Assembly: GCA_019694875.1 (NCBI GenBank)
Contig: JAIBBC010000002.1
Coordinates: 124,001 to 188,000, forward strand
DNA length: 64,000 bases
Direction: 5' to 3'
Source of the DNA: Cyclobacteriaceae bacterium
GTDB lineage: Bacteria > Bacteroidota > Bacteroidia > Cytophagales > Cyclobacteriaceae
Shown: positions 1 through 64,000 of the stretch, one piece after another
Layout: every line of letters starts with the position of its first letter
Numbering within the stretch: the first letter of the stretch is position 1
Notes under the pieces: generated by a model
What the model was told of the DNA's origin: nothing
Database searches by the model: none
What the model saw: only the letters and a program-made list of their open reading frames with translations
Made by a program: the position numbers and the translations under genes

Positions 1-16
1 GCCGTTTCGGTGCTCA

Positions 17-36
17 TACAGTCAAATTAGACTGTA
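17..36. other. Short perfect hairpin at the left edge
   Basis: A 7-bp perfect inverted repeat (TACAGTC at 17-23, GACTGTA at 30-36) with a 6-base loop lies downstream of the response regulator gene that reads leftwards and ends at 110. It has no clear T-run on either strand, so terminator function is not established. Nothing else is recognisable in bases 1-109. Confidence 0.3.
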
Positions 37-109
37 AAAGTAAGGAGAAGGCATGCAAGAAGCTAACGAGGGTTAGGTCGTATTGTTTTGCAGGATGTGC
101 AGCGCTATG

Positions 110-505
110 CTACAATACAATCTCTTTAATAAGCACCTTCGAAATCGCCTTGGTAAGCTCCGCCTGTGTGTTAGGTTTGGTGATGTAGCGCGCGATTTCA
201 AGTTTTTGAAGTTCAAGTCTGTCGCGTAGCCACTCGGCCGTAGATAGGATTATTACCGGCACGTGCTTAAGACGGTCACGTTTTTTGATTTCGCGGAGCA
301 CCTGCCAGCCATCCATCCTGGGCATGTTGAGATCAAGAAAAATATACGTTGGAATTATTTCGCTTTGATCAAGCATCTGCAAACCTTCTTCACCCGAAGG
401 CGCTGTGAGGTACTCAATTTTAGGATCAATCTCGTTCAGTGCCAGTTCAAACGCTTCGCGATCATCCGCGTCATCGTCAATCAGGAAACACATTACCCCC
501 TCCAT
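110..505 (-). CDS. Single-domain response regulator (CheY/Rcp1-like receiver)
   Basis: A stand-alone receiver domain of about 131 residues with no output domain. The acidic cluster IDDDADD near the N-terminus, the phosphoacceptor aspartate in FLDLNMPRMDG (about residue 58) and the conserved lysine in ITKPN (about residue 108) are all present, so it should accept a phosphoryl group from a histidine kinase. Receivers of this short type in Bacteroidota usually relay phosphate or act by protein contact rather than by binding DNA. No kinase gene is next to it, so its partner lies elsewhere or beyond the left edge. An internal ATG at 493 gives a start at MCFLIDD that fits the family N-terminus equally well. 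The gene is read alone, away from the M28 peptidase terminator. Confidence 0.9.
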   Translation of the reverse strand: MEGVMCFLIDDDADDREAFELALNEIDPKIEYLTAPSGEEGLQMLDQSEIIPTYIFLDLNMPRMDGWQVLREIKKRDRLKHVPVIILSTAEWLRDRLELQKLEIARYITKPNTQAELTKAISKVLIKEIVL

Positions 506-625
506 ACTAAATCGTTCAATTGTGTTGTATAATCGCTAAAGATAGAGAGAGTTTATACCGCTATTGCTAGGAAAAAGTATGAGTGATCGGAAATTATCTG
601 CCAATGGCTGTGGAAACAGACCAAT

Positions 626-650
626 GAAAAATGCCTCCGTTAAGAGGCAC
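626..650 (-). terminator. Rho-independent terminator of the M28 peptidase gene
   Basis: Read on the minus strand, GCCTC-type arms (plus-strand TGCCTC at 632-637 and GAGGCA at 644-649, loop CGTTAA) are followed by a T-rich tract that is the A-run at 627-631 on the plus strand. It lies about 40 bases past the stop codon at 688. Confidence 0.7.
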
Positions 651-687
651 TTTCTGAATTTATGTAAGATTTGGAGTCGATTCTATA

Positions 688-2346
688 TCATTTCGGCATG
701 TACGAGTCGCGTATGGCTTTAAATTCCGAAGAAGCCTTCCACTGCGGCCATGTGCTTTCCATGGAAATTTTTTTACCGATATTAAACAGCAGTTTCAAGT
801 CTTCAAGCGAACCGTCAAGCTTCCAGCGCGAGCTGTCGTATTCATCGGAAGGTTTGTGATAGTATTTGGAAACAAATTCGTTCTGAGCCTGCTTCCCGTA
901 GTCGGCACCTTTTTCAATGTTATCAATGCCATCATTGGTATACAATGCGGGTATCCCCACTTTCGCGAAGCTGAAATGATCCGACCGAAAGTAATATCCG
1001 GCAACCGGATTGGGTTCAGGCGCTACGTACCGGCCGACCCGTCTTGCTTCTTCGTTCAGATAATCCTCCAGATCGGATTGCCCCATGCCAACCAGTACGA
1101 TGTCTTTATTCTTACCGTAAGGATTTATGCCATCGATGTTAATATTGGCGACTGTTTTTTCTTTCGGATAAACCGGATTCTGGGCATAGTACGCTGAGCC
1201 CAGCAAGCCTTGTTCTTCGGCCGTCACCCAAAGAAATACAACGGTGCGCGCGGGTTTGTTCTTTAACGACATGAATGCCTTTGCAATTTCCAGCTGGCCG
1301 GCTGCACCACTGGCGTTATCCAGCGTTCCGTTATAAATGGTATCGCCTGTTTCGTCAGGTTTGCCGATGCCAAGATGATCCCAATGAGTTGAGTAGATTA
1401 AATATTCGTCTGGCTGCGTTTCACCTGTAAGCTTCGCTACAATGTTGTACGACTTGTCATACTTAACCTTTGCTGTCATCGAAAGTGAAAGTTTCAGGTT
1501 CATCGATTCACCATGAAAACCGCGCTTGTGCGCGCGTGAAATTGCATCGGCATAGTTGATGTTGGCAGCTTCAAATAATTTTTTAGCGGCAGGCTGCGAT
1601 ACCCAACCAACGGCCGGGCACACATATTGATCCTTTCCGCGTGTATCGAGGTAAAGCTTGGAAGCATTCCAGCTGTTTTGCACAACCCAAAACCCATAAC
1701 CTGCCGGCACGTCATCGTGAATGATAATGCAAGCCTTCGCGCCTTGTCGCGCAGCTTCTTCAAACTTGTAGGTCCAGCGACCATAGTATGTCATGGTATT
1801 GCCTTTGAAGAATGTTGAGTCGCCAACGCCAAACCCGGGATCGTTAACAAGTACCAGCACGACTTTATTTTTTACATCGATACCTGCGTAGTCGTTCCAG
1901 TGATATTCAGGTGCAACCACACCGTATCCTGCAAAAACTACTTCTTCATTCCTGAGATCAACTTTTTCCTGATTTGCCTGAGGCGTCCAGATCACATACT
2001 CTTTTAATCCCGATAAGGTGAGTGTACCCTTTGCGGATGCAATCGTCATAACCGAATCAGTTCGTGTAGTGACCTCGGCCATTGGCACTTCCTGCCGATA
2101 GCTTGTGCCGTTACCCGGTTCAAGACCGAGTTTTTTTATTTCATCTTCCAGGTAGGCAAGCGTTTTTGTTTCGCCTTCTGTAAAAGGCATGCGGCCCATA
2201 AATTCATCGGATGAAATTTTTTTCAGGTGTGTCTCAAAGCCGGCTTCCGTAAAACTGTCGAGACCGGCCTGCGGATCGTATTTTGGTTTTGTTTTGCACG
2301 AGGCAAGAACAACTGCTGCAACGCATAGCGAAAGTATATACTTCAT
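688..2346 (-). CDS. M28-family zinc metallopeptidase lipoprotein with PA domain
   Basis: Predicted exported aminopeptidase of 552 residues. The N-terminus is a lipoprotein signal ending in VLASC, so the protein should be anchored at the membrane facing the periplasm or the surface. A protease-associated (PA) insert spans roughly residues 130-290. The di-zinc M28 core follows: THWDHLG (about 320), DNASG (about 343), the catalytic TAEEQG (about 378), NINIDG and RSDHFSF. All expected metal ligands are visible, so activity on peptide N-termini is likely, but the substrate cannot be inferred. The length suits PA-domain M28 peptidases of Bacteroidota. It is monocistronic: a divergent Crp/Fnr gene lies upstream and a terminator downstream. 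Confidence 0.93.
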   Translation of the reverse strand: MKYILSLCVAAVVLASCKTKPKYDPQAGLDSFTEAGFETHLKKISSDEFMGRMPFTEGETKTLAYLEDEIKKLGLEPGNGTSYRQEVPMAEVTTRTDSVMTIASAKGTLTLSGLKEYVIWTPQANQEKVDLRNEEVVFAGYGVVAPEYHWNDYAGIDVKNKVVLVLVNDPGFGVGDSTFFKGNTMTYYGRWTYKFEEAARQGAKACIIIHDDVPAGYGFWVVQNSWNASKLYLDTRGKDQYVCPAVGWVSQPAAKKLFEAANINYADAISRAHKRGFHGESMNLKLSLSMTAKVKYDKSYNIVAKLTGETQPDEYLIYSTHWDHLGIGKPDETGDTIYNGTLDNASGAAGQLEIAKAFMSLKNKPARTVVFLWVTAEEQGLLGSAYYAQNPVYPKEKTVANINIDGINPYGKNKDIVLVGMGQSDLEDYLNEEARRVGRYVAPEPNPVAGYYFRSDHFSFAKVGIPALYTNDGIDNIEKGADYGKQAQNEFVSKYYHKPSDEYDSSRWKLDGSLEDLKLLFNIGKKISMESTWPQWKASSEFKAIRDSYMPK

Positions 2347-2460
2347 AACGGTAGGTTAGGTTGTGCAATATCCGCAGAAAAGTTAAACGGCACACACCGT
2401 TCGCATAAGAACTGTTTTGGCAAAATCGTATTCTAAGCCCGTAAATTGTACCTTTATCGT

Positions 2461-3042
2461 ATGGACCCCTCCGGAATTTTTGCTCAGTTTGAACGCCACA
2501 TCGCACTGGATGAAAAAGAAAAACTTTTTATTCGTTCGGTCTTGATTCCCGCAAGGCTCAAACAGGGAGAGTTTGTAGAGACGGTTGGAAAGATAACTTC
2601 GAATTTTATTTACGTTAATTCCGGTTGCCTGATGACATACTACACCGATGCAGATGGCACGGATCACGTGATCCAGTTTGCCATGGCGGGCTGGTGGACG
2701 GGCGACCTGCACAGCTTTACAAAAGAAGAGCCTTCGATTTACTCCACCCGCGCGCTGGCCGACAGCGAAGTGTTTTATCTGCCAAAAGGCGACATGGAAA
2801 TGCTGCTGCAAAAATTTCCCAAACTTGAACGGTATTTCCGGATTCTTTTCCAAAACTCAATCGTATCACATCAACACCGGCTCATTCAGAACTTATCGGT
2901 CACAGCCGATCAGCGCTATGAGAATTTCAGTAAACGCTATCCTTCGCTTGAGCAATATGTTCCGTTGAAATACATTGCCTCGTACCTCGGCATAACCCCC
3001 GAATTCCTTTCCAAAATCAGGCGTAAGCGTTCCGGCAACTAA
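2461..3042 (+). CDS. Crp/Fnr-family transcriptional regulator
   Basis: Regulator of 193 residues with an N-terminal cyclic-nucleotide-binding-type beta-roll (about 20-120) and a C-terminal winged helix. The short C-terminal helix contains the recognition segment YLGITPEFLSKIRR typical of the Bacteroidota Crp/Fnr subfamily. No cysteine cluster for an FNR-type iron-sulfur centre is seen, and the ligand is unknown. The ATG at 2461 is used because the longer frame needs a TTG start at 2446 and would overlap a possible -7 element (TACCTTTA, 2449-2456). The gene sits directly upstream of a yceI gene in the same direction, and a 16-bp repeat pair lies in the gap (see 3045-3092), so the next gene is the most likely target. 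Confidence 0.9.
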   Translation: MDPSGIFAQFERHIALDEKEKLFIRSVLIPARLKQGEFVETVGKITSNFIYVNSGCLMTYYTDADGTDHVIQFAMAGWWTGDLHSFTKEEPSIYSTRALADSEVFYLPKGDMEMLLQKFPKLERYFRILFQNSIVSHQHRLIQNLSVTADQRYENFSKRYPSLEQYVPLKYIASYLGITPEFLSKIRRKRSGN

Positions 3043-3044
3043 AT

Positions 3045-3092
3045 CTTAACCTGGTTCAAGGTCAACCGGTCGTTTCCTTAATCTGGTTCAAG
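3045..3092 (+). promoter_or_regulatory. Tandem 16-bp operator-like repeats upstream of yceI
   Basis: CTTAAcCTGGTTCAAG (3045-3060) and CTTAAtCTGGTTCAAG (3077-3092) differ at one base and start exactly 32 bp apart, about three helical turns. Each is imperfectly palindromic around AACCTGGTT / AATCTGGTT. If transcription starts about 6 bp after the -7 element at 3115-3122, the second copy is centred near -44 and the first near -76, positions used by Crp-type activators. Confidence 0.6.
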
Positions 3093-3114
3093 CCCATCCG
3101 GACAAGTGCGGCTC

Positions 3115-3122
3115 TACTTTTG
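3115..3122 (+). promoter_or_regulatory. Bacteroidota -7 element (TACTTTTG) for yceI
   Basis: TACTTTTG matches the TAnnTTTG consensus exactly and lies 33 bp before the yceI ATG. No clear -33 TTG is present at the usual distance, which fits a promoter that needs an activator bound at the adjacent repeats. Confidence 0.6.
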
Positions 3123-3155
3123 CCTATCATTAATCAAACAAAAAAACTAAATTTT

Positions 3156-3695
3156 ATGGCAACCGCAGCTGTTCAAACCAAATGGGCTATTGACCCTACA
3201 CATACCGAAGTGCAATTCAAAGTGAAGCACCTCGTGATTTCTACCGTAACCGGATTCTTCAAAAAATTCAGCGGAGGCGTTGAATCAAGCGGAAATGATT
3301 TCGATGGCGCGTCTGTAAACTTCAGCCTGGATGTTAACAGCATCGACACCAATCAGGCCGACCGTGACGGTCACCTGAAGTCGCCTGATTTTTTTGCGGC
3401 TGAACAATATCCGACTATCGATTTCAGCGGGACGCTTGTAAAAAAATCGGGTGCTGACTATAAACTTACCGGTAATTTGACGATCCGTGGCACAACCAAG
3501 CCAATCGAGTTTGACGTTGAGTTCGGTGGAACGATGGTTGACCCTTGGGGCAACACAAAGGCTGGTTTTGAAATCAATGGTAAAATCAACCGGAAAGAAT
3601 TTGGCTTAACCTGGAATGCCCTGACTGAATCAGGCGGCATGGTGGTAAGCGAAGATGTGAAAATTCACATCAACACAGAACTGGCGAAAGGCTAA
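3156..3695 (+). CDS. YceI-family protein (lipocalin-like, isoprenoid-binding fold)
   Basis: Protein of 179 residues from the ATG at 3156. The family signature is clear: W-x-I-D-x-x-HT-x-V-x-F-x-VKHL at the N-terminus, the HLKSPDFF-x-x-EQYP-x-I-x-F block in the middle and the NRKEFGLTWN block near the C-terminus. YceI proteins form an extended eight-stranded barrel that binds long isoprenoid-like lipids. Many are periplasmic, but no signal peptide is seen here, so this copy looks cytoplasmic. Pairing with a Crp/Fnr regulator and operator-like repeats suggests stress- or metabolite-responsive expression. The precise role is unknown. Confidence 0.9.
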   Translation: MATAAVQTKWAIDPTHTEVQFKVKHLVISTVTGFFKKFSGGVESSGNDFDGASVNFSLDVNSIDTNQADRDGHLKSPDFFAAEQYPTIDFSGTLVKKSGADYKLTGNLTIRGTTKPIEFDVEFGGTMVDPWGNTKAGFEINGKINRKEFGLTWNALTESGGMVVSEDVKIHINTELAKG

Positions 3696-3713
3696 GTTGG
3701 GTTGAATAAAAAG

Positions 3714-3743
3714 AAAGCCGTCCCGGGAAACCGGGATGGCTTT
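3714..3743. terminator. Bidirectional terminator between yceI and M48 protease
   Basis: A 13-bp stem (AAAGCCGTCCCGG / CCGGGATGGCTTT, one G-T pair) closes on a GAAA loop at 3727-3730, with A-rich sequence before it and a T-run after it. It lies between the convergent gene ends at 3695 and 3757 and should work both ways. Confidence 0.85.
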
Positions 3744-3756
3744 TTTATTGTCAGGA

Positions 3757-4563
3757 TTATTCAGACTTCAATGACTTTTGCACTTTTTCCCAATCGATGG
3801 AGAAAGGTTCCGGGCTGAAATTATTCCGGGTTTTGTATTTCCGGGCGCGATCAATGCGCTTGTTGTTATGCGGATGCGTCATCATAAACTCCAGGTCTTC
3901 ATTGTAATCCAGATTCTTATCGTTCATCTTCTGGAAAAACCTGGCCATGCTTTTGGGAGAGATTCGGGCATCCTCCAAAAGTTGTAATGCAAATTTGTCG
4001 GCTTCATCTTCATTTTCACGGCTGAACCGGTTGCTGATTACACTTTGCAGCATTTGTGTGATCATGTTTGGATCGCCCCCCGACAGAACTGCAATAACAG
4101 CCGACAGCGACATCTCGTTGATGAGTTTGGTAACTACATGTCGCTTTTCCGCATGGCCGATTTCATGCGCGAGCACTGCCGCAACTTCTTCCGGTGTTTC
4201 GGCCAATTCCAGTAAACCTGAAAACACGTAGATGTTTCCGCCCGGAATCGTAAACGCGTTGATATCTTTACTCTTGATGATGGTAAACTGGTAGCGGTAT
4301 TCAGTACTGTCAATCGAGCTAACAAGGCGCTTCGCAATTTGCTGAAGCGCAGAATCGGCATAGTTATCTTTAATTGTGGGATATTGATCCCAGATTAAAT
4401 CTTTAAAAAGATTGCCCAGCTCTTCTTCCTGTTCCATCGAAACCTGGTAGCTCAGGTCGTAATCGCTTTTGCTGATTTCATGAACCAGAAAATACCCACC
4501 GGCAAACAATGCAGCCCCAATCGTAAGCAATACAAGAATATCCCGTAAGGTTTTACTCTGCAT
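3757..4563 (-). CDS. M48-family zinc metalloprotease, membrane anchored
   Basis: Protein of 268 residues with one N-terminal membrane segment (about residues 8-27) followed by a periplasm-facing gluzincin domain. The zinc motif HEIGH is at about residue 130 in the context LAHEIGHAEKRH, and the third ligand glutamate is in the NEDEADKFA block about 60 residues later. This order is typical of BepA/LoiP-like M48 peptidases that act in outer-membrane protein quality control, and that role is inferred from the family. It is the last gene of a three-gene set transcribed leftwards with DUF4870 and DUF4389 membrane proteins, with only 3 bp between it and the DUF4870 gene. Confidence 0.9.
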   Translation of the reverse strand: MQSKTLRDILVLLTIGAALFAGGYFLVHEISKSDYDLSYQVSMEQEEELGNLFKDLIWDQYPTIKDNYADSALQQIAKRLVSSIDSTEYRYQFTIIKSKDINAFTIPGGNIYVFSGLLELAETPEEVAAVLAHEIGHAEKRHVVTKLINEMSLSAVIAVLSGGDPNMITQMLQSVISNRFSRENEDEADKFALQLLEDARISPKSMARFFQKMNDKNLDYNEDLEFMMTHPHNNKRIDRARKYKTRNNFSPEPFSIDWEKVQKSLKSE

Positions 4564-4566
4564 AAC

Positions 4567-5058
4567 TTAAAACGGAGGTTTATTCATTGGCTCACTGGTT
4601 TGCACGTTATCGGTTGGCCGAACGCGATACGCGATTTGATACGACCACGGCCCGAATACAAGGAAGTAATACATCTTACCCTGCCGCGCTCTGTATGCCG
4701 CAATAATACTCACAATAAAGTAGAGCAATGTGCAAACTCCGGCAAATACAACGTAGGCCCAAAAGATATCGGTTGCTTCGTATTGATCGGACACAAGAAT
4801 GGTTACGCCCCAGATTACCGCAACCCAGTTGATAACCGTGGTTGGAATTTGAGTAAGCAATGCCTGCGCACAGTGAAAGTGAATAAACCTGCTTTTTTTG
4901 CGGTTAATGAAATAATAAATGATTGACGCGATCAGGTTGATGACAGGCAGCGGAAGCCCGATGGCCACCGCTGCAAACATCATCAAATAAGCTCCCATAG
5001 CATCTTCTTTTTCGCGCTCAGCAATCTCATCAGGTTGCTGCAGGGGATAAAATTCCAT
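4567..5058 (-). CDS. DUF4870-family (Tic20-like) small membrane protein
   Basis: Protein of 163 residues with four predicted membrane segments. The features are those of DUF4870: an early segment rich in G, L and P, then a helix ending in NRKKSRFIHFH where a charged loop precedes the conserved H-CAQAL run, then two more helices and a YRVRPT tail. The molecular role of this family is not established. It sits between the DUF4389 gene (21 bp upstream) and the M48 protease (3 bp downstream) on the same strand, so the three are probably one transcript. Confidence 0.8.
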   Translation of the reverse strand: MEFYPLQQPDEIAEREKEDAMGAYLMMFAAVAIGLPLPVINLIASIIYYFINRKKSRFIHFHCAQALLTQIPTTVINWVAVIWGVTILVSDQYEATDIFWAYVVFAGVCTLLYFIVSIIAAYRARQGKMYYFLVFGPWSYQIAYRVRPTDNVQTSEPMNKPPF

Positions 5059-5079
5059 AGTACGTAAAGGTAGTTTTGA

Positions 5080-5661
5080 TTAGCTCAGTGAAAACGGAGG
5101 ATACTCGTCTGTCATGTTTGCCATATACAGGTTAACGCGTTGACCCCACCGCAAAATTCCCACAAGGTAATTGTGGAAACCTACGGGCAGTTTACCTGTA
5201 AACAGGATAATCCACCAGCCGAGGAACAATACCACATACGCGCCAAGCACGAGGAAGAACAAAACAAAGCCATGCGGAATAGCAACGTACAGCCAGCCGA
5301 AGAAAAATTTCAGCAGCAGAGTTCCGCGGCTCAGTCTTTCCGGATACGGAATGTCAACAATTACTTTTTCATCAACCGAATCAAGACCAAATGCAGGATA
5401 ACCGTCAACCAGGTTAAGCTGACGCGCACTCAGTCTTGCCTGCCAGCGGATGAGTTTCACCTGATACTCAAAGAAACTCTGCGGATAACGGCCGGTAAAC
5501 AGAATGATCCAGAAAGAAATGAATCCGAGAATTGCACCCCAAAGCCCGAGGAAGAATAAAATGAAGGCGTGAGGCAAGTACATGTAGATGAGTCCGAAAA
5601 ACGTGCGAAGCAACAATTCGCCCCGCGATTGCGACTCAGCGTGTTTAATGTCGTAGGTCAT
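5080..5661 (-). CDS. DUF4389-family membrane protein with an internal duplication
   Basis: Protein of 193 residues made of two similar halves. Each half has the order: basic-amphipathic entry (SRGELLL / SRGTLLL), a membrane helix with YLPHAF / AIPHGF, a second helix ending in ILFTGRYP / ILFTGKLP, and a Y-x-V-x-x-x-RW segment. This is the DUF4389 pattern duplicated in tandem. Function is unknown. It is the first gene of the leftward operon with DUF4870 and the M48 protease, suggesting an envelope-related job. A weak -7-like sequence precedes it but I do not call it. Confidence 0.8.
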   Translation of the reverse strand: MTYDIKHAESQSRGELLLRTFFGLIYMYLPHAFILFFLGLWGAILGFISFWIILFTGRYPQSFFEYQVKLIRWQARLSARQLNLVDGYPAFGLDSVDEKVIVDIPYPERLSRGTLLLKFFFGWLYVAIPHGFVLFFLVLGAYVVLFLGWWIILFTGKLPVGFHNYLVGILRWGQRVNLYMANMTDEYPPFSLS

Positions 5662-5766
5662 AAGCGTTTAAGGTTTAGTTGGTTTGGTGCATCAAGATAA
5701 AAAGTTTCGACTCTATTATGAAATGACTTGTGCATGCGGAGTGGAACGTTTCTGCGTTATTTGATG

Positions 5767-5903
5767 TATCTTTGCAGGCCACTCTTCGAAATTCCCGCTG
5801 AAACGGGCTTCTGTTCCCTACGCCACAGCAGACTGTCCACGAGAAAAAGAGAATCAACCTTTACAACTGGCGTACATATTTTTAAGTCAACACATTTTTT
5901 ATC
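5767..5903 (+). promoter_or_regulatory. Promoter and ~125-nt leader of the DEAD-box helicase gene
   Basis: TATCTTTG at 5767-5774 matches the -7 consensus exactly, 130 bp before the ATG, which implies a leader of about 125 nt. Within it, CCCG/CGGG arms (5794-5797, 5804-5807) form a small hairpin, and ACGCCA (5820-5825) can pair with TGGCGT (5868-5873) around a 42-nt interior. RNA helicase genes of this type are often cold-regulated through their leaders; that is an inference here. Confidence 0.5.
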
Positions 5904-7295
5904 ATGTCATTTGAAAAACTGAATCTTATTGAACCCATCAGCCGCGCCCTTAAAGCTGAAGGATATACAAAACCTACACCTATACAGGAACAGGCAATAC
6001 CGTTTTTGTTAGAACGTCACGACTTGCTCGGCACTGCGCAGACCGGTACCGGCAAAACGGCCGCCTTTGCAATACCGATTTTACAATTGCTGCATCAGGA
6101 TGAGCTCTATGTGAAAGGGCCGCAGGGTATCAAAGCACTTATTCTCACACCCACACGTGAACTCGCCATTCAGATTGGCGACAGTTTTAAAGCTTACGGA
6201 AGGAATTTGAAGTTAACGCACACCGTAATTTTTGGCGGTGTTGCGCAGCACAGCCAGACGCAGGCTCTGCGTGCAGGCGTGGATATTTTAATTGCTACAC
6301 CCGGCCGCCTGCTTGACCTGATGAATCAACGTTATGTAAAGCTTGATCATTTGAAAATGCTGGTGCTGGATGAAGCCGACCGCATGCTCGACATGGGCTT
6401 TATTCACGATGTTAAGAAGATCATCGCCAAAGTTCCGGCTAAACGCCAAACCATTTTCTTTTCGGCAACCATGCCGAATGAAATAACAAGCCTGGCTAAC
6501 AGCATTCTTACCAATCCAAAACGTGTGGAAGTTGCTCCGGTTTCATCAACAGCGGCTACCATTCAGCAGTTTGTATATTTTGTTTCAAAAACCGACAAGC
6601 GAAAGTTACTTCGTCATTTACTGGATGATAAGTCCATCCGCAGTGTATTGGTATTTACACGAACAAAACATGGTGCTGACAAGGTGGTGAAAGAACTCGG
6701 CAAAACGGGCGTGAAAGCTGAAGCCATCCACGGAAACAAATCACAAAACCAACGCCAGCGTGCGCTTGGTAATTTTAAATCGGGTCACACCCGCGTGATG
6801 GTAGCAACAGACATTGCAGCGCGTGGGATTGACATTGATGAATTGTCGCACGTGATTAACTACGAGTTGCCGAATGTTCCGGAAACATACGTTCACAGGA
6901 TCGGCCGTACAGGTCGTGCCGGGGCAAGCGGGGTTTCGATTTCTTTCTGCGATGGTGAGGATGAAAAAGAATATTTGCAGGATATTCAGCAACTGATTGG
7001 AAAAAATATTCCGGCTGTTACTGATCATCCGTTTGCGTTGACTGTAAGCAATACTCGCCCGGAGATGAAAAACCAGCGCGTTCCTTCCGAACAACGCAAA
7101 CCAAAGCAGAACCGCTTTAAGAAGAAAAAACCTCAGGGTGCTGCTCCGCAGCCGAAGCAAACACAACCCAATCAAAACGCACAAAAGAAGCCGGCACAGC
7201 AAAAACCTAAATCGCACACCCCCAGGAAATCCAATCCACCAAAAGGAAACCAGGGTATAAGCTGGGGTAGCGAACGCTGGGAAAACAATTACTGA
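5904..7295 (+). CDS. DEAD-box ATP-dependent RNA helicase, RhlE type
   Basis: RNA helicase of 463 residues with all core motifs in order: Q motif ([10 protein letters not shown]), motif I AQTGTGKT, Ia PTRELA, Ib [36 protein letters not shown] and [10 protein letters not shown]. The helicase core ends near residue 365. The last ~90 residues are a low-complexity basic tail rich in K, Q, P and N, which in RhlE-type proteins helps bind RNA. It should remodel structured RNA, probably in ribosome assembly or mRNA turnover. It has its own promoter and a long leader. The hairpin at 7357-7374 lies downstream, before the next gene. Confidence 0.94.
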
Positions 7296-7356
7296 TCGGC
7301 TGTTCCGGAACGAGCGAATTAAATAATTCACCTGACTGCGCGTAACCTTCATGGAC

Positions 7357-7374
7357 TGGGGGAGTATTCCCCCA
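7357..7374 (+). other. GC-rich hairpin just upstream of the acidic exported protein
   Basis: GGGGGA (7358-7363) and TCCCCC (7368-7373) with a flanking T-A pair form a 7-bp stem on a GTAT loop, 18 bp before the ATG at 7393. It has no T-run. It could protect an RNA end or limit translation initiation; neither is shown by sequence alone. Confidence 0.4.
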
Positions 7375-7392
7375 TAACCAACTCCATTCGTT

Positions 7393-7980
7393 ATGCGCCT
7401 AAAAAACTACCTCACAAGCATTTTTGTGTTGATCTGCCTCCCATTGGCCGTTTTTTCCCAAAATGAAGAATCGAAAACCGAAGAGTCCAAAGCCGGGCTG
7501 AGAAAAATCGGTGGCGGCCGTTCTCCCAAAATCGATGTCCACCTCGATCAGGCAAAGCTTGAGGCAGATATTGAAACGGCTGTTGAAACAGCGCTCAGAT
7601 CGGTAGAGCATTCGCTGGGAAGTCTGCAAATTAACATCGAACCAATCGAGATTGATCTGGGTAATCTCGACATGACCCTCGAGCCGCTTGTTATTAACAT
7701 TCCTAACCTCGACATCGACATTGAGCCGATTGAAGTTGAGCTTGACGAGATTGATATGGATCATGACGACTGGAATGATGAAGGTGATGAGGATGATGAT
7801 GATGACGAAGATCAGGATGTGGACAAAATCAAAGTAAAAGACAGGTTCAAAGAGGATAAGGAAGTAATCAAAGCCGACAAAGACAAACCGGCAAAAGAGA
7901 AGGCAGAAAAAGACAAGGCCGACAAGGCGAAAGAGAAATCTGACAAAGAAAGGGCAAAAGGTTTGAAGAAGGTAGATTAA
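7393..7980 (+). CDS. Exported low-complexity acidic and lysine-rich protein, function unknown
   Basis: Protein of 195 residues with a clear signal peptide (hydrophobic run ending VFSQN). Three zones follow. About 35-75 is a mixed amphipathic region. About 76-125 is a periodic segment in which I/L/V alternate with E/D/N, with repeats such as EPIEIDLGNLDM, EPLVINIPNLDI and EPIEVELDEIDM, each about 17 residues apart. The last 70 residues are an aspartate/glutamate cluster and then a long K/E/D-rich helical tail. I do not recognise a family. The regular beta-like repeats followed by a charged helix suggest a structural or envelope-associated protein. It is monocistronic and ends in a strong terminator. 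Confidence 0.75.
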   Translation: MRLKNYLTSIFVLICLPLAVFSQNEESKTEESKAGLRKIGGGRSPKIDVHLDQAKLEADIETAVETALRSVEHSLGSLQINIEPIEIDLGNLDMTLEPLVINIPNLDIDIEPIEVELDEIDMDHDDWNDEGDEDDDDDEDQDVDKIKVKDRFKEDKEVIKADKDKPAKEKAEKDKADKAKEKSDKERAKGLKKVD

Positions 7981-8005
7981 AAGGATCGGTTTGTAATTGA
8001 TCAGG

Positions 8006-8039
8006 TCGGACAGGATTGAAATTCTGTCCGATTTTTTTT
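8006..8039 (+). terminator. Rho-independent terminator
   Basis: TCGGACAG (8006-8013) and CTGTCCGA (8024-8031) form a perfect 8-bp stem followed by eight T residues, 25 bp after the stop codon at 7980. Confidence 0.9.
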
Positions 8040-8067
8040 AAGTTGACGTTACTTAAAACCTCAAACC

Positions 8068-8457
8068 ATGACTGCATCAAATAAACCTTCTGTGGCCTTT
8101 TGGATCATCAGTGGCCTCGCACTAATCTGGAACCTGATGGGCGTAATGGCCTACATTGAATTGGTAACAGGTCCGTCTAACGAAATGCCGAAATGGGCGA
8201 CCGTTGCTTTCGCGATTGCTGTATGGGGTAGCACGCTTGGCTGCCTCTTGTTACTGCTTCGTAAAAAATTTGCGAAACCGGTATTTGCCGTTTCCCTTGC
8301 CGGAATTCTGGTGCAGATGTCGCACGTGCTTTTTATCAGTAAATCATATGAAACAACCGGACCGGGAGGTGTGGCAATGCCTGTTATGATTATTTTGATC
8401 GGAGGCTTTCTGGTATGGTACTCACGCTACGCGAACGAAAAAGGCTGGCTTAGTTAA
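8068..8457 (+). CDS. Small four-helix integral membrane protein, function unknown
   Basis: Protein of 129 residues with four predicted membrane helices (roughly residues 8-30, 45-68, 72-92, 97-118) and a short basic tail. Similar proteins are widespread in Bacteroidota and are sometimes annotated loosely as sugar transporters, which the sequence does not support. The 3' end overlaps the convergent YciI gene by 8 bp. Confidence 0.75.
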   Translation: MTASNKPSVAFWIISGLALIWNLMGVMAYIELVTGPSNEMPKWATVAFAIAVWGSTLGCLLLLLRKKFAKPVFAVSLAGILVQMSHVLFISKSYETTGPGGVAMPVMIILIGGFLVWYSRYANEKGWLS

Positions 8458-8746
8458 AATCCTTCATCATCTTCCGGAATACCGGATGCATTTGTGAATT
8501 CTGAAATTCAGTGATGGTGATTTCAGCAAGGCCGTTTTTGCAGAACGGATCTTCGGCCATGATTTGCGCAAGCGCCTCTTTTGATTCCGCCTGCGCGATG
8601 ATAATGCCACCCGTCCGCGGAACTTTTCTTCCTGAAGTAAGGAACACATTTTCCTTATAACAGATATCCAGAAATTTCATATGCTCGGCCATATGTGCAT
8701 CAAGCTGCTCAAGCGGAGCGATGTAGTGAAGGTCGATGATAAACAT
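8450..8746 (-). CDS. YciI-family protein
   Basis: Protein of 98 residues with the YciI ferredoxin-like fold pattern. The N-terminal strand ends in H (FIIDLHY), the R-A/E-HMKFL helix carries the conserved histidine, and GGIIIAQAESKEALAQIMAEDPF is followed by the ITEF strand. YciI domains are thought to use a His-Asp pair for small-molecule chemistry, but most members have no assigned reaction. It stands alone, convergent with the membrane protein gene to its left. Confidence 0.85.
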   Translation of the reverse strand: MFIIDLHYIAPLEQLDAHMAEHMKFLDICYKENVFLTSGRKVPRTGGIIIAQAESKEALAQIMAEDPFCKNGLAEITITEFQNSQMHPVFRKMMKDFN

Positions 8747-8850
8747 GTTGAAAGATACAAAATCGCGTCACTTCGAGGTATAGAATGTTCAGCAAAGCCG
8801 GAAGTTATCCCGGGAAGTCCCGCATGTTATTGTTGAACTTATTTTGACCT

Positions 8851-9888
8851 TTACCGCACTGTAACCGTGTATGTAAATGCATAGCTGCTATCCAGCATCA
8901 CATGAACGATATGACGGCCTTTCTGCGTGAACGCATGATTCAGCGAATACAACCCTTCATTGTTTTTTGAGAATTCGGGTCTGATAATTTCCTTTTTATC
9001 CGGCCCGTACACCGAGAGTTCAATTCGCTCCATCGCCTGGTCGCTCACAAACCGGAAGTTTACCGGCTCGTCTCGTTTTGTCTCAATATCAAATGTCTCG
9101 GGAAACAATTGCGTGATGTTGTTGCGGTATGCACTACCATAAATCAGTGGTCCGTTTAAAAACTGCTGAAAGGTGGGTAGTGAACTGTTCGAAGCGGTTG
9201 CTTCCGATAATGGCTGCTCATGTTCCAGCAACGTCCACCGCGTGTCGAGCGGGTAGTGATTTCGGATGAATACTTTCGGATCCGCCAGAAAATATGAGTC
9301 GTCATAATTTTTTACGAACACCTCACGGTCTGCGTCATATGCGCCACTCGCCCAGGTAGGATCGCACACATACCATTTCCCGTAAAGTCTGACGGCATTC
9401 CATGAGTGATTGGCTTTTCCGGATTTACGAACATTCACTGTGGCGTTGCGACCGTATCCGTCAACAATCACGCAGGCAATTCCTGCATGCTGTGCAAGTT
9501 GTTGTACGAGCCAGGCATAGCCGGTGCAAATTGTTTTTCGCTCCACCACCATGTGCTCATACACTACCCGGGTAAGTTTTTTATTCCAAGCCAGTAAGGC
9601 TTCGGGTGAGTCGAACTTGTCGCGTTTTTCACGATTGATCCGGAAAAGTTCGTAATCGAATTCGATGTTATTGCACACCCATTTGTAAAGCGCCCTGAAT
9701 TTTTCTTCTTCGCCCGAAAGGGTGGAGGTGAGTTTGCGCGAAAGTTCAGGCAGATCGGTTACCGGCTCTCCAAAATATGCATCGGCAATGCTGTCGGCCC
9801 GGTGAAAGTCAGCGTGCCGGAAATCCGCCAGCTGTGCATGCAGACTGGCGGACACCAAAACAAACAGGTAAACTAACAGGACCTTCAT
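8851..9888 (-). CDS. Exported transglutaminase-like cysteine protease-fold protein
   Basis: Protein of 345 residues with a signal peptide ending SLHAQ. The transglutaminase-core triad is visible: Cys in KTICTGYAW (about residue 121), His in NHSWN (about 161) and Asp in CDPTWASG (about 175). The region after residue 240 looks like a beta-rich C-terminal domain with FRFVSD and FTYTVTVR. The family includes peptidases and amidases as well as transglutaminases, so the reaction is open. It follows the carboxypeptidase-regulatory-domain gene at 9897-10376 by 8 bp on the same strand, which suggests co-transcription. Confidence 0.88.
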   Translation of the reverse strand: MKVLLVYLFVLVSASLHAQLADFRHADFHRADSIADAYFGEPVTDLPELSRKLTSTLSGEEEKFRALYKWVCNNIEFDYELFRINREKRDKFDSPEALLAWNKKLTRVVYEHMVVERKTICTGYAWLVQQLAQHAGIACVIVDGYGRNATVNVRKSGKANHSWNAVRLYGKWYVCDPTWASGAYDADREVFVKNYDDSYFLADPKVFIRNHYPLDTRWTLLEHEQPLSEATASNSSLPTFQQFLNGPLIYGSAYRNNITQLFPETFDIETKRDEPVNFRFVSDQAMERIELSVYGPDKKEIIRPEFSKNNEGLYSLNHAFTQKGRHIVHVMLDSSYAFTYTVTVR

Positions 9889-9896
9889 GCCGGAGT

Positions 9897-10376
9897 TTAG
9901 AACAGACCTTTCCGTTTCTTGAATAAACCTTTGCGGCTCGATTTCTTTTCTGTGTAGGGCTGGTCGGAAGTACCTTCACCTGTAACAACAAGCTCCGTAA
10001 AGAATGTCGGGTCGCTGTAGAGCGTTACATTAAGTTCCGATTTATCGGTAATGGATACTTCGGTGTTTTTCATGCCCATAAAGCTGAACACCAGTATATC
10101 GTTCTTACTCACATCAACTGAAATACTGAAATGACCATGTTCATCGGTGAGTACGCCTTCATGTGTGCCTTTTACGGAAACACTTGCTGCAACCAGCGCC
10201 TGGTTTTCATCGTCCCGGACAAGACCTGTGATCGTTTTTGTCTGGGCAGATGCGGCTGCACTGATCAGCAGAAATAATAAACTGAGGAAGCTCAGTGTGA
10301 CAAAGAACTTGTCTTGTGTAATTCGTGCGGCAGTGTTATACACTTTCAGCACAAACAGGTTTAGGTCCGTCTTCAT
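9897..10376 (-). CDS. Carboxypeptidase-regulatory-like domain protein
   Basis: Protein of 159 residues from the ATG at 10376. A longer frame exists but adds an unlikely N-terminus before the basic and hydrophobic segment at residues 20-48. After cleavage near SAAASAQ it carries one carboxypeptidase-D regulatory-like beta-sandwich (TITGLVRDDENQALVAASVSVKG ... DILVFSFMGMK), the same fold as the N-terminal extension of SusC-type receptors, but with no receptor following. The C-terminus is a short basic tail with two GLFKK/KKRKGLF copies. It is a shorter relative of the protein encoded at 10427-11167. Confidence 0.8.
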   Translation of the reverse strand: MKTDLNLFVLKVYNTAARITQDKFFVTLSFLSLLFLLISAAASAQTKTITGLVRDDENQALVAASVSVKGTHEGVLTDEHGHFSISVDVSKNDILVFSFMGMKNTEVSITDKSELNVTLYSDPTFFTELVVTGEGTSDQPYTEKKSSRKGLFKKRKGLF

Positions 10377-10426
10377 AGGATTTATTTTATGATGAGATGC
10401 ATGAAGGGATGAAAATCCATATGAGA

Positions 10427-11167
10427 TTAGAACCACTTGGTTATCTTATTCCAGAATCTTTTAAGTGGATGTCTTTTTTCGGAATAGAGTGAATCTGTGT
10501 GACCCGCGCCAACGATAACCAATTCGCCAACGAAGCCGGTAACATCTTCCGACATTTTAACATTAATGGTTACTGGGATCGGTGACTTGAGTTTTACCTC
10601 TTCTGTAACAAGACCAATGAAAGCGAATGTGAGGATCAGTTCGTCACTTGGTTGAAGTGTTAATTCGAATAAGCCGTCCTGATCGGTTTGAACTCCGTTC
10701 GCTGTTCCCTTCTGTACAACACTTACTCCGGGCAGTACACTTCCGTCTTGTTCACTGGTAACCTTTCCACGTACTACGTTTTTTTCGGAATGTGTTATCG
10801 GTTTTGTTGTTTCGATATTTTGATGTGCTTCGATGGACGGTTTGGGCATGGACACTTGAGCACTTGTCGGCTTGCTAACCAATAATAAAAGCAAACTCGC
10901 AATCCCTGCTTTCAAAAGCATAAAACCGGGCCTTACGTTTTCAGTTGGGAGAATGGCATACGTTTTTAGCTGGCTGCTTTTAAATCGTCCGCAGGTGTGT
11001 TCCGATTTTTTGCTGATAAAGGCAATGATCTCATCATCGGTGGATTTCGTGAAGTCGATCACGTTTTTCTGACACCGGCTGCAAAAGCCACCCGTTTCAG
11101 TTGGGGTAAAAGAATTCCAGTCTTCCGAACACGGGTTCGGAACCGAAAGCGTAAAGCCTGATTTCAT
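10427..11167 (-). CDS. Cys-motif plus carboxypeptidase-regulatory-like domain membrane protein
   Basis: Protein of 246 residues with an unusual order. The N-terminal ~65 residues lack a signal peptide and hold a cysteine set, NPCSEDW, GGFCSRCQKNVIDFT and HTCGRF, which looks like a small metal-binding knuckle. A membrane segment follows at about 83-103, then a carboxypeptidase-regulatory-like beta-sandwich (VVRGKVTSEQDGSVLPGVSVV ... ILTFAFIGL) and a basic tail. The knuckle should be cytoplasmic and the beta-sandwich periplasmic. Similar Cys-knuckle/CarboxypepD proteins occur in Bacteroidota without known function. The neighbouring 9897-10376 gene shares the beta-sandwich and tail style, so the two are probably paralogues from local duplication. 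Confidence 0.78.
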   Translation of the reverse strand: MKSGFTLSVPNPCSEDWNSFTPTETGGFCSRCQKNVIDFTKSTDDEIIAFISKKSEHTCGRFKSSQLKTYAILPTENVRPGFMLLKAGIASLLLLLVSKPTSAQVSMPKPSIEAHQNIETTKPITHSEKNVVRGKVTSEQDGSVLPGVSVVQKGTANGVQTDQDGLFELTLQPSDELILTFAFIGLVTEEVKLKSPIPVTINVKMSEDVTGFVGELVIVGAGHTDSLYSEKRHPLKRFWNKITKWF

Positions 11168-11259
11168 AAAGCGGTTGTTTTCTGATAGATGCGATCAGCT
11201 TAAAATTTCCATACACAATCCAAATAAAAACTTAACCCAGCGATACCTATCTTGCAGCC

Positions 11260-12324
11260 ATGTTTGTTGAAGTGCACACGCCACAAACGATTACCGGGCA
11301 GGAACTGGATGCCTATCTGCAACGCGGATGGTTCAGAATGGGGCAAACAATCTTTACCACAAACTTTGCTCACGTAAAGGACAAAATTCTCAGCACGATC
11401 TGGCTGCGGATTAAATTGAAAGAATATTCAGGAGATAAAACGTATACCGAATTACTTAAGCGTTACGCACGGTTTACAATTGTAATACAACCTGCAGAGA
11501 TTACCGATGAAAAAGAATCATTGTTCACGCGCTACCGCGAATCGCTCAGCTTTCCGGTAAGCGAATCGTTGCAGCATTTGTTGTTCGGTAAAGAACCTGA
11601 GTCGGTTTATAACACCTATGAAGTTACTGTTCGTGACAACGGACAACTTTTTGCATGCGGTTTTTTCGATTTGGGAGGAAGCAGTGCCGAAGGAATTGTT
11701 TCGTTCTACGATCCTGCCTACAAAAAATTCAGTCCGGGAAAGTTTGTGATCTACTCCAAAGTTCAATACTGCAAAGAACTTGGTCTGGAGTTTTTTTACC
11801 CGGGGTATTTTGTTCCGGGTAATCCTTATTTTGATTATAAACTCACCATCGGCCGAAAGGCATTGCAGTTCCTTCAGCTTGCTTCGGGTGAATGGCGTAA
11901 CCTGGATTTGTTCTCGCCAGTCGATATTCCGGTTGACACCATGCGAATAAAACTTGTGGAAATGCAGACAGCTCTTCAGCGAAACGAGGTTGAAAGTCAT
12001 TTGTTGAAATATGAATTTTTTGATGCGGGCCTGATTCCTGATATGCGAAATTCCGGTCTGCTGGATTTTCCCTTGTTCCTGTTAATCGGACCGTTATCGG
12101 ATGAGCCTGCAGGAATTGTTATTGTGTATGACCCTCGCGATGATGCATTTCATCTGATCGTATGCATGCCCGTGTGGAAGCCGGATCGCATTAATCCGGA
12201 TGCATCATTCTATTCGTCATACTTTATCAAACCGGTACAGGAAATTTATGCAACACCAGACACGTTGATTTTGTCGGCTCTGCTGGCGCAGCTCATTCAA
12301 AAGGATATTCCAACAGAAAACTAA
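11260..12324 (+). CDS. Arginyl-tRNA-protein transferase-like (ATE-type) protein
   Basis: Protein of 354 residues resembling the aminoacyl-tRNA-protein transferases of the N-end rule. Recognisable blocks are GWFRMGQTIFTTNF, the RFTIVIQPAEIT...LFTRYRES segment, ACGFFDLGG-x-SAEGIVSFYDP and the ATE C-terminal ELGLEFFYPGYFVPGNPYFDYK (about residues 165-194). These enzymes attach Arg or Leu to protein N-termini to mark them for ClpS/ClpAP degradation. The N-terminal CGYC-type cysteine motif of classical ATE is absent; the first 60 residues contain no cysteine pair. About 130 residues follow the ATE-like part and do not match classical ATE. I am confident of the resemblance, less so of the reaction. 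A -7-like TATCTTGC lies at 11248-11255. The next gene starts 9 bp after its stop. Confidence 0.72.
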   Translation: MFVEVHTPQTITGQELDAYLQRGWFRMGQTIFTTNFAHVKDKILSTIWLRIKLKEYSGDKTYTELLKRYARFTIVIQPAEITDEKESLFTRYRESLSFPVSESLQHLLFGKEPESVYNTYEVTVRDNGQLFACGFFDLGGSSAEGIVSFYDPAYKKFSPGKFVIYSKVQYCKELGLEFFYPGYFVPGNPYFDYKLTIGRKALQFLQLASGEWRNLDLFSPVDIPVDTMRIKLVEMQTALQRNEVESHLLKYEFFDAGLIPDMRNSGLLDFPLFLLIGPLSDEPAGIVIVYDPRDDAFHLIVCMPVWKPDRINPDASFYSSYFIKPVQEIYATPDTLILSALLAQLIQKDIPTEN

Positions 12325-12333
12325 CCATTACAC

Positions 12334-12522
12334 ATGTTTGCCCGCTTGTTTGTTTTTGCAATCTTGTTTGGTATCGTTTGGCTGATTGTCAAGCTTGCGA
12401 TGAACGCATCTGACGGAACCGTTAAATGCTCACGCTGCGATGGCAAAGGTTATTGGTACGGTGCACGCGAACGCGAAAGATGTGACTGGTGTAAAGGAAG
12501 CGGGAGGTTGCCGAAGCAATAA
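12334..12522 (+). CDS. Tiny membrane protein with a DnaJ-type zinc knuckle
   Basis: Protein of 62 residues. Residues 4-24 form one membrane helix. The rest has two Cys-x-x-Cys-x-Gly motifs (CSRCDGKG and CDWCKGSG) separated by a short WYGARERER loop, the pattern of half of a DnaJ central zinc domain. It would bind a single zinc. Nothing else of DnaJ is present. It starts 9 bp after the ATE-like gene and is probably co-transcribed with it. Confidence 0.75.
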   Translation: MFARLFVFAILFGIVWLIVKLAMNASDGTVKCSRCDGKGYWYGARERERCDWCKGSGRLPKQ

Positions 12523-12547
12523 GCATCTCCGGCAACTACCAAATTCT

Positions 12548-12555
12548 TACCTTTG
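12548..12555 (+). promoter_or_regulatory. -7 element (TACCTTTG) for the RluA-type gene
   Basis: An exact TAnnTTTG match ends 15 bp before the ATG at 12571, implying a leader of about 10 nt. No -33 TTG is evident at 20 bp upstream. Confidence 0.55.
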
Positions 12556-12570
12556 CCGCTCATTATCTAA

Positions 12571-13287
12571 ATGAAAGCAGCCAAACTGAAAATAGACGAC
12601 CTGATCTTGTGGGAAGACGAAGATTACTTCGCGCTCAACAAGCCGCCTTTTATCGCCACTCTTCAGGACCGCGCTGACGAAACCAATCTTCTCGACCTCG
12701 CTAAGAGGTATCACGAAGATGCTCAGGCCTGTCACCGTCTCGACAAAGACACTTCCGGGGTAATCGTTTTTGCCAAAAATCCGGAGGCATATCGCAGACT
12801 GGCTATGCAGTTTGAAGCCCGCAAGGTTCAGAAGGTGTATCATGCTGTGGTGGACGGCATCCATAATTTTAAGGAAGAACTGGTGGATGCACCGATCCTC
12901 AAGCAGGATGACGGCATCTCCAAAATCAGTAAGGCGGGGAAGCCGGCTCAAACCTGGTTTACTTCCCTGCAATCGTACCGGAATCACACCCTGGTGGAAT
13001 GCCGGCCAATTACTGGCAGAATGCACCAGATCCGAATCCATCTTTCTTTATTGAATGCAAGCATCACCGGTGACGAGCTTTACGGAGGCAAGCCGTTTTA
13101 CCTCTCGAGTGTGAAGCGCGGCTTCAACCTGAAAAAGCACACCGAGGAAGAGCCATTTATGAAGCGGATGGCTCTTCACGCCAAGTCGCTGGAATTCAGC
13201 AATCTCAGCCACGAAACGGTATCCGTCGAAGCTCCTTACCCGAAGGATTTCCAGGCTCTGGTTAGGCAGCTGGAGCTGAATAGTTAA
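12571..13287 (+). CDS. RluA-family RNA pseudouridine synthase
   Basis: Protein of 238 residues. The catalytic block CHRLDKDTSGVIVFAK (about residues 52-67) carries the essential Asp in HRLDKDTSG. The family-conserved segments KVYHAVVDG, GKPAQTWF and RPITGRMHQIRIHL follow. No S4 domain precedes the catalytic domain, so it matches short RluA/RluC-type enzymes that isomerise uridine in 23S rRNA or tRNA; the target position cannot be told. It has its own promoter and ends in a repeat-rich gap. Confidence 0.93.
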   Translation: MKAAKLKIDDLILWEDEDYFALNKPPFIATLQDRADETNLLDLAKRYHEDAQACHRLDKDTSGVIVFAKNPEAYRRLAMQFEARKVQKVYHAVVDGIHNFKEELVDAPILKQDDGISKISKAGKPAQTWFTSLQSYRNHTLVECRPITGRMHQIRIHLSLLNASITGDELYGGKPFYLSSVKRGFNLKKHTEEEPFMKRMALHAKSLEFSNLSHETVSVEAPYPKDFQALVRQLELNS

Positions 13288-13406
13288 TAGTTATCCGTTA
13301 ATCGTTAAGCGTAATTTTACCGTTTTCGGGCTTTTGTTATCCGGCACTGAATGCCAGTAATCCTGCGTAAAAGGCTCGAAAAAACGTTTAATCATTAACG
13401 ATTAAC
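13281..13406. repeat. Intergenic word repeats forming a 12-bp perfect inverted repeat
   Basis: TAGTTAATAGTTAT (13281-13294) overlaps the end of the RluA-type gene and recurs exactly at 30792-30805. GTTAATCGTTAA (13297-13308) and TTAACGATTAAC (13395-13406) are perfect reverse complements 86 bp apart. The stretch between is otherwise featureless. It resembles other word-like intergenic repeats at 15137-15189, 24945-25029 and 59312-59385. Confidence 0.6.
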
Positions 13407-13418
13407 TAAAACCCACCC

Positions 13419-13498
13419 TTGGATTTCAAACCTGATAAGTTTACCTTTGTGTCCCTTTTCAAAAGAAGGGGTGAAAATCACCGATTTTAACAGTAAAA
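13419..13498 (+). promoter_or_regulatory. rplM promoter and short structured leader
   Basis: TTG at 13419-13421 and TACCTTTG at 13442-13449 are separated by 20 bp, matching the Bacteroidota -33/-7 promoter. Transcription should start near 13456. The ~43-nt leader has a CCCTT/AAGGG hairpin followed by GGTGA-AAA-TCACC. Ribosomal protein L13 leaders that bind L13 have been proposed in Bacteroidia; I could not check whether this one matches that model. Confidence 0.7.
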
Positions 13499-13948
13499 AT
13501 GGATCATTTAAGCTATAAAACCGCTCACGCCAACAAGGCCACGGTTGAGAAAAATTGGATTCTGGTTGACGCAAAAGACCAGGTTTTAGGCCGCGTAGCG
13601 AGCCAGATCGCGAAAATTATTCGCGGTAAGCACAAGACCAGCTATACGCCAAATGTTGACTGTGGCGACCACGTGATCGTGATCAATGCTGAAAAAGTAA
13701 AGATGACCGGCAAAAAGTGGACTGACCGCGTGTTATTTACACACTCAGGTTATCCGGGCGGCCAGCGCGAGCACACACCAAAGCTGATGCGTGAAAAGCA
13801 TCCTGTGCGTTTGGTGGAATGGGCTGTTCGCGGCATGCTTCCTAAAAACAAGCTGGGTAACGAGCTGTACAGAAGCCTGCATGTATACGTAGGTTCTGAG
13901 CACCCTCACACAGCACAACAACCTAAAGAACTTAAGTTTAAACTATAA
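13499..13948 (+). CDS. rplM: 50S ribosomal protein L13
   Basis: Protein of 149 residues, the usual length for L13. Conserved blocks are present: WILVDAKDQVLGRVASQIAKIIRGKHK near the N-terminus, DCGDHVIVINAEKVKMTGKK and the C-terminal AVRGMLPKNKLG with YVGSEHPH. It is an early-assembly protein of the large subunit. It leads the rplM-rpsI-rpsB-tsf cluster with its own promoter, and rpsI starts 3 bp after its stop. Confidence 0.98.
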   Translation: MDHLSYKTAHANKATVEKNWILVDAKDQVLGRVASQIAKIIRGKHKTSYTPNVDCGDHVIVINAEKVKMTGKKWTDRVLFTHSGYPGGQREHTPKLMREKHPVRLVEWAVRGMLPKNKLGNELYRSLHVYVGSEHPHTAQQPKELKFKL

Positions 13949-13951
13949 TTA

Positions 13952-14338
13952 ATGGATAATTTCAACGCAACGGGTAGAAGGAAAACTTCAGTAGCCAGAG
14001 TTTACGTAACTCCGGGGAAAGGTGACATCACTGTGAACGCCCGTGATCTCAAGGAATATTTCCTTTCTGAGATTCACCAAACCATGGTTAAGCAGCCGCT
14101 TGTGGCGCTTAAAGCCGAGAATCAGTACGATGTGAGCATTAACGTAGAAGGAGGCGGTATCAAAGGTCAGGCTGAAGCAATTCGCCTGGGCATTGCCCGC
14201 GCACTTGTGCAATCTAATGCCGAGAACAAGCCAACGCTGAGAAAAGAAGGTTTCGTTACCCGCGACTCACGTATGGTGGAACGTAAGAAGCCAGGCAGAA
14301 GAAAGGCGAGAAGAAGATTCCAGTTCAGCAAACGTTAA
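13952..14338 (+). CDS. rpsI: 30S ribosomal protein S9
   Basis: Protein of 128 residues with the S9 signature GGGIKGQAEAIRLGIARAL in the middle and the conserved basic end RKKPGRRKARRRFQFSKR, whose final lysine/arginine tail reaches the ribosomal P site. It follows rplM closely, the standard bacterial order. Confidence 0.98.
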   Translation: MDNFNATGRRKTSVARVYVTPGKGDITVNARDLKEYFLSEIHQTMVKQPLVALKAENQYDVSINVEGGGIKGQAEAIRLGIARALVQSNAENKPTLRKEGFVTRDSRMVERKKPGRRKARRRFQFSKR

Positions 14339-14356
14339 TCTAAAACATCGAAAAAC

Positions 14357-15118
14357 ATGTCTAAAAAACTTACATACCAGGATTTGCTGGACGCAGGTGT
14401 ACACTTCGGTCACCTTACCCGCAAATGGAACCCGAAGATGGCTGAGTACATCTTCATGGAAAATAACGGCATTCACCTGATCGACCTCAACAAAACGTTA
14501 ACATGCGTTGAGGAGGCTGGCTTCGCGATGAAAAACATCGTACGCTCAGGCCGCAAGATCATGTTCGTAGCAACCAAGAAGCAGGCTAAGGATATCGTGG
14601 CTGAAGAGGCAAAGCGCCTGAACATGCCATACGTTACTGAGCGCTGGCTGGGTGGTATGCTTACCAACTTTGCAACAATCCGCAAGTCGTTGAAGAAGCT
14701 TTCTCAGATCGAGAAGCTGATGAAAGACGAAGCGTACAACAACCTCGCGAAGAAAGAAAGACTGATGTTGGGTCGTGAGAAGGCGAAGCTTGAAAAACAG
14801 CTTGGCGGTATCGTTGACCTGAACCGTCTTCCGGCAGCATTGTTTGTGATTGACGTGAAGCGCGAGCACATCGCGGTAGCGGAAGCACAAAAGCTGAACA
14901 TCCCGGTATTCGCGATGGTGGATACAAACTCAGATCCTTCTGTAGTTGATTTCCCGATCCCGGCTAACGATGATGCGTTCAAGTCCATTTCATTGATCAC
15001 CAAGCACATTGGCGAAGTGATTGAAGAAGCATTGAACGAGCGCAAGAAGGACAAGGAAGAGGCTTCTCAGAAGCGTGACGAAGAAGAAAAGAGAAAAGTA
15101 GACGAGCCTGTGGCTTAG
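14357..15118 (+). CDS. rpsB: 30S ribosomal protein S2
   Basis: Protein of 253 residues. S2 blocks are clear: LLDAGVHFGHLTRKWNPKM at the N-terminus, RWLGGMLTNFATIRKS in the middle, LPAALFVIDVKREHIAVAEAQKL and PVFAMVDTNSDPS towards the end. A lysine/glutamate-rich tail after residue 225 is typical of Bacteroidota. It starts 18 bp after rpsI and is followed by a possible attenuator before tsf. Confidence 0.98.
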   Translation: MSKKLTYQDLLDAGVHFGHLTRKWNPKMAEYIFMENNGIHLIDLNKTLTCVEEAGFAMKNIVRSGRKIMFVATKKQAKDIVAEEAKRLNMPYVTERWLGGMLTNFATIRKSLKKLSQIEKLMKDEAYNNLAKKERLMLGREKAKLEKQLGGIVDLNRLPAALFVIDVKREHIAVAEAQKLNIPVFAMVDTNSDPSVVDFPIPANDDAFKSISLITKHIGEVIEEALNERKKDKEEASQKRDEEEKRKVDEPVA

Positions 15119-15136
15119 TCGGCTTGCCAATATACA

Positions 15137-15196
15137 GGGCATTAGGAATCGGGCAAAAGGCAACCACCTAATGCCCAACTCCTAATGCCTTTTTTC
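15137..15196 (+). promoter_or_regulatory. Possible terminator/anti-terminator switch between rpsB and tsf
   Basis: GGGCATTAGG (15137-15146) is perfectly complementary to CCTAATGCCC (15167-15176), and nine of its ten bases are also complementary to CCTAATGCC (15181-15189). The second pairing is followed at once by TTTTTT (15190-15195), like an intrinsic terminator; the first would block it. The words also resemble the intergenic repeats elsewhere, so a non-regulatory origin is possible. Confidence 0.45.
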
Positions 15197-15217
15197 ATTT
15201 TAAAAAAAATAAGAATC

Positions 15218-16051
15218 ATGTCAACTATTTCAGCAGCAGACGTAAACAAATTAAGGCAGATGACCGGTGCCGGTATGATGGACTGTAAAAAAGCCCTGAC
15301 CGAAGCAGAAGGTGATTTCGAAAAAGCCATTGAGATATTAAGAAAGAAGGGTCAGAAAGTTTCTGCATCCCGTTCAGACCGCGATGCAAAAGAAGGTTCG
15401 GTGTTTGTAAAAACCTCATCCGACAACAAGGAAGCTGTATTAATTGCCCTGAACTGCGAAACAGACTTTGTGGGTAAGAACGAGGAGTTCCAAACCCTCG
15501 GCAAGCAGATTGTGGAAACAGCGTTCAATAAAAAGCCTGCAACAAAAGAAGCCTTGCTGAATGAAAAAATCGGTGACCTTTCCATCAACGATAAAATTGT
15601 TGAACTGGTGGGTAAAATCGGAGAGAAGATTGAAGTGAGTGAATACATTCACATGAAAGGTGAAGCGATCGTTCCATACATCCACGCAGGTTCTAAACTG
15701 GGCGTACTGGTGTCACTGAAAGGTGTTAACGGTAAAGACGTAACCGAAGCCGGTAAAGATGTTGGTATGCAGATCGCTGCGATGAACCCGGTTGCCGTTG
15801 ACGAAAGCCAGGTTGATAAGAGCGTTATCGAAAAGGAAATGGAGATCGCAAAAGCTCAGATCCTCGCAGAAGGCAAGCCTGAAAACATGGTTGAGAAAAT
15901 CGCTCAGGGCAAACTGAACAAGTTCTTCAAGGAAAGCACTTTGTTGCCACAGGCTTTCGTGAAGGATAACTCGAAGTCAGTTGCGCAGTACCTCGACAGC
16001 GTATCAAAAGGACTGACCGTTGCTGAGTTCAAACGTGTATCTATTGGTTAA
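15218..16051 (+). CDS. tsf: Translation elongation factor Ts
   Basis: Protein of 277 residues from the ATG at 15218. The N-terminal UBA-like segment VNKLRQMTGAGMMDCKKAL is the EF-Ts signature, followed by NCETDFVGKNEEF, the dimerisation region with VPYIHAGSKLGVLVSL and MQIAAMNPVAV, and the coiled-coil end with GKLNKFFKESTLLPQAFVKD. It recharges EF-Tu by exchanging GDP for GTP. The upstream in-frame extension to 15185 includes non-conserved residues and is rejected. Expression may be adjusted by the hairpins at 15137-15196. Confidence 0.98.
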   Translation: MSTISAADVNKLRQMTGAGMMDCKKALTEAEGDFEKAIEILRKKGQKVSASRSDRDAKEGSVFVKTSSDNKEAVLIALNCETDFVGKNEEFQTLGKQIVETAFNKKPATKEALLNEKIGDLSINDKIVELVGKIGEKIEVSEYIHMKGEAIVPYIHAGSKLGVLVSLKGVNGKDVTEAGKDVGMQIAAMNPVAVDESQVDKSVIEKEMEIAKAQILAEGKPENMVEKIAQGKLNKFFKESTLLPQAFVKDNSKSVAQYLDSVSKGLTVAEFKRVSIG

Positions 16052-16075
16052 TTGAATTAATAAGTTGAATAAGAG

Positions 16076-16100
16076 AAGGGAGCTGAAAGGCTCCTTTTTT
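16076..16100 (+). terminator. Rho-independent terminator after tsf
   Basis: AAGGGAGC (16076-16083) pairs with GCTCCTTT (16090-16097) around a TGAAAG loop with one G-T pair, and a T-run follows. It closes the ribosomal protein cluster. Confidence 0.8.
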
Positions 16101-16161
16101 GTTAGTTACCTTTTCAAATTAAAGCGTATTATTCCGTTAACCGGATTCCCCCGGGTTCTCT

Positions 16162-16545
16162 ATGAAAACTGTTTTACTGGTCGAAGACGAAAGCACCTTT
16201 CAGATGATTGGCAAAATCATGTTGCGTGCGGTCGGCCTGCCTCCCGAAAATTTTTACAGCGCTCAAACAGGAAAAGAGGCTATTGAGCTTCTCGACAAAC
16301 TTCATTTGGAAGCTAAACCGCTACCAGATTTGATTCTGCTGGATGTGTTTATGCCCATTATGGATGGTTTCGGATTCCTGGAAGTTTACACGAAAAAGGA
16401 CTACGCGAAAAGCCATGTTAAAATAATTGCCCTGACATCTTCTCACGATCCGCGCGACATGGAGCGGATGAAACAGTACGGTGTCATGGAATACATGACC
16501 AAGCCACTGGAGGAAGGAAAAATCAGGGCTGAGCTCGGATTGTAA
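16162..16545 (+). CDS. Single-domain response regulator
   Basis: Receiver-only protein of 127 residues with the acidic pair in LVEDEST, the phosphoacceptor in LLDVFMPIMDG and the lysine in MTKPLEEG. No DNA-binding or enzymatic output domain follows. It is a second stand-alone receiver in this window, unlike the one at 110-505 in lacking the longer linker. No kinase is adjacent. Convergent with the DUF1501 gene 13 bp away. Confidence 0.9.
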   Translation: MKTVLLVEDESTFQMIGKIMLRAVGLPPENFYSAQTGKEAIELLDKLHLEAKPLPDLILLDVFMPIMDGFGFLEVYTKKDYAKSHVKIIALTSSHDPRDMERMKQYGVMEYMTKPLEEGKIRAELGL

Positions 16546-16558
16546 TTTTTCCCGCTGA

Positions 16559-17758
16559 TTAGATAAAATCCAGCATTTTAAATTGCCCACTCAAAACCGA
16601 ACTGCTGTTGGTATCGAGCCACTTGTTGAGTACGGTTGCATACACGCTTCTGAAATCGACCTCATGAATGAGATCGCCCTGATCGAGTCGTGATAAGTCG
16701 GGCGTTCCGCTAATGAATCCTTTTTGCTTCAAATTTTTTCCGATCACAAACAGATTATTGGCTGTACCGTGATCCGTGCCGCCACTAGCATTTTGTGAAA
16801 CCCGTCTCCCGAATTCAGAAAAAGTCATCACCAAAACATCCTGAAAGCGGTTATTCTTTTCCAGGTCATTTACAAAAGCTGAAACCGATTCGGCATAAAT
16901 CTTTAATAACCGGTCGTGTTCAGGTTGTTGGCGAACGTGCGTGTCGAATCCGGAAAGGGAAACATAGTACACTTTCGTTGATAGCCCGGAGTTGATCAAC
17001 TCGGCAACGGTTTTCAACTGGCCTGCGAACGCATAGTCGGGGTAGGTTGCGTCTGATTTATATACGGTCGACTTATCATAAATGTAATCGGCCGAGGAGG
17101 TTGCTTCTGCCAAAGTCTTGTACAAATAATTCAAAGACGGTTCGGTTGCATCAGTCGGGTTTTTCGAAATCTTTTGAAAGTAGTTGTTATGTAGAACCTG
17201 GTAAAGCTTGCGCGGATTTTTTACCGCTATGCCTTTGATGTTTTCACCTTTGAGTGCGAGACTCAGCATGTCATCAATTTCAACCGCCTGGTGCGCGATG
17301 TTGCAATTTTTACAGCTTGAATCTAGGTATCTGCCGATCCAGCCCGTGTTCAGATATTCGTCAGAATCGCTGGCGGTATGCCAGATGTCCATAGAACGGA
17401 AATGTGATCGGTCGGGATTAGGATACCCTACGTTATTGATCACCGTCAGATAGCCTTTGTCGTACAGCTCGTTCAATTTCGCTAACGCGGGATGAAAGCC
17501 GAGTTCATCACTTGCTCGCAACACGCTGCCTTTTGAGAGCGCGAGTTGCGGTCGGAGCTTGTAGTATAAATCATTATTGTACGGCACAATCGTATTTAAT
17601 CCATCGTTTCCTCCTGAAAGCTGGATAACAACCAGTATCTTTTGTCCTTCAGGAATTAACAGCGGGTTCGCCTCAAGCGATTTCAGAAAGCCGGGCAGCA
17701 GCATTGTTCCGGCTGTTGCCAATGCAGATTTTTTCAAAAATTCTCTTCGCGTGCTCAT
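16559..17758 (-). CDS. DUF1501-family exported protein
   Basis: Protein of 399 residues with a twin-arginine-like signal (STRREFLKKSALATAG...MLLPGF), so it is probably exported folded. It shows the DUF1501 hallmarks ILVVIQLSGGNDGLNTIVPYNND, SFSHFRSMDIWHTAS-type (here RSHFRSMDIWH), the SGFDTHVRQQPEHDRLL block and VMTFSEFGRRVSQNASGGTDHG. These histidine/aspartate motifs resemble the alkaline-phosphatase/sulfatase superfamily, but no reaction has been assigned. It lies 3 bp after a DUF1800 gene on the same strand; the two families nearly always occur together. Confidence 0.92.
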   Translation of the reverse strand: MSTRREFLKKSALATAGTMLLPGFLKSLEANPLLIPEGQKILVVIQLSGGNDGLNTIVPYNNDLYYKLRPQLALSKGSVLRASDELGFHPALAKLNELYDKGYLTVINNVGYPNPDRSHFRSMDIWHTASDSDEYLNTGWIGRYLDSSCKNCNIAHQAVEIDDMLSLALKGENIKGIAVKNPRKLYQVLHNNYFQKISKNPTDATEPSLNYLYKTLAEATSSADYIYDKSTVYKSDATYPDYAFAGQLKTVAELINSGLSTKVYYVSLSGFDTHVRQQPEHDRLLKIYAESVSAFVNDLEKNNRFQDVLVMTFSEFGRRVSQNASGGTDHGTANNLFVIGKNLKQKGFISGTPDLSRLDQGDLIHEVDFRSVYATVLNKWLDTNSSSVLSGQFKMLDFI

Positions 17759-17761
17759 AGC

Positions 17762-19132
17762 TTAACTGAGTTGGTATTCTGGTAATGACATAAAACCGAT
17801 GAATGCGCGTTTGATCAATTCAGCATCATCTTTGGCGTTGCCTGCAAGCGCAGCGATCAGCTTTTTGTTTTCTGCCGATGCAGGGCAGGAAAGAAGGTGA
17901 TCTTCAACTGCATCGAGTGTTTCGGCAGTGGTTGATTTGATGAATTTTTCAGTCAGCGTATTTACATTGACCGAATAGGAAATCTTGCCTGCCTTATTTG
18001 CTTTATTGGCATCGTTGTTAACGTCACCATCATCCTTAGCTGAAAATTCAGATTCAATGTTGTTGAACAACAGCGTGGGCATTGACATTCTAAAGGTAAG
18101 GCTTGAGCTGTCGATCCACTCTTTCCCGTTCGGCCAGCCGCTTACGTTTGGAGGCTGAAGCAAAACCTGTCCCAGTGCTTTTTGAAGATACGTAACATTC
18201 AACGGGTTATTGAATGTACCACCGGTATGAGTTTGGATGCCTGCGATCAATTCTACAGGCGACTTGATTCGGTTTCCGGTCAGCTTCTTCTCATAAAACC
18301 AATCACCTGAATACATTTCATTCAGCAGTTTTTGGATGTCATAGCCTGATTTATAGAAAGCCGTGCCTAATGATTGAATTGTTTCACTGTCAGCTTCGCC
18401 CGCAAAGAAGCGCACGATTTTTCCGGTGATGAAGATTGCGGTCTGCCGGTCTTCAAGTATCATTGAGATAATATCGTCACCGGTGAAGTTGCCACTTTTG
18501 CCCCGGAAGGTTTTTGATCCCGCATCGTGCTGTCGGGGACGAACTAAAAACTGTCCGTTTAACGGATTGAATGCCCAACCCGTGAATGCTCTTGCAGCAT
18601 TTTTAATATCATCTTCCGAATAATTACCTCTTCCCAGGGTAAACAGTTCCATTACTTCCCGCGCAAAGTTTTCGTTCGGACTGTCTTTTTTGTTTTGCTG
18701 GTTATTGAGAAACTGCAGCATGGCCGGGTCTTTTGAAACGGCCATTAACAGGTCGCTGAATTTTCCCAATGCATGCGTTCGAAGGGTGTTGATTTGTTGT
18801 TGCGCCAAAAGCGGATTCCGCGAACGGCACGCAAAGTGATCGTGCCAGAAGAATGTCATCTTCTCACGAATCACCGAGTCTGGATCAGTTAAACGATTAA
18901 ACCAGGCAGCATTTAGTGTGATCAATTCGCTCCGGTTTTTCTTTGCCTTTTGCCTGATCATCTCCGTATCGCTTCCCGTACGTTCATCAGGCTCATCGGC
19001 CTGAACCACATTAATGGGCTTGTGTCCAGATTGATGCTTCATTACTTCGGCAGGAGACTGTACTTTAGATCCGGGCGATAATCCGAAAGCAGCGCGACTA
19101 TAGAAATGTTTTTGACGGGCAGATATGGGCAT
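17762..19132 (-). CDS. DUF1800-family protein
   Basis: Protein of 456 residues with the DUF1800 pattern: RAAFGLSPG at the N-terminus, MTFFWHDHFACR, NQQNKKDSPNENFAREVMELFTLGRGNYSEDDIKNAARAFTGWAF-type central block and QPPNVSGWPNG near residue 320. Nothing is known of its activity; the family accompanies DUF1501 in secreted pairs. No typical signal peptide is visible, so export may depend on the twin-arginine partner. It is the first gene of the pair, 3 bp before DUF1501. Confidence 0.9.
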   Translation of the reverse strand: MPISARQKHFYSRAAFGLSPGSKVQSPAEVMKHQSGHKPINVVQADEPDERTGSDTEMIRQKAKKNRSELITLNAAWFNRLTDPDSVIREKMTFFWHDHFACRSRNPLLAQQQINTLRTHALGKFSDLLMAVSKDPAMLQFLNNQQNKKDSPNENFAREVMELFTLGRGNYSEDDIKNAARAFTGWAFNPLNGQFLVRPRQHDAGSKTFRGKSGNFTGDDIISMILEDRQTAIFITGKIVRFFAGEADSETIQSLGTAFYKSGYDIQKLLNEMYSGDWFYEKKLTGNRIKSPVELIAGIQTHTGGTFNNPLNVTYLQKALGQVLLQPPNVSGWPNGKEWIDSSSLTFRMSMPTLLFNNIESEFSAKDDGDVNNDANKANKAGKISYSVNVNTLTEKFIKSTTAETLDAVEDHLLSCPASAENKKLIAALAGNAKDDAELIKRAFIGFMSLPEYQLS

Positions 19133-19174
19133 GGCACTTAGACCACAAAAATCTTTCCCGGTTTAATCCGTCAA

Positions 19175-19198
19175 TAAAAAAGGAGCCCGAAGGCTCCT
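19175..19198 (-). terminator. Terminator of the TonB gene
   Basis: AGGAGCC (19181-19187) and GGCTCCT (19192-19198) form a 7-bp stem with a CGAA loop. The A-run at 19175-19181 is the T-run on the minus strand. It follows the TonB gene stop at 19226. Confidence 0.8.
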
Positions 19199-19225
19199 CC
19201 TGCAAACTAAACCAAACAAACTACC

Positions 19226-20020
19226 TTATTTTTCGAGCTGGAACTTTACCGGCAGCACCATTTTCACGTTCACAGCCATCTTATTTTGTTGACCGGGTGT
19301 CCACTCTGTAAGTTTTTCTACAATCCGAACCGCTTCTTTATCACAGTCCAAATCGAAGCCGCGAAGCACCTTAATGTCTTTTATCTCGCCTTCGTCGCTC
19401 ACCACAAACTCAACATATACGATTCCTTCTTTACCCATTCTGCGCGCACTGGCGGGGTAGCGCATATTTTTCTTGAGCGTTTTGATCATCCCTTCCATGC
19501 CGCCTTTGTATGCGGGCATAATCTCAACCGCGACAAACGGTTGATCATTCTTTACGGCAACAGTGCCTAAGTCCGTGCCTGTGTCGATTGCCCCGGATGT
19601 TCCATTATCGGGCGTGCCCGTTCCGTCAGTAATTCCTTCTGTACCGGTTGAAGTTGTTGCTGGTTGCGGATCTGGTTCAACCGGGTCCGGATCGGTTGTT
19701 GCGATTGGAATAAGGTTGGCAGCAGCAGCGCGAATGGGCTGCTGACGAGGTGGCGGAGGAGTCACCGGAATTACTGTTGGCGGGGGGAGTGTGTAAATTG
19801 TCAAATCCTTATCATCCGCAATTGCTGGCAACAGGGAAGAGTTTCTATTCACAACTCCCGCCAGAATGAGCAGGGAAACAAGTATGCCAATACCCGTAAG
19901 TGCTCCCTTAATCAGTTCATTCGAATAATTCTGTCGCATTGCATACGCACCATACGCTTTGTTCCGGTTCTCGAAGATGAGGTCATCCCAGCTTCGGATT
20001 TTTTGCTCCTGATTTTCCAT
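19226..20020 (-). CDS. TonB-family energy transducer
   Basis: Protein of 264 residues. The N-terminus has the Bacteroidota TonB opening WDDLIFENRNKAYGAYAMR before one membrane helix at about 38-57. A proline/threonine-rich periplasmic linker (about 75-155) contains PPPTVIPVTPPPP and a G/T/D-rich stretch. The C-terminal TonB domain (about 165-264) has YPASARRMGKEGIVYVEFVV and a final VLPVKFQLE strand. It passes proton-motive force to outer-membrane TonB-dependent transporters such as the SusC protein at 48944. No ExbB/ExbD genes are nearby. Monocistronic with its own terminator. Confidence 0.93.
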   Translation of the reverse strand: MENQEQKIRSWDDLIFENRNKAYGAYAMRQNYSNELIKGALTGIGILVSLLILAGVVNRNSSLLPAIADDKDLTIYTLPPPTVIPVTPPPPRQQPIRAAAANLIPIATTDPDPVEPDPQPATTSTGTEGITDGTGTPDNGTSGAIDTGTDLGTVAVKNDQPFVAVEIMPAYKGGMEGMIKTLKKNMRYPASARRMGKEGIVYVEFVVSDEGEIKDIKVLRGFDLDCDKEAVRIVEKLTEWTPGQQNKMAVNVKMVLPVKFQLEK

Positions 20021-20126
20021 AGACTGAAGATTTGGTTTGGTAATCTTTTTCTTCAGAATACAACCAGACCGGGAAAGTCACAGGGAGTGGGTTAGCCTTT
20101 TTCAAAAAGCCGGAAATTCGGCAGAA

Positions 20127-20786
20127 TTACCAGTAATTGAATTCGGGGTCGGCCTTAATGGCCTCAATTATACCATTGATGGTTTCATTGTTTTTAGAGT
20201 TCCCGATATCGTGCAGATAATAGTTTTCGTGCCACGATGAGGCGAAGATCAGTATGGCAAATTCAGGACAATAGAAATAGTAAACACGATTGGCCGGATG
20301 TGCTACATCGTACAAGTATTTCTTGATAATATAATCGTGCTTGTTCACAGATATCTTTTTCTCTTCAATGTACCTGTAAGTTGTTTTGCCGTTTGAGTAA
20401 GCATCTTTTGGAAACTTGAACACGTCATCCGGGCGGCCGTTAATCCCTTTATACGTTACGATGTAGAGACTGTCTGTTGCTTCGTTTGACAGTAGCTCAA
20501 GTGCCAGCGTGTCGGTAATTGACCCTTTTATTTTGACATATTTTAATTGCCCCGACTGGATGCCTGCGGGGTGACGATTTTCGTCCAGCATGATTTTCCA
20601 AACAGAAATAAAAATCAGCGACAGCACGAAGGCAGTTAAAGCCAGCGAGTATAAAAATATCCGAAGAGCACGTTTAAATCGCTTGTGACGGGCGTGTTGT
20701 TTGAGCAAAGCAGGGTAGTTCCTGTATTGCTGCAAATTATCCGGGGTCAGGATTTTCTTCCGTATTTTGATTTCAACCTTTCCCAT
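20127..20786 (-). CDS. Membrane protein encoded with an ECF sigma factor
   Basis: Protein of 219 residues with a basic cytoplasmic N-terminus (about 1-40), one membrane helix (about 42-62) and a periplasmic domain with no family I recognise. The periplasmic part repeats aromatic strands such as YVKIKGSI, YIVTYKGI and HDYIIKKYLYDV. It overlaps the sigma factor gene by 14 bp, the layout of a sigma/anti-sigma pair, but no classical anti-sigma domain is visible. I infer a regulatory or sensing role from position only. Confidence 0.65.
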   Translation of the reverse strand: MGKVEIKIRKKILTPDNLQQYRNYPALLKQHARHKRFKRALRIFLYSLALTAFVLSLIFISVWKIMLDENRHPAGIQSGQLKYVKIKGSITDTLALELLSNEATDSLYIVTYKGINGRPDDVFKFPKDAYSNGKTTYRYIEEKKISVNKHDYIIKKYLYDVAHPANRVYYFYCPEFAILIFASSWHENYYLHDIGNSKNNETINGIIEAIKADPEFNYW

Positions 20787-21339
20787 CGTATTTGATCTTC
20801 AATTTAAAATTTTTGCGAAGGCTGTCCAACGCGCGATACGTTCTCATTTTTGCTCCGCTTTCAGTGATGTCGAGAATAAATGCGATCTCCTTAAAATCTT
20901 TATCCTCGAAAAACCGCAGGTTAAGTACCTCCAGCATTTCGGCAGGCAGCTCAGTAAGATACCCCAGCAGCCGTTCGATCATTTCTTCGTCCCAGCCATC
21001 GTTTGTCTGCTCATACAGGTCGCGAATTTTGCTTTCTTCCAGGCTGAACGTTTTTGCGCTCTTGCGTTTGCGGTAGTAGCGATTTACCTCGTTGGCGGCA
21101 ATCTTATAAAACCAGGCGGAGACAGGCACTCCCCGAAAAGTAAACTTACCCGCATTGTTAAGTGCATTGAGAAATGTTTGAGAGCATAAATCTCCTGCTA
21201 CATCCTCATCATCCGTTTGCCGGTAGATAAAGCCAAAAATCCGGTCGAAATATTTTTTGTACAACAGCCCGAAAGCATCGGGATTTGTTCGCGATTTCTC
21301 CAGGATGCTGTACTCTTCACGGATTTCTTGTTCCGACAT
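20773..21339 (-). CDS. RNA polymerase sigma factor, ECF (sigma-70 group 4)
   Basis: Protein of 188 residues with sigma region 2 (GLLYKKYFDRIFGFIYRQT through DVAGDLCSQTFLNALNN and VSAWFYKIAANEVNRYYRK, about 20-95) and region 4 (ELPAEMLEVLNLRFFEDKDFKEIAFILDITESGAKMRTYRALDSLRK, about 125-175). It directs RNA polymerase to its own promoters when released from its regulator. The downstream membrane protein gene overlaps its 3' end and is the likely partner. Confidence 0.92.
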   Translation of the reverse strand: MSEQEIREEYSILEKSRTNPDAFGLLYKKYFDRIFGFIYRQTDDEDVAGDLCSQTFLNALNNAGKFTFRGVPVSAWFYKIAANEVNRYYRKRKSAKTFSLEESKIRDLYEQTNDGWDEEMIERLLGYLTELPAEMLEVLNLRFFEDKDFKEIAFILDITESGAKMRTYRALDSLRKNFKLKIKYDGKG

Positions 21340-21437
21340 ACACCGTTTACAGGTTCGGGCTTAAGATACTTAAATCAGGAATACCGTGGCTAACCGGTAG
21401 TCACAGGAATTTTAAATTTATTTTTCAGTACTTTAGG

Positions 21438-22748
21438 ATGTCTTACCCCGTTTTCGGCATGCGCAATTCTATACTCAACGAGCTCAACGAGTTGCTTTCG
21501 CAACATGTGATTACGGAAGATGAAGCTGACCGCATCCGGGAGTATTACCGCAAAAAGCCACAACCGGAAAACAACCGATTGGTAATCATTTTCGGTGTAC
21601 TGGGTTCATTGCTGGTAGGAATGGGTCTCGTGCTGATTATTGCCCACAATTGGGATAATCTTCCAAAGTTTATCAAGCTTGCAGCTGCCTTGTTTCCTTT
21701 ATTGTTGGGCCAGGGTGTCTGCGGATACTTGCTTTGGAAAAATTCCGCCAGCGCAGCCTGGCGGGAAGGGGCTTCGGTATTTGTGGTGTGTGCTATAGCC
21801 ACCGCTATTTCGATCGTTAGCCAGGTGTACAACATCGAAGGAAACTTCGGTAATTTTCTATTCGTGTGGATGCTGCTCACCCTTCCGGTCATATACGTTA
21901 TGCAATCTTCAGCAGTGTCGCTTTTATTCTGGATGGGCATTACCTGGTATGCATGTGAAGATGGCTACTTTCATTACGACAGGGGTATGGTTTATAAATA
22001 TTGGGTACTGGCGCTCGCGGCCGTACCATTTTACTGGCAACGATGTAAATCGGCAATACAATCCAACGCTACAAATCTTCACCATTGGGTTATTGCCGGT
22101 TCGCTGGTTATAACGCTGGGTACATTTGCGGATCATGCAGAAGAGTTGTTGATGCCGGCTTATATTTTCCTGTTTGGGATTTTTGTGCTGATCGGCCAAC
22201 TACCTGTTTTCAGTGGTAAGAATTTATTTGCGAACGCTTATCTCGTTGCCGGAAGTTTGGGAAGTATAGTATTGCTGCTCATGCTTAGCTTCGACTGGTA
22301 CTGGGATGAAATTCAGCGAAAGGATTTTACAGAATGGATGGGCTCGCCTGAGTTATTCGTTTGTGTATTTCTGATACTTGCTGGCGCAGGGCTTTATACG
22401 TTTCTTTTAAAGCGGTCGCACGTCACCGGATTGTTGTCAAAAAGCTATATAATTCCAGTCTTTCTGGTTTTGTTTATCGTAGGAATTTATAACCCCCATA
22501 CGGCCCAGGTTTTAGTAAATCTTTTTGTTTTAATCCTGGCGGTCTATACAATCCGTGAAGGAGCCCATGCCGATCATCTTGGTCGCATGAATTATGGCTT
22601 AATGATACTTACCATGCTGATTATCTGCAGGTTCTTTGATACGAATCTCACATTTGTTGTACGCGGATTGTTGTTTGTGCTGGTAGGTCTCGGTTTTTTT
22701 GCGATGAATTACTGGATGATCAGGAAAAGAAAGGAGCAACAGCCATGA
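21438..22748 (+). CDS. DUF2157-family membrane protein
   Basis: Protein of 436 residues from the ATG at 21438 (an ATG at 21459 is also possible). The N-terminal ~60 residues are a soluble helical segment with ITEDEADRIREYY. About ten membrane helices follow, including the DUF2157 block GMGLVLIIAHNWDNLPKFIKL (about 55-80). Function unknown. Its 3' end overlaps the GDYXXLXY gene by 4 bp (ATGA), and these two families are regularly encoded together. Confidence 0.88.
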   Translation: MSYPVFGMRNSILNELNELLSQHVITEDEADRIREYYRKKPQPENNRLVIIFGVLGSLLVGMGLVLIIAHNWDNLPKFIKLAAALFPLLLGQGVCGYLLWKNSASAAWREGASVFVVCAIATAISIVSQVYNIEGNFGNFLFVWMLLTLPVIYVMQSSAVSLLFWMGITWYACEDGYFHYDRGMVYKYWVLALAAVPFYWQRCKSAIQSNATNLHHWVIAGSLVITLGTFADHAEELLMPAYIFLFGIFVLIGQLPVFSGKNLFANAYLVAGSLGSIVLLLMLSFDWYWDEIQRKDFTEWMGSPELFVCVFLILAGAGLYTFLLKRSHVTGLLSKSYIIPVFLVLFIVGIYNPHTAQVLVNLFVLILAVYTIREGAHADHLGRMNYGLMILTMLIICRFFDTNLTFVVRGLLFVLVGLGFFAMNYWMIRKRKEQQP

Positions 22749-23332
22749 AAAAATTGATACTCCCTGCTTTTGCGCTGATGGTGCTCGCACAATGGGCGGT
22801 TCCGATAAAAATGATTGCCGACAGTGAATCCGTGTTGACCTCCGGCACAGAATATAAATTCCGGACCGAACCTGTAGATCCTTCCGATCCCTTCAGGGGA
22901 AAGTATGTAACGCTAAGATTTAATGCTGCGCGGTTCGAGACCGACACCACGTACAAGTTTGCGAATGGCGAACAGGTTTATGCCCTTCTTTCGGTTGACT
23001 CGGCAGGGTTCGCGCAGATCAGTAATCTTTATGCATTCAGGCCAACCGATCAGGGTTTTAACATTCTGAAAACGCGTGTGAGCTATGCATCCGTTTACGA
23101 TGGAAAGCAAATTGTTAATCTCGATTTCTCGTTCGACCGCTTTTATGTGGAAGAATCAAAAGCATCGGAAACGGAACGCGTGTATTGGGATGCGCAACGT
23201 GATTCAGCACAGGTTGCGTACGCCATTGTTCGCATACAGGATGGACAGGGTATTATCGAAGAACTTATGATCAATGACCGGCCGATTCTTGAAATCGTGC
23301 GGGAATTGAATGAAAAAGAGGTTCAAAAATAA
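22745..23332 (+). CDS. GDYXXLXY-domain protein
   Basis: Protein of 195 residues with an N-terminal hydrophobic segment (about 4-22) that may act as signal or anchor, then the domain containing EPVDPSDPFRGKYVTLRF (about residues 45-62). The family motif GDYxxLxY is present as GKYVTLRF: Lys replaces Asp and Phe replaces the last Tyr. The PVDPSDPxRG lead-in is intact. Role unknown; translationally coupled to DUF2157. Confidence 0.85.
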   Translation: MKKLILPAFALMVLAQWAVPIKMIADSESVLTSGTEYKFRTEPVDPSDPFRGKYVTLRFNAARFETDTTYKFANGEQVYALLSVDSAGFAQISNLYAFRPTDQGFNILKTRVSYASVYDGKQIVNLDFSFDRFYVEESKASETERVYWDAQRDSAQVAYAIVRIQDGQGIIEELMINDRPILEIVRELNEKEVQK

Positions 23333-23372
23333 TTTTTGAGCGCCCGTCATAATCCTGCAACCATTTTTAACA

Positions 23373-23535
23373 TCTTTGCGTAAGCAAATTCATTAATCGA
23401 CAACGAACCATGAAGTTGGTATTCTGAGTCCTGTTCACGGACAGGACGACTTGGCGCTCCGCCAATTTTACTTTTTCCAACTCCCGCAATATGCGGGATA
23501 CTTCAATTCATCTTTAACTTATTAATTTGGTTTGT
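23373..23535 (+). promoter_or_regulatory. Structured leader of the MATE exporter gene with a 5-codon uORF
   Basis: A -7-like CATCTTTG ends at about 23378, implying a leader of about 150 nt. It contains four stems: AGTTGG/CCAACT (23414-23419 with 23477-23482) enclosing GTCCTGT/ACAGGAC (23428-23434, 23441-23447) and TTGGCG/CGCCAA (23451-23456, 23460-23465), then CCCGCA/TGCGGG (23483-23488, 23492-23497). A mini-ORF ATG-AAG-TTG-GTA-TTC-TGA (23410-23427, MKLVF) overlaps the outer stem, so ribosome stalling could change the fold. I do not match it to a known riboswitch class. Confidence 0.55.
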
Positions 23536-24930
23536 ATGTCATTTTCTACAAAACTGACTTCGTTTTTTCGTTTACTTAAACAGGCTATCCGCGGTGGAGA
23601 GGAAAATTTCACTGAGGGAAGTATTGATCGCGCCATATTTCTATTAAGCGTTCCCATGGTATTGGAGATGCTGATGGAATCGCTGTTCGCGGTTGTTGAC
23701 ATCTTTTTTGTGAGCCGCCTCGGTGATAACGATGCGATCGCCACAATTGGTTTAACAGAATCGGTTCTTACAATTATTTATTCACTCGCCATGGGTATCA
23801 GCATGGGTGCGACTGCCATGGTGGCACGCAGGGTAGGCGAGAAAGATATCCCGGCCGCACAGGTTGCTGCAGCGCAGGCCATCTATATTGGTATCGGCCT
23901 TTCATTGATCATTAGTGTTGTTGGAATTTTCTTTGCAACGGACATTCTGCACCTGATGGGAGCGAGTGAGTCGCTCATTGTGAATAACTCAGGCTACACA
24001 AAACTGATGCTCTGCGGTAACATGACGATCGTGATGCTGTTCATCATCAACGGAGTGTTTCGCGGAGCGGGCAATGCATCCATTGCCATGCGTTCGCTTA
24101 TCATTTCGAACAGCTTGAACATTGCACTGGCTCCGGTATTTATCCTCGTATTAAAAATGGGTGTTCAGGGTGCGGCTGTCGCAACCATGATTGGTCGCGG
24201 AACGGGCGTGTTGTATCAGGTTTACCATCTTACAAAAGGAAACGGCCTGATCAGGCTTAATGTTAAAAACATGGCTGTGCGTTGGGATATTATCGGACGA
24301 TTGATCAAAGTTTCAGCAGGAGGCACCGGACAGTTTATCATTGCATCTGCCAGCTGGATTTTCCTGGTAAGAATTATCTCCACGTTTGGAAGTGCGGCTC
24401 TTGCCGGTTACACCATCGGGATTCGTGTGATTGTGTTTGCGATCATGCCTGCGTGGGGAATGGCTAATGCTGCGGCAACGCTGGTGGGTCAGAATCTGGG
24501 TGCAGGTTTACCCGAACGCGCAGAGAAATCGGTTTACCGGTCAGCGTTTTTGAACATGATTTTTCTGGGCATTGTAACCATTGTATTTTATACACTTGCC
24601 GGGCCGATTGTTGGAATTTACACCGATGATCCCACGGTTCTGCAAAGTGGAATGCAATGTTTGAAAATCGTAAGCCTGGGTTATGTGTTCTATGCGTACG
24701 GGATGGTGATCATTCAATCGTTCAATGGTGCGGGTGATACGCTTACGCCCACTGTGCTGAACGTATTTGGCTTCTGGCTTTTCCAGATTCCATTTGCTTA
24801 CCTGATGGCAATCGTACTGGATTTCAAAACCACGGGCGCGTATATCGCGATCGTTTCTGCGGAATCCGCGATGGCGATTGCGGCCATTATCATTTTCCGT
24901 CAGGGGAAGTGGAAAAATGTGAAGATATAG
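23536..24930 (+). CDS. MATE-family multidrug/sodium antiporter
   Basis: Protein of 464 residues with twelve predicted membrane helices in two homologous six-helix halves, including LSVPMVLEMLMESLFAVVDIFFVSRLG at the start of half one and GGTGQFIIASASWIFLVRII in half two. The halves share the P-x-x-x-x-x-x-x-x-x-x-x-D-x-x-F pattern. MATE proteins expel cationic drugs or metabolites in exchange for H+ or Na+. The ATG at 23536 is used because the longer frame needs TTG. Expression may be regulated by the upstream leader. Confidence 0.93.
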   Translation: MSFSTKLTSFFRLLKQAIRGGEENFTEGSIDRAIFLLSVPMVLEMLMESLFAVVDIFFVSRLGDNDAIATIGLTESVLTIIYSLAMGISMGATAMVARRVGEKDIPAAQVAAAQAIYIGIGLSLIISVVGIFFATDILHLMGASESLIVNNSGYTKLMLCGNMTIVMLFIINGVFRGAGNASIAMRSLIISNSLNIALAPVFILVLKMGVQGAAVATMIGRGTGVLYQVYHLTKGNGLIRLNVKNMAVRWDIIGRLIKVSAGGTGQFIIASASWIFLVRIISTFGSAALAGYTIGIRVIVFAIMPAWGMANAAATLVGQNLGAGLPERAEKSVYRSAFLNMIFLGIVTIVFYTLAGPIVGIYTDDPTVLQSGMQCLKIVSLGYVFYAYGMVIIQSFNGAGDTLTPTVLNVFGFWLFQIPFAYLMAIVLDFKTTGAYIAIVSAESAMAIAAIIIFRQGKWKNVKI

Positions 24931-24944
24931 CAGTGCTGAATTTG

Positions 24945-25029
24945 TAGTCTTTAGTTGTTGGTCTTTTCACTCCTGACTGATGACTAAAGACTAATCCTGC
25001 TCCCTAATCCCCAACCCCTAATCCCTAAC
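24945..25029. repeat. Intergenic word repeats: 11-bp inverted repeat and CCCTAA-like copies
   Basis: TAGTCTTTAGT (24945-24955) and ACTAAAGACTA (24983-24993) are perfect reverse complements. From 25002 to 25028 the words CCCTAATCC, CCCTAATCC and CCTAAC recur. This ~95-bp gap holds nothing else I can identify and resembles the gaps at 13281, 15137 and 59312. Confidence 0.6.
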
Positions 25030-25045
25030 GTAAACCGCATCCAAC

Positions 25046-25321
25046 CTACTGTCCGTCCTTCTTTTTAAAGGCCGCCTTAAACGCATTGTTGAGTTGTTCA
25101 CCTGCTTTTTTCAGGTTGGCTTCAACTTCCTTCCAGCGTTCCTTATCTTTGGCTTGTTCTTTCAGCTCTTCGGCCGATTCTTTTAACTCCTCAAAACGCG
25201 ATTTGAATTCTTTTTGAAGATGTTCACTTGCCTCGTTCACTTCAACCATAAAGTCATCGAGACGTTTGCCGAAATTTTTGAAGGCTTTTTCGGCCTTGCC
25301 TTGTTGGTCTGTGTTTTCCAT
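25046..25321 (-). CDS. Small charged coiled-coil protein
   Basis: Protein of 91 residues from the ATG at 25321; the longer frame upstream looks non-coding. Nearly all of it is one amphipathic helix rich in E, K and A with regular hydrophobic spacing (SEHLQKEFKSRFEELKESAEELKEQAKDKER). It has no signal or membrane segment. Small helical proteins of this look include phasins and stress proteins, but no family is certain. Confidence 0.7.
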   Translation of the reverse strand: MENTDQQGKAEKAFKNFGKRLDDFMVEVNEASEHLQKEFKSRFEELKESAEELKEQAKDKERWKEVEANLKKAGEQLNNAFKAAFKKKDGQ

Positions 25322-25496
25322 AAAAATCAGTGTCGTACAAGTTAACGAATTCCGCGCATCAGGGTTAGTAATTTGTGCTGGAAACCGGCCCGGATCGCAT
25401 TTCAACCGATGGAAATGTGATTGAAAAGTTATTATGCTGAAACAGTTTTCAATTATCTGCGGGCGTTATAACTTTCAGGTTGTAAATGCGCTAAAC

Positions 25497-25619
25497 GTGA
25501 GAAAAACGATTGTTTTTGTACTTGCCCTTGCAGTAATCCTGAGCTGTGGATCCCACAACAAGCATCACAAGAAGCTGAAGCCCGGTAAACCAATTCCTTG
25601 TCCTACAAAAGACTGCTAA
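25497..25619 (+). CDS. Tiny lipoprotein translationally coupled to cmk
   Basis: Candidate protein of 40 residues starting at GTG 25497 (VRKTIVFVLALAVILSC). The lipobox ILSC gives a mature peptide of about 24 residues, GSHNKHHKKLKPGKPIPCPTKDC, very basic, with three His and two further Cys. Its stop TAA shares one base with the cmk ATG (TAATG), so translation of cmk is likely coupled to it. A -7-like TAACTTTC lies at 25469-25476. An ATG-initiated longer frame from 25434 would destroy the signal peptide. Confidence 0.5.
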   Translation: MRKTIVFVLALAVILSCGSHNKHHKKLKPGKPIPCPTKDC

Positions 25620-26311
25620 TGAGCACGTTTAAAAAAATGGTGATTGCGATCGATGGCTACTCGGCCTGCGGAAAGAGCACCACGGCTAAGGAAGTCGCGC
25701 GCATTTTGGGCTACCGGTATATCGACTCGGGAGCGATGTATCGTGCGGTAACGCTTTACTTTCTCGACAATCATGTTTCTTTATCGAATCCCAGGGATAT
25801 CACGAAAGCGCTTTCGCAGATTCACATTTCATTTAAAGTAAATTCCAAAGGCATCTCGGAGACGTATCTAAATAATCTGAACGTTGAAAAGGAAATCCGT
25901 AAAATGCGCATTTCTGAAAAAGTGAGCCCGGTAAGTGCAATTAAAGATGTTCGTGTAGCCATGGTCGAGCAGCAACGCAGAATGGGTAAGGAGAAGGCAA
26001 TCGTGATGGATGGCCGCGACATCGGAACGGTTGTTTTTCCGAATGCAGAACTTAAATTTTTTATGACAGCCGATATGGTTGTTCGCGCGATACGCAGACA
26101 AAAAGAACTTCTCGAAAACGATCGGCTTGTTGACCTGGATGAAGTAATTGAAAACATCGCGCAACGCGACAAGATCGATACAACCCGCAAGGAAAGTCCG
26201 CTACGTCAGGCAGCTGATGCAATTGTGATTGACACGACCCACATCACCGTTGATGAGCAAGTAGATGAAGTTGTTCGCCAGGCGGTAAGTAAAGCATTGA
26301 AACCCTCCTGA
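25619..26311 (+). CDS. cmk: Cytidylate kinase
   Basis: Protein of 230 residues. The P-loop is IDGYSACGKSTTAKEVA (about residues 9-25), followed by YRYIDSGAMYRAVTLYFLD, the CMP-binding KVSPVSAIKDVRVAMVEQQRRMG block, VMDGRDIGTVVFPNAELKFFMTA and RDKIDTTRKESPLRQAADAI. It phosphorylates CMP/dCMP. It uses the ATG at 25619, which overlaps the preceding stop by one base, and its own stop overlaps the next ATG (TGATG). Confidence 0.97.
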   Translation: MSTFKKMVIAIDGYSACGKSTTAKEVARILGYRYIDSGAMYRAVTLYFLDNHVSLSNPRDITKALSQIHISFKVNSKGISETYLNNLNVEKEIRKMRISEKVSPVSAIKDVRVAMVEQQRRMGKEKAIVMDGRDIGTVVFPNAELKFFMTADMVVRAIRRQKELLENDRLVDLDEVIENIAQRDKIDTTRKESPLRQAADAIVIDTTHITVDEQVDEVVRQAVSKALKPS

Positions 26312-26883
26312 TGGCACGGATTGAAACCACGTTCCGGAAAATTGTTCGCTACTTCTTCAGCGGAACACTCTTCATTGTGCCGTTGGTGGCAACTGTGTAC
26401 GTAATTTTTCTTTCGTTCTCTTGGCTTGATGGGCTGATCCCGCTTCCATACCCCGGACTGGGTTTCGCGATTATCATTGTTGCCATTACCCTGTTCGGAT
26501 ACTTTACATCAAATTTTCTTTTTCAAACGCTCGTTACTTGGTTTGAAGGAGTTGTAAGCCACATCCCGTTTGTCAAGCTGATCTATTCTTCCGTAAAAGA
26601 TTTGCTGGATGCATTTGTGGGTGATAAAAAGAAGTTTGACAAACCGGTTTTGGTCCGCCTCAACAAAGAAAACCAGCTTCACCGAATCGGCTTTATAACG
26701 CAAAACGATTTGTCCAGTTTAGGCCTTAACGACATGGTTGTTGTTTATTTCCCGCAATCGTACGCTTTCGCGGGAGATCATTTCGTGGTGCCGAAAGAAA
26801 ACATCCAGCCACTGAACGTTTCCGGTCCGGTGGCCATGAAGTTTATTGTTTCGGGAGGGGTTTCAGGTTTTAAGGATTCGTAG
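26311..26883 (+). CDS. DUF502-family membrane protein
   Basis: Protein of 190 residues with two membrane helices (about 14-36 and 50-72) and a soluble C-terminal domain containing VKLIYSSVKDLLDAFVGDKKKFDKPVLV and VVVYFPQSYAFAG, the DUF502 pattern. Function is not established. It overlaps cmk by one base, and its last 14 bp overlap the convergent DUF4345 gene. Confidence 0.88.
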   Translation: MARIETTFRKIVRYFFSGTLFIVPLVATVYVIFLSFSWLDGLIPLPYPGLGFAIIIVAITLFGYFTSNFLFQTLVTWFEGVVSHIPFVKLIYSSVKDLLDAFVGDKKKFDKPVLVRLNKENQLHRIGFITQNDLSSLGLNDMVVVYFPQSYAFAGDHFVVPKENIQPLNVSGPVAMKFIVSGGVSGFKDS

Positions 26884-27274
26884 TTCTCTTCTTATTCCAG
26901 ATAAGGAACAATAACAGCGTACAACCAACCAGCGAGAAAGTTTCGGTAGCCAGCCACGTAATTACAAATTCGTTAGGTGTTCCGTCTGCGATCCAGCTCA
27001 CAATCCGGCCGGTAACAAACCCTGCTGTGTAGAGAATAACCAGCAGCAATGCTGTGGATTGATTTTTGAAAATTCCCCCCACGCAGAAAAGACCGAACAT
27101 CAAATGCATTCCGCCATACACTGCACGCATAGAACTCAGCGCTGCCGGGCTGTTCAAGTCGATTCCGACATTCGCTAATACGGCTTGCGGATTGATTAGC
27201 GCTTCGATACCGGTTTTACAAAAGGCCAGCGCGAGGAGCGCCAAAAAAACCTGTGAGATTCTTGTAACGATCAT
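26870..27274 (-). CDS. DUF4345-family membrane protein
   Basis: Protein of 134 residues from ATG 27274, chosen because it begins at the first membrane helix (RISQVFLALLALAF). Four helices and the DUF4345 motif SSMRAVYGGMHLMFG (about 48-62) are seen. Function unknown. It is divergent from the AraC-type regulator gene, with 78 bp between the starts, so it may be one of that regulator's targets. Confidence 0.82.
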   Translation of the reverse strand: MIVTRISQVFLALLALAFCKTGIEALINPQAVLANVGIDLNSPAALSSMRAVYGGMHLMFGLFCVGGIFKNQSTALLLVILYTAGFVTGRIVSWIADGTPNEFVITWLATETFSLVGCTLLLFLIWNKKRTTNP

Positions 27275-27352
27275 ATACTTTTTTACAACTAAAACGCTCA
27301 TGCAGCATCGACTGCCGGGATAGTTTGTGCCAAAAAAGAGATATTTTGCGCC

Positions 27353-28318
27353 ATGTACACTCACATGCCCATCATCCGCGACATTTTGTATGGCGCTGCG
27401 TTGCGCGGTGCCCGGTTGAACGAATTATGTGACGCATTGGAGTTATCGCCACACGACCTGAATGATTCCGGCCGGATTGTTCCGTTTAAACAGGCGTATC
27501 GCAGCTGGGAGCTTGCTCTGAAACAAACAGGTGATCCGCTGCTCGGCCTGCACCTGGGTGAAACTACCACGCCATCGATTCTTGGGTTGATCGGACATCT
27601 AATGCAAAGCAGTCCGGATTTATTGACTTCGTATCAACAAGTTTGCAATCATGCGGAACTTGCTACGGACATGTTTCATTATTCTATTTCTATCGGACGC
27701 GATGAAACTGTGCTGATATATCGTCCGGCCAAACTTTGGATGAATGTATCGCGGCATTCAGCCCGTCAAGCTGTTGAACAGGCCATGACTGGCACGTTGA
27801 ATGTGTTCTATCTTTTGTCGGGTAAGAAAGTTGTGCCGATTCAGGCCACGCTCGCGTTCTCACGACCCAAGCTGTTCGGTGAATATGCGCGCGTTTTCGG
27901 ATCGGTGCTCTTTCAGCAGAAGCAAAACACATTACGATTCAAAACTTCTGATTTGAAACTGCCCGTGATGAGTTACGACAAATCGCTGTTTGCATTGTTT
28001 AACAGGATTGTTCGCGAAAAATTGGCCTTACATAAGCGCAGTAGCTCATTGTCTGACAGAGTTAGGAGTGTTCTGGCTAATGAGTTCAAGGGTCAAATTG
28101 TTCCCGCTCCTGTTGTGGCAGGAATGCTTAACATGAGTTTGAGAACTTTTCAGCGCAAGCTAACGGAAGAGGGAACCAGTTTTCGTGAGCTTTCATCTGC
28201 GTTGCGAAAGGAACTCGCCACGATGATGTTAAAACAGGATGACGTTCGGGTTCACGAGGTGGCGAAAATGTTGGGTTATTCGGAAGCCAGCGCGCTGAGA
28301 AAAGCGTTGCGGGGCTAG
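27353..28318 (+). CDS. AraC-family regulator with AraC-type arabinose-binding-like domain, short C-terminus
   Basis: Protein of 321 residues. The N-terminal ~200 residues fit the AraC-type sensory domain of OruR/ArgR-like regulators ([28 protein letters not shown]). The C-terminal HTH has the first helix-turn-helix ([32 protein letters not shown]) and begins the second ([22 protein letters not shown]), but stops where the family continues with AFKRWTG and about 10 more residues. The stop overlaps the end of convergent mnmA, so the last helix is missing. Binding may be weaker or altered. Divergent from a DUF4345 gene. Confidence 0.85.
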
Positions 28319-29490
28319 CTAATCACACCGGAGCCAATAAGCTCTTCACCTTCATACCACGCAGCAAACTGCCCGGGGGTAATCGCTTTTTGTGGCGTTT
28401 CGAAAATGATGTATAAGCCGTTCTCTTTTTTGTGAAGCGTACACGGCTCCAGCTTTTGCCGGTACCGGATACGGGCCATGTAGTTTCGTTGCTCACCGTT
28501 TTTCAGCGCGAGGTCAGGGCGTACCCAATGCTCATCTGTCGTTGGAATGAATAACCCTTTGCGATGCAGGCCCGGATGATCTTCGCCCATGCCCATATAG
28601 ATGACATTTTTTTCAGTGTCGGTTCCAATGATAAACATGGGCTTTGGTTTGCCGCCAATGTTGAGACCTTTACGCTGACCGATCGTATAGTAATGTGCAC
28701 CGTTGTGCTCACCGATCACTTTGCCAAGGTCGGGGGTGAGTTTAAACGGTTCCGTGAGATGTTCAACGTCGGTATGGCTCTTTCCATTTTTAAAAACGGA
28801 GGCATCCGCAGCAATTTCAATCGCTTTGCCTTTTTTAGGCAGCAGTTTTTGTTGCAGGAAGTCGGGGAGATGCACTTTTCCGATAAAGCACAAGCCTTGC
28901 GAATCTTTTTTCTCCGCGGTAGCCAAACCTGCCTTTTTTGCGATCTCGCGAACTTCTGATTTCAATAATTCACCGATCGGGAACAAAGCGCGTGAAAGTT
29001 GTTCCTGCGTAAGCTGACACAGAAAATAACTTTGATCCTTGTTGAGATCTTTTCCAGCCAGCAGCTGATAAGCTTTTTTTCCGTTTATTTCGATTTCACC
29101 TCTGCGCGCATAGTGACCGGTAGCTACATAATCGGCACCTAGTTTTAGGGCAGATTTCAAAAAGATATCAAACTTGATTTCGCGATTGCACAGTACATCA
29201 GGATTCGGAGTCCGCCCGCTTTGATACTCTGCAAACATGTAATCGACAATGCGTTGCTTGTATTCCACGCTCAGGTCAATTGCCTGAAAAGGGATGCCGA
29301 GATGTTGCGCCACAATCATGGCATCGTTACTGTCGTCAAGCCAAGGGCATTCGTTGCTGATGGTAACCGAATCGTCATGCCAGTTCTTCATGAACATACC
29401 GATAACTTCATACCCCTGTTCTTTCAGCAGGTACGCTGTTACACTGGAGTCCACTCCGCCTGATAATCCGACTACTACCCGTTTGCTCAC
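28315..29490 (-). CDS. mnmA: tRNA-specific 2-thiouridylase MnmA
   Basis: Protein of 391 residues with the PP-loop [18 protein letters not shown] at the N-terminus, catalytic cysteines in [12 protein letters not shown] (about residue 103) and GLCFIGK (about residue 201), and the C-terminal [11 protein letters not shown] and EEHWVRPD-type blocks (here DEHWVRPDL). It thiolates U34 of glutamate, lysine and glutamine tRNAs. The start codon is GTG at 29490, with no ATG that keeps the PP-loop intact. The TlpA-like gene ends 7 bp upstream on the same strand, so they may be co-transcribed. Confidence 0.96.
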
Positions 29491-29497
29491 GAACTGA

Positions 29498-30724
29498 TTA
29501 TTTTTTTGGTGTTAAGTCTTCTGTCAGTAATTCATTAACAATTTCATTGAACCGCTGTTTCCAGCGCTCATGGTAAACGCCTGTACCCGGACCTTCGAAG
29601 CCGGTATGGATGTGCTTAACTTTTCCATCTTTACCAATAAAGATAGTCGTTGGGAACGCGACAATTGTATTCAGCGCGGGAAGTGCTTCGGCTGCTTTCA
29701 GTTTGTCGTCAACCCCCGCAATTACGAAGTCATAGTTCACACCCCACTTCGATTTCATTTTGTTAACACGTTCCGTGGCGTATGTGAAATCCGGTTTGCG
29801 CTCAAACGCAAGTCCTAAAATTTCAACGCCCCGGCTTTTGTTGTTATCATACCAGCTTGAAAGATATTTCGTTTCATCCATGCAGTTCGGGCACCATGTT
29901 CCGAAAAGCTGGAGCACTACAACTTTGTTTTTAAAACGGGCATCATTCAACGTTACCGGTTTGCCATTCAGATCAGGAAATTTGAAATCAAGCGTTTCGT
30001 AGCCGGGTTTCAGATAGGTTAATGATTCTGCATCCGGCAAAGAAGCGTTTTCATTTTTTACACCTGTCCACGATTGATGGTACGACTGCCCCGACCAGAA
30101 ATCGCCTATGAGCATTGAATCGTTTTTAACAGCCTTGAATAAATACGTGTGGTTGCCATCGAACGTACTCAGGAAAAGTGTGTCGTTAAACACGCCACCC
30201 TCCAGGAAACGATAATCACCCGTAGGGGTAAGGAATGAGCCTGTCGCGTAGTCGCCCGTTTGATTGAATACACCGATCGCCTGTGTCGTATCAGTTTCAT
30301 TCACAAATAACACTTGGTACTTACCCGAGAAATTTGTGGCGGCTGCGGTGGTATCGGTTGGTTTGAAGCGATAATCATCACCGAACGTGGCGTTGAACGG
30401 CACTTTGTAAGCCGGGTTATAGTTGAGTGTAAAGAAACCCCTAAGCGTGTTGCCTTCAACTGCTGCGCGGAGTTGCGCATCGAATATATGCAGTACCATG
30501 TTCACCGAGTCGCCCATCATGGTAACTTCATCGAGTAACAATTCTTCACCCGCATTTTTCAGGTACGCATCATACCCTTTCGAAAAATCATTGACGATCC
30601 GAAAATTAAAGGGAAGTTCCCGGCCCTGAATTTTGAGCACCCCGCGCCACTGGCCGGTTTTAAGCTCGGGCCTGGAGCAGGAAAAAACTACAAATGCAAG
30701 GGCAAAAAGGGCTAAAAAGCGCAT
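29498..30724 (-). CDS. TlpA-type thiol-disulfide oxidoreductase lipoprotein
   Basis: Protein of 408 residues from the ATG at 30724. The lipobox is VVFSC. A beta-rich N-terminal half (about 20-250) of calycin-like strands ([22 protein letters not shown]) is followed by a thioredoxin domain with the redox pair [12 protein letters not shown] (about residue 277) and [20 protein letters not shown]. It should act on periplasmic disulfides. The unusual long N-terminal half may bind a specific partner. The longer frame from 30754 is not favoured because it places ten residues before the signal. Confidence 0.9.
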
Positions 30725-30791
30725 GAAAGAGGTTTTTTGACTGAGAGAAAACACAAAAATGCGACAAATGATTCTTTTTAGTAACAGTTAT

Positions 30792-30805
30792 TAGTTAATA
30801 GTTAT
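30792..30805 (+). repeat. 14-bp word shared with the RluA/rplM gap
   Basis: TAGTTAATAGTTAT is identical to 13281-13294. It lies in the promoter region of the CoA-transferase gene. Together with flanking AGTTATT it forms short direct repeats. Confidence 0.45.
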
Positions 30806-30844
30806 TCGTGGCATTTTTGCCAACGATTGTAAACACGTTCACGC

Positions 30845-31969
30845 ATGTTTAAAGATTTCAGGGTATTGGAACTTGCTTCAGTATTGGCGGGACCTAGTGT
30901 GGGTCAATTTTTTGCGGAGCTTGGCGCTGAAGTAATTAAAATTGAAAATCTAAAGACAGGTGGAGACGTAACCCGCACGTGGAAAGGAAATGGTGAACTT
31001 ACGGATGACCGGTCGGCCTACTTTTGTTCAGTTAACTGGGGAAAGAAGTCGGTTGCTGTTGATCTGACATCCGGTGAGGGTGTATCCATCGTTCAGAAGC
31101 TTGCGGCAAAATCGGATATTGTGATTGCTAGTTACAAACCGGGCGATGCTCAAAAATTAGGCGTGTCATATGAGCAGCTCAGGGCAATCAATCCGAAAAT
31201 AATTTACGGACAGATCACTGGCTATGGGTCAGACAATGATCGTGTCGGGTATGATGCGGTGATCCAGGCTGAGTCCGGTTTTATGGATTTGAATGGTGAG
31301 AGAAACGGAATGCCTACCAAGATGCCCGTTGCGCTGATCGATGTTCTTGCCGGGCATCAGCTGAAAGAGGCTTTACTGGTGGCGTTGTTGAAACGTGAGC
31401 GCTCAGGCGAAGGAAGTTTTGTTGAGGTATCGTTAATTCAAACTGCCATTTCTTCATTAACCAACCAGGCTACGAACTGGCTGGTGGCAAATAAGCTCCC
31501 TTCGCGGCAAGGATCGTTGCATCCGAACATTGCTCCCTATGGAGAAACATTTCAAACAAAAGATGGTAAACGTGTTTTGCTTGCTGTGGGGAGTGATCGC
31601 CAATTTTTTGACTTGTTGCGTTTACTCAAGATTGATCCCGTGATGTTTGAGCAGAAATTTGCTACCAATCATCGCAGAGTAGAAAACAGGGAGGAAATGT
31701 ATGTGGTTTTGTCGGAAGCGATCAGTAAACTCACTGCATCGGAATTATTTATCGAAATCAACAAGTTCAAAATTCCTGCAGGCATCATTCAAAATGTTCA
31801 GGAGGTATTTGAAATGAAGGAAGCGAAGGCACTGATGATCAATGCTGCCCAGCTGAAAGGCGTGAAAACCTTTGTGGCAACCGGAAGCATCAACGAACGA
31901 ATTACAATGCTTCCGCCACCTCACTTTGGTGAGCATACAGAGGAGATCGTGGGTAAGATGGGAGTGTAA
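30845..31969 (+). CDS. CaiB/BaiF family (class III) CoA-transferase, altered 3' end
   Basis: Protein of 374 residues. Family blocks are clear: FRVLELASVLAGPSVGQFFAELGAEVIKIE at the N-terminus, NWGKKSVAVDL, YGQITGYG, and the catalytic aspartate in PVALIDVLAGHQ (about residue 169). It moves CoA between acyl groups; the substrate is unknown. The C-terminus after EEIVG is KMGV and stop. A second copy of the last conserved coding stretch, at 32682-32710, would read EEIVGRL and stop, so an element with a RAYT transposase gene separates two copies of the 3' end. No function loss is expected, because only the last few residues change. Confidence 0.92.
   Translation: MFKDFRVLELASVLAGPSVGQFFAELGAEVIKIENLKTGGDVTRTWKGNGELTDDRSAYFCSVNWGKKSVAVDLTSGEGVSIVQKLAAKSDIVIASYKPGDAQKLGVSYEQLRAINPKIIYGQITGYGSDNDRVGYDAVIQAESGFMDLNGERNGMPTKMPVALIDVLAGHQLKEALLVALLKRERSGEGSFVEVSLIQTAISSLTNQATNWLVANKLPSRQGSLHPNIAPYGETFQTKDGKRVLLAVGSDRQFFDLLRLLKIDPVMFEQKFATNHRRVENREEMYVVLSEAISKLTASELFIEINKFKIPAGIIQNVQEVFEMKEAKALMINAAQLKGVKTFVATGSINERITMLPPPHFGEHTEEIVGKMGV
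31925..31953 (+). repeat. 29-bp direct repeat, left copy (inside the CoA-transferase gene)
   Basis: The left copy runs from TTTGGTGAGC to ATCGTGGG and is identical over 29 bp to 32682-32710. It encodes the last conserved residues of the CoA-transferase. Confidence 0.95.
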
Positions 31970-31973
31970 CGTC

Positions 31974-32549
31974 TCAGAATAGCTCTCTCGCCAAATCATC
32001 GCTTATTACTTTGTACGAGTCGGCAACAAAGTTTGCTGGCTCAATATCCAAATATTCATAAGCGATTTCGGTCGCACAAAGGCTGCAGTCGCTTTTACTC
32101 AGATATTCTCTGAATGACGAGAATTCCCAAGCTTCAAGTTTCTTTGCAAGGCGTGCTTTTAGCGGATTTTGATGGATATAGTGAAATGCTATGGTGCAAT
32201 AATCATCTACACATTTTGCTTTCGTTTTTTGCTGAAACAGGTTTCCGGAAAGTTTTTCCTGTTTTTGAATGGCTTTCGTGTATGAACTCAATAGAAGTCT
32301 AATTCCCTCAGTCAGTGCATTAATTTCAATCGGAGTATGTTTAATGAGTTCTATTGTTTTCTCGTTTGCGCGAACTAGGAAATGAAAATGATTCGGCATC
32401 AAAGCCCAACTAAGAATGTCGCAGTTTGGAGAAATGTACCGCTCAACCTTGTTCAGAAAGAACCGATAGTTATTGGTGGAGAAGAATATTCTCTGTTTGT
32501 TATTACCACGATTGTAGATGTGATAAAATGATCCCTCGTTGAATTGCAT
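31974..32549 (-). CDS. REP-associated tyrosine transposase (RAYT, Y1/HUH family)
   Basis: Protein of 191 residues. It carries the HUH motif in ALMPNHFHFLVRA (about residues 49-61) and a candidate catalytic tyrosine in AFHYIHQNPLKARLAKK (about residues 120-136). Early residues GSFYHIYNRGNNKQRIF are the family N-terminus. RAYTs cut and rejoin single-stranded DNA at short REP hairpins and are thought to spread them. The gene is intact. Its REP-like hairpin lies 41 bp upstream of its start. Confidence 0.9.
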   Translation of the reverse strand: MQFNEGSFYHIYNRGNNKQRIFFSTNNYRFFLNKVERYISPNCDILSWALMPNHFHFLVRANEKTIELIKHTPIEINALTEGIRLLLSSYTKAIQKQEKLSGNLFQQKTKAKCVDDYCTIAFHYIHQNPLKARLAKKLEAWEFSSFREYLSKSDCSLCATEIAYEYLDIEPANFVADSYKVISDDLARELF

Positions 32550-32589
32550 TGACTTAATTTAATAGTCGCTGGCTGCAATGGCAATTTTA

Positions 32590-32620
32590 AGCGTCTGACA
32601 CCTTTGAGGTGTCTGACGCT
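32590..32620. repeat. REP-like imperfect palindrome beside the RAYT gene
   Basis: AGCGTCTGACACC (32590-32602) and GGTGTCTGACGCT (32608-32620) pair around a TTTGA loop with a single T-T mismatch, giving a 13-position stem. The GTCTGAC / GACACC words are of the kind seen near Bacteroidota RAYTs. No second copy was seen in this window. Confidence 0.75.
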
Positions 32621-32681
32621 TTTTATCACTGCTGCCACTCCTTTACACCTCATGCCATGTGACTTATCGAGTGCCTAGCAT

Positions 32682-32710
32682 TTTGGTGAGCATACAGAGG
32701 AGATCGTGGG
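32682..32710 (+). repeat. 29-bp direct repeat, right copy
   Basis: Identical to 31925-31953. In the CoA-transferase frame it reads on to GGC-AGG-CTT-TAG (stop at 32718-32720), so it may be the original gene end displaced by the element. The rest of the gap to 32814 holds only a promoter-like TACTTTAG before the next gene. Confidence 0.95.
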
Positions 32711-32814
32711 CAGGCTTTAGCATTTACCGCACATAAAACAATACCGCCTCATCTGGAAAAGAGGCCCGGATTTTACCGCTCATCCTTACTTTAGCGCATC
32801 CAAAACCTGTTACT

Positions 32815-34389
32815 ATGAGAAATTTTGCCAAGTTATTTTTCGTGCTGATGCTGGTATCCGGCTCAGCGTTAGCGCAACAATTCGGTCCGCCACCACAGGC
32901 GCCCAAAGATCCTGTTGTTGACGCTATCATTAAAGAAGCTACTACCAACTCGCAGCTTGAAAAGCTCGCGCACGAGTTGATGGATGGTGTTGGTCCGCGT
33001 CTCGTGGGCTCACCAAAAATGCAGCAGGCTCACGACTGGGCAGTGAAGAAATACGAAGGCTGGAACATTCCGGCACGCAATGAGAAATGGGGTGAGTGGC
33101 GCGGATGGGAGCGCGGTGTAACGCACATCGATATGACATCTCCATGGGTAAAATCACTTGCGGGAACACAGCTTGCCTGGAGCCCGAGCACAAAAGGAAA
33201 AACTGTTTCAGGTGATGTGGTTATCCTTCCGAATGTGGCGGATTCGATTGAGTTCCAGAAATGGCTTCCAAGTGTAAAAGGAAAGTTTGTGATGATCTCG
33301 ATGAATCAGCCAACCGGCCGCACCGATGATAACTGGGAAAAGCATGGAACAAAAGAGTCTGTTGAAAAAATGAAAAAAGATCGTCAGACACTTACTGACG
33401 CATGGAATACACGCATCAAGAACACCGGTAAAAACAACAACACGTTGCCGACCGTTTTGGAAAATGCGGGAGCTGCCGGTATTGTAATGTGCTACTGGTC
33501 GCGCTGGGCCGGAGCCAACAAGATTTTCGGAGCTAAGACAAAGAAAATTCCTACAATCGATTTGATGCTGGAAGATTATGGTTTGTTGTATCGCCTTACT
33601 GAATCCGGCAAGCCGACAAAAATCAGCGTGCGAGCCGATTCAAAAGAGACAGGAGTAGTTCCAACTTACAATACCGTTGCCGAGATCAAAAGTACAACCA
33701 ATCCAAATGAATATGTTATGCTCTCTGCGCACTTCGATTCATGGGATGGCGGAACAGGCGCTACAGACAACGGAACCGGAACATTGGTAATGATGGAAGC
33801 GATGCGCATCCTCAAAGCTGTATACCCGAATCCGAAAAGAACAATCCTCGTTGGACACTGGGGCAGCGAAGAGCAGGGCTTGAACGGCTCACGTGCATTT
33901 GTTGAAGATCACAAAGACATTGTTGCAAACCTTCAGGCGCTGTTCAATCAGGATAACGGAACGGGTCGCGTAACAAGCATCAGCGGTCAGGGTTTCCTGC
34001 ATTCATACGAATACATCACCCGCTGGTTATCTAAAGTACCGCGCGAATACAAAGTAGACCTTGAAACAACATTCCCGGGCAGCCCGGGTGGTGGCGGCTC
34101 TGACTTTGCTTCGTTTGTGGCAGCAGGTGCACCAGGCTTTTCATTGAGTTCGCTCAGCTGGGATTATGGAACGTACACCTGGCACACCAACCTGGATACC
34201 TACGATAAAATCGTTTTCGATGATGTGCGTAACAACGCGATTCTCGCAGCTATCCTGGTTTACCAGGCGTGTGAAGATTCAAACAAAACTGCACGCGACA
34301 AGAGCGTATTGCCAATGAACCCGCGTACGGGCGAGCCCGGCAAATGGCCTGAGCAGAGAAGCCCTACGCGCAAAGGCGGAATGGATTAA
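32815..34389 (+). CDS. Exported M28-family zinc peptidase
   Basis: Protein of 524 residues with a signal peptide ending GSALAQQ. The catalytic domain has SAHFDSWDGGTGATDNGTG (His and Asp ligands, about 304-323), HWGSEEQGLNG (catalytic Glu, about 348-358), FNQDNGTGR and GGGSDFASF. A PA-like insert precedes it (about 180-290). It is not the paralogue of the 688-2346 peptidase in signal type: that one is a lipoprotein, this one is soluble exported. It ends in a strong terminator. Confidence 0.93.
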   Translation: MRNFAKLFFVLMLVSGSALAQQFGPPPQAPKDPVVDAIIKEATTNSQLEKLAHELMDGVGPRLVGSPKMQQAHDWAVKKYEGWNIPARNEKWGEWRGWERGVTHIDMTSPWVKSLAGTQLAWSPSTKGKTVSGDVVILPNVADSIEFQKWLPSVKGKFVMISMNQPTGRTDDNWEKHGTKESVEKMKKDRQTLTDAWNTRIKNTGKNNNTLPTVLENAGAAGIVMCYWSRWAGANKIFGAKTKKIPTIDLMLEDYGLLYRLTESGKPTKISVRADSKETGVVPTYNTVAEIKSTTNPNEYVMLSAHFDSWDGGTGATDNGTGTLVMMEAMRILKAVYPNPKRTILVGHWGSEEQGLNGSRAFVEDHKDIVANLQALFNQDNGTGRVTSISGQGFLHSYEYITRWLSKVPREYKVDLETTFPGSPGGGGSDFASFVAAGAPGFSLSSLSWDYGTYTWHTNLDTYDKIVFDDVRNNAILAAILVYQACEDSNKTARDKSVLPMNPRTGEPGKWPEQRSPTRKGGMD

Positions 34390-34418
34390 TAATTTGGTTA
34401 ATTGTTGTGAATAGAAAG

Positions 34419-34446
34419 GTCCTGCAGAAATGCGGGACTTTTTTTA
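34419..34446. terminator. Terminator after the M28 peptidase
   Basis: GTCCTGCA (34419-34426) and TGCGGGAC (34431-34438) form an 8-bp stem with one G-T pair and a GAAA tetraloop, then a T-run. It lies between convergent genes and may serve both. Confidence 0.85.
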
Positions 34447-34893
34447 TAACGCCTTTTCAAAGCAAACACTGTTATCAATTCCAATATACTGACCGTAGTT
34501 TGGAATGACTTCGTAGCCGTTCTTTTTATATAACGCGATTGCTTCCGGTTGGCGCTTACCGGTTTCGAGAACACATTTCTCATAACCCAATTCATTCGCC
34601 CATTGCTCAAGTTCGGTCAGCACAAGCGTAGCGACACCACCTTTACGATTTTCGGGCAGAACGTACATCCGCTTTACTTCCATCGTTCCGGGTGCCTGTT
34701 CTTTGATCGCACCACATCCTACGGCCTTCGCATTTTCATAGGCAACTACTACATACTTTAACGCTGCGATCGTATTGTATTGCGCATAAAATGAGTGTTC
34801 GTCTCCATCGCGCCTGGCGAGGTCGGCATCCAGCAATCTGACGAGCGAAATAAAATCCGGATGCTCGGACGTAGTACGAATGAGCTTGATCAT
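34444..34893 (-). CDS. GNAT-family N-acetyltransferase
   Basis: Protein of 149 residues from ATG 34893. The acetyl-CoA pyrophosphate-binding segment MYVLPENRKGGVATLVLTELEQWA (about 82-105) and the closing YEKCVLETGKRQPEAIALYKKNGYEVI (about 110-136) are typical. Substrate unknown. Monocistronic. Confidence 0.9.
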   Translation of the reverse strand: MIKLIRTTSEHPDFISLVRLLDADLARRDGDEHSFYAQYNTIAALKYVVVAYENAKAVGCGAIKEQAPGTMEVKRMYVLPENRKGGVATLVLTELEQWANELGYEKCVLETGKRQPEAIALYKKNGYEVIPNYGQYIGIDNSVCFEKAL

Positions 34894-34957
34894 GGAGGTT
34901 TTAAACAAAGTTAAAACCTGCGAGCAAACTGTTAAAATACCTTTTTACAAAAAAAAA

Positions 34958-35521
34958 TTACACGGTTACTGACCCGCGGAACCCGCGCGCGGCATAGTAT
35001 GATTCGGCACCGTTGTGATAAACAAACACGTGTCCATACCGGTAGTCGCAAAAAATTGCTCCACCGGCTTTACGGATTTCAGGAGGCGTTTTAACCCAGC
35101 TTGAGGTTTTGGTATCAAACTTACCCAGTCGCTGAAGGTTGCGGTACTGTTCTTCGGTAAGCAGCTCAATTCCCATATCTTCTGCCATCTGAACTGCACT
35201 GTTCTGAGGCTTGTTCTCTTTTCGTTTTTCAAGGGCTTCATGGTCGTAACACAGGCTTCTGCGTCCGGCCGGGCTCTCCGCAGAGCAGTCGGCAAACACA
35301 TATTGTCCGCTTTTGCTGCCTTCGACCACATCAGGCTCGCCACCGGTTTTTTCCATTTGTGCGATTGACCAAAGTTTGTCAGGATTTGCGTCAAGTTTTG
35401 CCTGAACCTTACTCCAGCCGATGCCTTTGTGGCGGGTCATATTTTTTTCGAAGCGATTTTGCAATGCGGTCAGCAGTTCGTTGCGCTCAGCGGCTGATAG
35501 TTTGGATTTTGATTTTGCCAT
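34958..35521 (-). CDS. DUF4256-family protein
   Basis: Protein of 187 residues. The full DUF4256 pattern is present: RFEKNMTRHKGIGW, EKTGGEPDVV, FADCSAESPAGRRSLCYDHEALEKRK, ELLTEEQYRNLQRLGKFDTKTSSWVKTP and GGAIFCDYRYGHVFVYHNGAESYYAARGFRG. No reaction is known. It is the last gene of the ArsR-led operon, 10 bp after the YdeI-like gene. Confidence 0.88.
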   Translation of the reverse strand: MAKSKSKLSAAERNELLTALQNRFEKNMTRHKGIGWSKVQAKLDANPDKLWSIAQMEKTGGEPDVVEGSKSGQYVFADCSAESPAGRRSLCYDHEALEKRKENKPQNSAVQMAEDMGIELLTEEQYRNLQRLGKFDTKTSSWVKTPPEIRKAGGAIFCDYRYGHVFVYHNGAESYYAARGFRGSVTV

Positions 35522-35531
35522 GTTGTTGGTA

Positions 35532-36119
35532 TTAATCTTCGAGACCTTTTCCTTTCAGAATTTTAGGAGCATATTTTTTTATGCGTGCTTCGCGTGTTGC
35601 TGCCTGCTTGGCTGACGAAAAATACAGGAGATAGCCGCGTTGACGGCCGGGTGTGAGCGAATCAAAAGCTTTTTTCAATGCCGGCTTTGCTTTCATCGCA
35701 GCATTGAATTCTTCCGGCATATCAAATTCGGCTGTTTTTTTGAAATCAACCTTCAACCCTGCTTTTTCGACTTTGATTGCTTCACGGATATATGATTTGA
35801 TCACCGATTCATTGTCGGTTATTTCATCGAGGTGTTTAAAACGAATCTGGCGCGCAGATTGAACATTCTTAGTCTGCTGAACAAGAATTTTTTTCGAGTC
35901 TTTCAGCAGCGCACCTTTGTGAAACAACAACGCACAGTATTCCTTAAAGCCGTGAATAAGAAAAACATTCTGTCCGTTCAGCGTGTAGCACGGATGACCC
36001 CACTTTAATTCTTCCCTGAGTTCTGTGTTGAGGGCAATTTCCCGCAGCTTTTGATAGGCGTCCTGCCAGGCACCATCCTTTTTGAAAAACCAGTCGACTT
36101 TTGGATTTGTGTTTTTCAT
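35532..36119 (-). CDS. YdeI/OmpD-associated family protein (DUF1801 plus OmdA-like)
   Basis: Protein of 195 residues. The N-terminal ~120 residues are DUF1801-like (LREELKWGHPCYTLNGQNVFLIHGFKEYCALLFHKGALL), followed by an OmdA-like segment (FDMPEEFNAAMKAKPALKKAFDSLTPGRQRGYLLYFSSAKQAATREARIKK). The role of the family is unknown, though YdeI relatives are linked to antimicrobial-peptide resistance. It lies 1 bp after DoxX in the ArsR operon. Confidence 0.88.
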   Translation of the reverse strand: MKNTNPKVDWFFKKDGAWQDAYQKLREIALNTELREELKWGHPCYTLNGQNVFLIHGFKEYCALLFHKGALLKDSKKILVQQTKNVQSARQIRFKHLDEITDNESVIKSYIREAIKVEKAGLKVDFKKTAEFDMPEEFNAAMKAKPALKKAFDSLTPGRQRGYLLYFSSAKQAATREARIKKYAPKILKGKGLED

Positions 36120-36120
36120 A

Positions 36121-36510
36121 TTATGAATGTAACGATTTAACCGTTCTGCTTACCGGCCGGAAATACCATGAAGTTACCGTTAGTACAATTAACAAAGCGG
36201 GTCCGAACAGTTCTTTAACCGGATCGTTAACCGCCAGATGTGAAAAAATCGCTCCTGACATCGCAAAGAAAAAACCCGCATAAGCCCATTCTTTCACCAG
36301 CGGAAATTTTGGTGTGAGCACGGCAATTACACCGAGAAGTTTCCAGATCCCCAGAATGGTAAGAAAATAAGCCGGGTATCCCAGCCGATCCATCATGTCA
36401 ACTTCTTCCGGAACGTGCATAAGCTGCACAATTCCGGTTGCAGTCATGCCAAGCGATAACCATAGTGTGGCAATCCAGTAGATGATTTTGTTACGTTTTT
36501 CTGTGCTCAT
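36121..36510 (-). CDS. DoxX-family membrane protein
   Basis: Protein of 129 residues with four membrane helices and the DoxX-like sequence LGMTATGIVQLMHVPEEVDMMDRLGYPAYFLTILGIWKLLGVIAVL. DoxX-like proteins take part in electron transfer or redox stress, but the role here is inferred from the family. It lies 7 bp downstream of the SRPBCC gene in the ArsR operon. Confidence 0.88.
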   Translation of the reverse strand: MSTEKRNKIIYWIATLWLSLGMTATGIVQLMHVPEEVDMMDRLGYPAYFLTILGIWKLLGVIAVLTPKFPLVKEWAYAGFFFAMSGAIFSHLAVNDPVKELFGPALLIVLTVTSWYFRPVSRTVKSLHS

Positions 36511-36517
36511 AATTTTT

Positions 36518-36982
36518 TTAATTAAGTTTTCTGACGATTTCCTGCAGGCGATTGTGCGCCATGTTCATGCCTTGTGCAAACGGCAGCTTCAGCATTTGAT
36601 CACGCAAGTCGGCCGAACGATAAATGATTTGCATTGTGAGCTTGCTGGTATCAGGTGTGAGGCTTTCAAATTCCAGGTATTCCAGCTGCACACCGAAAGG
36701 GGCATTCTCTATTTCGAAGGTTCTTACGATCCTGGTATCCGGCACATAGGCGTGATACGTGCCGTTGAAGTAGTGCTTGTTTCCTTTGGGATCGGTGGTT
36801 TCAAAACGAAACGAGCCATGATTTTTGTTTTCCAGCTTCAGCACTTTTGTACCCATCCATTGCTCAACAATTTCAGCATCGGCATAAGCCTGGAACAGAA
36901 GTGCCAAAGGCAGTTCAAACTCGCGTGTGATGATCAGTTGCTGTTGATTGTCTTCAGCGTGGATTTTTGTTTTCAGTTCCAT
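36518..36982 (-). CDS. SRPBCC / AHSA1-like domain protein
   Basis: Protein of 154 residues with the START-like fold of AHSA1 proteins: ITREFELPLALLFQAYADAEIVEQWMG at the N-terminus, HGSFRFETTDPKGNKHYFNGTYHAYVPDTRIVRTFEIE, and a long C-terminal helix (GMNMAHNRLQEIVRKLN). These bind hydrophobic ligands. ArsR plus SRPBCC is a very common pair; DoxX and YdeI often follow. Confidence 0.9.
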   Translation of the reverse strand: MELKTKIHAEDNQQQLIITREFELPLALLFQAYADAEIVEQWMGTKVLKLENKNHGSFRFETTDPKGNKHYFNGTYHAYVPDTRIVRTFEIENAPFGVQLEYLEFESLTPDTSKLTMQIIYRSADLRDQMLKLPFAQGMNMAHNRLQEIVRKLN

Positions 36983-36986
36983 GCAG

Positions 36987-37310
36987 TTATTTTTTTGATT
37001 TATAGTTTTTCATAATGCTCTCCAGTTTGTTGAACCGGTCGTCCCACAGCTTGCGGAAGGGTTCAATGAAATTTGCTACCTCACTCATTTGTTTGGCGTT
37101 GATGTAATAGAATATCTCCCGGCCGTCCTGTCTGGGTTTTACGAGCTCGCACTCGGTGAGAATCTGAATGTGTTTGGAAATGGTTTGTCTTGACGAATCG
37201 AAATTTTCTGCAATCGCCCCGGGTGTGAGTGCCTGGGCAGCCAGTAACATTAAAATTGCCCTGCGGGTAGGGTCCGCAATCGCCTGAAATACATCTCTGC
37301 GTGATTCCAT
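36987..37310 (-). CDS. ArsR-family winged-helix repressor
   Basis: Protein of 107 residues: [63 protein letters not shown] is the ArsR core. The metal-binding ELCVCDL motif of true metal sensors is absent, so it belongs to the non-metal group that controls SRPBCC genes. It is the first gene of a five-gene operon and its promoter carries two palindromes, so it probably represses itself. Confidence 0.92.
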
Positions 37311-37315
37311 TTTAT

Positions 37316-37361
37316 GCAGTCATTTGACTGCAAATATATGTGCAGCTACTTGGCTGCGCAA
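37316..37361 (-). promoter_or_regulatory. arsR operon promoter with two palindromic operators
   Basis: On the minus strand, TTG (plus CAA at 37359-37361) is followed after exactly 20 bp by TATATTTG (plus 37331-37338), a complete Bacteroidota promoter. A 16-bp palindrome GCAGTCA-TT-TGACTGC (37316-37331) overlaps the start point, and GCAGC-TACTTG-GCTGC (37342-37357) fills the space between -33 and -7. Their centres are 26 bp apart. Binding by ArsR would block polymerase. Confidence 0.8.
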
Positions 37362-37434
37362 TTCTCATCCTTGATTTTTTTTGAATTTTTTCAGAAAACC
37401 GCTTAAGCGCGGTTGAATTGCCTGCTTTTAATGA

Positions 37435-38100
37435 CTATTTTTTTGAAGCTAAAAAGCCCATATAGACGGCCGATTGAAAGAAGCGCACCGGTTTTTCGAA
37501 TCCGGCCTCTGCATAAAGCTGTTCAAGCTTTTCTTCCGAAATGTGATAAAGCTCGTGCTGAATCCTGTGCAGGCGATTTTTCGCCTGCTCCGGATCCACG
37601 TCAACAGGCCATAGTTTACTGAGAATTTTTACGTTTTCGTTAAACGAACTACCGTTTCCGGTGATGTCCATCATCACGAAAGATGCACCGGGTTTAAGCC
37701 GGTCCGCTATCGCCTTCAGCAGCAGGAGTTTTTCGTTTTCATCCAGGAAATGCAATACAAGCAGGAGGGTAGCTGCGCCAAATTTCTTTGCGGAGTCAAT
37801 GTCTGTAACCACACCATCGACAAGGGTAACCCGGTTCGATGTGCGAAATTTTTCACGCGCCTGTTTGAGCATTTCCGGTGATGGATCAACACCCGTGATT
37901 GACCATTGCGCTGTTGAATGAACGAACCGTTCAATTTCATTCCCGGTTCCGCAGCCCACACACAGCAATGTTTTATCTTCAACATCGCGCAGTACACGCG
38001 GCAATTGATCCAGAAAGTAATGGTAATTCGGAATCCAGGTATCGACAAACTGATTGTAGCCGGCTGCGCGGTCGCTTTCAAAAATTTCTGTCTGGCTCAT
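37435..38100 (-). CDS. Class I SAM-dependent methyltransferase
   Basis: Protein of 221 residues. Motif I is TLLCVGCGTGNEIERF, motif II-like VDPSPEMLKQAREKF, then ATLLLVLHFLDENEKLLLLKAIADRLKPGASFVMMDITG. It transfers methyl groups to an unknown substrate. The AHEIGxF-type lysine tail is absent; the end is FMGFLASKK. It overlaps the following GNAT gene by 4 bp (ATGA) and is probably translated with it. Confidence 0.9.
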   Translation of the reverse strand: MSQTEIFESDRAAGYNQFVDTWIPNYHYFLDQLPRVLRDVEDKTLLCVGCGTGNEIERFVHSTAQWSITGVDPSPEMLKQAREKFRTSNRVTLVDGVVTDIDSAKKFGAATLLLVLHFLDENEKLLLLKAIADRLKPGASFVMMDITGNGSSFNENVKILSKLWPVDVDPEQAKNRLHRIQHELYHISEEKLEQLYAEAGFEKPVRFFQSAVYMGFLASKK

Positions 38101-38546
38101 CGTGTTGAATAAACGTTTTTGTTATGAAGCTCCATCCATTTCGAGGGATCAGCAATGTCGGTCCAGCCAAACTGGCGATAGAGTCCGTGAGCATCGCCTG
38201 TCAGCAGTATCCACCTTCTTAACCCCTGTAACTCCGGATGCGTCATAATAGTTTCCATCAGCCATTTTGAAAGTCCATGGCCGCGGTATTCTTCCAGCAC
38301 ATAAACATCTCCCAGGTAAGCAATAGTTGAAAAATCGGAAATTACCCGGGCAAACCCGATTTGTTTGCTGCCCTCGTAAACACCGAAGCAAAGTGAATTT
38401 TCTATGGCAGTCTGCACAGTGTCTTTTGGGATGTTCAAACACCAGTACGCCTTGGTCGATAAAAATTCATGTATAGAATGAATATCGAGCTTCGACTTGT
38501 CGGTGGAAATGGTAAACTGGTTTTTATGGAGCGTTATGTGGTTCAT
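38097..38546 (-). CDS. GNAT-family N-acetyltransferase
   Basis: Protein of 149 residues with the family pattern FARVISDFSTIAYLGDVYVLEEYRGHGLSKWLMETIMTHPELQGLRRWILLTGDAHGLYRQFGW; the RGHGL segment binds the acetyl-CoA pyrophosphate. It heads a two-gene unit with the methyltransferase. Confidence 0.9.
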   Translation of the reverse strand: MNHITLHKNQFTISTDKSKLDIHSIHEFLSTKAYWCLNIPKDTVQTAIENSLCFGVYEGSKQIGFARVISDFSTIAYLGDVYVLEEYRGHGLSKWLMETIMTHPELQGLRRWILLTGDAHGLYRQFGWTDIADPSKWMELHNKNVYSTR

Positions 38547-38562
38547 TATAAAAATTCTGCTA

Positions 38563-39006
38563 TTATCGATTAACGTAGTGGAAATTCTTATGTCCGTCTT
38601 GAATTTCGATTTTTGAGATAGAATTCAGCGGAATTGTTTTCCGGAGAGCGGGTATAATCCGTGACCGCACGCCTACTACGCAGCTATCGGTCAGATAGAT
38701 CCGGTCAAAATAATAGATAACTCTTTTATTGTTGAGCCCATATGTGAAACGAATCTCAAGGGAAGGACTGTTGACCAATTCGAATGGATTTCCGGCTTTG
38801 TCAATACACTTAACAACACTGAGGGGATTTGCGAAGTATTGAACCTTGTCACCTGCGGGACCTTTTACCGTTACAAGCTTAAGTTTTGCGGAATCAATTC
38901 CTGCGAACTGTGTTTTAAGACTTTCAACCGGAATATAGTACGTAGTGCAGGAGAAGATGCCAAAAAGTGCTAGTAAGCAAATAAGAATCGGTAAACGCTT
39001 TAGCAT
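38563..39006 (-). CDS. Small lipoprotein of unknown function
   Basis: Protein of 147 residues from ATG 39006. The lipobox is FGIFSC after a clear signal. The mature part is beta-rich, with SLEIRFTYGLNNKRVIYYFDRIYL and ALRKTIPLNSISKIEIQD. I do not recognise a family; the pattern is like small Bacteroidota lipoproteins in envelope complexes. It sits 7 bp after the metallo-beta-lactamase gene on the same strand, so they may share a transcript. Confidence 0.75.
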   Translation of the reverse strand: MLKRLPILICLLALFGIFSCTTYYIPVESLKTQFAGIDSAKLKLVTVKGPAGDKVQYFANPLSVVKCIDKAGNPFELVNSPSLEIRFTYGLNNKRVIYYFDRIYLTDSCVVGVRSRIIPALRKTIPLNSISKIEIQDGHKNFHYVNR

Positions 39007-39013
39007 ATTAATA

Positions 39014-39763
39014 TTATTTTTTAAATAACCTGATCGTATAATCCAGTAGTTCCTGACCTCCGGGTTCACCGTGCCCGGGAACAACAATTTTAATGTTTGG
39101 ATATGAGCTTTTTATCCGTTCCACCGTGCCAGACCACGCAAATACATTTGCGTCACCCAAATAACCTTTGTTGGCGTCTGCTTCCTTGATCAGACAGCCA
39201 CCGAACAGAATATTGTCGTTAGGGAAATATCCAACTACGTTGTCTTTTGTGTGACCCTCTCCGGGAAACCAGACGGAAACATAGCTATCTCCGATTTGTA
39301 ACCGGAGCGAATCCCGGAAGCCGTTTTGTGGAACCAGGAAGTTGTTTTCCTTCGCAAGCTCAAGGGTTTTGATGTTCGCATAAGAAGGAATGCTATCGGC
39401 ATGGAACGTTTTGAGCCCGCCTACACAGTCGTTGTGAAAGTGCGTTGGAATAATCGCTTTTACATTGCAATGCAGCGTTTCCTTTATCCAGCGAATCAAT
39501 TCTTCGGAGCTCTTGTCGTTTGCGGGTGTGTCGAAAATGACGGCTTCACCTTCGTTGGTTACAATTAATCCGTTGCAGGGCACATTGCCAAAGTCATCGG
39601 TCTGCAGGAAGGATACATGAACAAACGAGTTTTCAGCAACTTGTGTGATAATCAAATCATCTGTTTTGTAGATAGCATTACGATGAACTTCCGCTTTCCG
39701 GGAACCACAGCTGAGACACACGGCAAAGCTCAGTATCAACAGAGAATTTGAGATAATTTTCAT
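39014..39763 (-). CDS. Subclass B1 metallo-beta-lactamase, predicted lipoprotein
   Basis: Protein of 249 residues. The zinc ligands of a B1 enzyme are all visible: THFHND (two His and Asp, about 105-110), His in PGEGHTKDN (about 170), Cys in ILFGGCLIKE (about 187) and His in VVPGHGEPGG (about 229). The Cys ligand and GGCLIK context separate B1 from B2 and B3. The signal ends CLSC, which suggests a lipid anchor, as in some other chromosomal B1 enzymes. The expected activity is hydrolysis of beta-lactams, possibly including carbapenems. The spectrum cannot be read from sequence. No integron or mobile DNA is adjacent, so it looks intrinsic. Confidence 0.9.
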   Translation of the reverse strand: MKIISNSLLILSFAVCLSCGSRKAEVHRNAIYKTDDLIITQVAENSFVHVSFLQTDDFGNVPCNGLIVTNEGEAVIFDTPANDKSSEELIRWIKETLHCNVKAIIPTHFHNDCVGGLKTFHADSIPSYANIKTLELAKENNFLVPQNGFRDSLRLQIGDSYVSVWFPGEGHTKDNVVGYFPNDNILFGGCLIKEADANKGYLGDANVFAWSGTVERIKSSYPNIKIVVPGHGEPGGQELLDYTIRLFKK

Positions 39764-39780
39764 GGGGAGTATTTAATCAT

Positions 39781-39806
39781 AAAAATAGCGCTGAGGTCAG
39801 CGCTAT
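39781..39806 (-). terminator. Terminator of the FKBP isomerase gene
   Basis: ATAGCGCTG (39785-39793) and CAGCGCTAT (39798-39806) pair around AGGT; the A-run at 39781-39785 is the T-run on the minus strand. It lies 28 bp after the stop at 39834. Confidence 0.8.
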
Positions 39807-39833
39807 CATAAATTCGTGAAATCTTTTTGTGGC

Positions 39834-40313
39834 TTAATGGTGATGTCCGCCCGGACCGTGCACATGACCGTGTGCGAGTTCTTCGCTTGTTGCGCTGCGA
39901 ACTTCCATTACTTCCACATCGAAGTTCAGTTCAACTCCTGCCAGCGGGTGATTACCGTCAATGGTAACCGTATCCAACCCAACTTCTGTTACCGTCACAA
40001 CCTGTGAACCGTGATTTCCGCTCGCTGAAAATTGCATGCCTTTTTTTACTTCCTGTGTACCAAAAGCTGAGCGCGGCACCTTTTGAATCTGACGGTCATC
40101 ACGAACGCCATAACCTTTTTCAGGACTCACCTTAATTGTAAACTTGTCGCCTTTCGATTTTCCTTCCAGCCCTTCTTCCATTCCGGGGATCAGGTTACCA
40201 ATTCCCTGAATGTAATACAATGGTTGACGTCCCTTGCTGCTGTCCAGCACATTACCGCTGTTATCGGTGAGCGTATAGTGAATCGCAGCTACTTTTTCTT
40301 TTGCAATTTTCAT
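39834..40313 (-). CDS. FKBP-type peptidyl-prolyl isomerase, SlyD-like
   Basis: Protein of 159 residues. The FKBP fold with an IF insert is seen: KVAAIHYTLTDNSGNVLDSSKGRQPLYYIQGIGNLIPGMEEGLEGKSKGDKFTI, then KGYGVRDDRQIQKVPRSAFG and HPLAGVELNFDVEVMEV. The C-terminal tail HGHVHGPGGHHH is histidine-rich and likely binds nickel or zinc, as in SlyD. It assists protein folding in the cytoplasm and may store metal. Monocistronic with terminators on both sides. Confidence 0.93.
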   Translation of the reverse strand: MKIAKEKVAAIHYTLTDNSGNVLDSSKGRQPLYYIQGIGNLIPGMEEGLEGKSKGDKFTIKVSPEKGYGVRDDRQIQKVPRSAFGTQEVKKGMQFSASGNHGSQVVTVTEVGLDTVTIDGNHPLAGVELNFDVEVMEVRSATSEELAHGHVHGPGGHHH

Positions 40314-40324
40314 GATGTGGATTT

Positions 40325-40354
40325 AAAAAAGAATAAAGGCTGCCTCGTGCAGCC
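40325..40354 (-). terminator. Terminator of the hybrid two-component gene
   Basis: GGCTGC (40338-40343) and GCAGCC (40349-40354) around CTCGT, with the A-rich stretch 40325-40337 as the T-run on the minus strand. Confidence 0.8.
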
Positions 40355-40389
40355 CGAATGTGGATTTAAAAGTACTAAAAATCGGGTAG

Positions 40390-43300
40390 TTATCCTGCCT
40401 TGGCCCCGCCAAAGTCTTTCGGGTGGCAGTGGAACATCTCATTGAACGACTTGTAGAAATACGAGCGGCTGTTAAACCCGGTTTCGTAGATCACTTCCGA
40501 AACGCTCATGTTCGAATTTTTGAGTAAATCGGCAGCTTTGCGTAGCCGGTACTGTTTAATCAGTCCGTGCGGAGTAAGCCCCACCGTTGCCTTCACTTTT
40601 TTGTACAGCGAAGCCTTGCTCATGCCCACTTCATCGGCAATGGTATCGGCACTGAATTCCGATTCGCTCAAATGACGTTCAATGCATTGTGTAATACGCA
40701 CAAAGAACTCATCATCTTTTTCGCTGATACCGGTTGACATCTGGCCAAGCTCAACTTCGGCAAAATTTTCAAAGCGCTTGCGAATCTGCTCGCGGTTTTT
40801 GATCAGCTTTTCAATGCGAATGAACAAATGATCGGGATGGAACGGTTTTGGAATGTATGAGTCGGCACCCATCTGCAAACCTTCAATCCGATCTTCAATT
40901 TCTGCTTTTGCCGTTAACAGAATTACCGGCACGTGGCTGGTTTGAATATTGTCTTTTATCCTGCGGCATAACGTCAGGCCATCCATGCCGGGCATGAGAA
41001 TATCACTGATAACCAAATCTATCTTTTCATCTTCCAGAAGTGTAAGGGCTTCTTCACCATTCCTGGCGGTGAAGATTTTATATTTATCGGCCAGGATGCT
41101 TTGCAGCAACACCAGTATCTGATCATGGTCGTCAACAATCAGGAGGGAATATCGTTCAGGATCCGGGATAGCCTCTGCACCCGTTGCCACTGGTTCAGGC
41201 GCACGGTTGATGTAGCCGAATTCCTGCTGAACTTTTTCTTCCAGGTTGGTGACCGGGAGGGTGTAGTTCTTCTCCTGTTCGAACATCACGTAAGCTTCAT
41301 GACTGATCGGCAGTGTAATCGTAAATGTTGATCCTTTACCCGGAGTACTTTCGAGTCTGATTTCACCACGGTGAAGTTCAACAAGGCTCTTGGTCAGCGA
41401 CAACCCGATTCCCGTGCTCATGGCAAACGACTGCTGTTCCTGATGCTGGGTTGTATTCTGATAGAAGCTTTCAAAGATTTTATTCCTGTCGCTTTCGGCT
41501 ATTCCAAGGCCTGTGTCTTTGATGATGAATACTGCATGCTGATTGCTTTCGCGAAGGATGATATCGACATGGCCGCCTTTTACATTGTATTTGATCGCGT
41601 TTGAAATCAGGTTGATCAGAATTTTTTCCAGTTTCTTCGGATCGATCCATGCCTGCAGGGATTCAGGCTCCGGCAGAAATTCGAGATTCACATCGTGATC
41701 GACTGCGTGCTGGATAAACGTTTCAACAATATCCTGCGTGAAGCCAACGAGCTCAACCTGCGTAACCTGTGGTTTTTCTTTTCCACTTTCAATCTTCCGG
41801 AACTGGATGAGTTCCTCAATTAACTTCTGGAGCCGCAACGAGTTTCCGTAAATGGTTTTGAGTTGATACCGGTCCCATGCATTTGAGGCTTTTTTGATGA
41901 GCGCAGTAACGGGCCCAAAAATCAGCGTAAGCGGTGTACGAAACTCATGTGCCACGTTAGTGAAGAACTGCAGCTTGTAATCGTTCAACTCCTTCATCTG
42001 TTGCATTTTGAATTGATTGATAGCCGCAGCACGTTTGGTGCGTGCCCGCTGACGAATGATCAGTACGATTCCGATCTGGAGTCCGATCAGCAACAGAAAA
42101 TAAATAGCATAGGCAAGATTCGTTTTCCAGAAGGGCGGATGAACAACAATCGCAATTTTTTTAGGTGTTGTATTCCACGTCCCGTTTTCGTTCGTGTAGT
42201 TAATGTGCAGCGTATATTTTCCGGGCGGGATGTTCGTCAGGTTTACTACGGATTGTTGCCCGATGTAATTCCAGGCTTTATCGAAGTTCTCAAGGAAATA
42301 CGCATATTCTGTGCGCTGCTTGTTCCAGTAGTTCAGCGTAGTGAAGTGGAAGCTGATGAAGTTCTGATCGTAGTTGAGTGAAATTTCTTTCGCGAGGTCG
42401 ATGTGTTTTTTAAGAATCTGACTTGAATCGCGTGGAGTAATGATCACGTTGTGAACCTGGAATTCGCTGATGGTAAGGCGCGGAAAGTTGCTGATCGTGT
42501 CAAGCTTGGCCGGGTAGATGATATCAAGGCCGTTAATCCCGCCAAAGAATAATTTTTCTGACAAGCGTGACCGGAATGACGCGCCATCGGTGAATTCATT
42601 GTTCTGCAAACCATCGTTGGTATCGAAGTTTTTGAACGCGGCTTTTGCGGGATCAAGCATCACAAGTCCATTGTTGGTAGAAAGCCACAGCATGTTGTTC
42701 GCATCCTGCAGAATGGCATGAATTGTATTGTTAGGCAGACCTTCACGTTGTGTGTAATGCGAAATGGCATAGGGTTTTGTTTGCAATGAGATTTTGTTTA
42801 CGCCACCGCTTGTACCAACCCAGAGTTCTTCCTTGTCGCTGATAAACAAACTCAGTACATCATCATTGCTTAATCGTTGTTTGTCGGAACCTGTATAAAA
42901 ATGCTCCTCGATTTTTCCTGAAAGTGAATTATACCGATACACGCCCGAACCCCGTGTTCCGAACCAGAGAATGTTCGGTGTTTCTTCCACAACCGAATAC
43001 ACCACATTGCTGTTGATGGATGAGCTTTCTTCGCTGCTGTGCGTGATTTGTTTGTAATGATCCAGTCGGTATCTGCCTGATTTTGATTTGCTGACTTTCA
43101 GGTTGATAACGCCATTGCCGCTGGTGCCGAGCCACAATGTGCCGTATGCATCCAGGCAAATGGAATAGACAAAGTTGAACTTCAGATCGGTTGCATTTTC
43201 GAAATCGCGCGGGAAGTGAAATATTTTTCCGGTTTTTGCTTCGAGCATGTCAATGCCTTCACCATCAACGCCAATCCATAAGTTGCCCGATTTATCTTTG

Positions 43301-44508
43301 TTCAGCGAAAGCACCGCGTTGTTGCTCAGGCCCTTGGCTGTATTCAACACCTTCGTTGACTGGTTGGTACGGATGATATTCAAACCCCCACCGCGGGTTC
43401 CGGTATACAGTGTTCCGTCAACATCTTCATAAACTGAGCGAACGATGCTATTGGAGAGGCCGCCCTTTTCGGTTGAACCGGAAGGCACGGAGTAAAATGG
43501 TTTAGGCAGGGTCAGGAATTTGAAAATTCCATCGCCATCGGTCCCTACCCAGAAAATGTCCTGTTTGGTTTCGGTAATCGCCAGAATTTTACGGTGTGCT
43601 TTTGAGAGCAGCGGAAAACGTGATGCCTGGTTCGAGGAAACAAACTGACCGTGTTCCAGCGTTAGTTTGAAAATGTCGCCCAGATCGGTGCCGATCCACA
43701 GTGCGGAGTTATCGCGGTTAACCGACAATGACGAAACGGGGAACGCTGAAAGGTGAAGCAACTGCGGAAGTTGTTCAATATCCGCCAGCGAATAGAGCAT
43801 GACACTTCCGTCATCGAAACTCAACGCCAGGTAGTACTTTCCCTGAATCGTAAAAAAATGATGTAGCCGCAGTTGCGCAGCGGGAATAAGCTGCTTGCTG
43901 AACACAACTTTATTATTTAGTAAACAAATCAACCGGGCATCGCTACCCAGCAGGTACATCAGTCCGTTTGCACTTCCGATGCCGGAAACTGCTTTCAGCC
44001 AATCGGCCGGGACGTCTTTTATTTCTACGGGCAGGAATGAGTCGCTGGCAGCATCGTATCGGTTAATACCCTGGCCAATCACGCTTACCCATAACGATGA
44101 GTCGGGCCCGAGACAGGCGCGCATGCTGTTTTCCAGCACAGGAATGTTTGAAAGATCGGAGAGGTAGCTTTTGAACGAGTCGGTGTCCCGGTTATACCGG
44201 TTGATTCCTTTGTGTGTAACGATCCAGAGATTACCGGCTTTATCTTCCAGCATATTTCGCACAATGTTGTTACTGATCGTGCCTGTACCGAAGGCTTCCG
44301 GCTTGTAAACTTTTATCGTGCTGCCATCATACCGGTTAAGGCCATCCCAGCTGCCGAACCAGGTATAATCATACTGGTCCATATATATAGAGGTGATGGC
44401 GCTGTTCGAAAGACCATCTTTTTTGCCGATATGCTGGTACGGCAAGGGGTTGAGCGTGTCCGAAACGGGCAAAGACAGGAAAACAGATAGTAGAAGCGCA
44501 GTACTCAT
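40390..44508 (-). CDS. Hybrid two-component sensor/regulator (HTCS) of the glycan locus
   Basis: Protein of 1372 residues from ATG 44508. Order: signal, periplasmic Reg_prop repeats forming two beta-propellers (about 25-690; blocks such as DGLSNSAI and ILWFGTRGSGVY), a Y_Y_Y beta-sandwich (about 725-775), a membrane helix (about 795-820), HisKA with HEFRTPLTL (about 855), HATPase with NLISNAIKYN, a receiver with ISDILMPGMDG (about 1120-1235) and a C-terminal AraC-type HTH (about 1275-1370). It senses an oligosaccharide in the periplasm and activates transcription directly. It is divergent from GH130, so the 44.7-59.3 kb genes are its likely targets. Confidence 0.95.
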   Translation of the reverse strand: MSTALLLSVFLSLPVSDTLNPLPYQHIGKKDGLSNSAITSIYMDQYDYTWFGSWDGLNRYDGSTIKVYKPEAFGTGTISNNIVRNMLEDKAGNLWIVTHKGINRYNRDTDSFKSYLSDLSNIPVLENSMRACLGPDSSLWVSVIGQGINRYDAASDSFLPVEIKDVPADWLKAVSGIGSANGLMYLLGSDARLICLLNNKVVFSKQLIPAAQLRLHHFFTIQGKYYLALSFDDGSVMLYSLADIEQLPQLLHLSAFPVSSLSVNRDNSALWIGTDLGDIFKLTLEHGQFVSSNQASRFPLLSKAHRKILAITETKQDIFWVGTDGDGIFKFLTLPKPFYSVPSGSTEKGGLSNSIVRSVYEDVDGTLYTGTRGGGLNIIRTNQSTKVLNTAKGLSNNAVLSLNKDKSGNLWIGVDGEGIDMLEAKTGKIFHFPRDFENATDLKFNFVYSICLDAYGTLWLGTSGNGVINLKVSKSKSGRYRLDHYKQITHSSEESSSINSNVVYSVVEETPNILWFGTRGSGVYRYNSLSGKIEEHFYTGSDKQRLSNDDVLSLFISDKEELWVGTSGGVNKISLQTKPYAISHYTQREGLPNNTIHAILQDANNMLWLSTNNGLVMLDPAKAAFKNFDTNDGLQNNEFTDGASFRSRLSEKLFFGGINGLDIIYPAKLDTISNFPRLTISEFQVHNVIITPRDSSQILKKHIDLAKEISLNYDQNFISFHFTTLNYWNKQRTEYAYFLENFDKAWNYIGQQSVVNLTNIPPGKYTLHINYTNENGTWNTTPKKIAIVVHPPFWKTNLAYAIYFLLLIGLQIGIVLIIRQRARTKRAAAINQFKMQQMKELNDYKLQFFTNVAHEFRTPLTLIFGPVTALIKKASNAWDRYQLKTIYGNSLRLQKLIEELIQFRKIESGKEKPQVTQVELVGFTQDIVETFIQHAVDHDVNLEFLPEPESLQAWIDPKKLEKILINLISNAIKYNVKGGHVDIILRESNQHAVFIIKDTGLGIAESDRNKIFESFYQNTTQHQEQQSFAMSTGIGLSLTKSLVELHRGEIRLESTPGKGSTFTITLPISHEAYVMFEQEKNYTLPVTNLEEKVQQEFGYINRAPEPVATGAEAIPDPERYSLLIVDDHDQILVLLQSILADKYKIFTARNGEEALTLLEDEKIDLVISDILMPGMDGLTLCRRIKDNIQTSHVPVILLTAKAEIEDRIEGLQMGADSYIPKPFHPDHLFIRIEKLIKNREQIRKRFENFAEVELGQMSTGISEKDDEFFVRITQCIERHLSESEFSADTIADEVGMSKASLYKKVKATVGLTPHGLIKQYRLRKAADLLKNSNMSVSEVIYETGFNSRSYFYKSFNEMFHCHPKDFGGAKAG

Positions 44509-44746
44509 AGCCACATTCCGCTCAAGGTAACTCTTACAAACCTATGCATTAAGAAAGAAGCAAACCCGGGAAAGTTGTCCTGCGGGTACTCCTTTTGTCC
44601 ACTGGATTCTCTTTTCCCTGAAAAAACGGAACCGGGAGAACTAAATAAACAAAATAGCGGACGGCAAAAGTGCCCGGATGGCCAAAATTGCAATCGATTT
44701 CGGGAAATATCTTCTGAAAACGATCAACGAACTGACAATCAGCCAG

Positions 44747-45793
44747 ATGGACATAGCAAAACGATTCAAAAACAACCCGATACTTCGACCTGCTGATCTT
44801 AAACCCAGCATGCCGGGGATGAAAATCGAGTGTTTGCTGAATCCGGGCGTGTTTTCCTATCAAAATAAGACCTGGTTATTGTTACGAGTGGCTGAAATGC
44901 CCGAGCAGCAGGAGGGCAAGATCAGCTTTCCTATATATAATGAGTCGGGCAGGATCGAAATCCTCACGTTTGATAAATCAGACCCTGCGCTGGATTTTAC
45001 GGATCCACGGGTGATCAATTATAAGGGAAAGGACTATTTAACCACCCTGTCGCACCTCCGGCTGGTTTGCAGTGATGGTGGCGAGAAGTTCTATGAACCC
45101 GAGGGTTACGCACCCATCTTCGGAAGCGACAAGCATGAAGCATACGGAATCGAGGATTGCCGGGTGATCAACATTGACGGCACCTACAACCTTACCTACA
45201 CACAAGTTTCTTCATACGGTGTGGGTGTTGGTCTGATCCAAACCAAAGACTGGAAGAACCTCGATCGTAAGGGGATGATCTTTTCACCTCACAATAAAGA
45301 CTGCGCGATCTTCGAAGAAAAGATCAACGGAAAATATTATGCGCTGCACCGGCCGAGTAGTCCGCAGCTGGGTGGTAACTACATCTGGATTGCCGAATCA
45401 CCTGATCTGTTGCATTGGGGAAATCATAAATGCATTGCGACTTCGCGCAAAGGCATGTGGGACAGTGCGCGCGTAGGTGCGGGTGCTGCACCGATTAAAA
45501 CTCCACATGGCTGGCTTGAAATCTACCATGGCGCCAACGAAAAGCATCGCTATTGTTTGGGTGCATTGCTGCTAGATTTGAATGATCCGTCAAAAGTGTT
45601 GGCCCGCAGTGAAGAACCTTTTGTTGAGCCGACTGCACAATATGAACTGACCGGATTTTTTGGAAACGTGGTTTTCACGAACGGTCACATTGTTGAAGGC
45701 GACACGGTTCGCATGTATTATGGCGCAAGCGATGAAGTGATTTGCATGGCCGAGTTATCGATTAAAGAAATATTATCAACCCTAAACCGCTGA
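44747..45793 (+). CDS. Glycoside hydrolase family 130 (mannoside phosphorylase/hydrolase)
   Basis: Protein of 348 residues from ATG 44747; a longer frame from 44678 adds 23 non-typical residues. It is a five-bladed beta-propeller enzyme of GH130 type, with LLNPGVFSYQNKTWLLLRV near the N-terminus, the catalytic-site GIEDCRV (family usually GxEDPR, so Cys replaces Pro), and YHGANEKHRYCLGALLLD. GH130 members act on beta-mannosides, by phosphorolysis or hydrolysis, and no signal peptide is seen, which favours a cytoplasmic enzyme on imported disaccharides. Linkage and mode are undetermined. It starts the operon, 2 bp before the MFS gene. Confidence 0.88.
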   Translation: MDIAKRFKNNPILRPADLKPSMPGMKIECLLNPGVFSYQNKTWLLLRVAEMPEQQEGKISFPIYNESGRIEILTFDKSDPALDFTDPRVINYKGKDYLTTLSHLRLVCSDGGEKFYEPEGYAPIFGSDKHEAYGIEDCRVINIDGTYNLTYTQVSSYGVGVGLIQTKDWKNLDRKGMIFSPHNKDCAIFEEKINGKYYALHRPSSPQLGGNYIWIAESPDLLHWGNHKCIATSRKGMWDSARVGAGAAPIKTPHGWLEIYHGANEKHRYCLGALLLDLNDPSKVLARSEEPFVEPTAQYELTGFFGNVVFTNGHIVEGDTVRMYYGASDEVICMAELSIKEILSTLNR

Positions 45794-45795
45794 GT

Positions 45796-47121
45796 ATGAT
45801 CCGCGATACATCCACAGACGTTGCAGAGAATTTTGAAGGATCGGCCAGCGGTACAGTAGCGCCAAAGCCTTCGTTCTGGAAAAAGCCTTTCAGCGAGTTT
45901 AATTATTTCATGACCATGCCGCGCGACATGCGCGTGCTGCTCATGACCAACCTGATTTACGCGTTCGTACTTCCGGTAATTGAAATTTTCGTGGGTGCGT
46001 ACATCATGCGCAGCTCAAACGATCCGAAGATTGTGGTGATCTATCAGCTTACTGTATATACGGGTATTCCGCTCACGTTTTTAATCAATGGTTATTTGTT
46101 AAGCCGTGTAAAAACTTCACACCTCTACAGTTTCGGAATGTTGCTGAGCGGTTTGTCGATGCTGGTGATGATGACGCTCGATACGCTTTCGGCTACGGGT
46201 GTTGGCGTGGCCGGTATCCTGATGGGCTGTTCGTTCGGATTTTTTTGGGCGAACCGCGATTACCTCGCGCTGGCCACAACCAACGATTCGAACAGGAATT
46301 ACTACTACGGCCTGGAAACCTTTTTCTATACGATGACGGCCATTCTTGTTCCGTTTGCCATCGGGGCATTTTTAGGTGCAGCAAGTGACGGGGCGTGGTT
46401 TGGCGGCAATTTTCAAACAGCTTACCAGATTGTAACAATTGTAGTGTTTGTTCTCACAATCCTCTCAAGCATCGTTATTCACCGCGGTCATTTTGTGAAA
46501 CCCGCACAGAAAGCATTTTTGTTTTTCCGGTTTCACTCACTTTGGCGCAAAATGCTTGTGTTGGCAGGTCTGAAAGGTCTTGCACAAGGTTATCTGGTTA
46601 CAGCACCTGCAATTCTTATTCTAACATTGGTTGGAAACGAAGGCTCTTTGGGTATGGTGCAGGCAGTAAGCGGTGTGATAACGGCCTTTATGCTTTACCT
46701 GTTGGGACGCTTTACATTGCCAAAACATCGCATTGCGATATTAACGGCAGGGTTAATTATCTTCTTAATCGGAACACTTACCAACGGCATTCTCTTTTCC
46801 GCCATTGGCGTAATTGTTTTTGTGTTGTGCAAGGTATTATTCCAGCCTTTGCATGATATAGCGTACTTTCCCATCCAAATGCGGGTGATCGATGTGGTGT
46901 CTAAAATTGAAAACAGGAATGAGTTTGCCTATATCTTCAATCACGAGTTTGGCCTTTACATAGGCCGTTTTATCGGACTTGGTCTTTTTATTGTCCTGGC
47001 AACGTACGTCTCCGAAACCTTTGCACTGAAGTATTCTTTGATTGTGATCGCGGTGTTGCAGATCGCATCCATTCCCTTGGCTAAACACATTGTTAACGAA
47101 GCGAATAAGTTGAGTAAATGA
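45796..47121 (+). CDS. MFS transporter, probably oligosaccharide importer
   Basis: Protein of 441 residues with about twelve membrane helices in two halves (first helix about 35-58, last about 405-430). The opening EFNYFMTMPRDMRVLLMTNLIYAFVLPVIEIFVGAY resembles transporters linked to sugar utilisation loci. It lies between GH130 (2 bp before) and the unrecognised lipoprotein (4-bp overlap), so it most likely carries the short mannosides that GH130 cleaves. Direct substrate residues cannot be named. Confidence 0.88.
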   Translation: MIRDTSTDVAENFEGSASGTVAPKPSFWKKPFSEFNYFMTMPRDMRVLLMTNLIYAFVLPVIEIFVGAYIMRSSNDPKIVVIYQLTVYTGIPLTFLINGYLLSRVKTSHLYSFGMLLSGLSMLVMMTLDTLSATGVGVAGILMGCSFGFFWANRDYLALATTNDSNRNYYYGLETFFYTMTAILVPFAIGAFLGAASDGAWFGGNFQTAYQIVTIVVFVLTILSSIVIHRGHFVKPAQKAFLFFRFHSLWRKMLVLAGLKGLAQGYLVTAPAILILTLVGNEGSLGMVQAVSGVITAFMLYLLGRFTLPKHRIAILTAGLIIFLIGTLTNGILFSAIGVIVFVLCKVLFQPLHDIAYFPIQMRVIDVVSKIENRNEFAYIFNHEFGLYIGRFIGLGLFIVLATYVSETFALKYSLIVIAVLQIASIPLAKHIVNEANKLSK

Positions 47122-48920
47122 TAACACGTAAGGTATATAACGTCATGATGAGTCGAGACAAATCCCATGGCACAAGGGGATGCTTGCGTCATTCTTCTTT
47201 CAGCATGACTGTCCTGATGCTGGTCTTGACGCTGGCTGGCTGCAAGCCTGAACCCGTTCAGATTGAACAGCTTTCCATCGACCGGGTAAAACTCATGCCC
47301 GATCAGCCTTCGCCTTACAAAATGCTCGACTGGAAGGAAAAAGCATTGAACTATGATCAGTACGTATTCAATAGAAACCTCAAAGGAGAATTTCTGCCAT
47401 TCCTCTGGCTCGACAGTACCAAACGCAATTTTAATCAAACAACATTCGGGTTATTCACCGTGGTGGGTGACGTGCGCCAGGGAGCAAAAGGCAACAAAGA
47501 ATTTCACGAAGCGCTTAACGCGATGGGTGCGATTATGGGAGCCGGCCTTGTGGGCATCGATAAAACCAATCAGGACGGAATGAACTATGTGAAGATGATC
47601 CAGAACTATTTCAATCGGGAAAACGGCTGGAACATCATGATGAACAACACGCATCCTTCTGTTGCACTGATGGGTGGAGGCTACGGCCGCGACTGGTGGT
47701 ATGATGTGGTGCCGAACATGCTTTTCTATGCAATCTGTGATTTGTATCCGGGTGTACCGCGTGCCGACAGCTTGCAACGAATAATTGCCGATCAATTCTA
47801 CAAAGCGGATTCAGCGCTGAATGGAAACTACGATTACTCATATTTTGATTACAGTAAGATGCAGGGATTTGTTAACCAGATTCCGAAGCAACAGGATGCG
47901 GCTGCCGGCCATGCCTTTGTGCTGTTAAGTGCGTACGAAAAATTTGGCGATGAAAAATATCTGGAAGGTGCCAGGTCTGCGATGGATGCATTCGCAAGTC
48001 AGAAGGAAAGTCGCTTTTATGAATTAATGATGCCGTTCGGTGCATTGGTAGGAGCGAAGCTGAATGCAGATCACGGAACACACTACGACATACAGAAATT
48101 TTTGAACTGGACGTTCGATGGCTGCAAAGCGGCTGATGGTCGCACGGGTTGGGGTGTTATTGCAGAGCGCTGGGGTGATTACGACATGTACGGTTTGCAA
48201 GGCAGCATTACCGATGGCGGAGGCTACGCATTTTTGATGAACTCTTTCGATCTGGCCTGGCCGCTTGTGCCCATGGTTAAATACGACAGCCGGTATGCCG
48301 TTACAATCGGCAAATGGATGTTAAATGTTTCGAATGCAGCCAGATTCTTTTATCCGTACGAAATGGACGATCAGCACCAGTGGCTTCCGGAGAAGAAGGA
48401 AATTACACGCAACGTGATCGCGTATGAAGGCATTCGCAAGGCGGACGATTATGGCAAACCAGCATTGAAAGGAATCACACCGGTTTCGTTAGGAGACGGT
48501 CCGAAATGGGTTAAAGGTCAGCCTGAAGAGAGCATGTACAGTTTGTACAGCTCTTCGCAGGTTGGAATTTTTGGCTCGATCATCAAAAAGACAAATGTTG
48601 AGAAAATTCTTCAGCTCGACTGCAACGTAACTGATTTCTACGGCAAAAATGAGTTCCCGACCTATCTCTACTACAATCCATACGATGAAGACAAAGAGGT
48701 AAGCTTTACCGGAAATGAAGGATCATTTGATCTGTACGATGCGTTGACGCAAACAGTTTTGAAGGAAGGTGCTGTATCGGGCGATATGTTCACCATTCCT
48801 GCAAAAGGCGCAAGACTTATTGTGGTTCTTCCACAGGGAAGCAAAATCGAAAAACAAAAAAATCAGGTGTCGACCGGAGGGAAAGTTATTATCTGGCTTC
48901 CGGATTCAACCAAACATTAA
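47118..48920 (+). CDS. Unrecognised glycan-locus lipoprotein (candidate glycan-active enzyme), paralogue of 54718-57819
   Basis: Protein of 600 residues, predicted lipoprotein (LVLTLAGCKPEP; an internal ATG at 47145 or 47148 could be the true start). It shows no family I know. It shares blocks over its whole mature length with the protein at 54718-57819: MPDxPxPYxMxDWK, GAxLVGxxKxNQ, GRDWWYDVVPN (residue ~191) against GGDWWYDVMPN, FYELMMPFGA against SYELQLPYGA, and NPYxEDK-V. Many W and aromatic positions are conserved, as is the helical pattern of an (alpha/alpha)6-type toroid. Conserved acids that could catalyse are Asp of DWWYD and Glu of YEL. Overlaps MFS by 4 bp. Confidence 0.75.
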   Translation: MITRKVYNVMMSRDKSHGTRGCLRHSSFSMTVLMLVLTLAGCKPEPVQIEQLSIDRVKLMPDQPSPYKMLDWKEKALNYDQYVFNRNLKGEFLPFLWLDSTKRNFNQTTFGLFTVVGDVRQGAKGNKEFHEALNAMGAIMGAGLVGIDKTNQDGMNYVKMIQNYFNRENGWNIMMNNTHPSVALMGGGYGRDWWYDVVPNMLFYAICDLYPGVPRADSLQRIIADQFYKADSALNGNYDYSYFDYSKMQGFVNQIPKQQDAAAGHAFVLLSAYEKFGDEKYLEGARSAMDAFASQKESRFYELMMPFGALVGAKLNADHGTHYDIQKFLNWTFDGCKAADGRTGWGVIAERWGDYDMYGLQGSITDGGGYAFLMNSFDLAWPLVPMVKYDSRYAVTIGKWMLNVSNAARFFYPYEMDDQHQWLPEKKEITRNVIAYEGIRKADDYGKPALKGITPVSLGDGPKWVKGQPEESMYSLYSSSQVGIFGSIIKKTNVEKILQLDCNVTDFYGKNEFPTYLYYNPYDEDKEVSFTGNEGSFDLYDALTQTVLKEGAVSGDMFTIPAKGARLIVVLPQGSKIEKQKNQVSTGGKVIIWLPDSTKH

Positions 48921-48943
48921 CCTAACTCACGAAACCGAATTTT

Positions 48944-51900
48944 ATGAAAAAATACTTTACACTGATTCTGGCAACGTTTGTACTCGCGGGGTATGCGCAG
49001 GCACAGACTACGCTGCGCGGAAAAGTATTGGACGATAAAGGCGAAGCGCTGATTGGTGTCAGTGTTTACCTGAAGGACTCCAATGTCGGGGGGATTACAG
49101 ATGTAGATGGACGCTACACACTTTCAGTTCCTGCGGGTGTTGAAATAAAGACGCTTGTTTTTTCATTCATTGGATACGTTACCCAGGAGGTTGCAGTTGA
49201 AGGTCGCGCGGGAGTTGATGTAACGATGGCTGAAGACACCCAGACGCTGGGTGAAGTTGTTATTACGGGTTACACCAGTGAACAACGCGAGAAGGTAACG
49301 GGCGCTGTTGCTACCGTAAAACCGGAAGCTTTGTTGCGCGTGCCGGTTCCAACGCTCGACCAGGCACTTCAGGGCCGTGCAGCAGGTGTGGTAGTTACCC
49401 AAAATACCGGTGCTCCGGGCGAAGGAGTAAGCATCCGAATCCGTGGAGTTGGTTCAATTAACAGTGGTAATTATCCTTTATATGTTATTGATGGTATCCC
49501 TGCGCTGAATGTTGACGGTATTTCGCTGAGCGATATGGCAAGCGTAACGGTGTTAAAAGATGCAAGTGCTGCCGCGATTTATGGTGCGCGTGCTGCAAAC
49601 GGAGTGGTGATTCTCACAACAAAATCCGGAAAGGGAAAAGCACCACAAATTGAAATCAAAACACAGTTTGGCGTGCAGTCGCCTTCGCGTTTGATCGACA
49701 TGGCCAACACGAAAGAGTATGTAAAAATTTACAACGAAGCTGCTGAAAATGACAACGTAGGAAAGTCCGGCATTTTCCTTCGTCCGCTGATTACCGAAGC
49801 CATGGCTGCAGATTTCTCGAACGTTGATTACATCAAGGAGATTATGCAGGATGCGGTTATTCAATCACACAGCATTACCGCGTCAGGTTCTTCGGGTAAA
49901 ACCAATTACCTCTTGTCAGTAAGTTATTTCGATCAGGAAGGTATTATTAAATCCAGTGCGTACAACAGGTTAACCGGGCGTGCAAATATCGAAACCGAAA
50001 TCAAACCGTGGCTCACAACCGGGATGAACCTGAACATGTCGCGGTCGAATCGCGATTTCATTCCAAGTTCAGGTGACGGAGCGGGTGGTAATGGTGGAAG
50101 TGTGATCCGTTACGCGTTCTTCCGCACACCGGCTATCCCGGTTTATGATGCCAACGGTGACTTTACCGACAAACCTGACCTGTACCGCTTTCTCGGAGAT
50201 GGATACAGTCCGGTAGGTATGCTGGCCTACAACCAGAATCACCGTATCTCCGACCAGCTTTTCGGAAAGTTCTACACACGCATTACGCTAATGCCCGGCC
50301 TGACATGGCTTACAAACTTTGGGTTTGACATTAATCATCAGAATCAAAGAAGATTCGACCGCAATTGGGGAACTGCAAACCGCATCAACAATCCGAACCG
50401 CCTGACGGTGTCAGGAGCAAACGGGAAATCGTTCACGATCAACAGCGTGTTTACGTACGAAAAATCATTCAACAAAAACAACTTCGTGATCACAGCCGGT
50501 GTCGAGTCGATCAAAAATAATCTGTACGCACAGTCGGCTACCGACAATAATTTCCCCGATCAGAAAAAGAGTCTCGTGTATCTCGGCAACGGCCAGGGAA
50601 TTAAAACTTCCAACGAAAGTGAAACCAGCAACTCGCTGCTTTCGGTATTCGGAAAAGTGGGATATGATTATGACGGCCGCTATCTCGCCTCATTAACGTA
50701 TCGCAGAGATGGTTCATCGCGATTCGGCCCTGATAACCGCTGGGGAAATTTTTATGCCGGTTCACTGGGCTGGCAATTGAAGAGTGAATCATTCCTTGAA
50801 AATGTTGACTGGATTGATGGCTTGCTCGTTCGTGCGGCTTACGGAAGTATCGGTAATCAGGAAATTCCTGACTTCCCGTATCTGGAAGGTGTAGGCAATA
50901 ACTACAACTATCCGTTCGGTAACGTTCAAAGCAATGGTTTTGCAATCAATCAGCTTGGTAATACAAAAGTTAAATGGGAATCATCCAACCAGTTCAATGC
51001 CGGATTTGATTTCGAAATCCTTCATGGAGAAATTTATTTAACGTTCGACTATTTCAACAAAGTAACGTCCGACCTGCTCGTGAGTCAGCCGATTCCGCCT
51101 TCAGCGGGTGAAGCAGGTGCTCCGATTGTGAACAACGGAAAAATTCTCAACCGCGGTATTGAAGTCGCTATCAGTCATGTCAAAACAATCAACGACTTCC
51201 ACTATGAGGTCAATGCAAACTTTGCAACTCTTCACAATGAAGTGCTGGCTGTTAACCCCGTTATTCAGGGTGGTGCCGTTGGTTCGGATCGGCTCACGTT
51301 AGTTGAAAAAGGTTATCCGGTTTCTTCTTTCTACCTGTATGAGATGGAGGGCATTTTTCAGGATGCTGCTGACATTTTCACCCATGCTAACCAGGGCAAC
51401 GGCATTCAGCCTGGTGATGTAAAATATAAAGATCAGGATGGTGACGGATTGATCACTGCAAAAGACAGAGTACATGTAGGAAGTCCGATTCCTGATTTTA
51501 CCGCTGCACTTAACATCAACCTGCGCTATAAAAACTGGGACATGTCGATTTTCTTCCAGGGAGCGTATGGTCAGGAGATATTCTCGGTATTGAACCGCGA
51601 TATCGAAGGGTTCTATCGTCCGTTCAATGTTACGCAACGGTACTACGATGAACACTGGACCGGCCCCGGAACCAGCAACTCGCAACCGCGTGCGTCATGG
51701 GATGCATCCGGAAACAACACCAAGTTTTCCACGCGTTTCCTGGAGAACGGTTCGTATACCCGTCTGAAAAATCTTCAGATCGGATATTCATTACCGAATT
51801 CTTTCCTCCAACGCTACGGCTTTTCATCGTGCCGGGTTTACGTATCGGGCGCCAATCTGTTAACCTTTACCAAGTACCAGGGCGGTATGGACCCGGAGAT

Positions 51901-52009
51901 GACGGTGAGCGACAACGCGCTGAACGAAGGCGAACGTTCGGCTGGTATGGATTGGGGTACGTATCCGTCTGCACGCTCCTATAACGTAGGTCTTACGCTA
52001 ACTTTTTAA
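48944..52009 (+). CDS. SusC/RagA-family TonB-dependent outer-membrane receptor
   Basis: Protein of 1021 residues with signal ending AQAQ. The order is a carboxypeptidase-regulatory-like domain (TTLRGKVLDDKGEALIGVSVYLKDS, about 22-105), the TonB box-like TLGEVVITGY, the plug (LQGRAAGVVVTQNTGAPGEGVSIRIRGVGSINSGNYPLYVIDG, about 140-190) and a 22-strand barrel ending in ARSYNVGLTLTF. It imports oligosaccharides with SusD as lid, using TonB energy. It directly follows the unrecognised lipoprotein (23 bp) and shares one base with SusD (TAATG). Confidence 0.97.
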   Translation: MKKYFTLILATFVLAGYAQAQTTLRGKVLDDKGEALIGVSVYLKDSNVGGITDVDGRYTLSVPAGVEIKTLVFSFIGYVTQEVAVEGRAGVDVTMAEDTQTLGEVVITGYTSEQREKVTGAVATVKPEALLRVPVPTLDQALQGRAAGVVVTQNTGAPGEGVSIRIRGVGSINSGNYPLYVIDGIPALNVDGISLSDMASVTVLKDASAAAIYGARAANGVVILTTKSGKGKAPQIEIKTQFGVQSPSRLIDMANTKEYVKIYNEAAENDNVGKSGIFLRPLITEAMAADFSNVDYIKEIMQDAVIQSHSITASGSSGKTNYLLSVSYFDQEGIIKSSAYNRLTGRANIETEIKPWLTTGMNLNMSRSNRDFIPSSGDGAGGNGGSVIRYAFFRTPAIPVYDANGDFTDKPDLYRFLGDGYSPVGMLAYNQNHRISDQLFGKFYTRITLMPGLTWLTNFGFDINHQNQRRFDRNWGTANRINNPNRLTVSGANGKSFTINSVFTYEKSFNKNNFVITAGVESIKNNLYAQSATDNNFPDQKKSLVYLGNGQGIKTSNESETSNSLLSVFGKVGYDYDGRYLASLTYRRDGSSRFGPDNRWGNFYAGSLGWQLKSESFLENVDWIDGLLVRAAYGSIGNQEIPDFPYLEGVGNNYNYPFGNVQSNGFAINQLGNTKVKWESSNQFNAGFDFEILHGEIYLTFDYFNKVTSDLLVSQPIPPSAGEAGAPIVNNGKILNRGIEVAISHVKTINDFHYEVNANFATLHNEVLAVNPVIQGGAVGSDRLTLVEKGYPVSSFYLYEMEGIFQDAADIFTHANQGNGIQPGDVKYKDQDGDGLITAKDRVHVGSPIPDFTAALNINLRYKNWDMSIFFQGAYGQEIFSVLNRDIEGFYRPFNVTQRYYDEHWTGPGTSNSQPRASWDASGNNTKFSTRFLENGSYTRLKNLQIGYSLPNSFLQRYGFSSCRVYVSGANLLTFTKYQGGMDPEMTVSDNALNEGERSAGMDWGTYPSARSYNVGLTLTF

Positions 52010-53508
52010 TGACGACAGCTATGAAAAACGCATATAAAATAATTTTCTTTTTAGCGCTGATCGGAATCACTTCAGCGTGCGCTGATTTCCTGGACGAAAC
52101 ACCGAAAGGAAGGTATACAACGGAAAATTTCTATAAGACTGGAGAACACGCACTGTTGGCGATTACCGGAGTTTACAACAAGGCTTCATTCGTTTCAACG
52201 AACAATGCACTGTGGGTGTTTGGAGATGTAGCGTCTGATGATGCAATAAAAGGTGGTGCGGCAGGTGATCAAAGTGAAATCCAGTTCCTTGAAGAATTTA
52301 ACTACTCAGCCAACAACGGATTCCTGCTGAAGATCTGGAGCCAATACTACGAGGGCATCACACGTGCGAATTACCTGCTGTACTATGCGGATAACATCGA
52401 CATGGATGCCGATTTGAAAGCTAGAATATTGGGTGAGGCCAAGTTCATGCGGGCGTTCTTCTACTTCAACCTGGTGAATATTTTCGGTGAGATTCCTTTA
52501 AAAACTCAACCTCCGTTGAATTCCGGTCTGATCAATGTCGGAAAATCTTCGGTAGATGATGTATATGCTCAGATTGAAGAAGATTTGCTAGATGCAACCG
52601 AAGTATTGGAAGTTGAATATTCAGGGGCGGATGTAGGCCGCGCGACACAAGGCGCTGCGTGGGGGTTACTGGCTAAAGCAAGATTGTACCAGGAAAACTG
52701 GCAGGGAGCTCTTGACGCAATTCAGTCGTTGGAAGATTTGGGGATCTACAGCTTGCAGTCTGTTTATAAAAACAATTTCATTGATTCAACGCAGAACAAC
52801 AGCGAGTCAATATTTGAGATTCAGCACGAAAGCGGGCAAATACCTAAACTCGGCAGTCATTTGAACCAGTGGTTTGGTGCACCTGACAACAACGGTTATG
52901 CGTTTGATGTACCGCTTCAGGATTTTGTAGATGAATTCGAAGTAACTCCGGGTGATGTAGTAGATCCCCGTCTGGATTATACCGTTGGTCAGGCTGGTCA
53001 GAACTGGATTAATGGCGAACCATTCGATCCGACCTGGTCTGCTACCGGTTATTTGCAGAAGAAACATGTTCAGCCCTTGCGTGAAGAACCGATCATTGGC
53101 GATGCAAGCCTGAATTATGTGTACATGCGCTATGCCGATATCCTGCTGATGAAGGCAGAGGCATTGAATGAACTGAATCGTGTGCCGGAAGCCATCGTTC
53201 CGTTGAATGAAGTTCGCAAACGTGCACGTGAAAGTTATTTGTATGACTTGGACTTGCCGGGTGCAGGATCAGTTCCGTCCAACCTGTTGCCGGATGTTCC
53301 TGCTACTTCGCAAGCTTCGGTGCGCAATGCCATTCGTCACGAACGCAGAGTTGAGCTTGGCTTCGAGTTTCATCGCTTTTTCGATTTGATGCGCTACGGG
53401 GCGGCAACTGCGGAGGCTGCCTTATCCGATACCGATTTTGATTATGCAACCGAACGTTACTTCCCGATTCCTCAGGCGGAGGTTGACGCAAACACAGCTA
53501 TTGACTAG
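52009..53508 (+). CDS. SusD/RagB-family surface glycan-binding lipoprotein
   Basis: Protein of 499 residues. Signal lipobox ITSAC; alternative start at 52021. It has the RagB/SusD order FLDETPKGRYTTENFYKT, then helical TPR-like bundles (MRAFFYFNLVNIFGEIPL, QGAAWGLLAKARLYQ) and the C-terminal RHERRVELGFEFHRFFDLMRYG and ERYFPIPQAEVDAN. It binds the glycan at the cell surface and closes the SusC channel. Overlaps SusC by one base. Confidence 0.97.
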   Translation: MTTAMKNAYKIIFFLALIGITSACADFLDETPKGRYTTENFYKTGEHALLAITGVYNKASFVSTNNALWVFGDVASDDAIKGGAAGDQSEIQFLEEFNYSANNGFLLKIWSQYYEGITRANYLLYYADNIDMDADLKARILGEAKFMRAFFYFNLVNIFGEIPLKTQPPLNSGLINVGKSSVDDVYAQIEEDLLDATEVLEVEYSGADVGRATQGAAWGLLAKARLYQENWQGALDAIQSLEDLGIYSLQSVYKNNFIDSTQNNSESIFEIQHESGQIPKLGSHLNQWFGAPDNNGYAFDVPLQDFVDEFEVTPGDVVDPRLDYTVGQAGQNWINGEPFDPTWSATGYLQKKHVQPLREEPIIGDASLNYVYMRYADILLMKAEALNELNRVPEAIVPLNEVRKRARESYLYDLDLPGAGSVPSNLLPDVPATSQASVRNAIRHERRVELGFEFHRFFDLMRYGAATAEAALSDTDFDYATERYFPIPQAEVDANTAID

Positions 53509-53562
53509 TAACCTTAAACATAAATAATAAACAATAAACGATTAAACTTTAATAATTAAACT

Positions 53563-54636
53563 ATGAAAACGAAGATCAAATTATTGCTCTCCTTCGCGGT
53601 CATCCTCAGTGTGGGATTCATGGCCGCTTGTTCGGACGATGATGGCGGAAAAAAGGGCGCTGACAAAGAAACGCTTTTGGCAAGTATCGCTGAAGCGCAA
53701 GATCTGCTTGACAACACAGAAGAGGGAACTTCTGATGGCCAGTACCTGATGGGTTCTCAAACTGCATTAACTGCAGCCGTAACAGCAGCCGCTGCTGTTG
53801 CCGCAGATGATAATGCAACACAAACCGAGGTGAACAATGCCAACGTAAACCTGCAGGCAGCAATCACGACCTACGAAGGTAAAATTATTACTCCGATCGC
53901 TCCTGCGAATCTGATGGCTCACTGGAAGTTTGACGAAGGAACCGGTACTACAGCAAACGATGCATCTGACAACAACCATGACGGTACCTTCAAGACAGGT
54001 CACGCGTTCTGGGGTGCTGGAAATCCTGCGTGGTCAACCGACCGTTACGGCAATGCAAACAAAGCTATCTACTTCAATTCCGGTGCAAACATCGAAGTTC
54101 CGTACAGCACGCAACTGAACCCTGAAACAATGACTGTGTCATTGTGGATGAAGCAGGATGTAAACAATCCTATTCTGAACAATCAATACATGGTGGCTGT
54201 GAACCGCTGGAATGGCTGGAAACTTAACATGCAAGATAGCCCTAAGGCTTTCATGACCGTAAAAGCTGATGTAGCCGGAAGCCCTGATCCAGCTTACTAC
54301 GACAGAGACAACGCTGATCCTGTACTTACACAAGGCGACTGGTATCACATTGTTGTTACTTTCGGTGGTGGTCATATGATCTTCTATGTGAACGGGGTTA
54401 AGGTGAAAGACTGGGATAACACTCCGGGAACGGGTATTGATATTTCAGCAAATCCTATCAACCTGACCATCGGCCAGGATTTGCCAACCAACAAGTACAC
54501 TGCAACAGAAGGCGACTTCTATGTTAACTGGGGCGGATACTTCAAAGGTGTTTTGGATGAAATCCGTATTTATAACACGGTGCTTTCAGAAACTCAGGTT
54601 ACTACATTGTACAATATTGAGAAACCTGTTGAATAA
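53563..54636 (+). CDS. LamG-domain surface lipoprotein (SusE/F-position glycan binder)
   Basis: Protein of 357 residues with lipobox MAACSDDD. Residues about 27-108 are an Ala-rich helical region with ATQTEVNNANVNLQAAITTYEGKI, like a FIVAR helical repeat. Residues about 115-350 are a LamG/concanavalin-like domain (LMAHWKFDEGTGTTANDASDNNHDGTF, EGDFYVNWGGYFKGVLDEIRIYN). The position after susD matches surface glycan-binding proteins, so it probably anchors the target polymer. The LamG end LDEIRIYN recurs in the 54718-57819 protein. Confidence 0.88.
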   Translation: MKTKIKLLLSFAVILSVGFMAACSDDDGGKKGADKETLLASIAEAQDLLDNTEEGTSDGQYLMGSQTALTAAVTAAAAVAADDNATQTEVNNANVNLQAAITTYEGKIITPIAPANLMAHWKFDEGTGTTANDASDNNHDGTFKTGHAFWGAGNPAWSTDRYGNANKAIYFNSGANIEVPYSTQLNPETMTVSLWMKQDVNNPILNNQYMVAVNRWNGWKLNMQDSPKAFMTVKADVAGSPDPAYYDRDNADPVLTQGDWYHIVVTFGGGHMIFYVNGVKVKDWDNTPGTGIDISANPINLTIGQDLPTNKYTATEGDFYVNWGGYFKGVLDEIRIYNTVLSETQVTTLYNIEKPVE

Positions 54637-54661
54637 CGATTTTTTTGGTTAGCTGTTGTGC

Positions 54662-54691
54662 ATCACCCTGGAGGGAAACTTCCGGGGTGAT
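54662..54691 (+). terminator. Hairpin between the LamG gene and the T9SS enzyme gene
   Basis: ATCACCC (54662-54668) with GGGTGAT (54685-54691) plus inner GGA/TCC pairs form a stem of 13 bp with two G-T pairs and a GAAA tetraloop, then TTTTAAATTTT. It may terminate some transcripts and lower expression of the downstream gene. Confidence 0.6.
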
Positions 54692-54717
54692 TGCATTTTA
54701 AATTTTCTGCATTGATC

Positions 54718-57700
54718 ATGAAGTACTTTTTTTTAGTTGTATTCTGTTGTATCGGCTTATCGGGAATGGCACAAACCGGTCAGCTTACCATCAACCGCAT
54801 TTCACAAATGCCCGATTTACCGGCACCGTATGTTATGCGCGACTGGAAAGATGTAGCTGTTAAATACGATCAGTTTATTTACGTTACTCCCCACACGGGC
54901 GATTACTTTCCGTTGATCGGAACACGAACGCCTGTCAATTATCCATCCATTACACCCATCGCGCTGGATACCTACATCGGCTCACCGAGCACTACACAGG
55001 CCGAGGGGATTAATATTATTCCTTCCATGGTTGGTGCAACGCTGGTAGGTGTTAATAAAGCAAACCAGGGTGGAATTAACTGGGTGGAGAAAACAAAAGA
55101 CTTCTTTAACAAAGCCAATGGTCAGAACGTATACCTCAATGGAACCAACACCGGAAGCGGTGGTGACTGGTGGTATGATGTAATGCCCAACATTTTCTTT
55201 TATCAGCTTTACAGTCAGTACCCATCCATCAGCGACTATCCGGCACAGTTTGTTTCGGTAGCTGACCGGTGGCTTGCGGCTGTAAATGCCATGGGCGGAA
55301 GCACCGCACCGTGGAGCGTGCCGAATATGAATTACCGCGCCTGGAATCTCGCCACCATGACGGGTAAAACAGATGGTGTTAAGGAACCCGAAGCAGCAGG
55401 CGGAATAGGTTGGTTGTTATACCACGCCTACCTGGAAACAGGTGAAAAAAAATATTTAAATGGAGCGCAGCAGTCGATTGAGTTTCTGTTGTCATTATCA
55501 TCAAACCCTTCGTACGAGTTGCAGTTGCCATACGGTGCGTTTGTTGCTGCAAAAATGAATGCTGAACAAGGCACCTCATACGATGTTCCGAAAATTCTGA
55601 ATTGGTGCTTCGACCGCGGCCCCTTGCGCGGCTGGGGCGCTATCAAAGGTCAATGGGACGGGAAAGATGTAAGCGGCCTGATTGGCGAAGCAAATGATGG
55701 CGGCAACGACTATGCATTTGCATTGAACGGTTTTCAGCAGGCTGGGGCGCTGGTTCCTTTAGTGAAGTACGACAAGCGTTTTGCGCGCGATCTGGCCAAG
55801 TGGGCATTGAACTTGGCGAATGCAAGCAGGTTCTTTTACAGGCCTTATCCGAGCAGTCAGGATGATTTTACCTGGAGCTCAACTTACGACCCGGATGCGG
55901 TGATAGCATATGAAGCGCTGAAAGAGCATGACAGTCATAATGGCAACCTGCCTTTGCGCGCAACCGGTGATGCTAAACGCAACAGCTGGGCTGCAACCAA
56001 CCTGGGTTTATATGGATCATCAAGTGTTGGGTATCTCGCTGCTGTTATCAATACAACAGATGTTGAAGGCATCTTGCAATTGGATGTAAACAAAACAGAT
56101 TTTTTTCTTGAGAATGCATACCCAAGCTATGCATTGTACAATCCATACACGGAAGATAAGGTGGTTACGCTAACGCTTCCTTCCGGAACACATGACATTT
56201 ATGATGCACTGTCGGAAACAACTATTAAAACTTCCGTTAGCGGATCAACAACGATAACCATCAAAGCAGATGAAGCAATTTTATTGACCTATGTTCCGGC
56301 CGGAACTTCGCTTGTTGCTGAAAATGGAAAGTTGCTGGCGAACGATGCTGTGATAGACTATCACTACGGCTATGACTTTACACCCGACCTGCGTATAAAA
56401 GCCCTGGGTGTTGCCAACACGAATGTGGAGTTTGGTCAGGCCGTGCCCGTTTACCTGACGGTTGAAAATGCTGCCGGAGGTGCAAGCTATTCCTGGCGTG
56501 ATGATCAGGGATCGGAGGGAACATTTGCTGCTCCTGCCTTCACCTGGACAGCCCCCGCCATTGCCGGTGAGAATGTATTGGTGGTAGAAGTAACATCAGG
56601 CGGAAAAACCGTTACAGACAGTATAGTTTTTAACGTGGTTGAAAGTGTTCCGGAGCCTCCCGTTGTATCTGCAATCACCACAGAAAGCCTTTGGCAGGCC
56701 GCAGGCAGTCAGGTTGTTTTTACGTGCGCAGTTACCGATGACGAAGACGCAATCAATGCGTTGCAATTCGAGTGGACGATCACCGGTGGAACGTTAGTCT
56801 CGCAGAGCGGTGCAACCATGACATGGCAGGCTCCTTCAACCGAAGGTATTTATCTTATTACATGCGAAGTTACCGACCAGGATGGTTTAACGGCTGAAAA
56901 AACGATTCCAGTTCTTGTTAAGAAAACGGGTGGCGAAGAAACTCCTTTGTTCGCGTATTATCCGCTTGACGGAGATACAAAAGATTATAGCGGGAATAAC
57001 CGGGATGCAACCATGCAGGGTGTTGATGAAACAACTGATGCAAGGGGCGAGGATGGCAAAGCGTATTTATTTAACTCTGGTTCTGACCTGATCGCGGTAC
57101 CGAATTCATCACCCCTGAATTTCCAGGATAAGATTACATTGTCATTTTGGGTGAAGGCTGCGTCCATCCCGGAAGAAACGTTTATTCTGTCACACGGAAG
57201 CTGGGAACAACGTTGGAAAGTTTCGATTACACCAACCGGTCGTTTACGCTGGACTGTTAAAACAAATTCGGCCACGCGGGATCTCGACAGTTCCTTTCCG
57301 CTTACGCTGAATCACTTCTATCATTTTACGGTGGTGTATTCCGGATATTCGATGGAGCTGTATGCCGATGGCGAGCTGGATGCATTTAGCCAGCATTCCG
57401 GATCAATGGGAACCACATCCAATTCACTCACATTCGGACGCAAAGATTCCGGTGAATCAAATTATTTTTTGCGTGGCGTTCTGGATGAAGTGCGGATTTA
57501 TAATGCAATCGTCCCGCCTGATGAGATCACCACGCTGAAAGACACGTGGCATGAAGTTGTTACCGGTGTTGAGAGAGATATCCGAAAGATCGAAGTGTAT
57601 CCTAATCCGGCTACACACGCATTTTTTCTGCACAGGGCCGGCCCGATTAATACGACCTCATTGCAGTTGTATGATGTGAACGGGCGACAAGTCCCGTTTG

Positions 57701-57819
57701 AAGTGAGTGATAGTCAAACCTATCCAAAGATTACCATTTCCGATGGAACAACGGGTCTGGTTATCCTCCGGATGAAGTCTGGCAAAAACATGATCTATCG
57801 AAAAATAATCCTGAAATAA
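54718..57819 (+). CDS. Large T9SS-exported unrecognised enzyme candidate with Ig-like and LamG domains
   Basis: Protein of 1033 residues from ATG 54718 (signal ends GMAQ). Residues about 22-545 are the same unrecognised domain as the 47118-48920 lipoprotein, including GGDWWYDVMPN (about 149-159) and SYELQLPYGA. Then two Ig/PKD-like beta domains (about 570-740), a LamG domain (about 741-937; YYPLDGDTKDYSGNNRDATM and GVLDEVRIYN) and a C-terminal type IX secretion sorting domain (about 955-1033; IEVYPNPATHAFFL, GLVILRMKSGKNMIYRKIIL). It should be displayed on the cell surface. Combining an unknown domain with two binding modules suggests a polymer-degrading enzyme. Confidence 0.82.
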   Translation: MKYFFLVVFCCIGLSGMAQTGQLTINRISQMPDLPAPYVMRDWKDVAVKYDQFIYVTPHTGDYFPLIGTRTPVNYPSITPIALDTYIGSPSTTQAEGINIIPSMVGATLVGVNKANQGGINWVEKTKDFFNKANGQNVYLNGTNTGSGGDWWYDVMPNIFFYQLYSQYPSISDYPAQFVSVADRWLAAVNAMGGSTAPWSVPNMNYRAWNLATMTGKTDGVKEPEAAGGIGWLLYHAYLETGEKKYLNGAQQSIEFLLSLSSNPSYELQLPYGAFVAAKMNAEQGTSYDVPKILNWCFDRGPLRGWGAIKGQWDGKDVSGLIGEANDGGNDYAFALNGFQQAGALVPLVKYDKRFARDLAKWALNLANASRFFYRPYPSSQDDFTWSSTYDPDAVIAYEALKEHDSHNGNLPLRATGDAKRNSWAATNLGLYGSSSVGYLAAVINTTDVEGILQLDVNKTDFFLENAYPSYALYNPYTEDKVVTLTLPSGTHDIYDALSETTIKTSVSGSTTITIKADEAILLTYVPAGTSLVAENGKLLANDAVIDYHYGYDFTPDLRIKALGVANTNVEFGQAVPVYLTVENAAGGASYSWRDDQGSEGTFAAPAFTWTAPAIAGENVLVVEVTSGGKTVTDSIVFNVVESVPEPPVVSAITTESLWQAAGSQVVFTCAVTDDEDAINALQFEWTITGGTLVSQSGATMTWQAPSTEGIYLITCEVTDQDGLTAEKTIPVLVKKTGGEETPLFAYYPLDGDTKDYSGNNRDATMQGVDETTDARGEDGKAYLFNSGSDLIAVPNSSPLNFQDKITLSFWVKAASIPEETFILSHGSWEQRWKVSITPTGRLRWTVKTNSATRDLDSSFPLTLNHFYHFTVVYSGYSMELYADGELDAFSQHSGSMGTTSNSLTFGRKDSGESNYFLRGVLDEVRIYNAIVPPDEITTLKDTWHEVVTGVERDIRKIEVYPNPATHAFFLHRAGPINTTSLQLYDVNGRQVPFEVSDSQTYPKITISDGTTGLVILRMKSGKNMIYRKIILK

Positions 57820-57825
57820 ATACTG

Positions 57826-57866
57826 AAAAACCGCAAATAAGTGCGTTTTTGCACGCGGTTTTTTTT
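57826..57866 (+). terminator. Terminator before the ROK kinase gene
   Basis: AAAAACCGC (57826-57834) pairs with GCGGTTTTT (57855-57863), enclosing GTGC/GCAC (57841-57844, 57851-57854), followed by T residues to 57866. It lies 6 bp after the stop of the T9SS gene, so the kinase and isomerase genes may need their own promoter or readthrough. Confidence 0.8.
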
Positions 57867-57874
57867 ACCGATTT

Positions 57875-58753
57875 ATGAAAGATTCTATTGTTCTGGGTAT
57901 CGACATTGGCGGATCACATCTTACGGCTGCGCTGGTAGACGAGACAACCCGGAAGTTTGTGCCTGATTCATACTTACGGGTTCGGGTAAATTCAAAAGGT
58001 ACTGCCGAAGAAATACTCGGTATCTGGACGAAAGCAATCGAGGATACTTTTCAGGCGCACCCGGTTGCAAACAAACGAATCGGAATTGCCATGCCCGGCC
58101 CGTTCGACTATGCAAACGGCATCTCACTGATTAAAGGACTTGATAAGTACGAGGCGCTGTATAAACTCAATGTGAAACAAATTCTTTCACAGCGCCTGAG
58201 TATCTCGCCCAATGCAATTTTGATGATGAACGATGCTGCGTGTTTCCTGCGCGGAGAAGTTTACTATGGAGCAGCAAAGGGTTATCAGGATGTGATTGGC
58301 ATTACGCTGGGAACCGGTACAGGAAGTGCCATGCATCATCACGGAGTTACGCATGATGCCAATCTGGGTCCTGCGCCTTTTATGGATAGTATTGCAGATG
58401 AATATTTCTCCACACGCTGGTTTGTAAAGCGTTACCAGGAGGTGAGTGGTCAGTCAGTGAAAGATGTGAAAGCGCTGGCTGATTTATATCCGTCCGATGC
58501 AAATGTGAAAGAGATTTTTAAAGAGTTTGTGAAAAACCTTGCGGTGTTCCTGGAAGGTTTTGTGAATGCAGAAAAGCCCCAGGTGATTGTGATGGGTGGC
58601 AATATTGCACAATGTTCATCGCTGTTTCTGAACGATTTAACTGCGCAGCTTGCGGCAAGAAATATTACGATCCCGATTGTACGTGCAGAACTGGGAGAGG
58701 AGGCAGCCATATTGGGTGCAGCAAGTTTATTTGAATCGAAAACAATATTGTAA
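57875..58753 (+). CDS. ROK-family sugar kinase (hexokinase type, mannokinase candidate)
   Basis: Protein of 292 residues. ATP-binding LGIDIGGSHLTAALVD (about residues 4-19), the catalytic-site LMMNDAACFLRGE (Asp about 118) and GITLGTGTGSAM (about 144-155) are present. The CxCGxxGC zinc motif of typical ROK kinases is absent: after the GTGTG block the sequence runs NLGPAPFMDSIADEYFSTRWF with no cysteine. It probably phosphorylates free hexose, most plausibly mannose given the M6P isomerase 5 bp downstream. ROK relatives can also be repressors, but no HTH is present. Confidence 0.85.
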   Translation: MKDSIVLGIDIGGSHLTAALVDETTRKFVPDSYLRVRVNSKGTAEEILGIWTKAIEDTFQAHPVANKRIGIAMPGPFDYANGISLIKGLDKYEALYKLNVKQILSQRLSISPNAILMMNDAACFLRGEVYYGAAKGYQDVIGITLGTGTGSAMHHHGVTHDANLGPAPFMDSIADEYFSTRWFVKRYQEVSGQSVKDVKALADLYPSDANVKEIFKEFVKNLAVFLEGFVNAEKPQVIVMGGNIAQCSSLFLNDLTAQLAARNITIPIVRAELGEEAAILGAASLFESKTIL

Positions 58754-58758
58754 TAGCT

Positions 58759-59271
58759 ATGGAATTTCAATTGAAGAGCAACGAACGCACTGCCGTGTTC
58801 GAAGAGATCGGCAAGTATCTCGCGGGATTAAACCTGAAAGTCGTATCGCATGATTTCACGCGGCCGTGGGGCGGCTTCTTTGTGATTGATGAATCGCAGG
58901 CGAAACAATTCGCGGAATTATTTTTTCCGGGCGTGGATCTCTCCACATTGCGCATCAGCGGAAAGCTGAGCCCGAAAATTCTGGTTGTGGAACCGAAGAA
59001 ACGCTTGTCGTGGCAGTATCATTACAGGCGCGCTGAAATCTGGCGTGCGGTGTCAGGCAAAGTGGGAGTTGTTACAAGCATGACCGATGAAGAGAAAGAT
59101 ACTACTCATCTCAATCCGGGTGACGAAATCAGGCTTGCGCAGGGTCAGCGTCACCGTTTGATGGGCTTGAACGAATGGGGAGTTGTTGCTGAAATCTGGC
59201 AACACACCGATGCTCAGAATCCATCCGATGAAAGCGACATCGTTCGTCTGCAGGATGATTTCGGAAGATAA
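58759..59271 (+). CDS. Cupin mannose-6-phosphate isomerase-like protein
   Basis: Protein of 170 residues resembling the C-terminal cupin of type II mannose-6-phosphate isomerase: RPWGGFFVIDE, PKKRLSWQYHYRRAEIWRAVSGK, GDEIRLAQGQRHRLMGL and ESDIVRLQDDFGR. The metal ligands would be the His pair in QYHYRRAE and in QRHRLM. It interconverts mannose-6-P and fructose-6-P and so fits downstream of a mannokinase. It ends the glycan locus and is convergent with the YfhO gene. The N-terminal pyrophosphorylase half of bifunctional enzymes is absent. Confidence 0.85.
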   Translation: MEFQLKSNERTAVFEEIGKYLAGLNLKVVSHDFTRPWGGFFVIDESQAKQFAELFFPGVDLSTLRISGKLSPKILVVEPKKRLSWQYHYRRAEIWRAVSGKVGVVTSMTDEEKDTTHLNPGDEIRLAQGQRHRLMGLNEWGVVAEIWQHTDAQNPSDESDIVRLQDDFGR

Positions 59272-59311
59272 GTTTATTACCAACGACTCGATAAACAGTT
59301 TGATTTCTGAT

Positions 59312-59385
59312 TTCAACGTTGAACAAAACGTCAACCTGATCTTGTGGGACGTTGAACCTTAAACTTTGAATCTTAAACCTTATGC
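59312..59385. repeat. Intergenic word repeats between the isomerase and YfhO genes
   Basis: TTCAACGTTGAA (59312-59323) is a perfect 12-bp palindrome, and its left half TTCAACGT pairs with ACGTTGAA at 59349-59356. CTTAAAC-like words recur to 59385. The style matches the gaps at 13281 and 24945. Confidence 0.55.
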
Positions 59386-61830
59386 AGCTACCGTATCGTT
59401 GGGTTCTTTTCTAAGTGTCCATCCCATACTTCCCAGCAACACAAGGAGCATGAGCCATGAACAGGCAGCAGTAACTTTGTTGCCTACGGTGTATGCTCTT
59501 GGTTCGAATTTGAATTCGATCGTGTGCTTTCCGGCGGGAATTTCAAGCGCGCGGAGTACATAGTTGACACGAAGGATCGGGGCCTCGTTTCCATCGATAG
59601 TCGCAATCCATCCGTCCGGATAATAAATTTCCGAGAACACGCCCAATCCGTTCACCTGTGATTGTGACTCATATTTCAGGTAACGAGGCGTATGTTCGAC
59701 ATTGATTATCGAGGCTGTGCTATCGAACTGAACTTGCGGTGCCTTGAATTTAGATGCATCGATTACCGCAGTCTTACGCGTATCGATTGTATTGATTTTT
59801 GCGAGCTCTTCCGTGGGCGTATTCACACTGACAACGTCCTGAACAAACCAGGCTGGTCCCGCAACGGCATCATTAACGAGGTAAGCATTCGCCTGCTCGC
59901 CATAAATAATGTATTTACAGTTCAGCATGTTAAGTGTACTGTAGTTGGCAAAATTGAACTTGCCGGTCTGCGCATCCGCGGAAAGCCGGCCCATGTCTGC
60001 ATACAGGCACGAATCCATCAGGTCCTGATACCTGCGCAGAATGGCGCCATGGTATCCGGTAACGGAATTGAAGAAATACGAAGCACGCCCGCCATTTTCG
60101 GCATCGTAAACGCGGTAGTAGCTTTTGTCTTTCAGAACCTGTTCTTCAGAAGGTTGCAGGGCAAATACCGCTTCGCGCTTGCGCTTGTAGTTTTCTTTGG
60201 CAAAGTAACGCTGATCAATTACGGTTAAGTCGATCATCACCATAAACGCGATGAAGGCACAAACAATCCACGGAGATATTTTTTTAATCAGGTCGAAATA
60301 AATCACGATGAAGATCGCGGCAATAAACCCCAGCGACCGCAACGCATCGCCCCGCATAAGTGATTTACGATCATCGCGCAAAGCGCTGAGGAACCAGTTC
60401 GGGAGATTTTCTTCACCCCCACGCATGAAAGCAAACATGCCTCCGAATAAAAGCAACAGTAAACAAACACCACCGGTTAAACCGAGTGCAACCCAGAGTT
60501 TCTTTTTTGTTTGAGGATTGATGCCCTTTTCGAAAAGTTTTTCCAGACCGAGTAATCCCAGCAATGGCATCGCAAGAAACGCCATCGACAATGCAAAAGT
60601 CACCGAACGAAACTTGTTGTATCCCGGAAGGTGATCAAACAGGAAATAGTTGAATGATTCAAAATTTTTACCCCAGCTTAGTACAATCGCAAATGCGCTG
60701 ATGCTCACAAGCCACCACACATACTTCCGCTCGGCAAACAAAATCCCGACAACAAATAACAACACGATGATTGCACTTCCATAATACGGTGCAGCCAGTG
60801 GCTGATCGCCCCAGTACGGGCTCGTGTATGCGGCCAACTGGTTTGCCTGCTGATTGTTTCCTGAATTAACCAGTGCCTGGTACGTTTCACTCTTTGTGTT
60901 TTGAACAAGATATTCCTGGCTGCTGCCGCCATAAAAGTTCGGTATAAGAAATGTTATTGGCTCCAGAATTCCATTGCTGTATTCAAACGCTTTGTCACGA
61001 TTCATGCCGCTTGCGGGCGCAACTTTGGTTGGTGAGGTAGTTGTAAGTTCGTTTTTTCCGCGCGCAGAATATGCGCTATATTCTTTGACTGCCCATAGTT
61101 GTCCGAAGAACGTTCCTGCAGCCAGTAATGCAGCCGGGATCAGTATCCCGATCGTTTTGGCAAATTCAACAATCTTCTTATCGCGGATTGCTACAATCAA
61201 TTGCATGAGACCGTATCCTAAAACAATCAGGATCATGTAGTACGTTACCTGCAGGTGGTTTTCACGAAGGTGCAATGCAAGCGCGGCTCCGGTTACTCCG
61301 AATCCCAAAACTCGTTTGCCTGAAAAGGCTAAATGTATTCCGGCTATCACTAACGGCACTAATGCCGTGGCGCCAATCCGTGCATTGTGCCCTGCGCCCA
61401 ACCCGATAATCATAAAAGATGACAATCCGAATGCAAATGCGCCCGCGATGGCGAGGTACGGCCTGATGCCAAACGCCAGCAACATGATATAGTAACAAAT
61501 AAATGCAAGAAAGATGTTTGCGACCGGGTGGGGAAGTGAGAGCGTGAGTACACGCTTCAGGAAACCGATGGCGGTGTTGCCCCATTGTACGCTCACCATG
61601 TAAGCCGGCATTCCACTGTACATGGCAGGAGCCCACAGCGCTTCTTCACCGGTTTGATTCCGGTAATCAGCAAGAGCTTTTGACCCGGCTATCGACTGCG
61701 CGATGTCGTGCTGAACCAGTGTTTTGTTATCGAAGAAAATGGGATTGAAAAAGAAAACAGTTACCAGCAGAAAAGCGACTATAGCAACCAGGTGGGGGAA
61801 AACCTGCCGGGTGAAATTGATTTTTTTCAT
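59380..61830 (-). CDS. YfhO-family membrane protein (glycosyltransferase-like)
   Basis: Protein of 816 residues from ATG 61830. It has about twelve to thirteen membrane helices with long periplasmic loops, a typical YfhO opening (FFFNPIFFDNKTLVQHDIAQSIAG) and the C-terminal AQVNGLGVFSEIYYPDGWIATIDG-type segment (here SQVNGLGVFSEIYYPDGW) with a last helix. In Gram-positive bacteria YfhO glycosylates lipoteichoic acid; in Bacteroidota members are uncharacterised lipid-linked-sugar-using enzymes. It is convergent with the glycan locus. Function is inferred. Confidence 0.88.
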   Translation of the reverse strand: MKKINFTRQVFPHLVAIVAFLLVTVFFFNPIFFDNKTLVQHDIAQSIAGSKALADYRNQTGEEALWAPAMYSGMPAYMVSVQWGNTAIGFLKRVLTLSLPHPVANIFLAFICYYIMLLAFGIRPYLAIAGAFAFGLSSFMIIGLGAGHNARIGATALVPLVIAGIHLAFSGKRVLGFGVTGAALALHLRENHLQVTYYMILIVLGYGLMQLIVAIRDKKIVEFAKTIGILIPAALLAAGTFFGQLWAVKEYSAYSARGKNELTTTSPTKVAPASGMNRDKAFEYSNGILEPITFLIPNFYGGSSQEYLVQNTKSETYQALVNSGNNQQANQLAAYTSPYWGDQPLAAPYYGSAIIVLLFVVGILFAERKYVWWLVSISAFAIVLSWGKNFESFNYFLFDHLPGYNKFRSVTFALSMAFLAMPLLGLLGLEKLFEKGINPQTKKKLWVALGLTGGVCLLLLLFGGMFAFMRGGEENLPNWFLSALRDDRKSLMRGDALRSLGFIAAIFIVIYFDLIKKISPWIVCAFIAFMVMIDLTVIDQRYFAKENYKRKREAVFALQPSEEQVLKDKSYYRVYDAENGGRASYFFNSVTGYHGAILRRYQDLMDSCLYADMGRLSADAQTGKFNFANYSTLNMLNCKYIIYGEQANAYLVNDAVAGPAWFVQDVVSVNTPTEELAKINTIDTRKTAVIDASKFKAPQVQFDSTASIINVEHTPRYLKYESQSQVNGLGVFSEIYYPDGWIATIDGNEAPILRVNYVLRALEIPAGKHTIEFKFEPRAYTVGNKVTAACSWLMLLVLLGSMGWTLRKEPNDTVAA

Positions 61831-61889
61831 GAGCACAATTTAGCCCTGCAAAATAGCAAAATCGACCGGGTATTTTTTCCCGTACCGGC

Positions 61890-61929
61890 AAGGCATAAAA
61901 TAGAACGTGCCGGTCGTTAAACCGGCACG
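61890..61929 (-). terminator. Terminator of the outer-membrane barrel gene
   Basis: CGTGCCGGT (61906-61914) and ACCGGCACG (61921-61929) form a perfect 9-bp stem; the minus-strand T-rich tract is the A-run 61897-61905 on plus. It follows the stop at 61956. Confidence 0.85.
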
Positions 61930-61955
61930 CTCAGGGTATAGTAACAGGTATTGTT

Positions 61956-62960
61956 CTAGAACGTCACACCAAAGCTGAAGGCATTGAGTTTCGGGCCTTT
62001 GCCGGTTGCGAACAGTTCGTTCATATCGTAGTTGATAAAGAAGTCGGCCGAGCGTACACCAATCTGCAAGCGCAACCCGTACCGGAAATTATTCAGATAA
62101 AAATTGTCGCGGTTACGTTCGCGCTGGCGGTCACCATCTTCGTCTTTGTATACCTGGCGTGCCCAGCTTCCGATGCGATAGCCGGCATAAGGCCCAGCGC
62201 CAATCCGGAATCCGGAATTGTACGTTCTCCATCTTTTACCGCCATGCTGATCGCCAAAGCTGAACATGGGTACTGCCGATACATTCAGATAGGTTACACC
62301 CAGTTTACTTTTGATGAACGAGACATCCCGGAAATCTTCATCAAAGTTTACACCGTTGTCATCTTTCACAACAATTGTTTTGTCATTCTGGAAGCGGAAG
62401 ATATTCCAGCTTACTCCCAACGCCCATTCTACGTAGAAGCTGTTGGTGATTGATGTGCGCTGCACGGAGTTAAGTCCGAGGTACCACGATCCCCAGGGCC
62501 GGGTTGCATAAGCCTGGCCTTCTTCATCCGGAAACTTCCCGTCTTCCAGGTAACTGTTTAATCCCAGGTCTACATTAAATGCGTGGCGCGTGCGGTAGTG
62601 ATGTTTATGACGGAAGTAATCATCATCACTATCATCATTGTCATCATCGTCACTTTCCTGGTGGTAAACATTAAAGTCGCTCGCAGTTACATCGGTTGTT
62701 TCAGTTTGTGTTTTTTCGGTTGGGTTAACAACCACCACTACGCTGTCGCTTTTTTCAAGTCGCGTGAGGATGTCGTCAAACATTGCTTGAAAATCATACT
62801 GGCGAAGTTGTTCCAGGTCGCTTTTATCTTTAATTGTAAACACCATGCGACTGGTTTTTGCCAGCTCCACCACAACGGTATCGGTTTTCTGCGCGAATGT
62901 TGCCAGGGTTGTAAACAGGACCACACTGAGGGTTAAAATTTTTTTCATACGTTCGTTCAT
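61956..62960 (-). CDS. Outer-membrane beta-barrel protein with an Asp/His-rich segment
   Basis: Protein of 334 residues. Start at 62960 overlaps the previous stop (TAATG); ATG 62948 is an alternative. Signal ends TFAQ. About 22-95 is a soluble part with VVVELAKTSRMVFTIKD. About 108-135 is aspartate-rich then histidine-rich (ESDDDDNDDSDDDY, HKHHYRTRH), likely binding divalent metal. About 140-334 is a porin-like family barrel with alternating strands ending in AFSFGVTF. It is the last gene of a sigma/membrane-protein/barrel unit. Confidence 0.8.
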   Translation of the reverse strand: MNERMKKILTLSVVLFTTLATFAQKTDTVVVELAKTSRMVFTIKDKSDLEQLRQYDFQAMFDDILTRLEKSDSVVVVVNPTEKTQTETTDVTASDFNVYHQESDDDDNDDSDDDYFRHKHHYRTRHAFNVDLGLNSYLEDGKFPDEEGQAYATRPWGSWYLGLNSVQRTSITNSFYVEWALGVSWNIFRFQNDKTIVVKDDNGVNFDEDFRDVSFIKSKLGVTYLNVSAVPMFSFGDQHGGKRWRTYNSGFRIGAGPYAGYRIGSWARQVYKDEDGDRQRERNRDNFYLNNFRYGLRLQIGVRSADFFINYDMNELFATGKGPKLNAFSFGVTF

Positions 62961-63655
62961 TAGTTCTCGCCTTTCTTTTTACCGAAGTTCAGCGCAAGAA
63001 GGTCATCCTTCTTTTGCCGGAGATCGGCCAGGCTCGCTTCTGAATTTTTTGCAGCGTAAGCAAGTCCGATCAGCTTCTGTATTCCAGATGCGTCTTTGTT
63101 TTCAGACGTTGCGTCAGGCGATAATTTTTTCTTTAAGAATTTTGAATTCACTTCATCCGATGAGTAAACAATCTTGGTTGACTTCTCGGTTTGTTGAGGT
63201 ACGACAACTTCGGCAACAAGCTCGTTGGGTTGTATCGGTAGAATAACTGTTGCAGAGTCGTTCACCGGTTGTTCCGATTTTTGAAGAGGTGTTTCAGTCC
63301 TCGCCACAGAAGGAGTTTCAAACTTAACGCGTGGTGCCGGACTGGTTTTCTGCGTGACGCGATTCTGGTTTTGAATAACCTCCTCTTTTTTAATTTCCGG
63401 TTGTCTGGTTGTATCAACAGGCGTTACAACCGGTTTATCTTTTGTTTCGGCAACTCGACCCGGATCATTGCCGGAAGGCCAAACCAATATCGCGGCAGTA
63501 GCAAGCAGCGCTATGCCTGAAGCGATGCGAACCCATACCAGTTTATACACAGGCTTCGAAATATTTTTTTCAATCCGGTCCCACGCAGCGGCAGGAGCGG
63601 GACGCTGAAAGTTCTCAAGCTTGTCGCGAAATAATTTATCAGGTTGTGATGTCAT
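62960..63655 (-). CDS. Single-pass membrane protein of a sigma-factor operon (anti-sigma position)
   Basis: Protein of 231 residues with an N-terminal cytoplasmic part (KLFRDKLENFQRPAPAAAWDRIEKNI), one membrane helix (about 40-60, VRIASGIALLATAAILVW) and a polar, low-complexity periplasmic region rich in T, E, V and P, then a helix. It overlaps the sigma gene by 17 bp. Sequence does not show a named anti-sigma domain. Position suggests it restrains the sigma factor. Confidence 0.75.
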   Translation of the reverse strand: MTSQPDKLFRDKLENFQRPAPAAAWDRIEKNISKPVYKLVWVRIASGIALLATAAILVWPSGNDPGRVAETKDKPVVTPVDTTRQPEIKKEEVIQNQNRVTQKTSPAPRVKFETPSVARTETPLQKSEQPVNDSATVILPIQPNELVAEVVVPQQTEKSTKIVYSSDEVNSKFLKKKLSPDATSENKDASGIQKLIGLAYAAKNSEASLADLRQKKDDLLALNFGKKKGEN

Positions 63656-64000
63656 GACGTTGTTGGTTTGATTTCCAATCGTTGTCGGTTAATAGCTTTT
63701 GTAGGTACGCGCGGGCGCGGCTCAATTGTGATTTGGATGTGTTCTCACTGATGCCGAGCTGATCGGCAATTTCCTTGTGTGAGTATCCATCGATGGCGTA
63801 TAGGTTAAACACGATACGGTACCCCGATGGAAGCTCATTGATCATGGTCATCAGGTCTTCCGCTTCGAGGTGGTCGCTGAGACTTTTGTAATCAGGCTCA
63901 TAGTCGGCTGCCTCCAGTTCCAGTTCGAGATACATATTACGGTTTCTGCGGAGCCAGGTAAGGGCTTCGTTCACTACCACTCTTCTGATCCATCCTTCAA
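63639..64000 (-). CDS. ECF sigma factor, 5' part beyond the window edge
   Basis: Partial gene. The frame stays open to base 64000 and reads EGWIRRVVVNEALTWLRRNR, the end of sigma region 2, so the start is outside. Region 4 follows: LPSGYRIVFNLYAIDGYSHKEIADQLGISENTSKSQLSRARAYLQKLL. It controls promoters through RNA polymerase and is coupled to the membrane protein gene by a 17-bp overlap. A GTG at 63980 is only an internal codon. Confidence 0.93.
   Translation of the reverse strand, partial: EGWIRRVVVNEALTWLRRNRNMYLELELEAADYEPDYKSLSDHLEAEDLMTMINELPSGYRIVFNLYAIDGYSHKEIADQLGISENTSKSQLSRARAYLQKLLTDNDWKSNQQRHDITT

Follow-up and report, generated by a model that had tools for sequence, protein, structure and literature searches.

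The beta-1,2-mannan motif is found in Candida, in trypanosomatids and in bacterial O-antigens. In Bacteroides thetaiotaomicron, BT3780 (GH130) and BT3782 (GH76), which we presume to be neighbours from their close locus tags, pair a barrel protein of mannanase fold with a GH130 acting on beta-1,2-mannose. The years 2014-2015 brought descriptions of GH130 enzymes, both phosphorylases and mannosidases, that act on beta-1,2-mannosides (PMC4264767, PMC4599007), but in the open-access literature, among the matches listed, no enzyme is described as depolymerising beta-1,2-mannan. Two of these phosphorylases, Teth514_1788 and Teth514_1789, are encoded in a GDP-mannose gene cluster together with a GH5 and genes for an ABC transporter (PMC4264767), and not in a SusC/SusD locus with the family that we describe here.

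The locus analysed here lies in a 64-kb stretch of DNA from a Cyclobacteriaceae bacterium (the window) and, like the B. thetaiotaomicron pair, it combines GH130 with a protein of barrel fold, in this case two paralogues, A and B. In B. thetaiotaomicron, however, the barrel protein is a GH76, whereas A and B form a separate sequence family whose usual GH130 partner is of the Uhgb_MS type. With adjacent susC and susD, a regulator and glycan enzymes (Pfam scan), the locus qualifies as a PUL. Its features are as follows:

40390..44514, minus strand: HTCS hybrid two-component regulator, divergent from the operon (Pfam Reg_prop, Y_Y_Y, HisKA, HATPase_c, Response_reg, HTH_18)
44678..45793, plus strand: GH130 beta-mannoside phosphorylase, Uhgb_MS-like (PF04041, E 4e-49; Uhgb_MS 567 bits, Lin0857 328 bits)
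45796..47121, plus strand: MFS-like inner-membrane transporter, probably for oligosaccharides (PF07690, E 8e-6, 25.5 bits, below the cut-off of 33.4)
47118..48920, plus strand: protein A, lipoprotein of the new family, 600 aa (paralogy with B, model, fold, lipobox-like start)
47253..48893, plus strand: modelled domain of A, residues 46-592, an (alpha/alpha) barrel followed by a C-terminal beta domain (AF2)
48944..52009, plus strand: SusC-like TonB-dependent transporter (PF07715, PF13715, PF00593)
52009..53508, plus strand: SusD-like glycan-binding lipoprotein (PF07980, PF14322)
53563..54636, plus strand: LamG lipoprotein, likely a surface glycan-binding protein (PF13385, E 1e-18; FIVAR below cut-off)
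54718..57819, plus strand: protein B, 1033 aa, the member of the new family that is exported by T9SS (paralogy with A; LamG, Por_Secre_tail)
54766..56352, plus strand: family domain of B, residues 17-545 (alignments)
57875..58753, plus strand: ROK-family sugar kinase, a mannokinase by context (PF00480, E 6e-24)
58759..59271, plus strand: mannose-6-phosphate isomerase-like cupin (PF01050, E 3e-10)

Both reading frames called in the initial annotation were found again, and A and B flank susC, susD and the LamG gene in the order that it gave. The ATG at 54718 was taken as the start of B; a TTG nine codons upstream likewise opens the frame. BLASTP aligned A 32-591 with B 7-546 at 206 identical residues out of 574 (36%; 345 bits, E 3e-111), a likeness that is far beyond chance and extends over nearly the whole of A. 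The blocks from which paralogy had been proposed (MPDxPxPYxMxDWK, DWWYDVxPN and YEL) are all present in this alignment. The N-terminal part of A has a lipobox-like LAGC with Cys42 as its last residue, while the N-terminus of B is hydrophobic and signal-like. B further contains a LamG domain (E 1e-25) and PKD matches below cut-off (Pfam and NCBIfam scans), and its assignment as T9SS cargo holds, as the C-terminal sorting domain scores above cut-off both as PF18962 (E 3e-9, 37.4 bits against 27) and as TIGR04183 (33.7 bits against 23). A and B are the only copies of the family in their own genome.

An (alpha/alpha)6-type fold had been predicted for the paralogues, and for A the AF2 model (residues 46-592; pLDDT 93.1, pTM 0.94) and its structural matches bear this out; judging by its alignment to A, B would share the fold. 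A structure comparison against 1000 chains (VIA-align) placed A closest to GH76, including BT_3782, at only 8-13% identity. The GH76 proteins BT_3782, BT3792, BT2949 and Aman6 have the same (alpha/alpha)6 barrel, and GH76 members, like A and B, occur in Bacteroidota mannan loci. We nevertheless rejected GH76 membership. PF03663 (GH76) matched neither A nor B at E 1 and is absent from the families listed for 38 family members at E 0.1, a Pfam search that returned weak matches only, and hhalign of the family against a three-sequence GH76 alignment (L081, which has an internal stop, being omitted) gave a probability of 2.4%. Moreover, BT2949 has a neighbouring catalytic carboxylate pair, D143/E144 (PMC4321491), whereas no two adjacent acidic residues are invariant among 58 homologues.

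PF07470, of the GH88 unsaturated glucuronyl hydrolases, left A and B unmatched at E 1 (hhalign probability 5.4%), as did PF06824 of GH125 (0.2%), and the genome itself has no GH76, GH88 or GH125 match. The initial annotation had called the family unrecognised, and the shared domain indeed belongs to no family in Pfam or NCBIfam over cut-off; the PHROGs scan gave nothing over cut-off either. Searching the PDB by sequence, once with A and once with the family profile, yielded no credible relative, and phage records gave no match. A strong match to a family of non-glycan function appeared neither in Pfam or NCBIfam nor in the structure comparison.

Five carboxylates of A are invariant in all 58 homologues (58/58 each):

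47355..47357, plus strand: Asp80
47508..47510, plus strand: Glu131, catalytic candidate
48021..48023, plus strand: Glu302, of the YEL motif, catalytic candidate
48426..48428, plus strand: Glu437, catalytic candidate
48495..48497, plus strand: Asp460, catalytic candidate

The alignments give D51, E96, E267, E399 and D418 as the invariant residues of B. Both the Asp of DWWYD and the Glu of YEL had been singled out beforehand as targets for mutation. The Glu is the invariant Glu302, but the Asp is present in 56 of 58 homologues and replaced by Thr in two, and hence is not universal. E131, E302, E437, D460 and D80 are better candidates for catalytic residues than the Asp of DWWYD.

The GH130 of the locus groups by sequence and by its specificity lysine with the beta-1,2-mannoside phosphorylases Uhgb_MS, Lin0857 and Teth514_1788/1789. 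Uhgb_MS aligns to it from codon 24 (44747). Against two NCBIfam equivalogs for GH130 beta-1,2-mannobiose phosphorylases, the GH130 of the locus scores below cut-off (NF050092, 435.5 bits against 550; NF052550, 208.8 bits against 450). Its K207 shares a column, occupied by K in 51 of 51 sequences, with the lysine of the BT3780-type GH130 of L068, and the latter is aligned to the lysine in the CKSG of BT3780 (5A7V). By residue counting, with the offset of 4 that is seen for Glu141-Asp142, this lysine would be Lys199 of BT3780. As far as sequence can tell, this type of GH130 points to beta-1,2-mannosides as the substrate, rather than to mannan in general.

The proposed role of the family depended on its homologues keeping company with GH130 and SusC/SusD, and they do: GH130 was found at 40 of 42 loci, and SusC together with SusD at 31 of 42. 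This count includes the window itself and L065 (GC-rich frames, GH130 found). It omits L053 (same genome as L022); L023, L024, L025 and L051 (the window itself); L052/L071, where B is represented by a fragment of 65 aa alone; and L026-L043, which are short pieces of loci taken up again as L053-L070. For L064 and L070, the count relies on a divergent GH130 that was identified by its BLAST match to L066; the two misses are L059, with the family gene near the contig start, and L069, an 11.6 kb contig. A homologue of the MFS transporter stands beside GH130 in all 29 A-type loci, and 12 of 20 genomes with GH130 are without the family. Pedobacter nutrimenti is an example of a cultured species with both A and GH130.

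On balance, we favour the reading that A and B are exported and act as glycoside hydrolases on a beta-1,2-mannosyl-containing glycan, their (alpha/alpha)-barrel family being as yet unclassified. Since their barrel is that of mannan-cutting enzymes and GH130 is a near-constant neighbour, A and B probably supply the activity that had been missing for cutting an unusual, beta-1,2-linked mannan into pieces, and the depolymerase role suggested for at least one of them in this GH130 locus is supported. In this scenario, B would cut the glycan at the cell surface, where T9SS may place it, and A, as a lipoprotein, would do so on the outer membrane or in the periplasm, both presumably by hydrolysis in endo mode. 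Import of the fragments would fall to SusC/SusD, and transfer of small oligosaccharides into the cytoplasm to the MFS protein; there GH130 might use phosphate to split the terminal beta-1,2-mannosidic bond, giving alpha-mannose-1-phosphate. Free mannose may then enter glycolysis through the ROK kinase and the isomerase that this genome encodes.

As the nearest folds are GH76, including BT_3782, the family might instead hydrolyse another bond (for example alpha-mannosidic, as in GH76) in a mixed polymer and leave beta-1,2-mannose-capped oligosaccharides for GH130. Uhgb_MS appears in a table of PMC8950772 as a mixed-linkage mannoside synthase with alpha-1,2-mannobiose as acceptor, which is in line with this idea, as are the GH13 present in some family loci and the two GH92 genes of the same genome, both outside the 64-kb window. 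However, Pfam scans covering part of the neighbours detected no alpha-mannosidase in the loci, and in the minimal loci, which are L022 and L058 only, the alpha-linked remainder would be left without an enzyme in the stretch; we consider this explanation rather unlikely, if still worth weighing. The same two loci would be without any depolymerase if the family consisted of non-catalytic surface glycan-binding proteins. Export, the frequent proximity to SusC/SusD and the LamG domain of B would suit a binding function, but the enzyme-type barrel with its five invariant carboxylates would not, and A is more conserved than either SusD or LamG (cross-locus comparison, L001, L014 and L020 omitted), which makes such a function improbable.

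Very little credence is due to the idea that the same barrel serves here as an epimerase, isomerase or lyase that acts on sugars before their uptake. AGE epimerases (PF07221) have conserved catalytic histidines, whereas no His column is conserved across the 58 homologues, and A and B also differ from the AGE/cellobiose 2-epimerase family in being exported. The hhalign probability is 4.4% for AGE and 5.4% for GH88. C5-epim_C and LANC_like do match the shared domain, yet weakly and on a short helical stretch, and the C5-epim_C match, 31 residues in A, is also seen in a GH9 protein.

If A and B are indeed hydrolases of beta-1,2-mannosyl glycans, they would found a new CAZy family and provide a tool for cutting beta-1,2-mannosides, and presence of the family would hint at what unassigned loci degrade. 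Its members fall into three subfamilies, A, B and C. The family is a specific and testable beta-1,2-mannan depolymerase candidate, with members in Bacteroides, Pedobacter, Cyclobacteriaceae, Chryseolinea and other Bacteroidota. More tentatively, and with slightly less than even confidence, we propose that the three subfamilies of a new GH family are the missing extracellular beta-1,2-mannan depolymerases and, with GH130, complete a Bacteroidota pathway that is in places plasmid-borne. Seven genomes gave weak matches to the family (E 3e-5 to 9e-4), which were not counted as members because they reflect generic barrel likeness; four of the seven were scanned, revealing one GH9 and one GH127 over cut-off, and otherwise C5-epim_C or GH88 below cut-off.

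The two paralogous proteins were described in the initial annotation at 47118-48920 and 54718-57819, and these coordinates were correct, as open reading frames were found at both places. The 600-residue lipoprotein (A) and the 1033-residue T9SS-exported protein (B) share 36% identity over 574 columns (BLASTP, E 3e-111), with residues 32-591 of A aligning to residues 7-546 of B. Downstream of the family domain, B continues with a PKD-like region that scores below cut-off, a LamG domain and a sorting tail for T9SS (Pfam, NCBIfam), and no third family copy was found in the same genome. The operon order is HTCS (opposite strand), GH130, MFS transporter (Pfam match below Pfam's cut-off), A, SusC, SusD, LamG lipoprotein, B, ROK kinase and a mannose-6-phosphate isomerase-like cupin. 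The GH130 reading frame opens 23 codons (44678-44746) ahead of the start of its alignment to Uhgb_MS (codon 24, MDIAKR), and 44747 may be the true start.

Features of the window and of related loci in other genomes (L-numbers)
31974-32549, minus strand, window: 191-aa ORF, possibly a REP-associated tyrosine transposase by resemblance
12614-27086, L072: operon on plasmid pPP5 of Persicobacter psychrovividus, B present
8592-22360, L073: operon on plasmid pAT2 of Aureibacter tunicatorum, reaching LamG, where the record start cuts the operon
17530-19152, L015, and 22361-23995, L072: GH13 alpha-amylase-type gene (BLAST)
10410-12041, L056, and 6752-8377, L057: GH13 alpha-amylase-type gene (Pfam)
201-10280, L068: subfamily C, TFWYE replacing DWWYD, paired with a BT3780-type GH130 hydrolase
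16372-18117, L008: subfamily C, TFWYE replacing DWWYD, co-occurring with A and the usual GH130

No Pfam or NCBIfam model matched the shared A/B domain over its cut-off. Scanning 38 members singly gave weak matches only, chiefly to C5-epim_C (26 of 38, best E 0.00068). A PDB sequence search with A was empty up to E 10, the family profile retrieved nothing from the PDB beyond LanC-like chains and one DnaJ chain (E 0.14 or worse), and both plasmid-borne A copies are annotated as 'hypothetical protein'. Five acidic residues (D80, E131, E302, E437 and D460 in A numbering) are the same in every sequence of the alignment of 58 homologues; position 260 holds either D or E throughout, and there is no conserved His column. 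The invariance of several carboxylates, but of no His, fits a hydrolase more readily than an epimerase. The Asp of the DWWYD block, a motif singled out in the initial annotation, is present in 56 of the 58 and thus not universal, being Thr in L008_B8 and L068_A5. GH76 catalysis is thought to rely on two neighbouring acidic residues (PMC4321491); no invariant equivalent of this pair exists among the 58 homologues.

GH130 followed by MFS lies upstream of A in all 22 loci of the related-locus search, although in L006 an opposite-strand ORF was called between MFS and A. When 395 Bacteroidota genomes were searched with the family profile, 19 had a full-length member (E below 1e-180), a further seven with weak partial matches being excluded from the family count. 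GH130 (E 1e-30 or better) occurs in 87 of the 395, including all 19 family genomes (Fisher 6e-14, only a guide, as the genomes are related). Within the fetched stretches, GH130 is present in 38 of 40 loci (40 of 42 with L065 and the window) and SusC plus SusD in 30 of 40 (31 of 42, the window having them and L065 not). GH130, MFS and A are consecutive in 28 of 40, and GH130 adjoins MFS in 29 of 29 A-type loci. The converse fails: GH130 of at least 62% identity occurs in 20 genomes, 12 of them without a full-length member, four of these 12 showing a weak match. Six Uhgb_MS-like GH130 genes at places where A is not close by (L074-L079) were also compared: five lie in genomes lacking a full-length member, and one is the second GH130 of genome G316. 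All six have neither a homologue of the MFS gene nor a family member nearby. Plasmids pPP5 and pAT2 were typed as non-mobilizable.

Median identity to the window is 58.6% for A (26 loci), 49.4% for SusD (25) and 43.6% for LamG (18), so that A is more conserved than SusD or LamG and comes nearer to MFS (60.4%) and GH130 (70.2%). In L022 (Bacteroides ihuae) and L058, the fetched stretch holds only HTCS, SusC, SusD, GH130, MFS and A, the neighbour scan having covered part of the genes and the L058 stretch beginning inside HTCS. The next scanned genes are a glycosyltransferase, a lysylphosphatidylglycerol-synthase-type protein and a chaperonin in L022, and a tRNA synthetase in L058. With such content, A is the sole exported candidate to make the GH130 substrate in these two loci.

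The window GH130 scores highest against Uhgb_MS (567 bits), followed by Lin0857 (328 bits); beta-1,4-mannooligosaccharide phosphorylases score far lower (107-111 bits), and the NCBIfam equivalog models that it resembles score below their cut-offs. According to PMC8950772, Uhgb_MS is a mixed-linkage mannoside synthase producing beta-1,2-mannobiose and Lin0857 a beta-1,2-mannobiose phosphorylase. The beta-1,2 determinant, according to PMC4599007, is Lys199 of BT3780, common to Teth514_1788/1789 and not to beta-1,4 enzymes. We placed this residue at the K of CKSG by counting along the alignment, and all 51 aligned GH130 proteins of the loci have K at this position (K207 in the window). Six of these proteins belong to the A-less places L074-L079, so this Lys marks the GH130 type and not the A/B family. 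On contig 4 of the same genome (G000; 317696-319845, beyond the window), a GlcNAc 2-epimerase (AGE)-family gene adjoins a second GH130, the usual beta-1,4-mannan/mannobiose arrangement, and such a separate beta-1,4-like pair fits a different linkage at the window locus. Natural beta-1,2-mannosides include, according to PMC4264767, several bacterial O-antigens and Leishmania beta-1,2-mannan. It could also be that the family's target is an alpha bond within a mixed mannan. In L015, L056, L057 and L072, a GH13 gene adjoins A or lies between LamG and B, a hint that the native polymer may contain alpha-glucose and further sugars.

The idea of the initial annotation that at least one paralogue is a depolymerase stands and becomes more specific: judged from sequence, the A/B family is conserved, unclassified and exported, it is very probably a glycoside hydrolase by prediction, and its predicted substrate is most likely a beta-1,2-mannosyl glycan. 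This reading draws on paralogy with export signals, invariant carboxylates and GH130 linkage, all seen at the sequence level, and on the barrel predicted for A by modelling. B would cut the glycan at the cell surface, SusC/SusD would import fragments for A to cut further, MFS would import the products for phosphorolysis by GH130, and ROK kinase and isomerase would complete the pathway. ROK is optional or located further off, since within fetched stretches it was recognised only in L001, L014, L019, L068 and the window. The novelty would be a family, within the familiar class of PUL glycanases that use an already known fold, and would not extend to the type of system; no endo-beta-1,2-mannanase is described among the matches listed, mainly open-access literature, and a prior description is possible.

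In an IQ-TREE analysis of 58 rows (midpoint root, for drawing only), A forms a clade of 31 rows (100/99) and B one of 25 (100/100), and L008_B8 pairs with L068_A5 (100/100), a pair that we named subfamily C. Local groupings, such as that of the window, L001 and L014, repeat by eye in the A and B clades and may reflect an old duplication. In L068, C is paired with a GH130 matching 3QC2 (BACOVA_03624, 561 bits) and 5A7V (BT3780, 549 bits); the locus also has an MFS transporter, SusC/SusD and a ROK kinase.

The ABC-transporter-type loci (L061, L063, L064, L066, L067) combine a B-type member with GH2 and a divergent GH130; L070 is similar, without a recognised ABC gene. A second, 300-aa GH130 is present in L061, L063, L066 and L067, and a GH94-like gene in L063, L064, L066, L067 and L070, being absent from L061. 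As a crude hydropathy scan found signal-like starts in B and the GH94-like proteins and not in GH2 or GH130, the family member would be one of two exported enzymes there. The GH94-like proteins look exported, and the hosts are more distant Bacteroidota.
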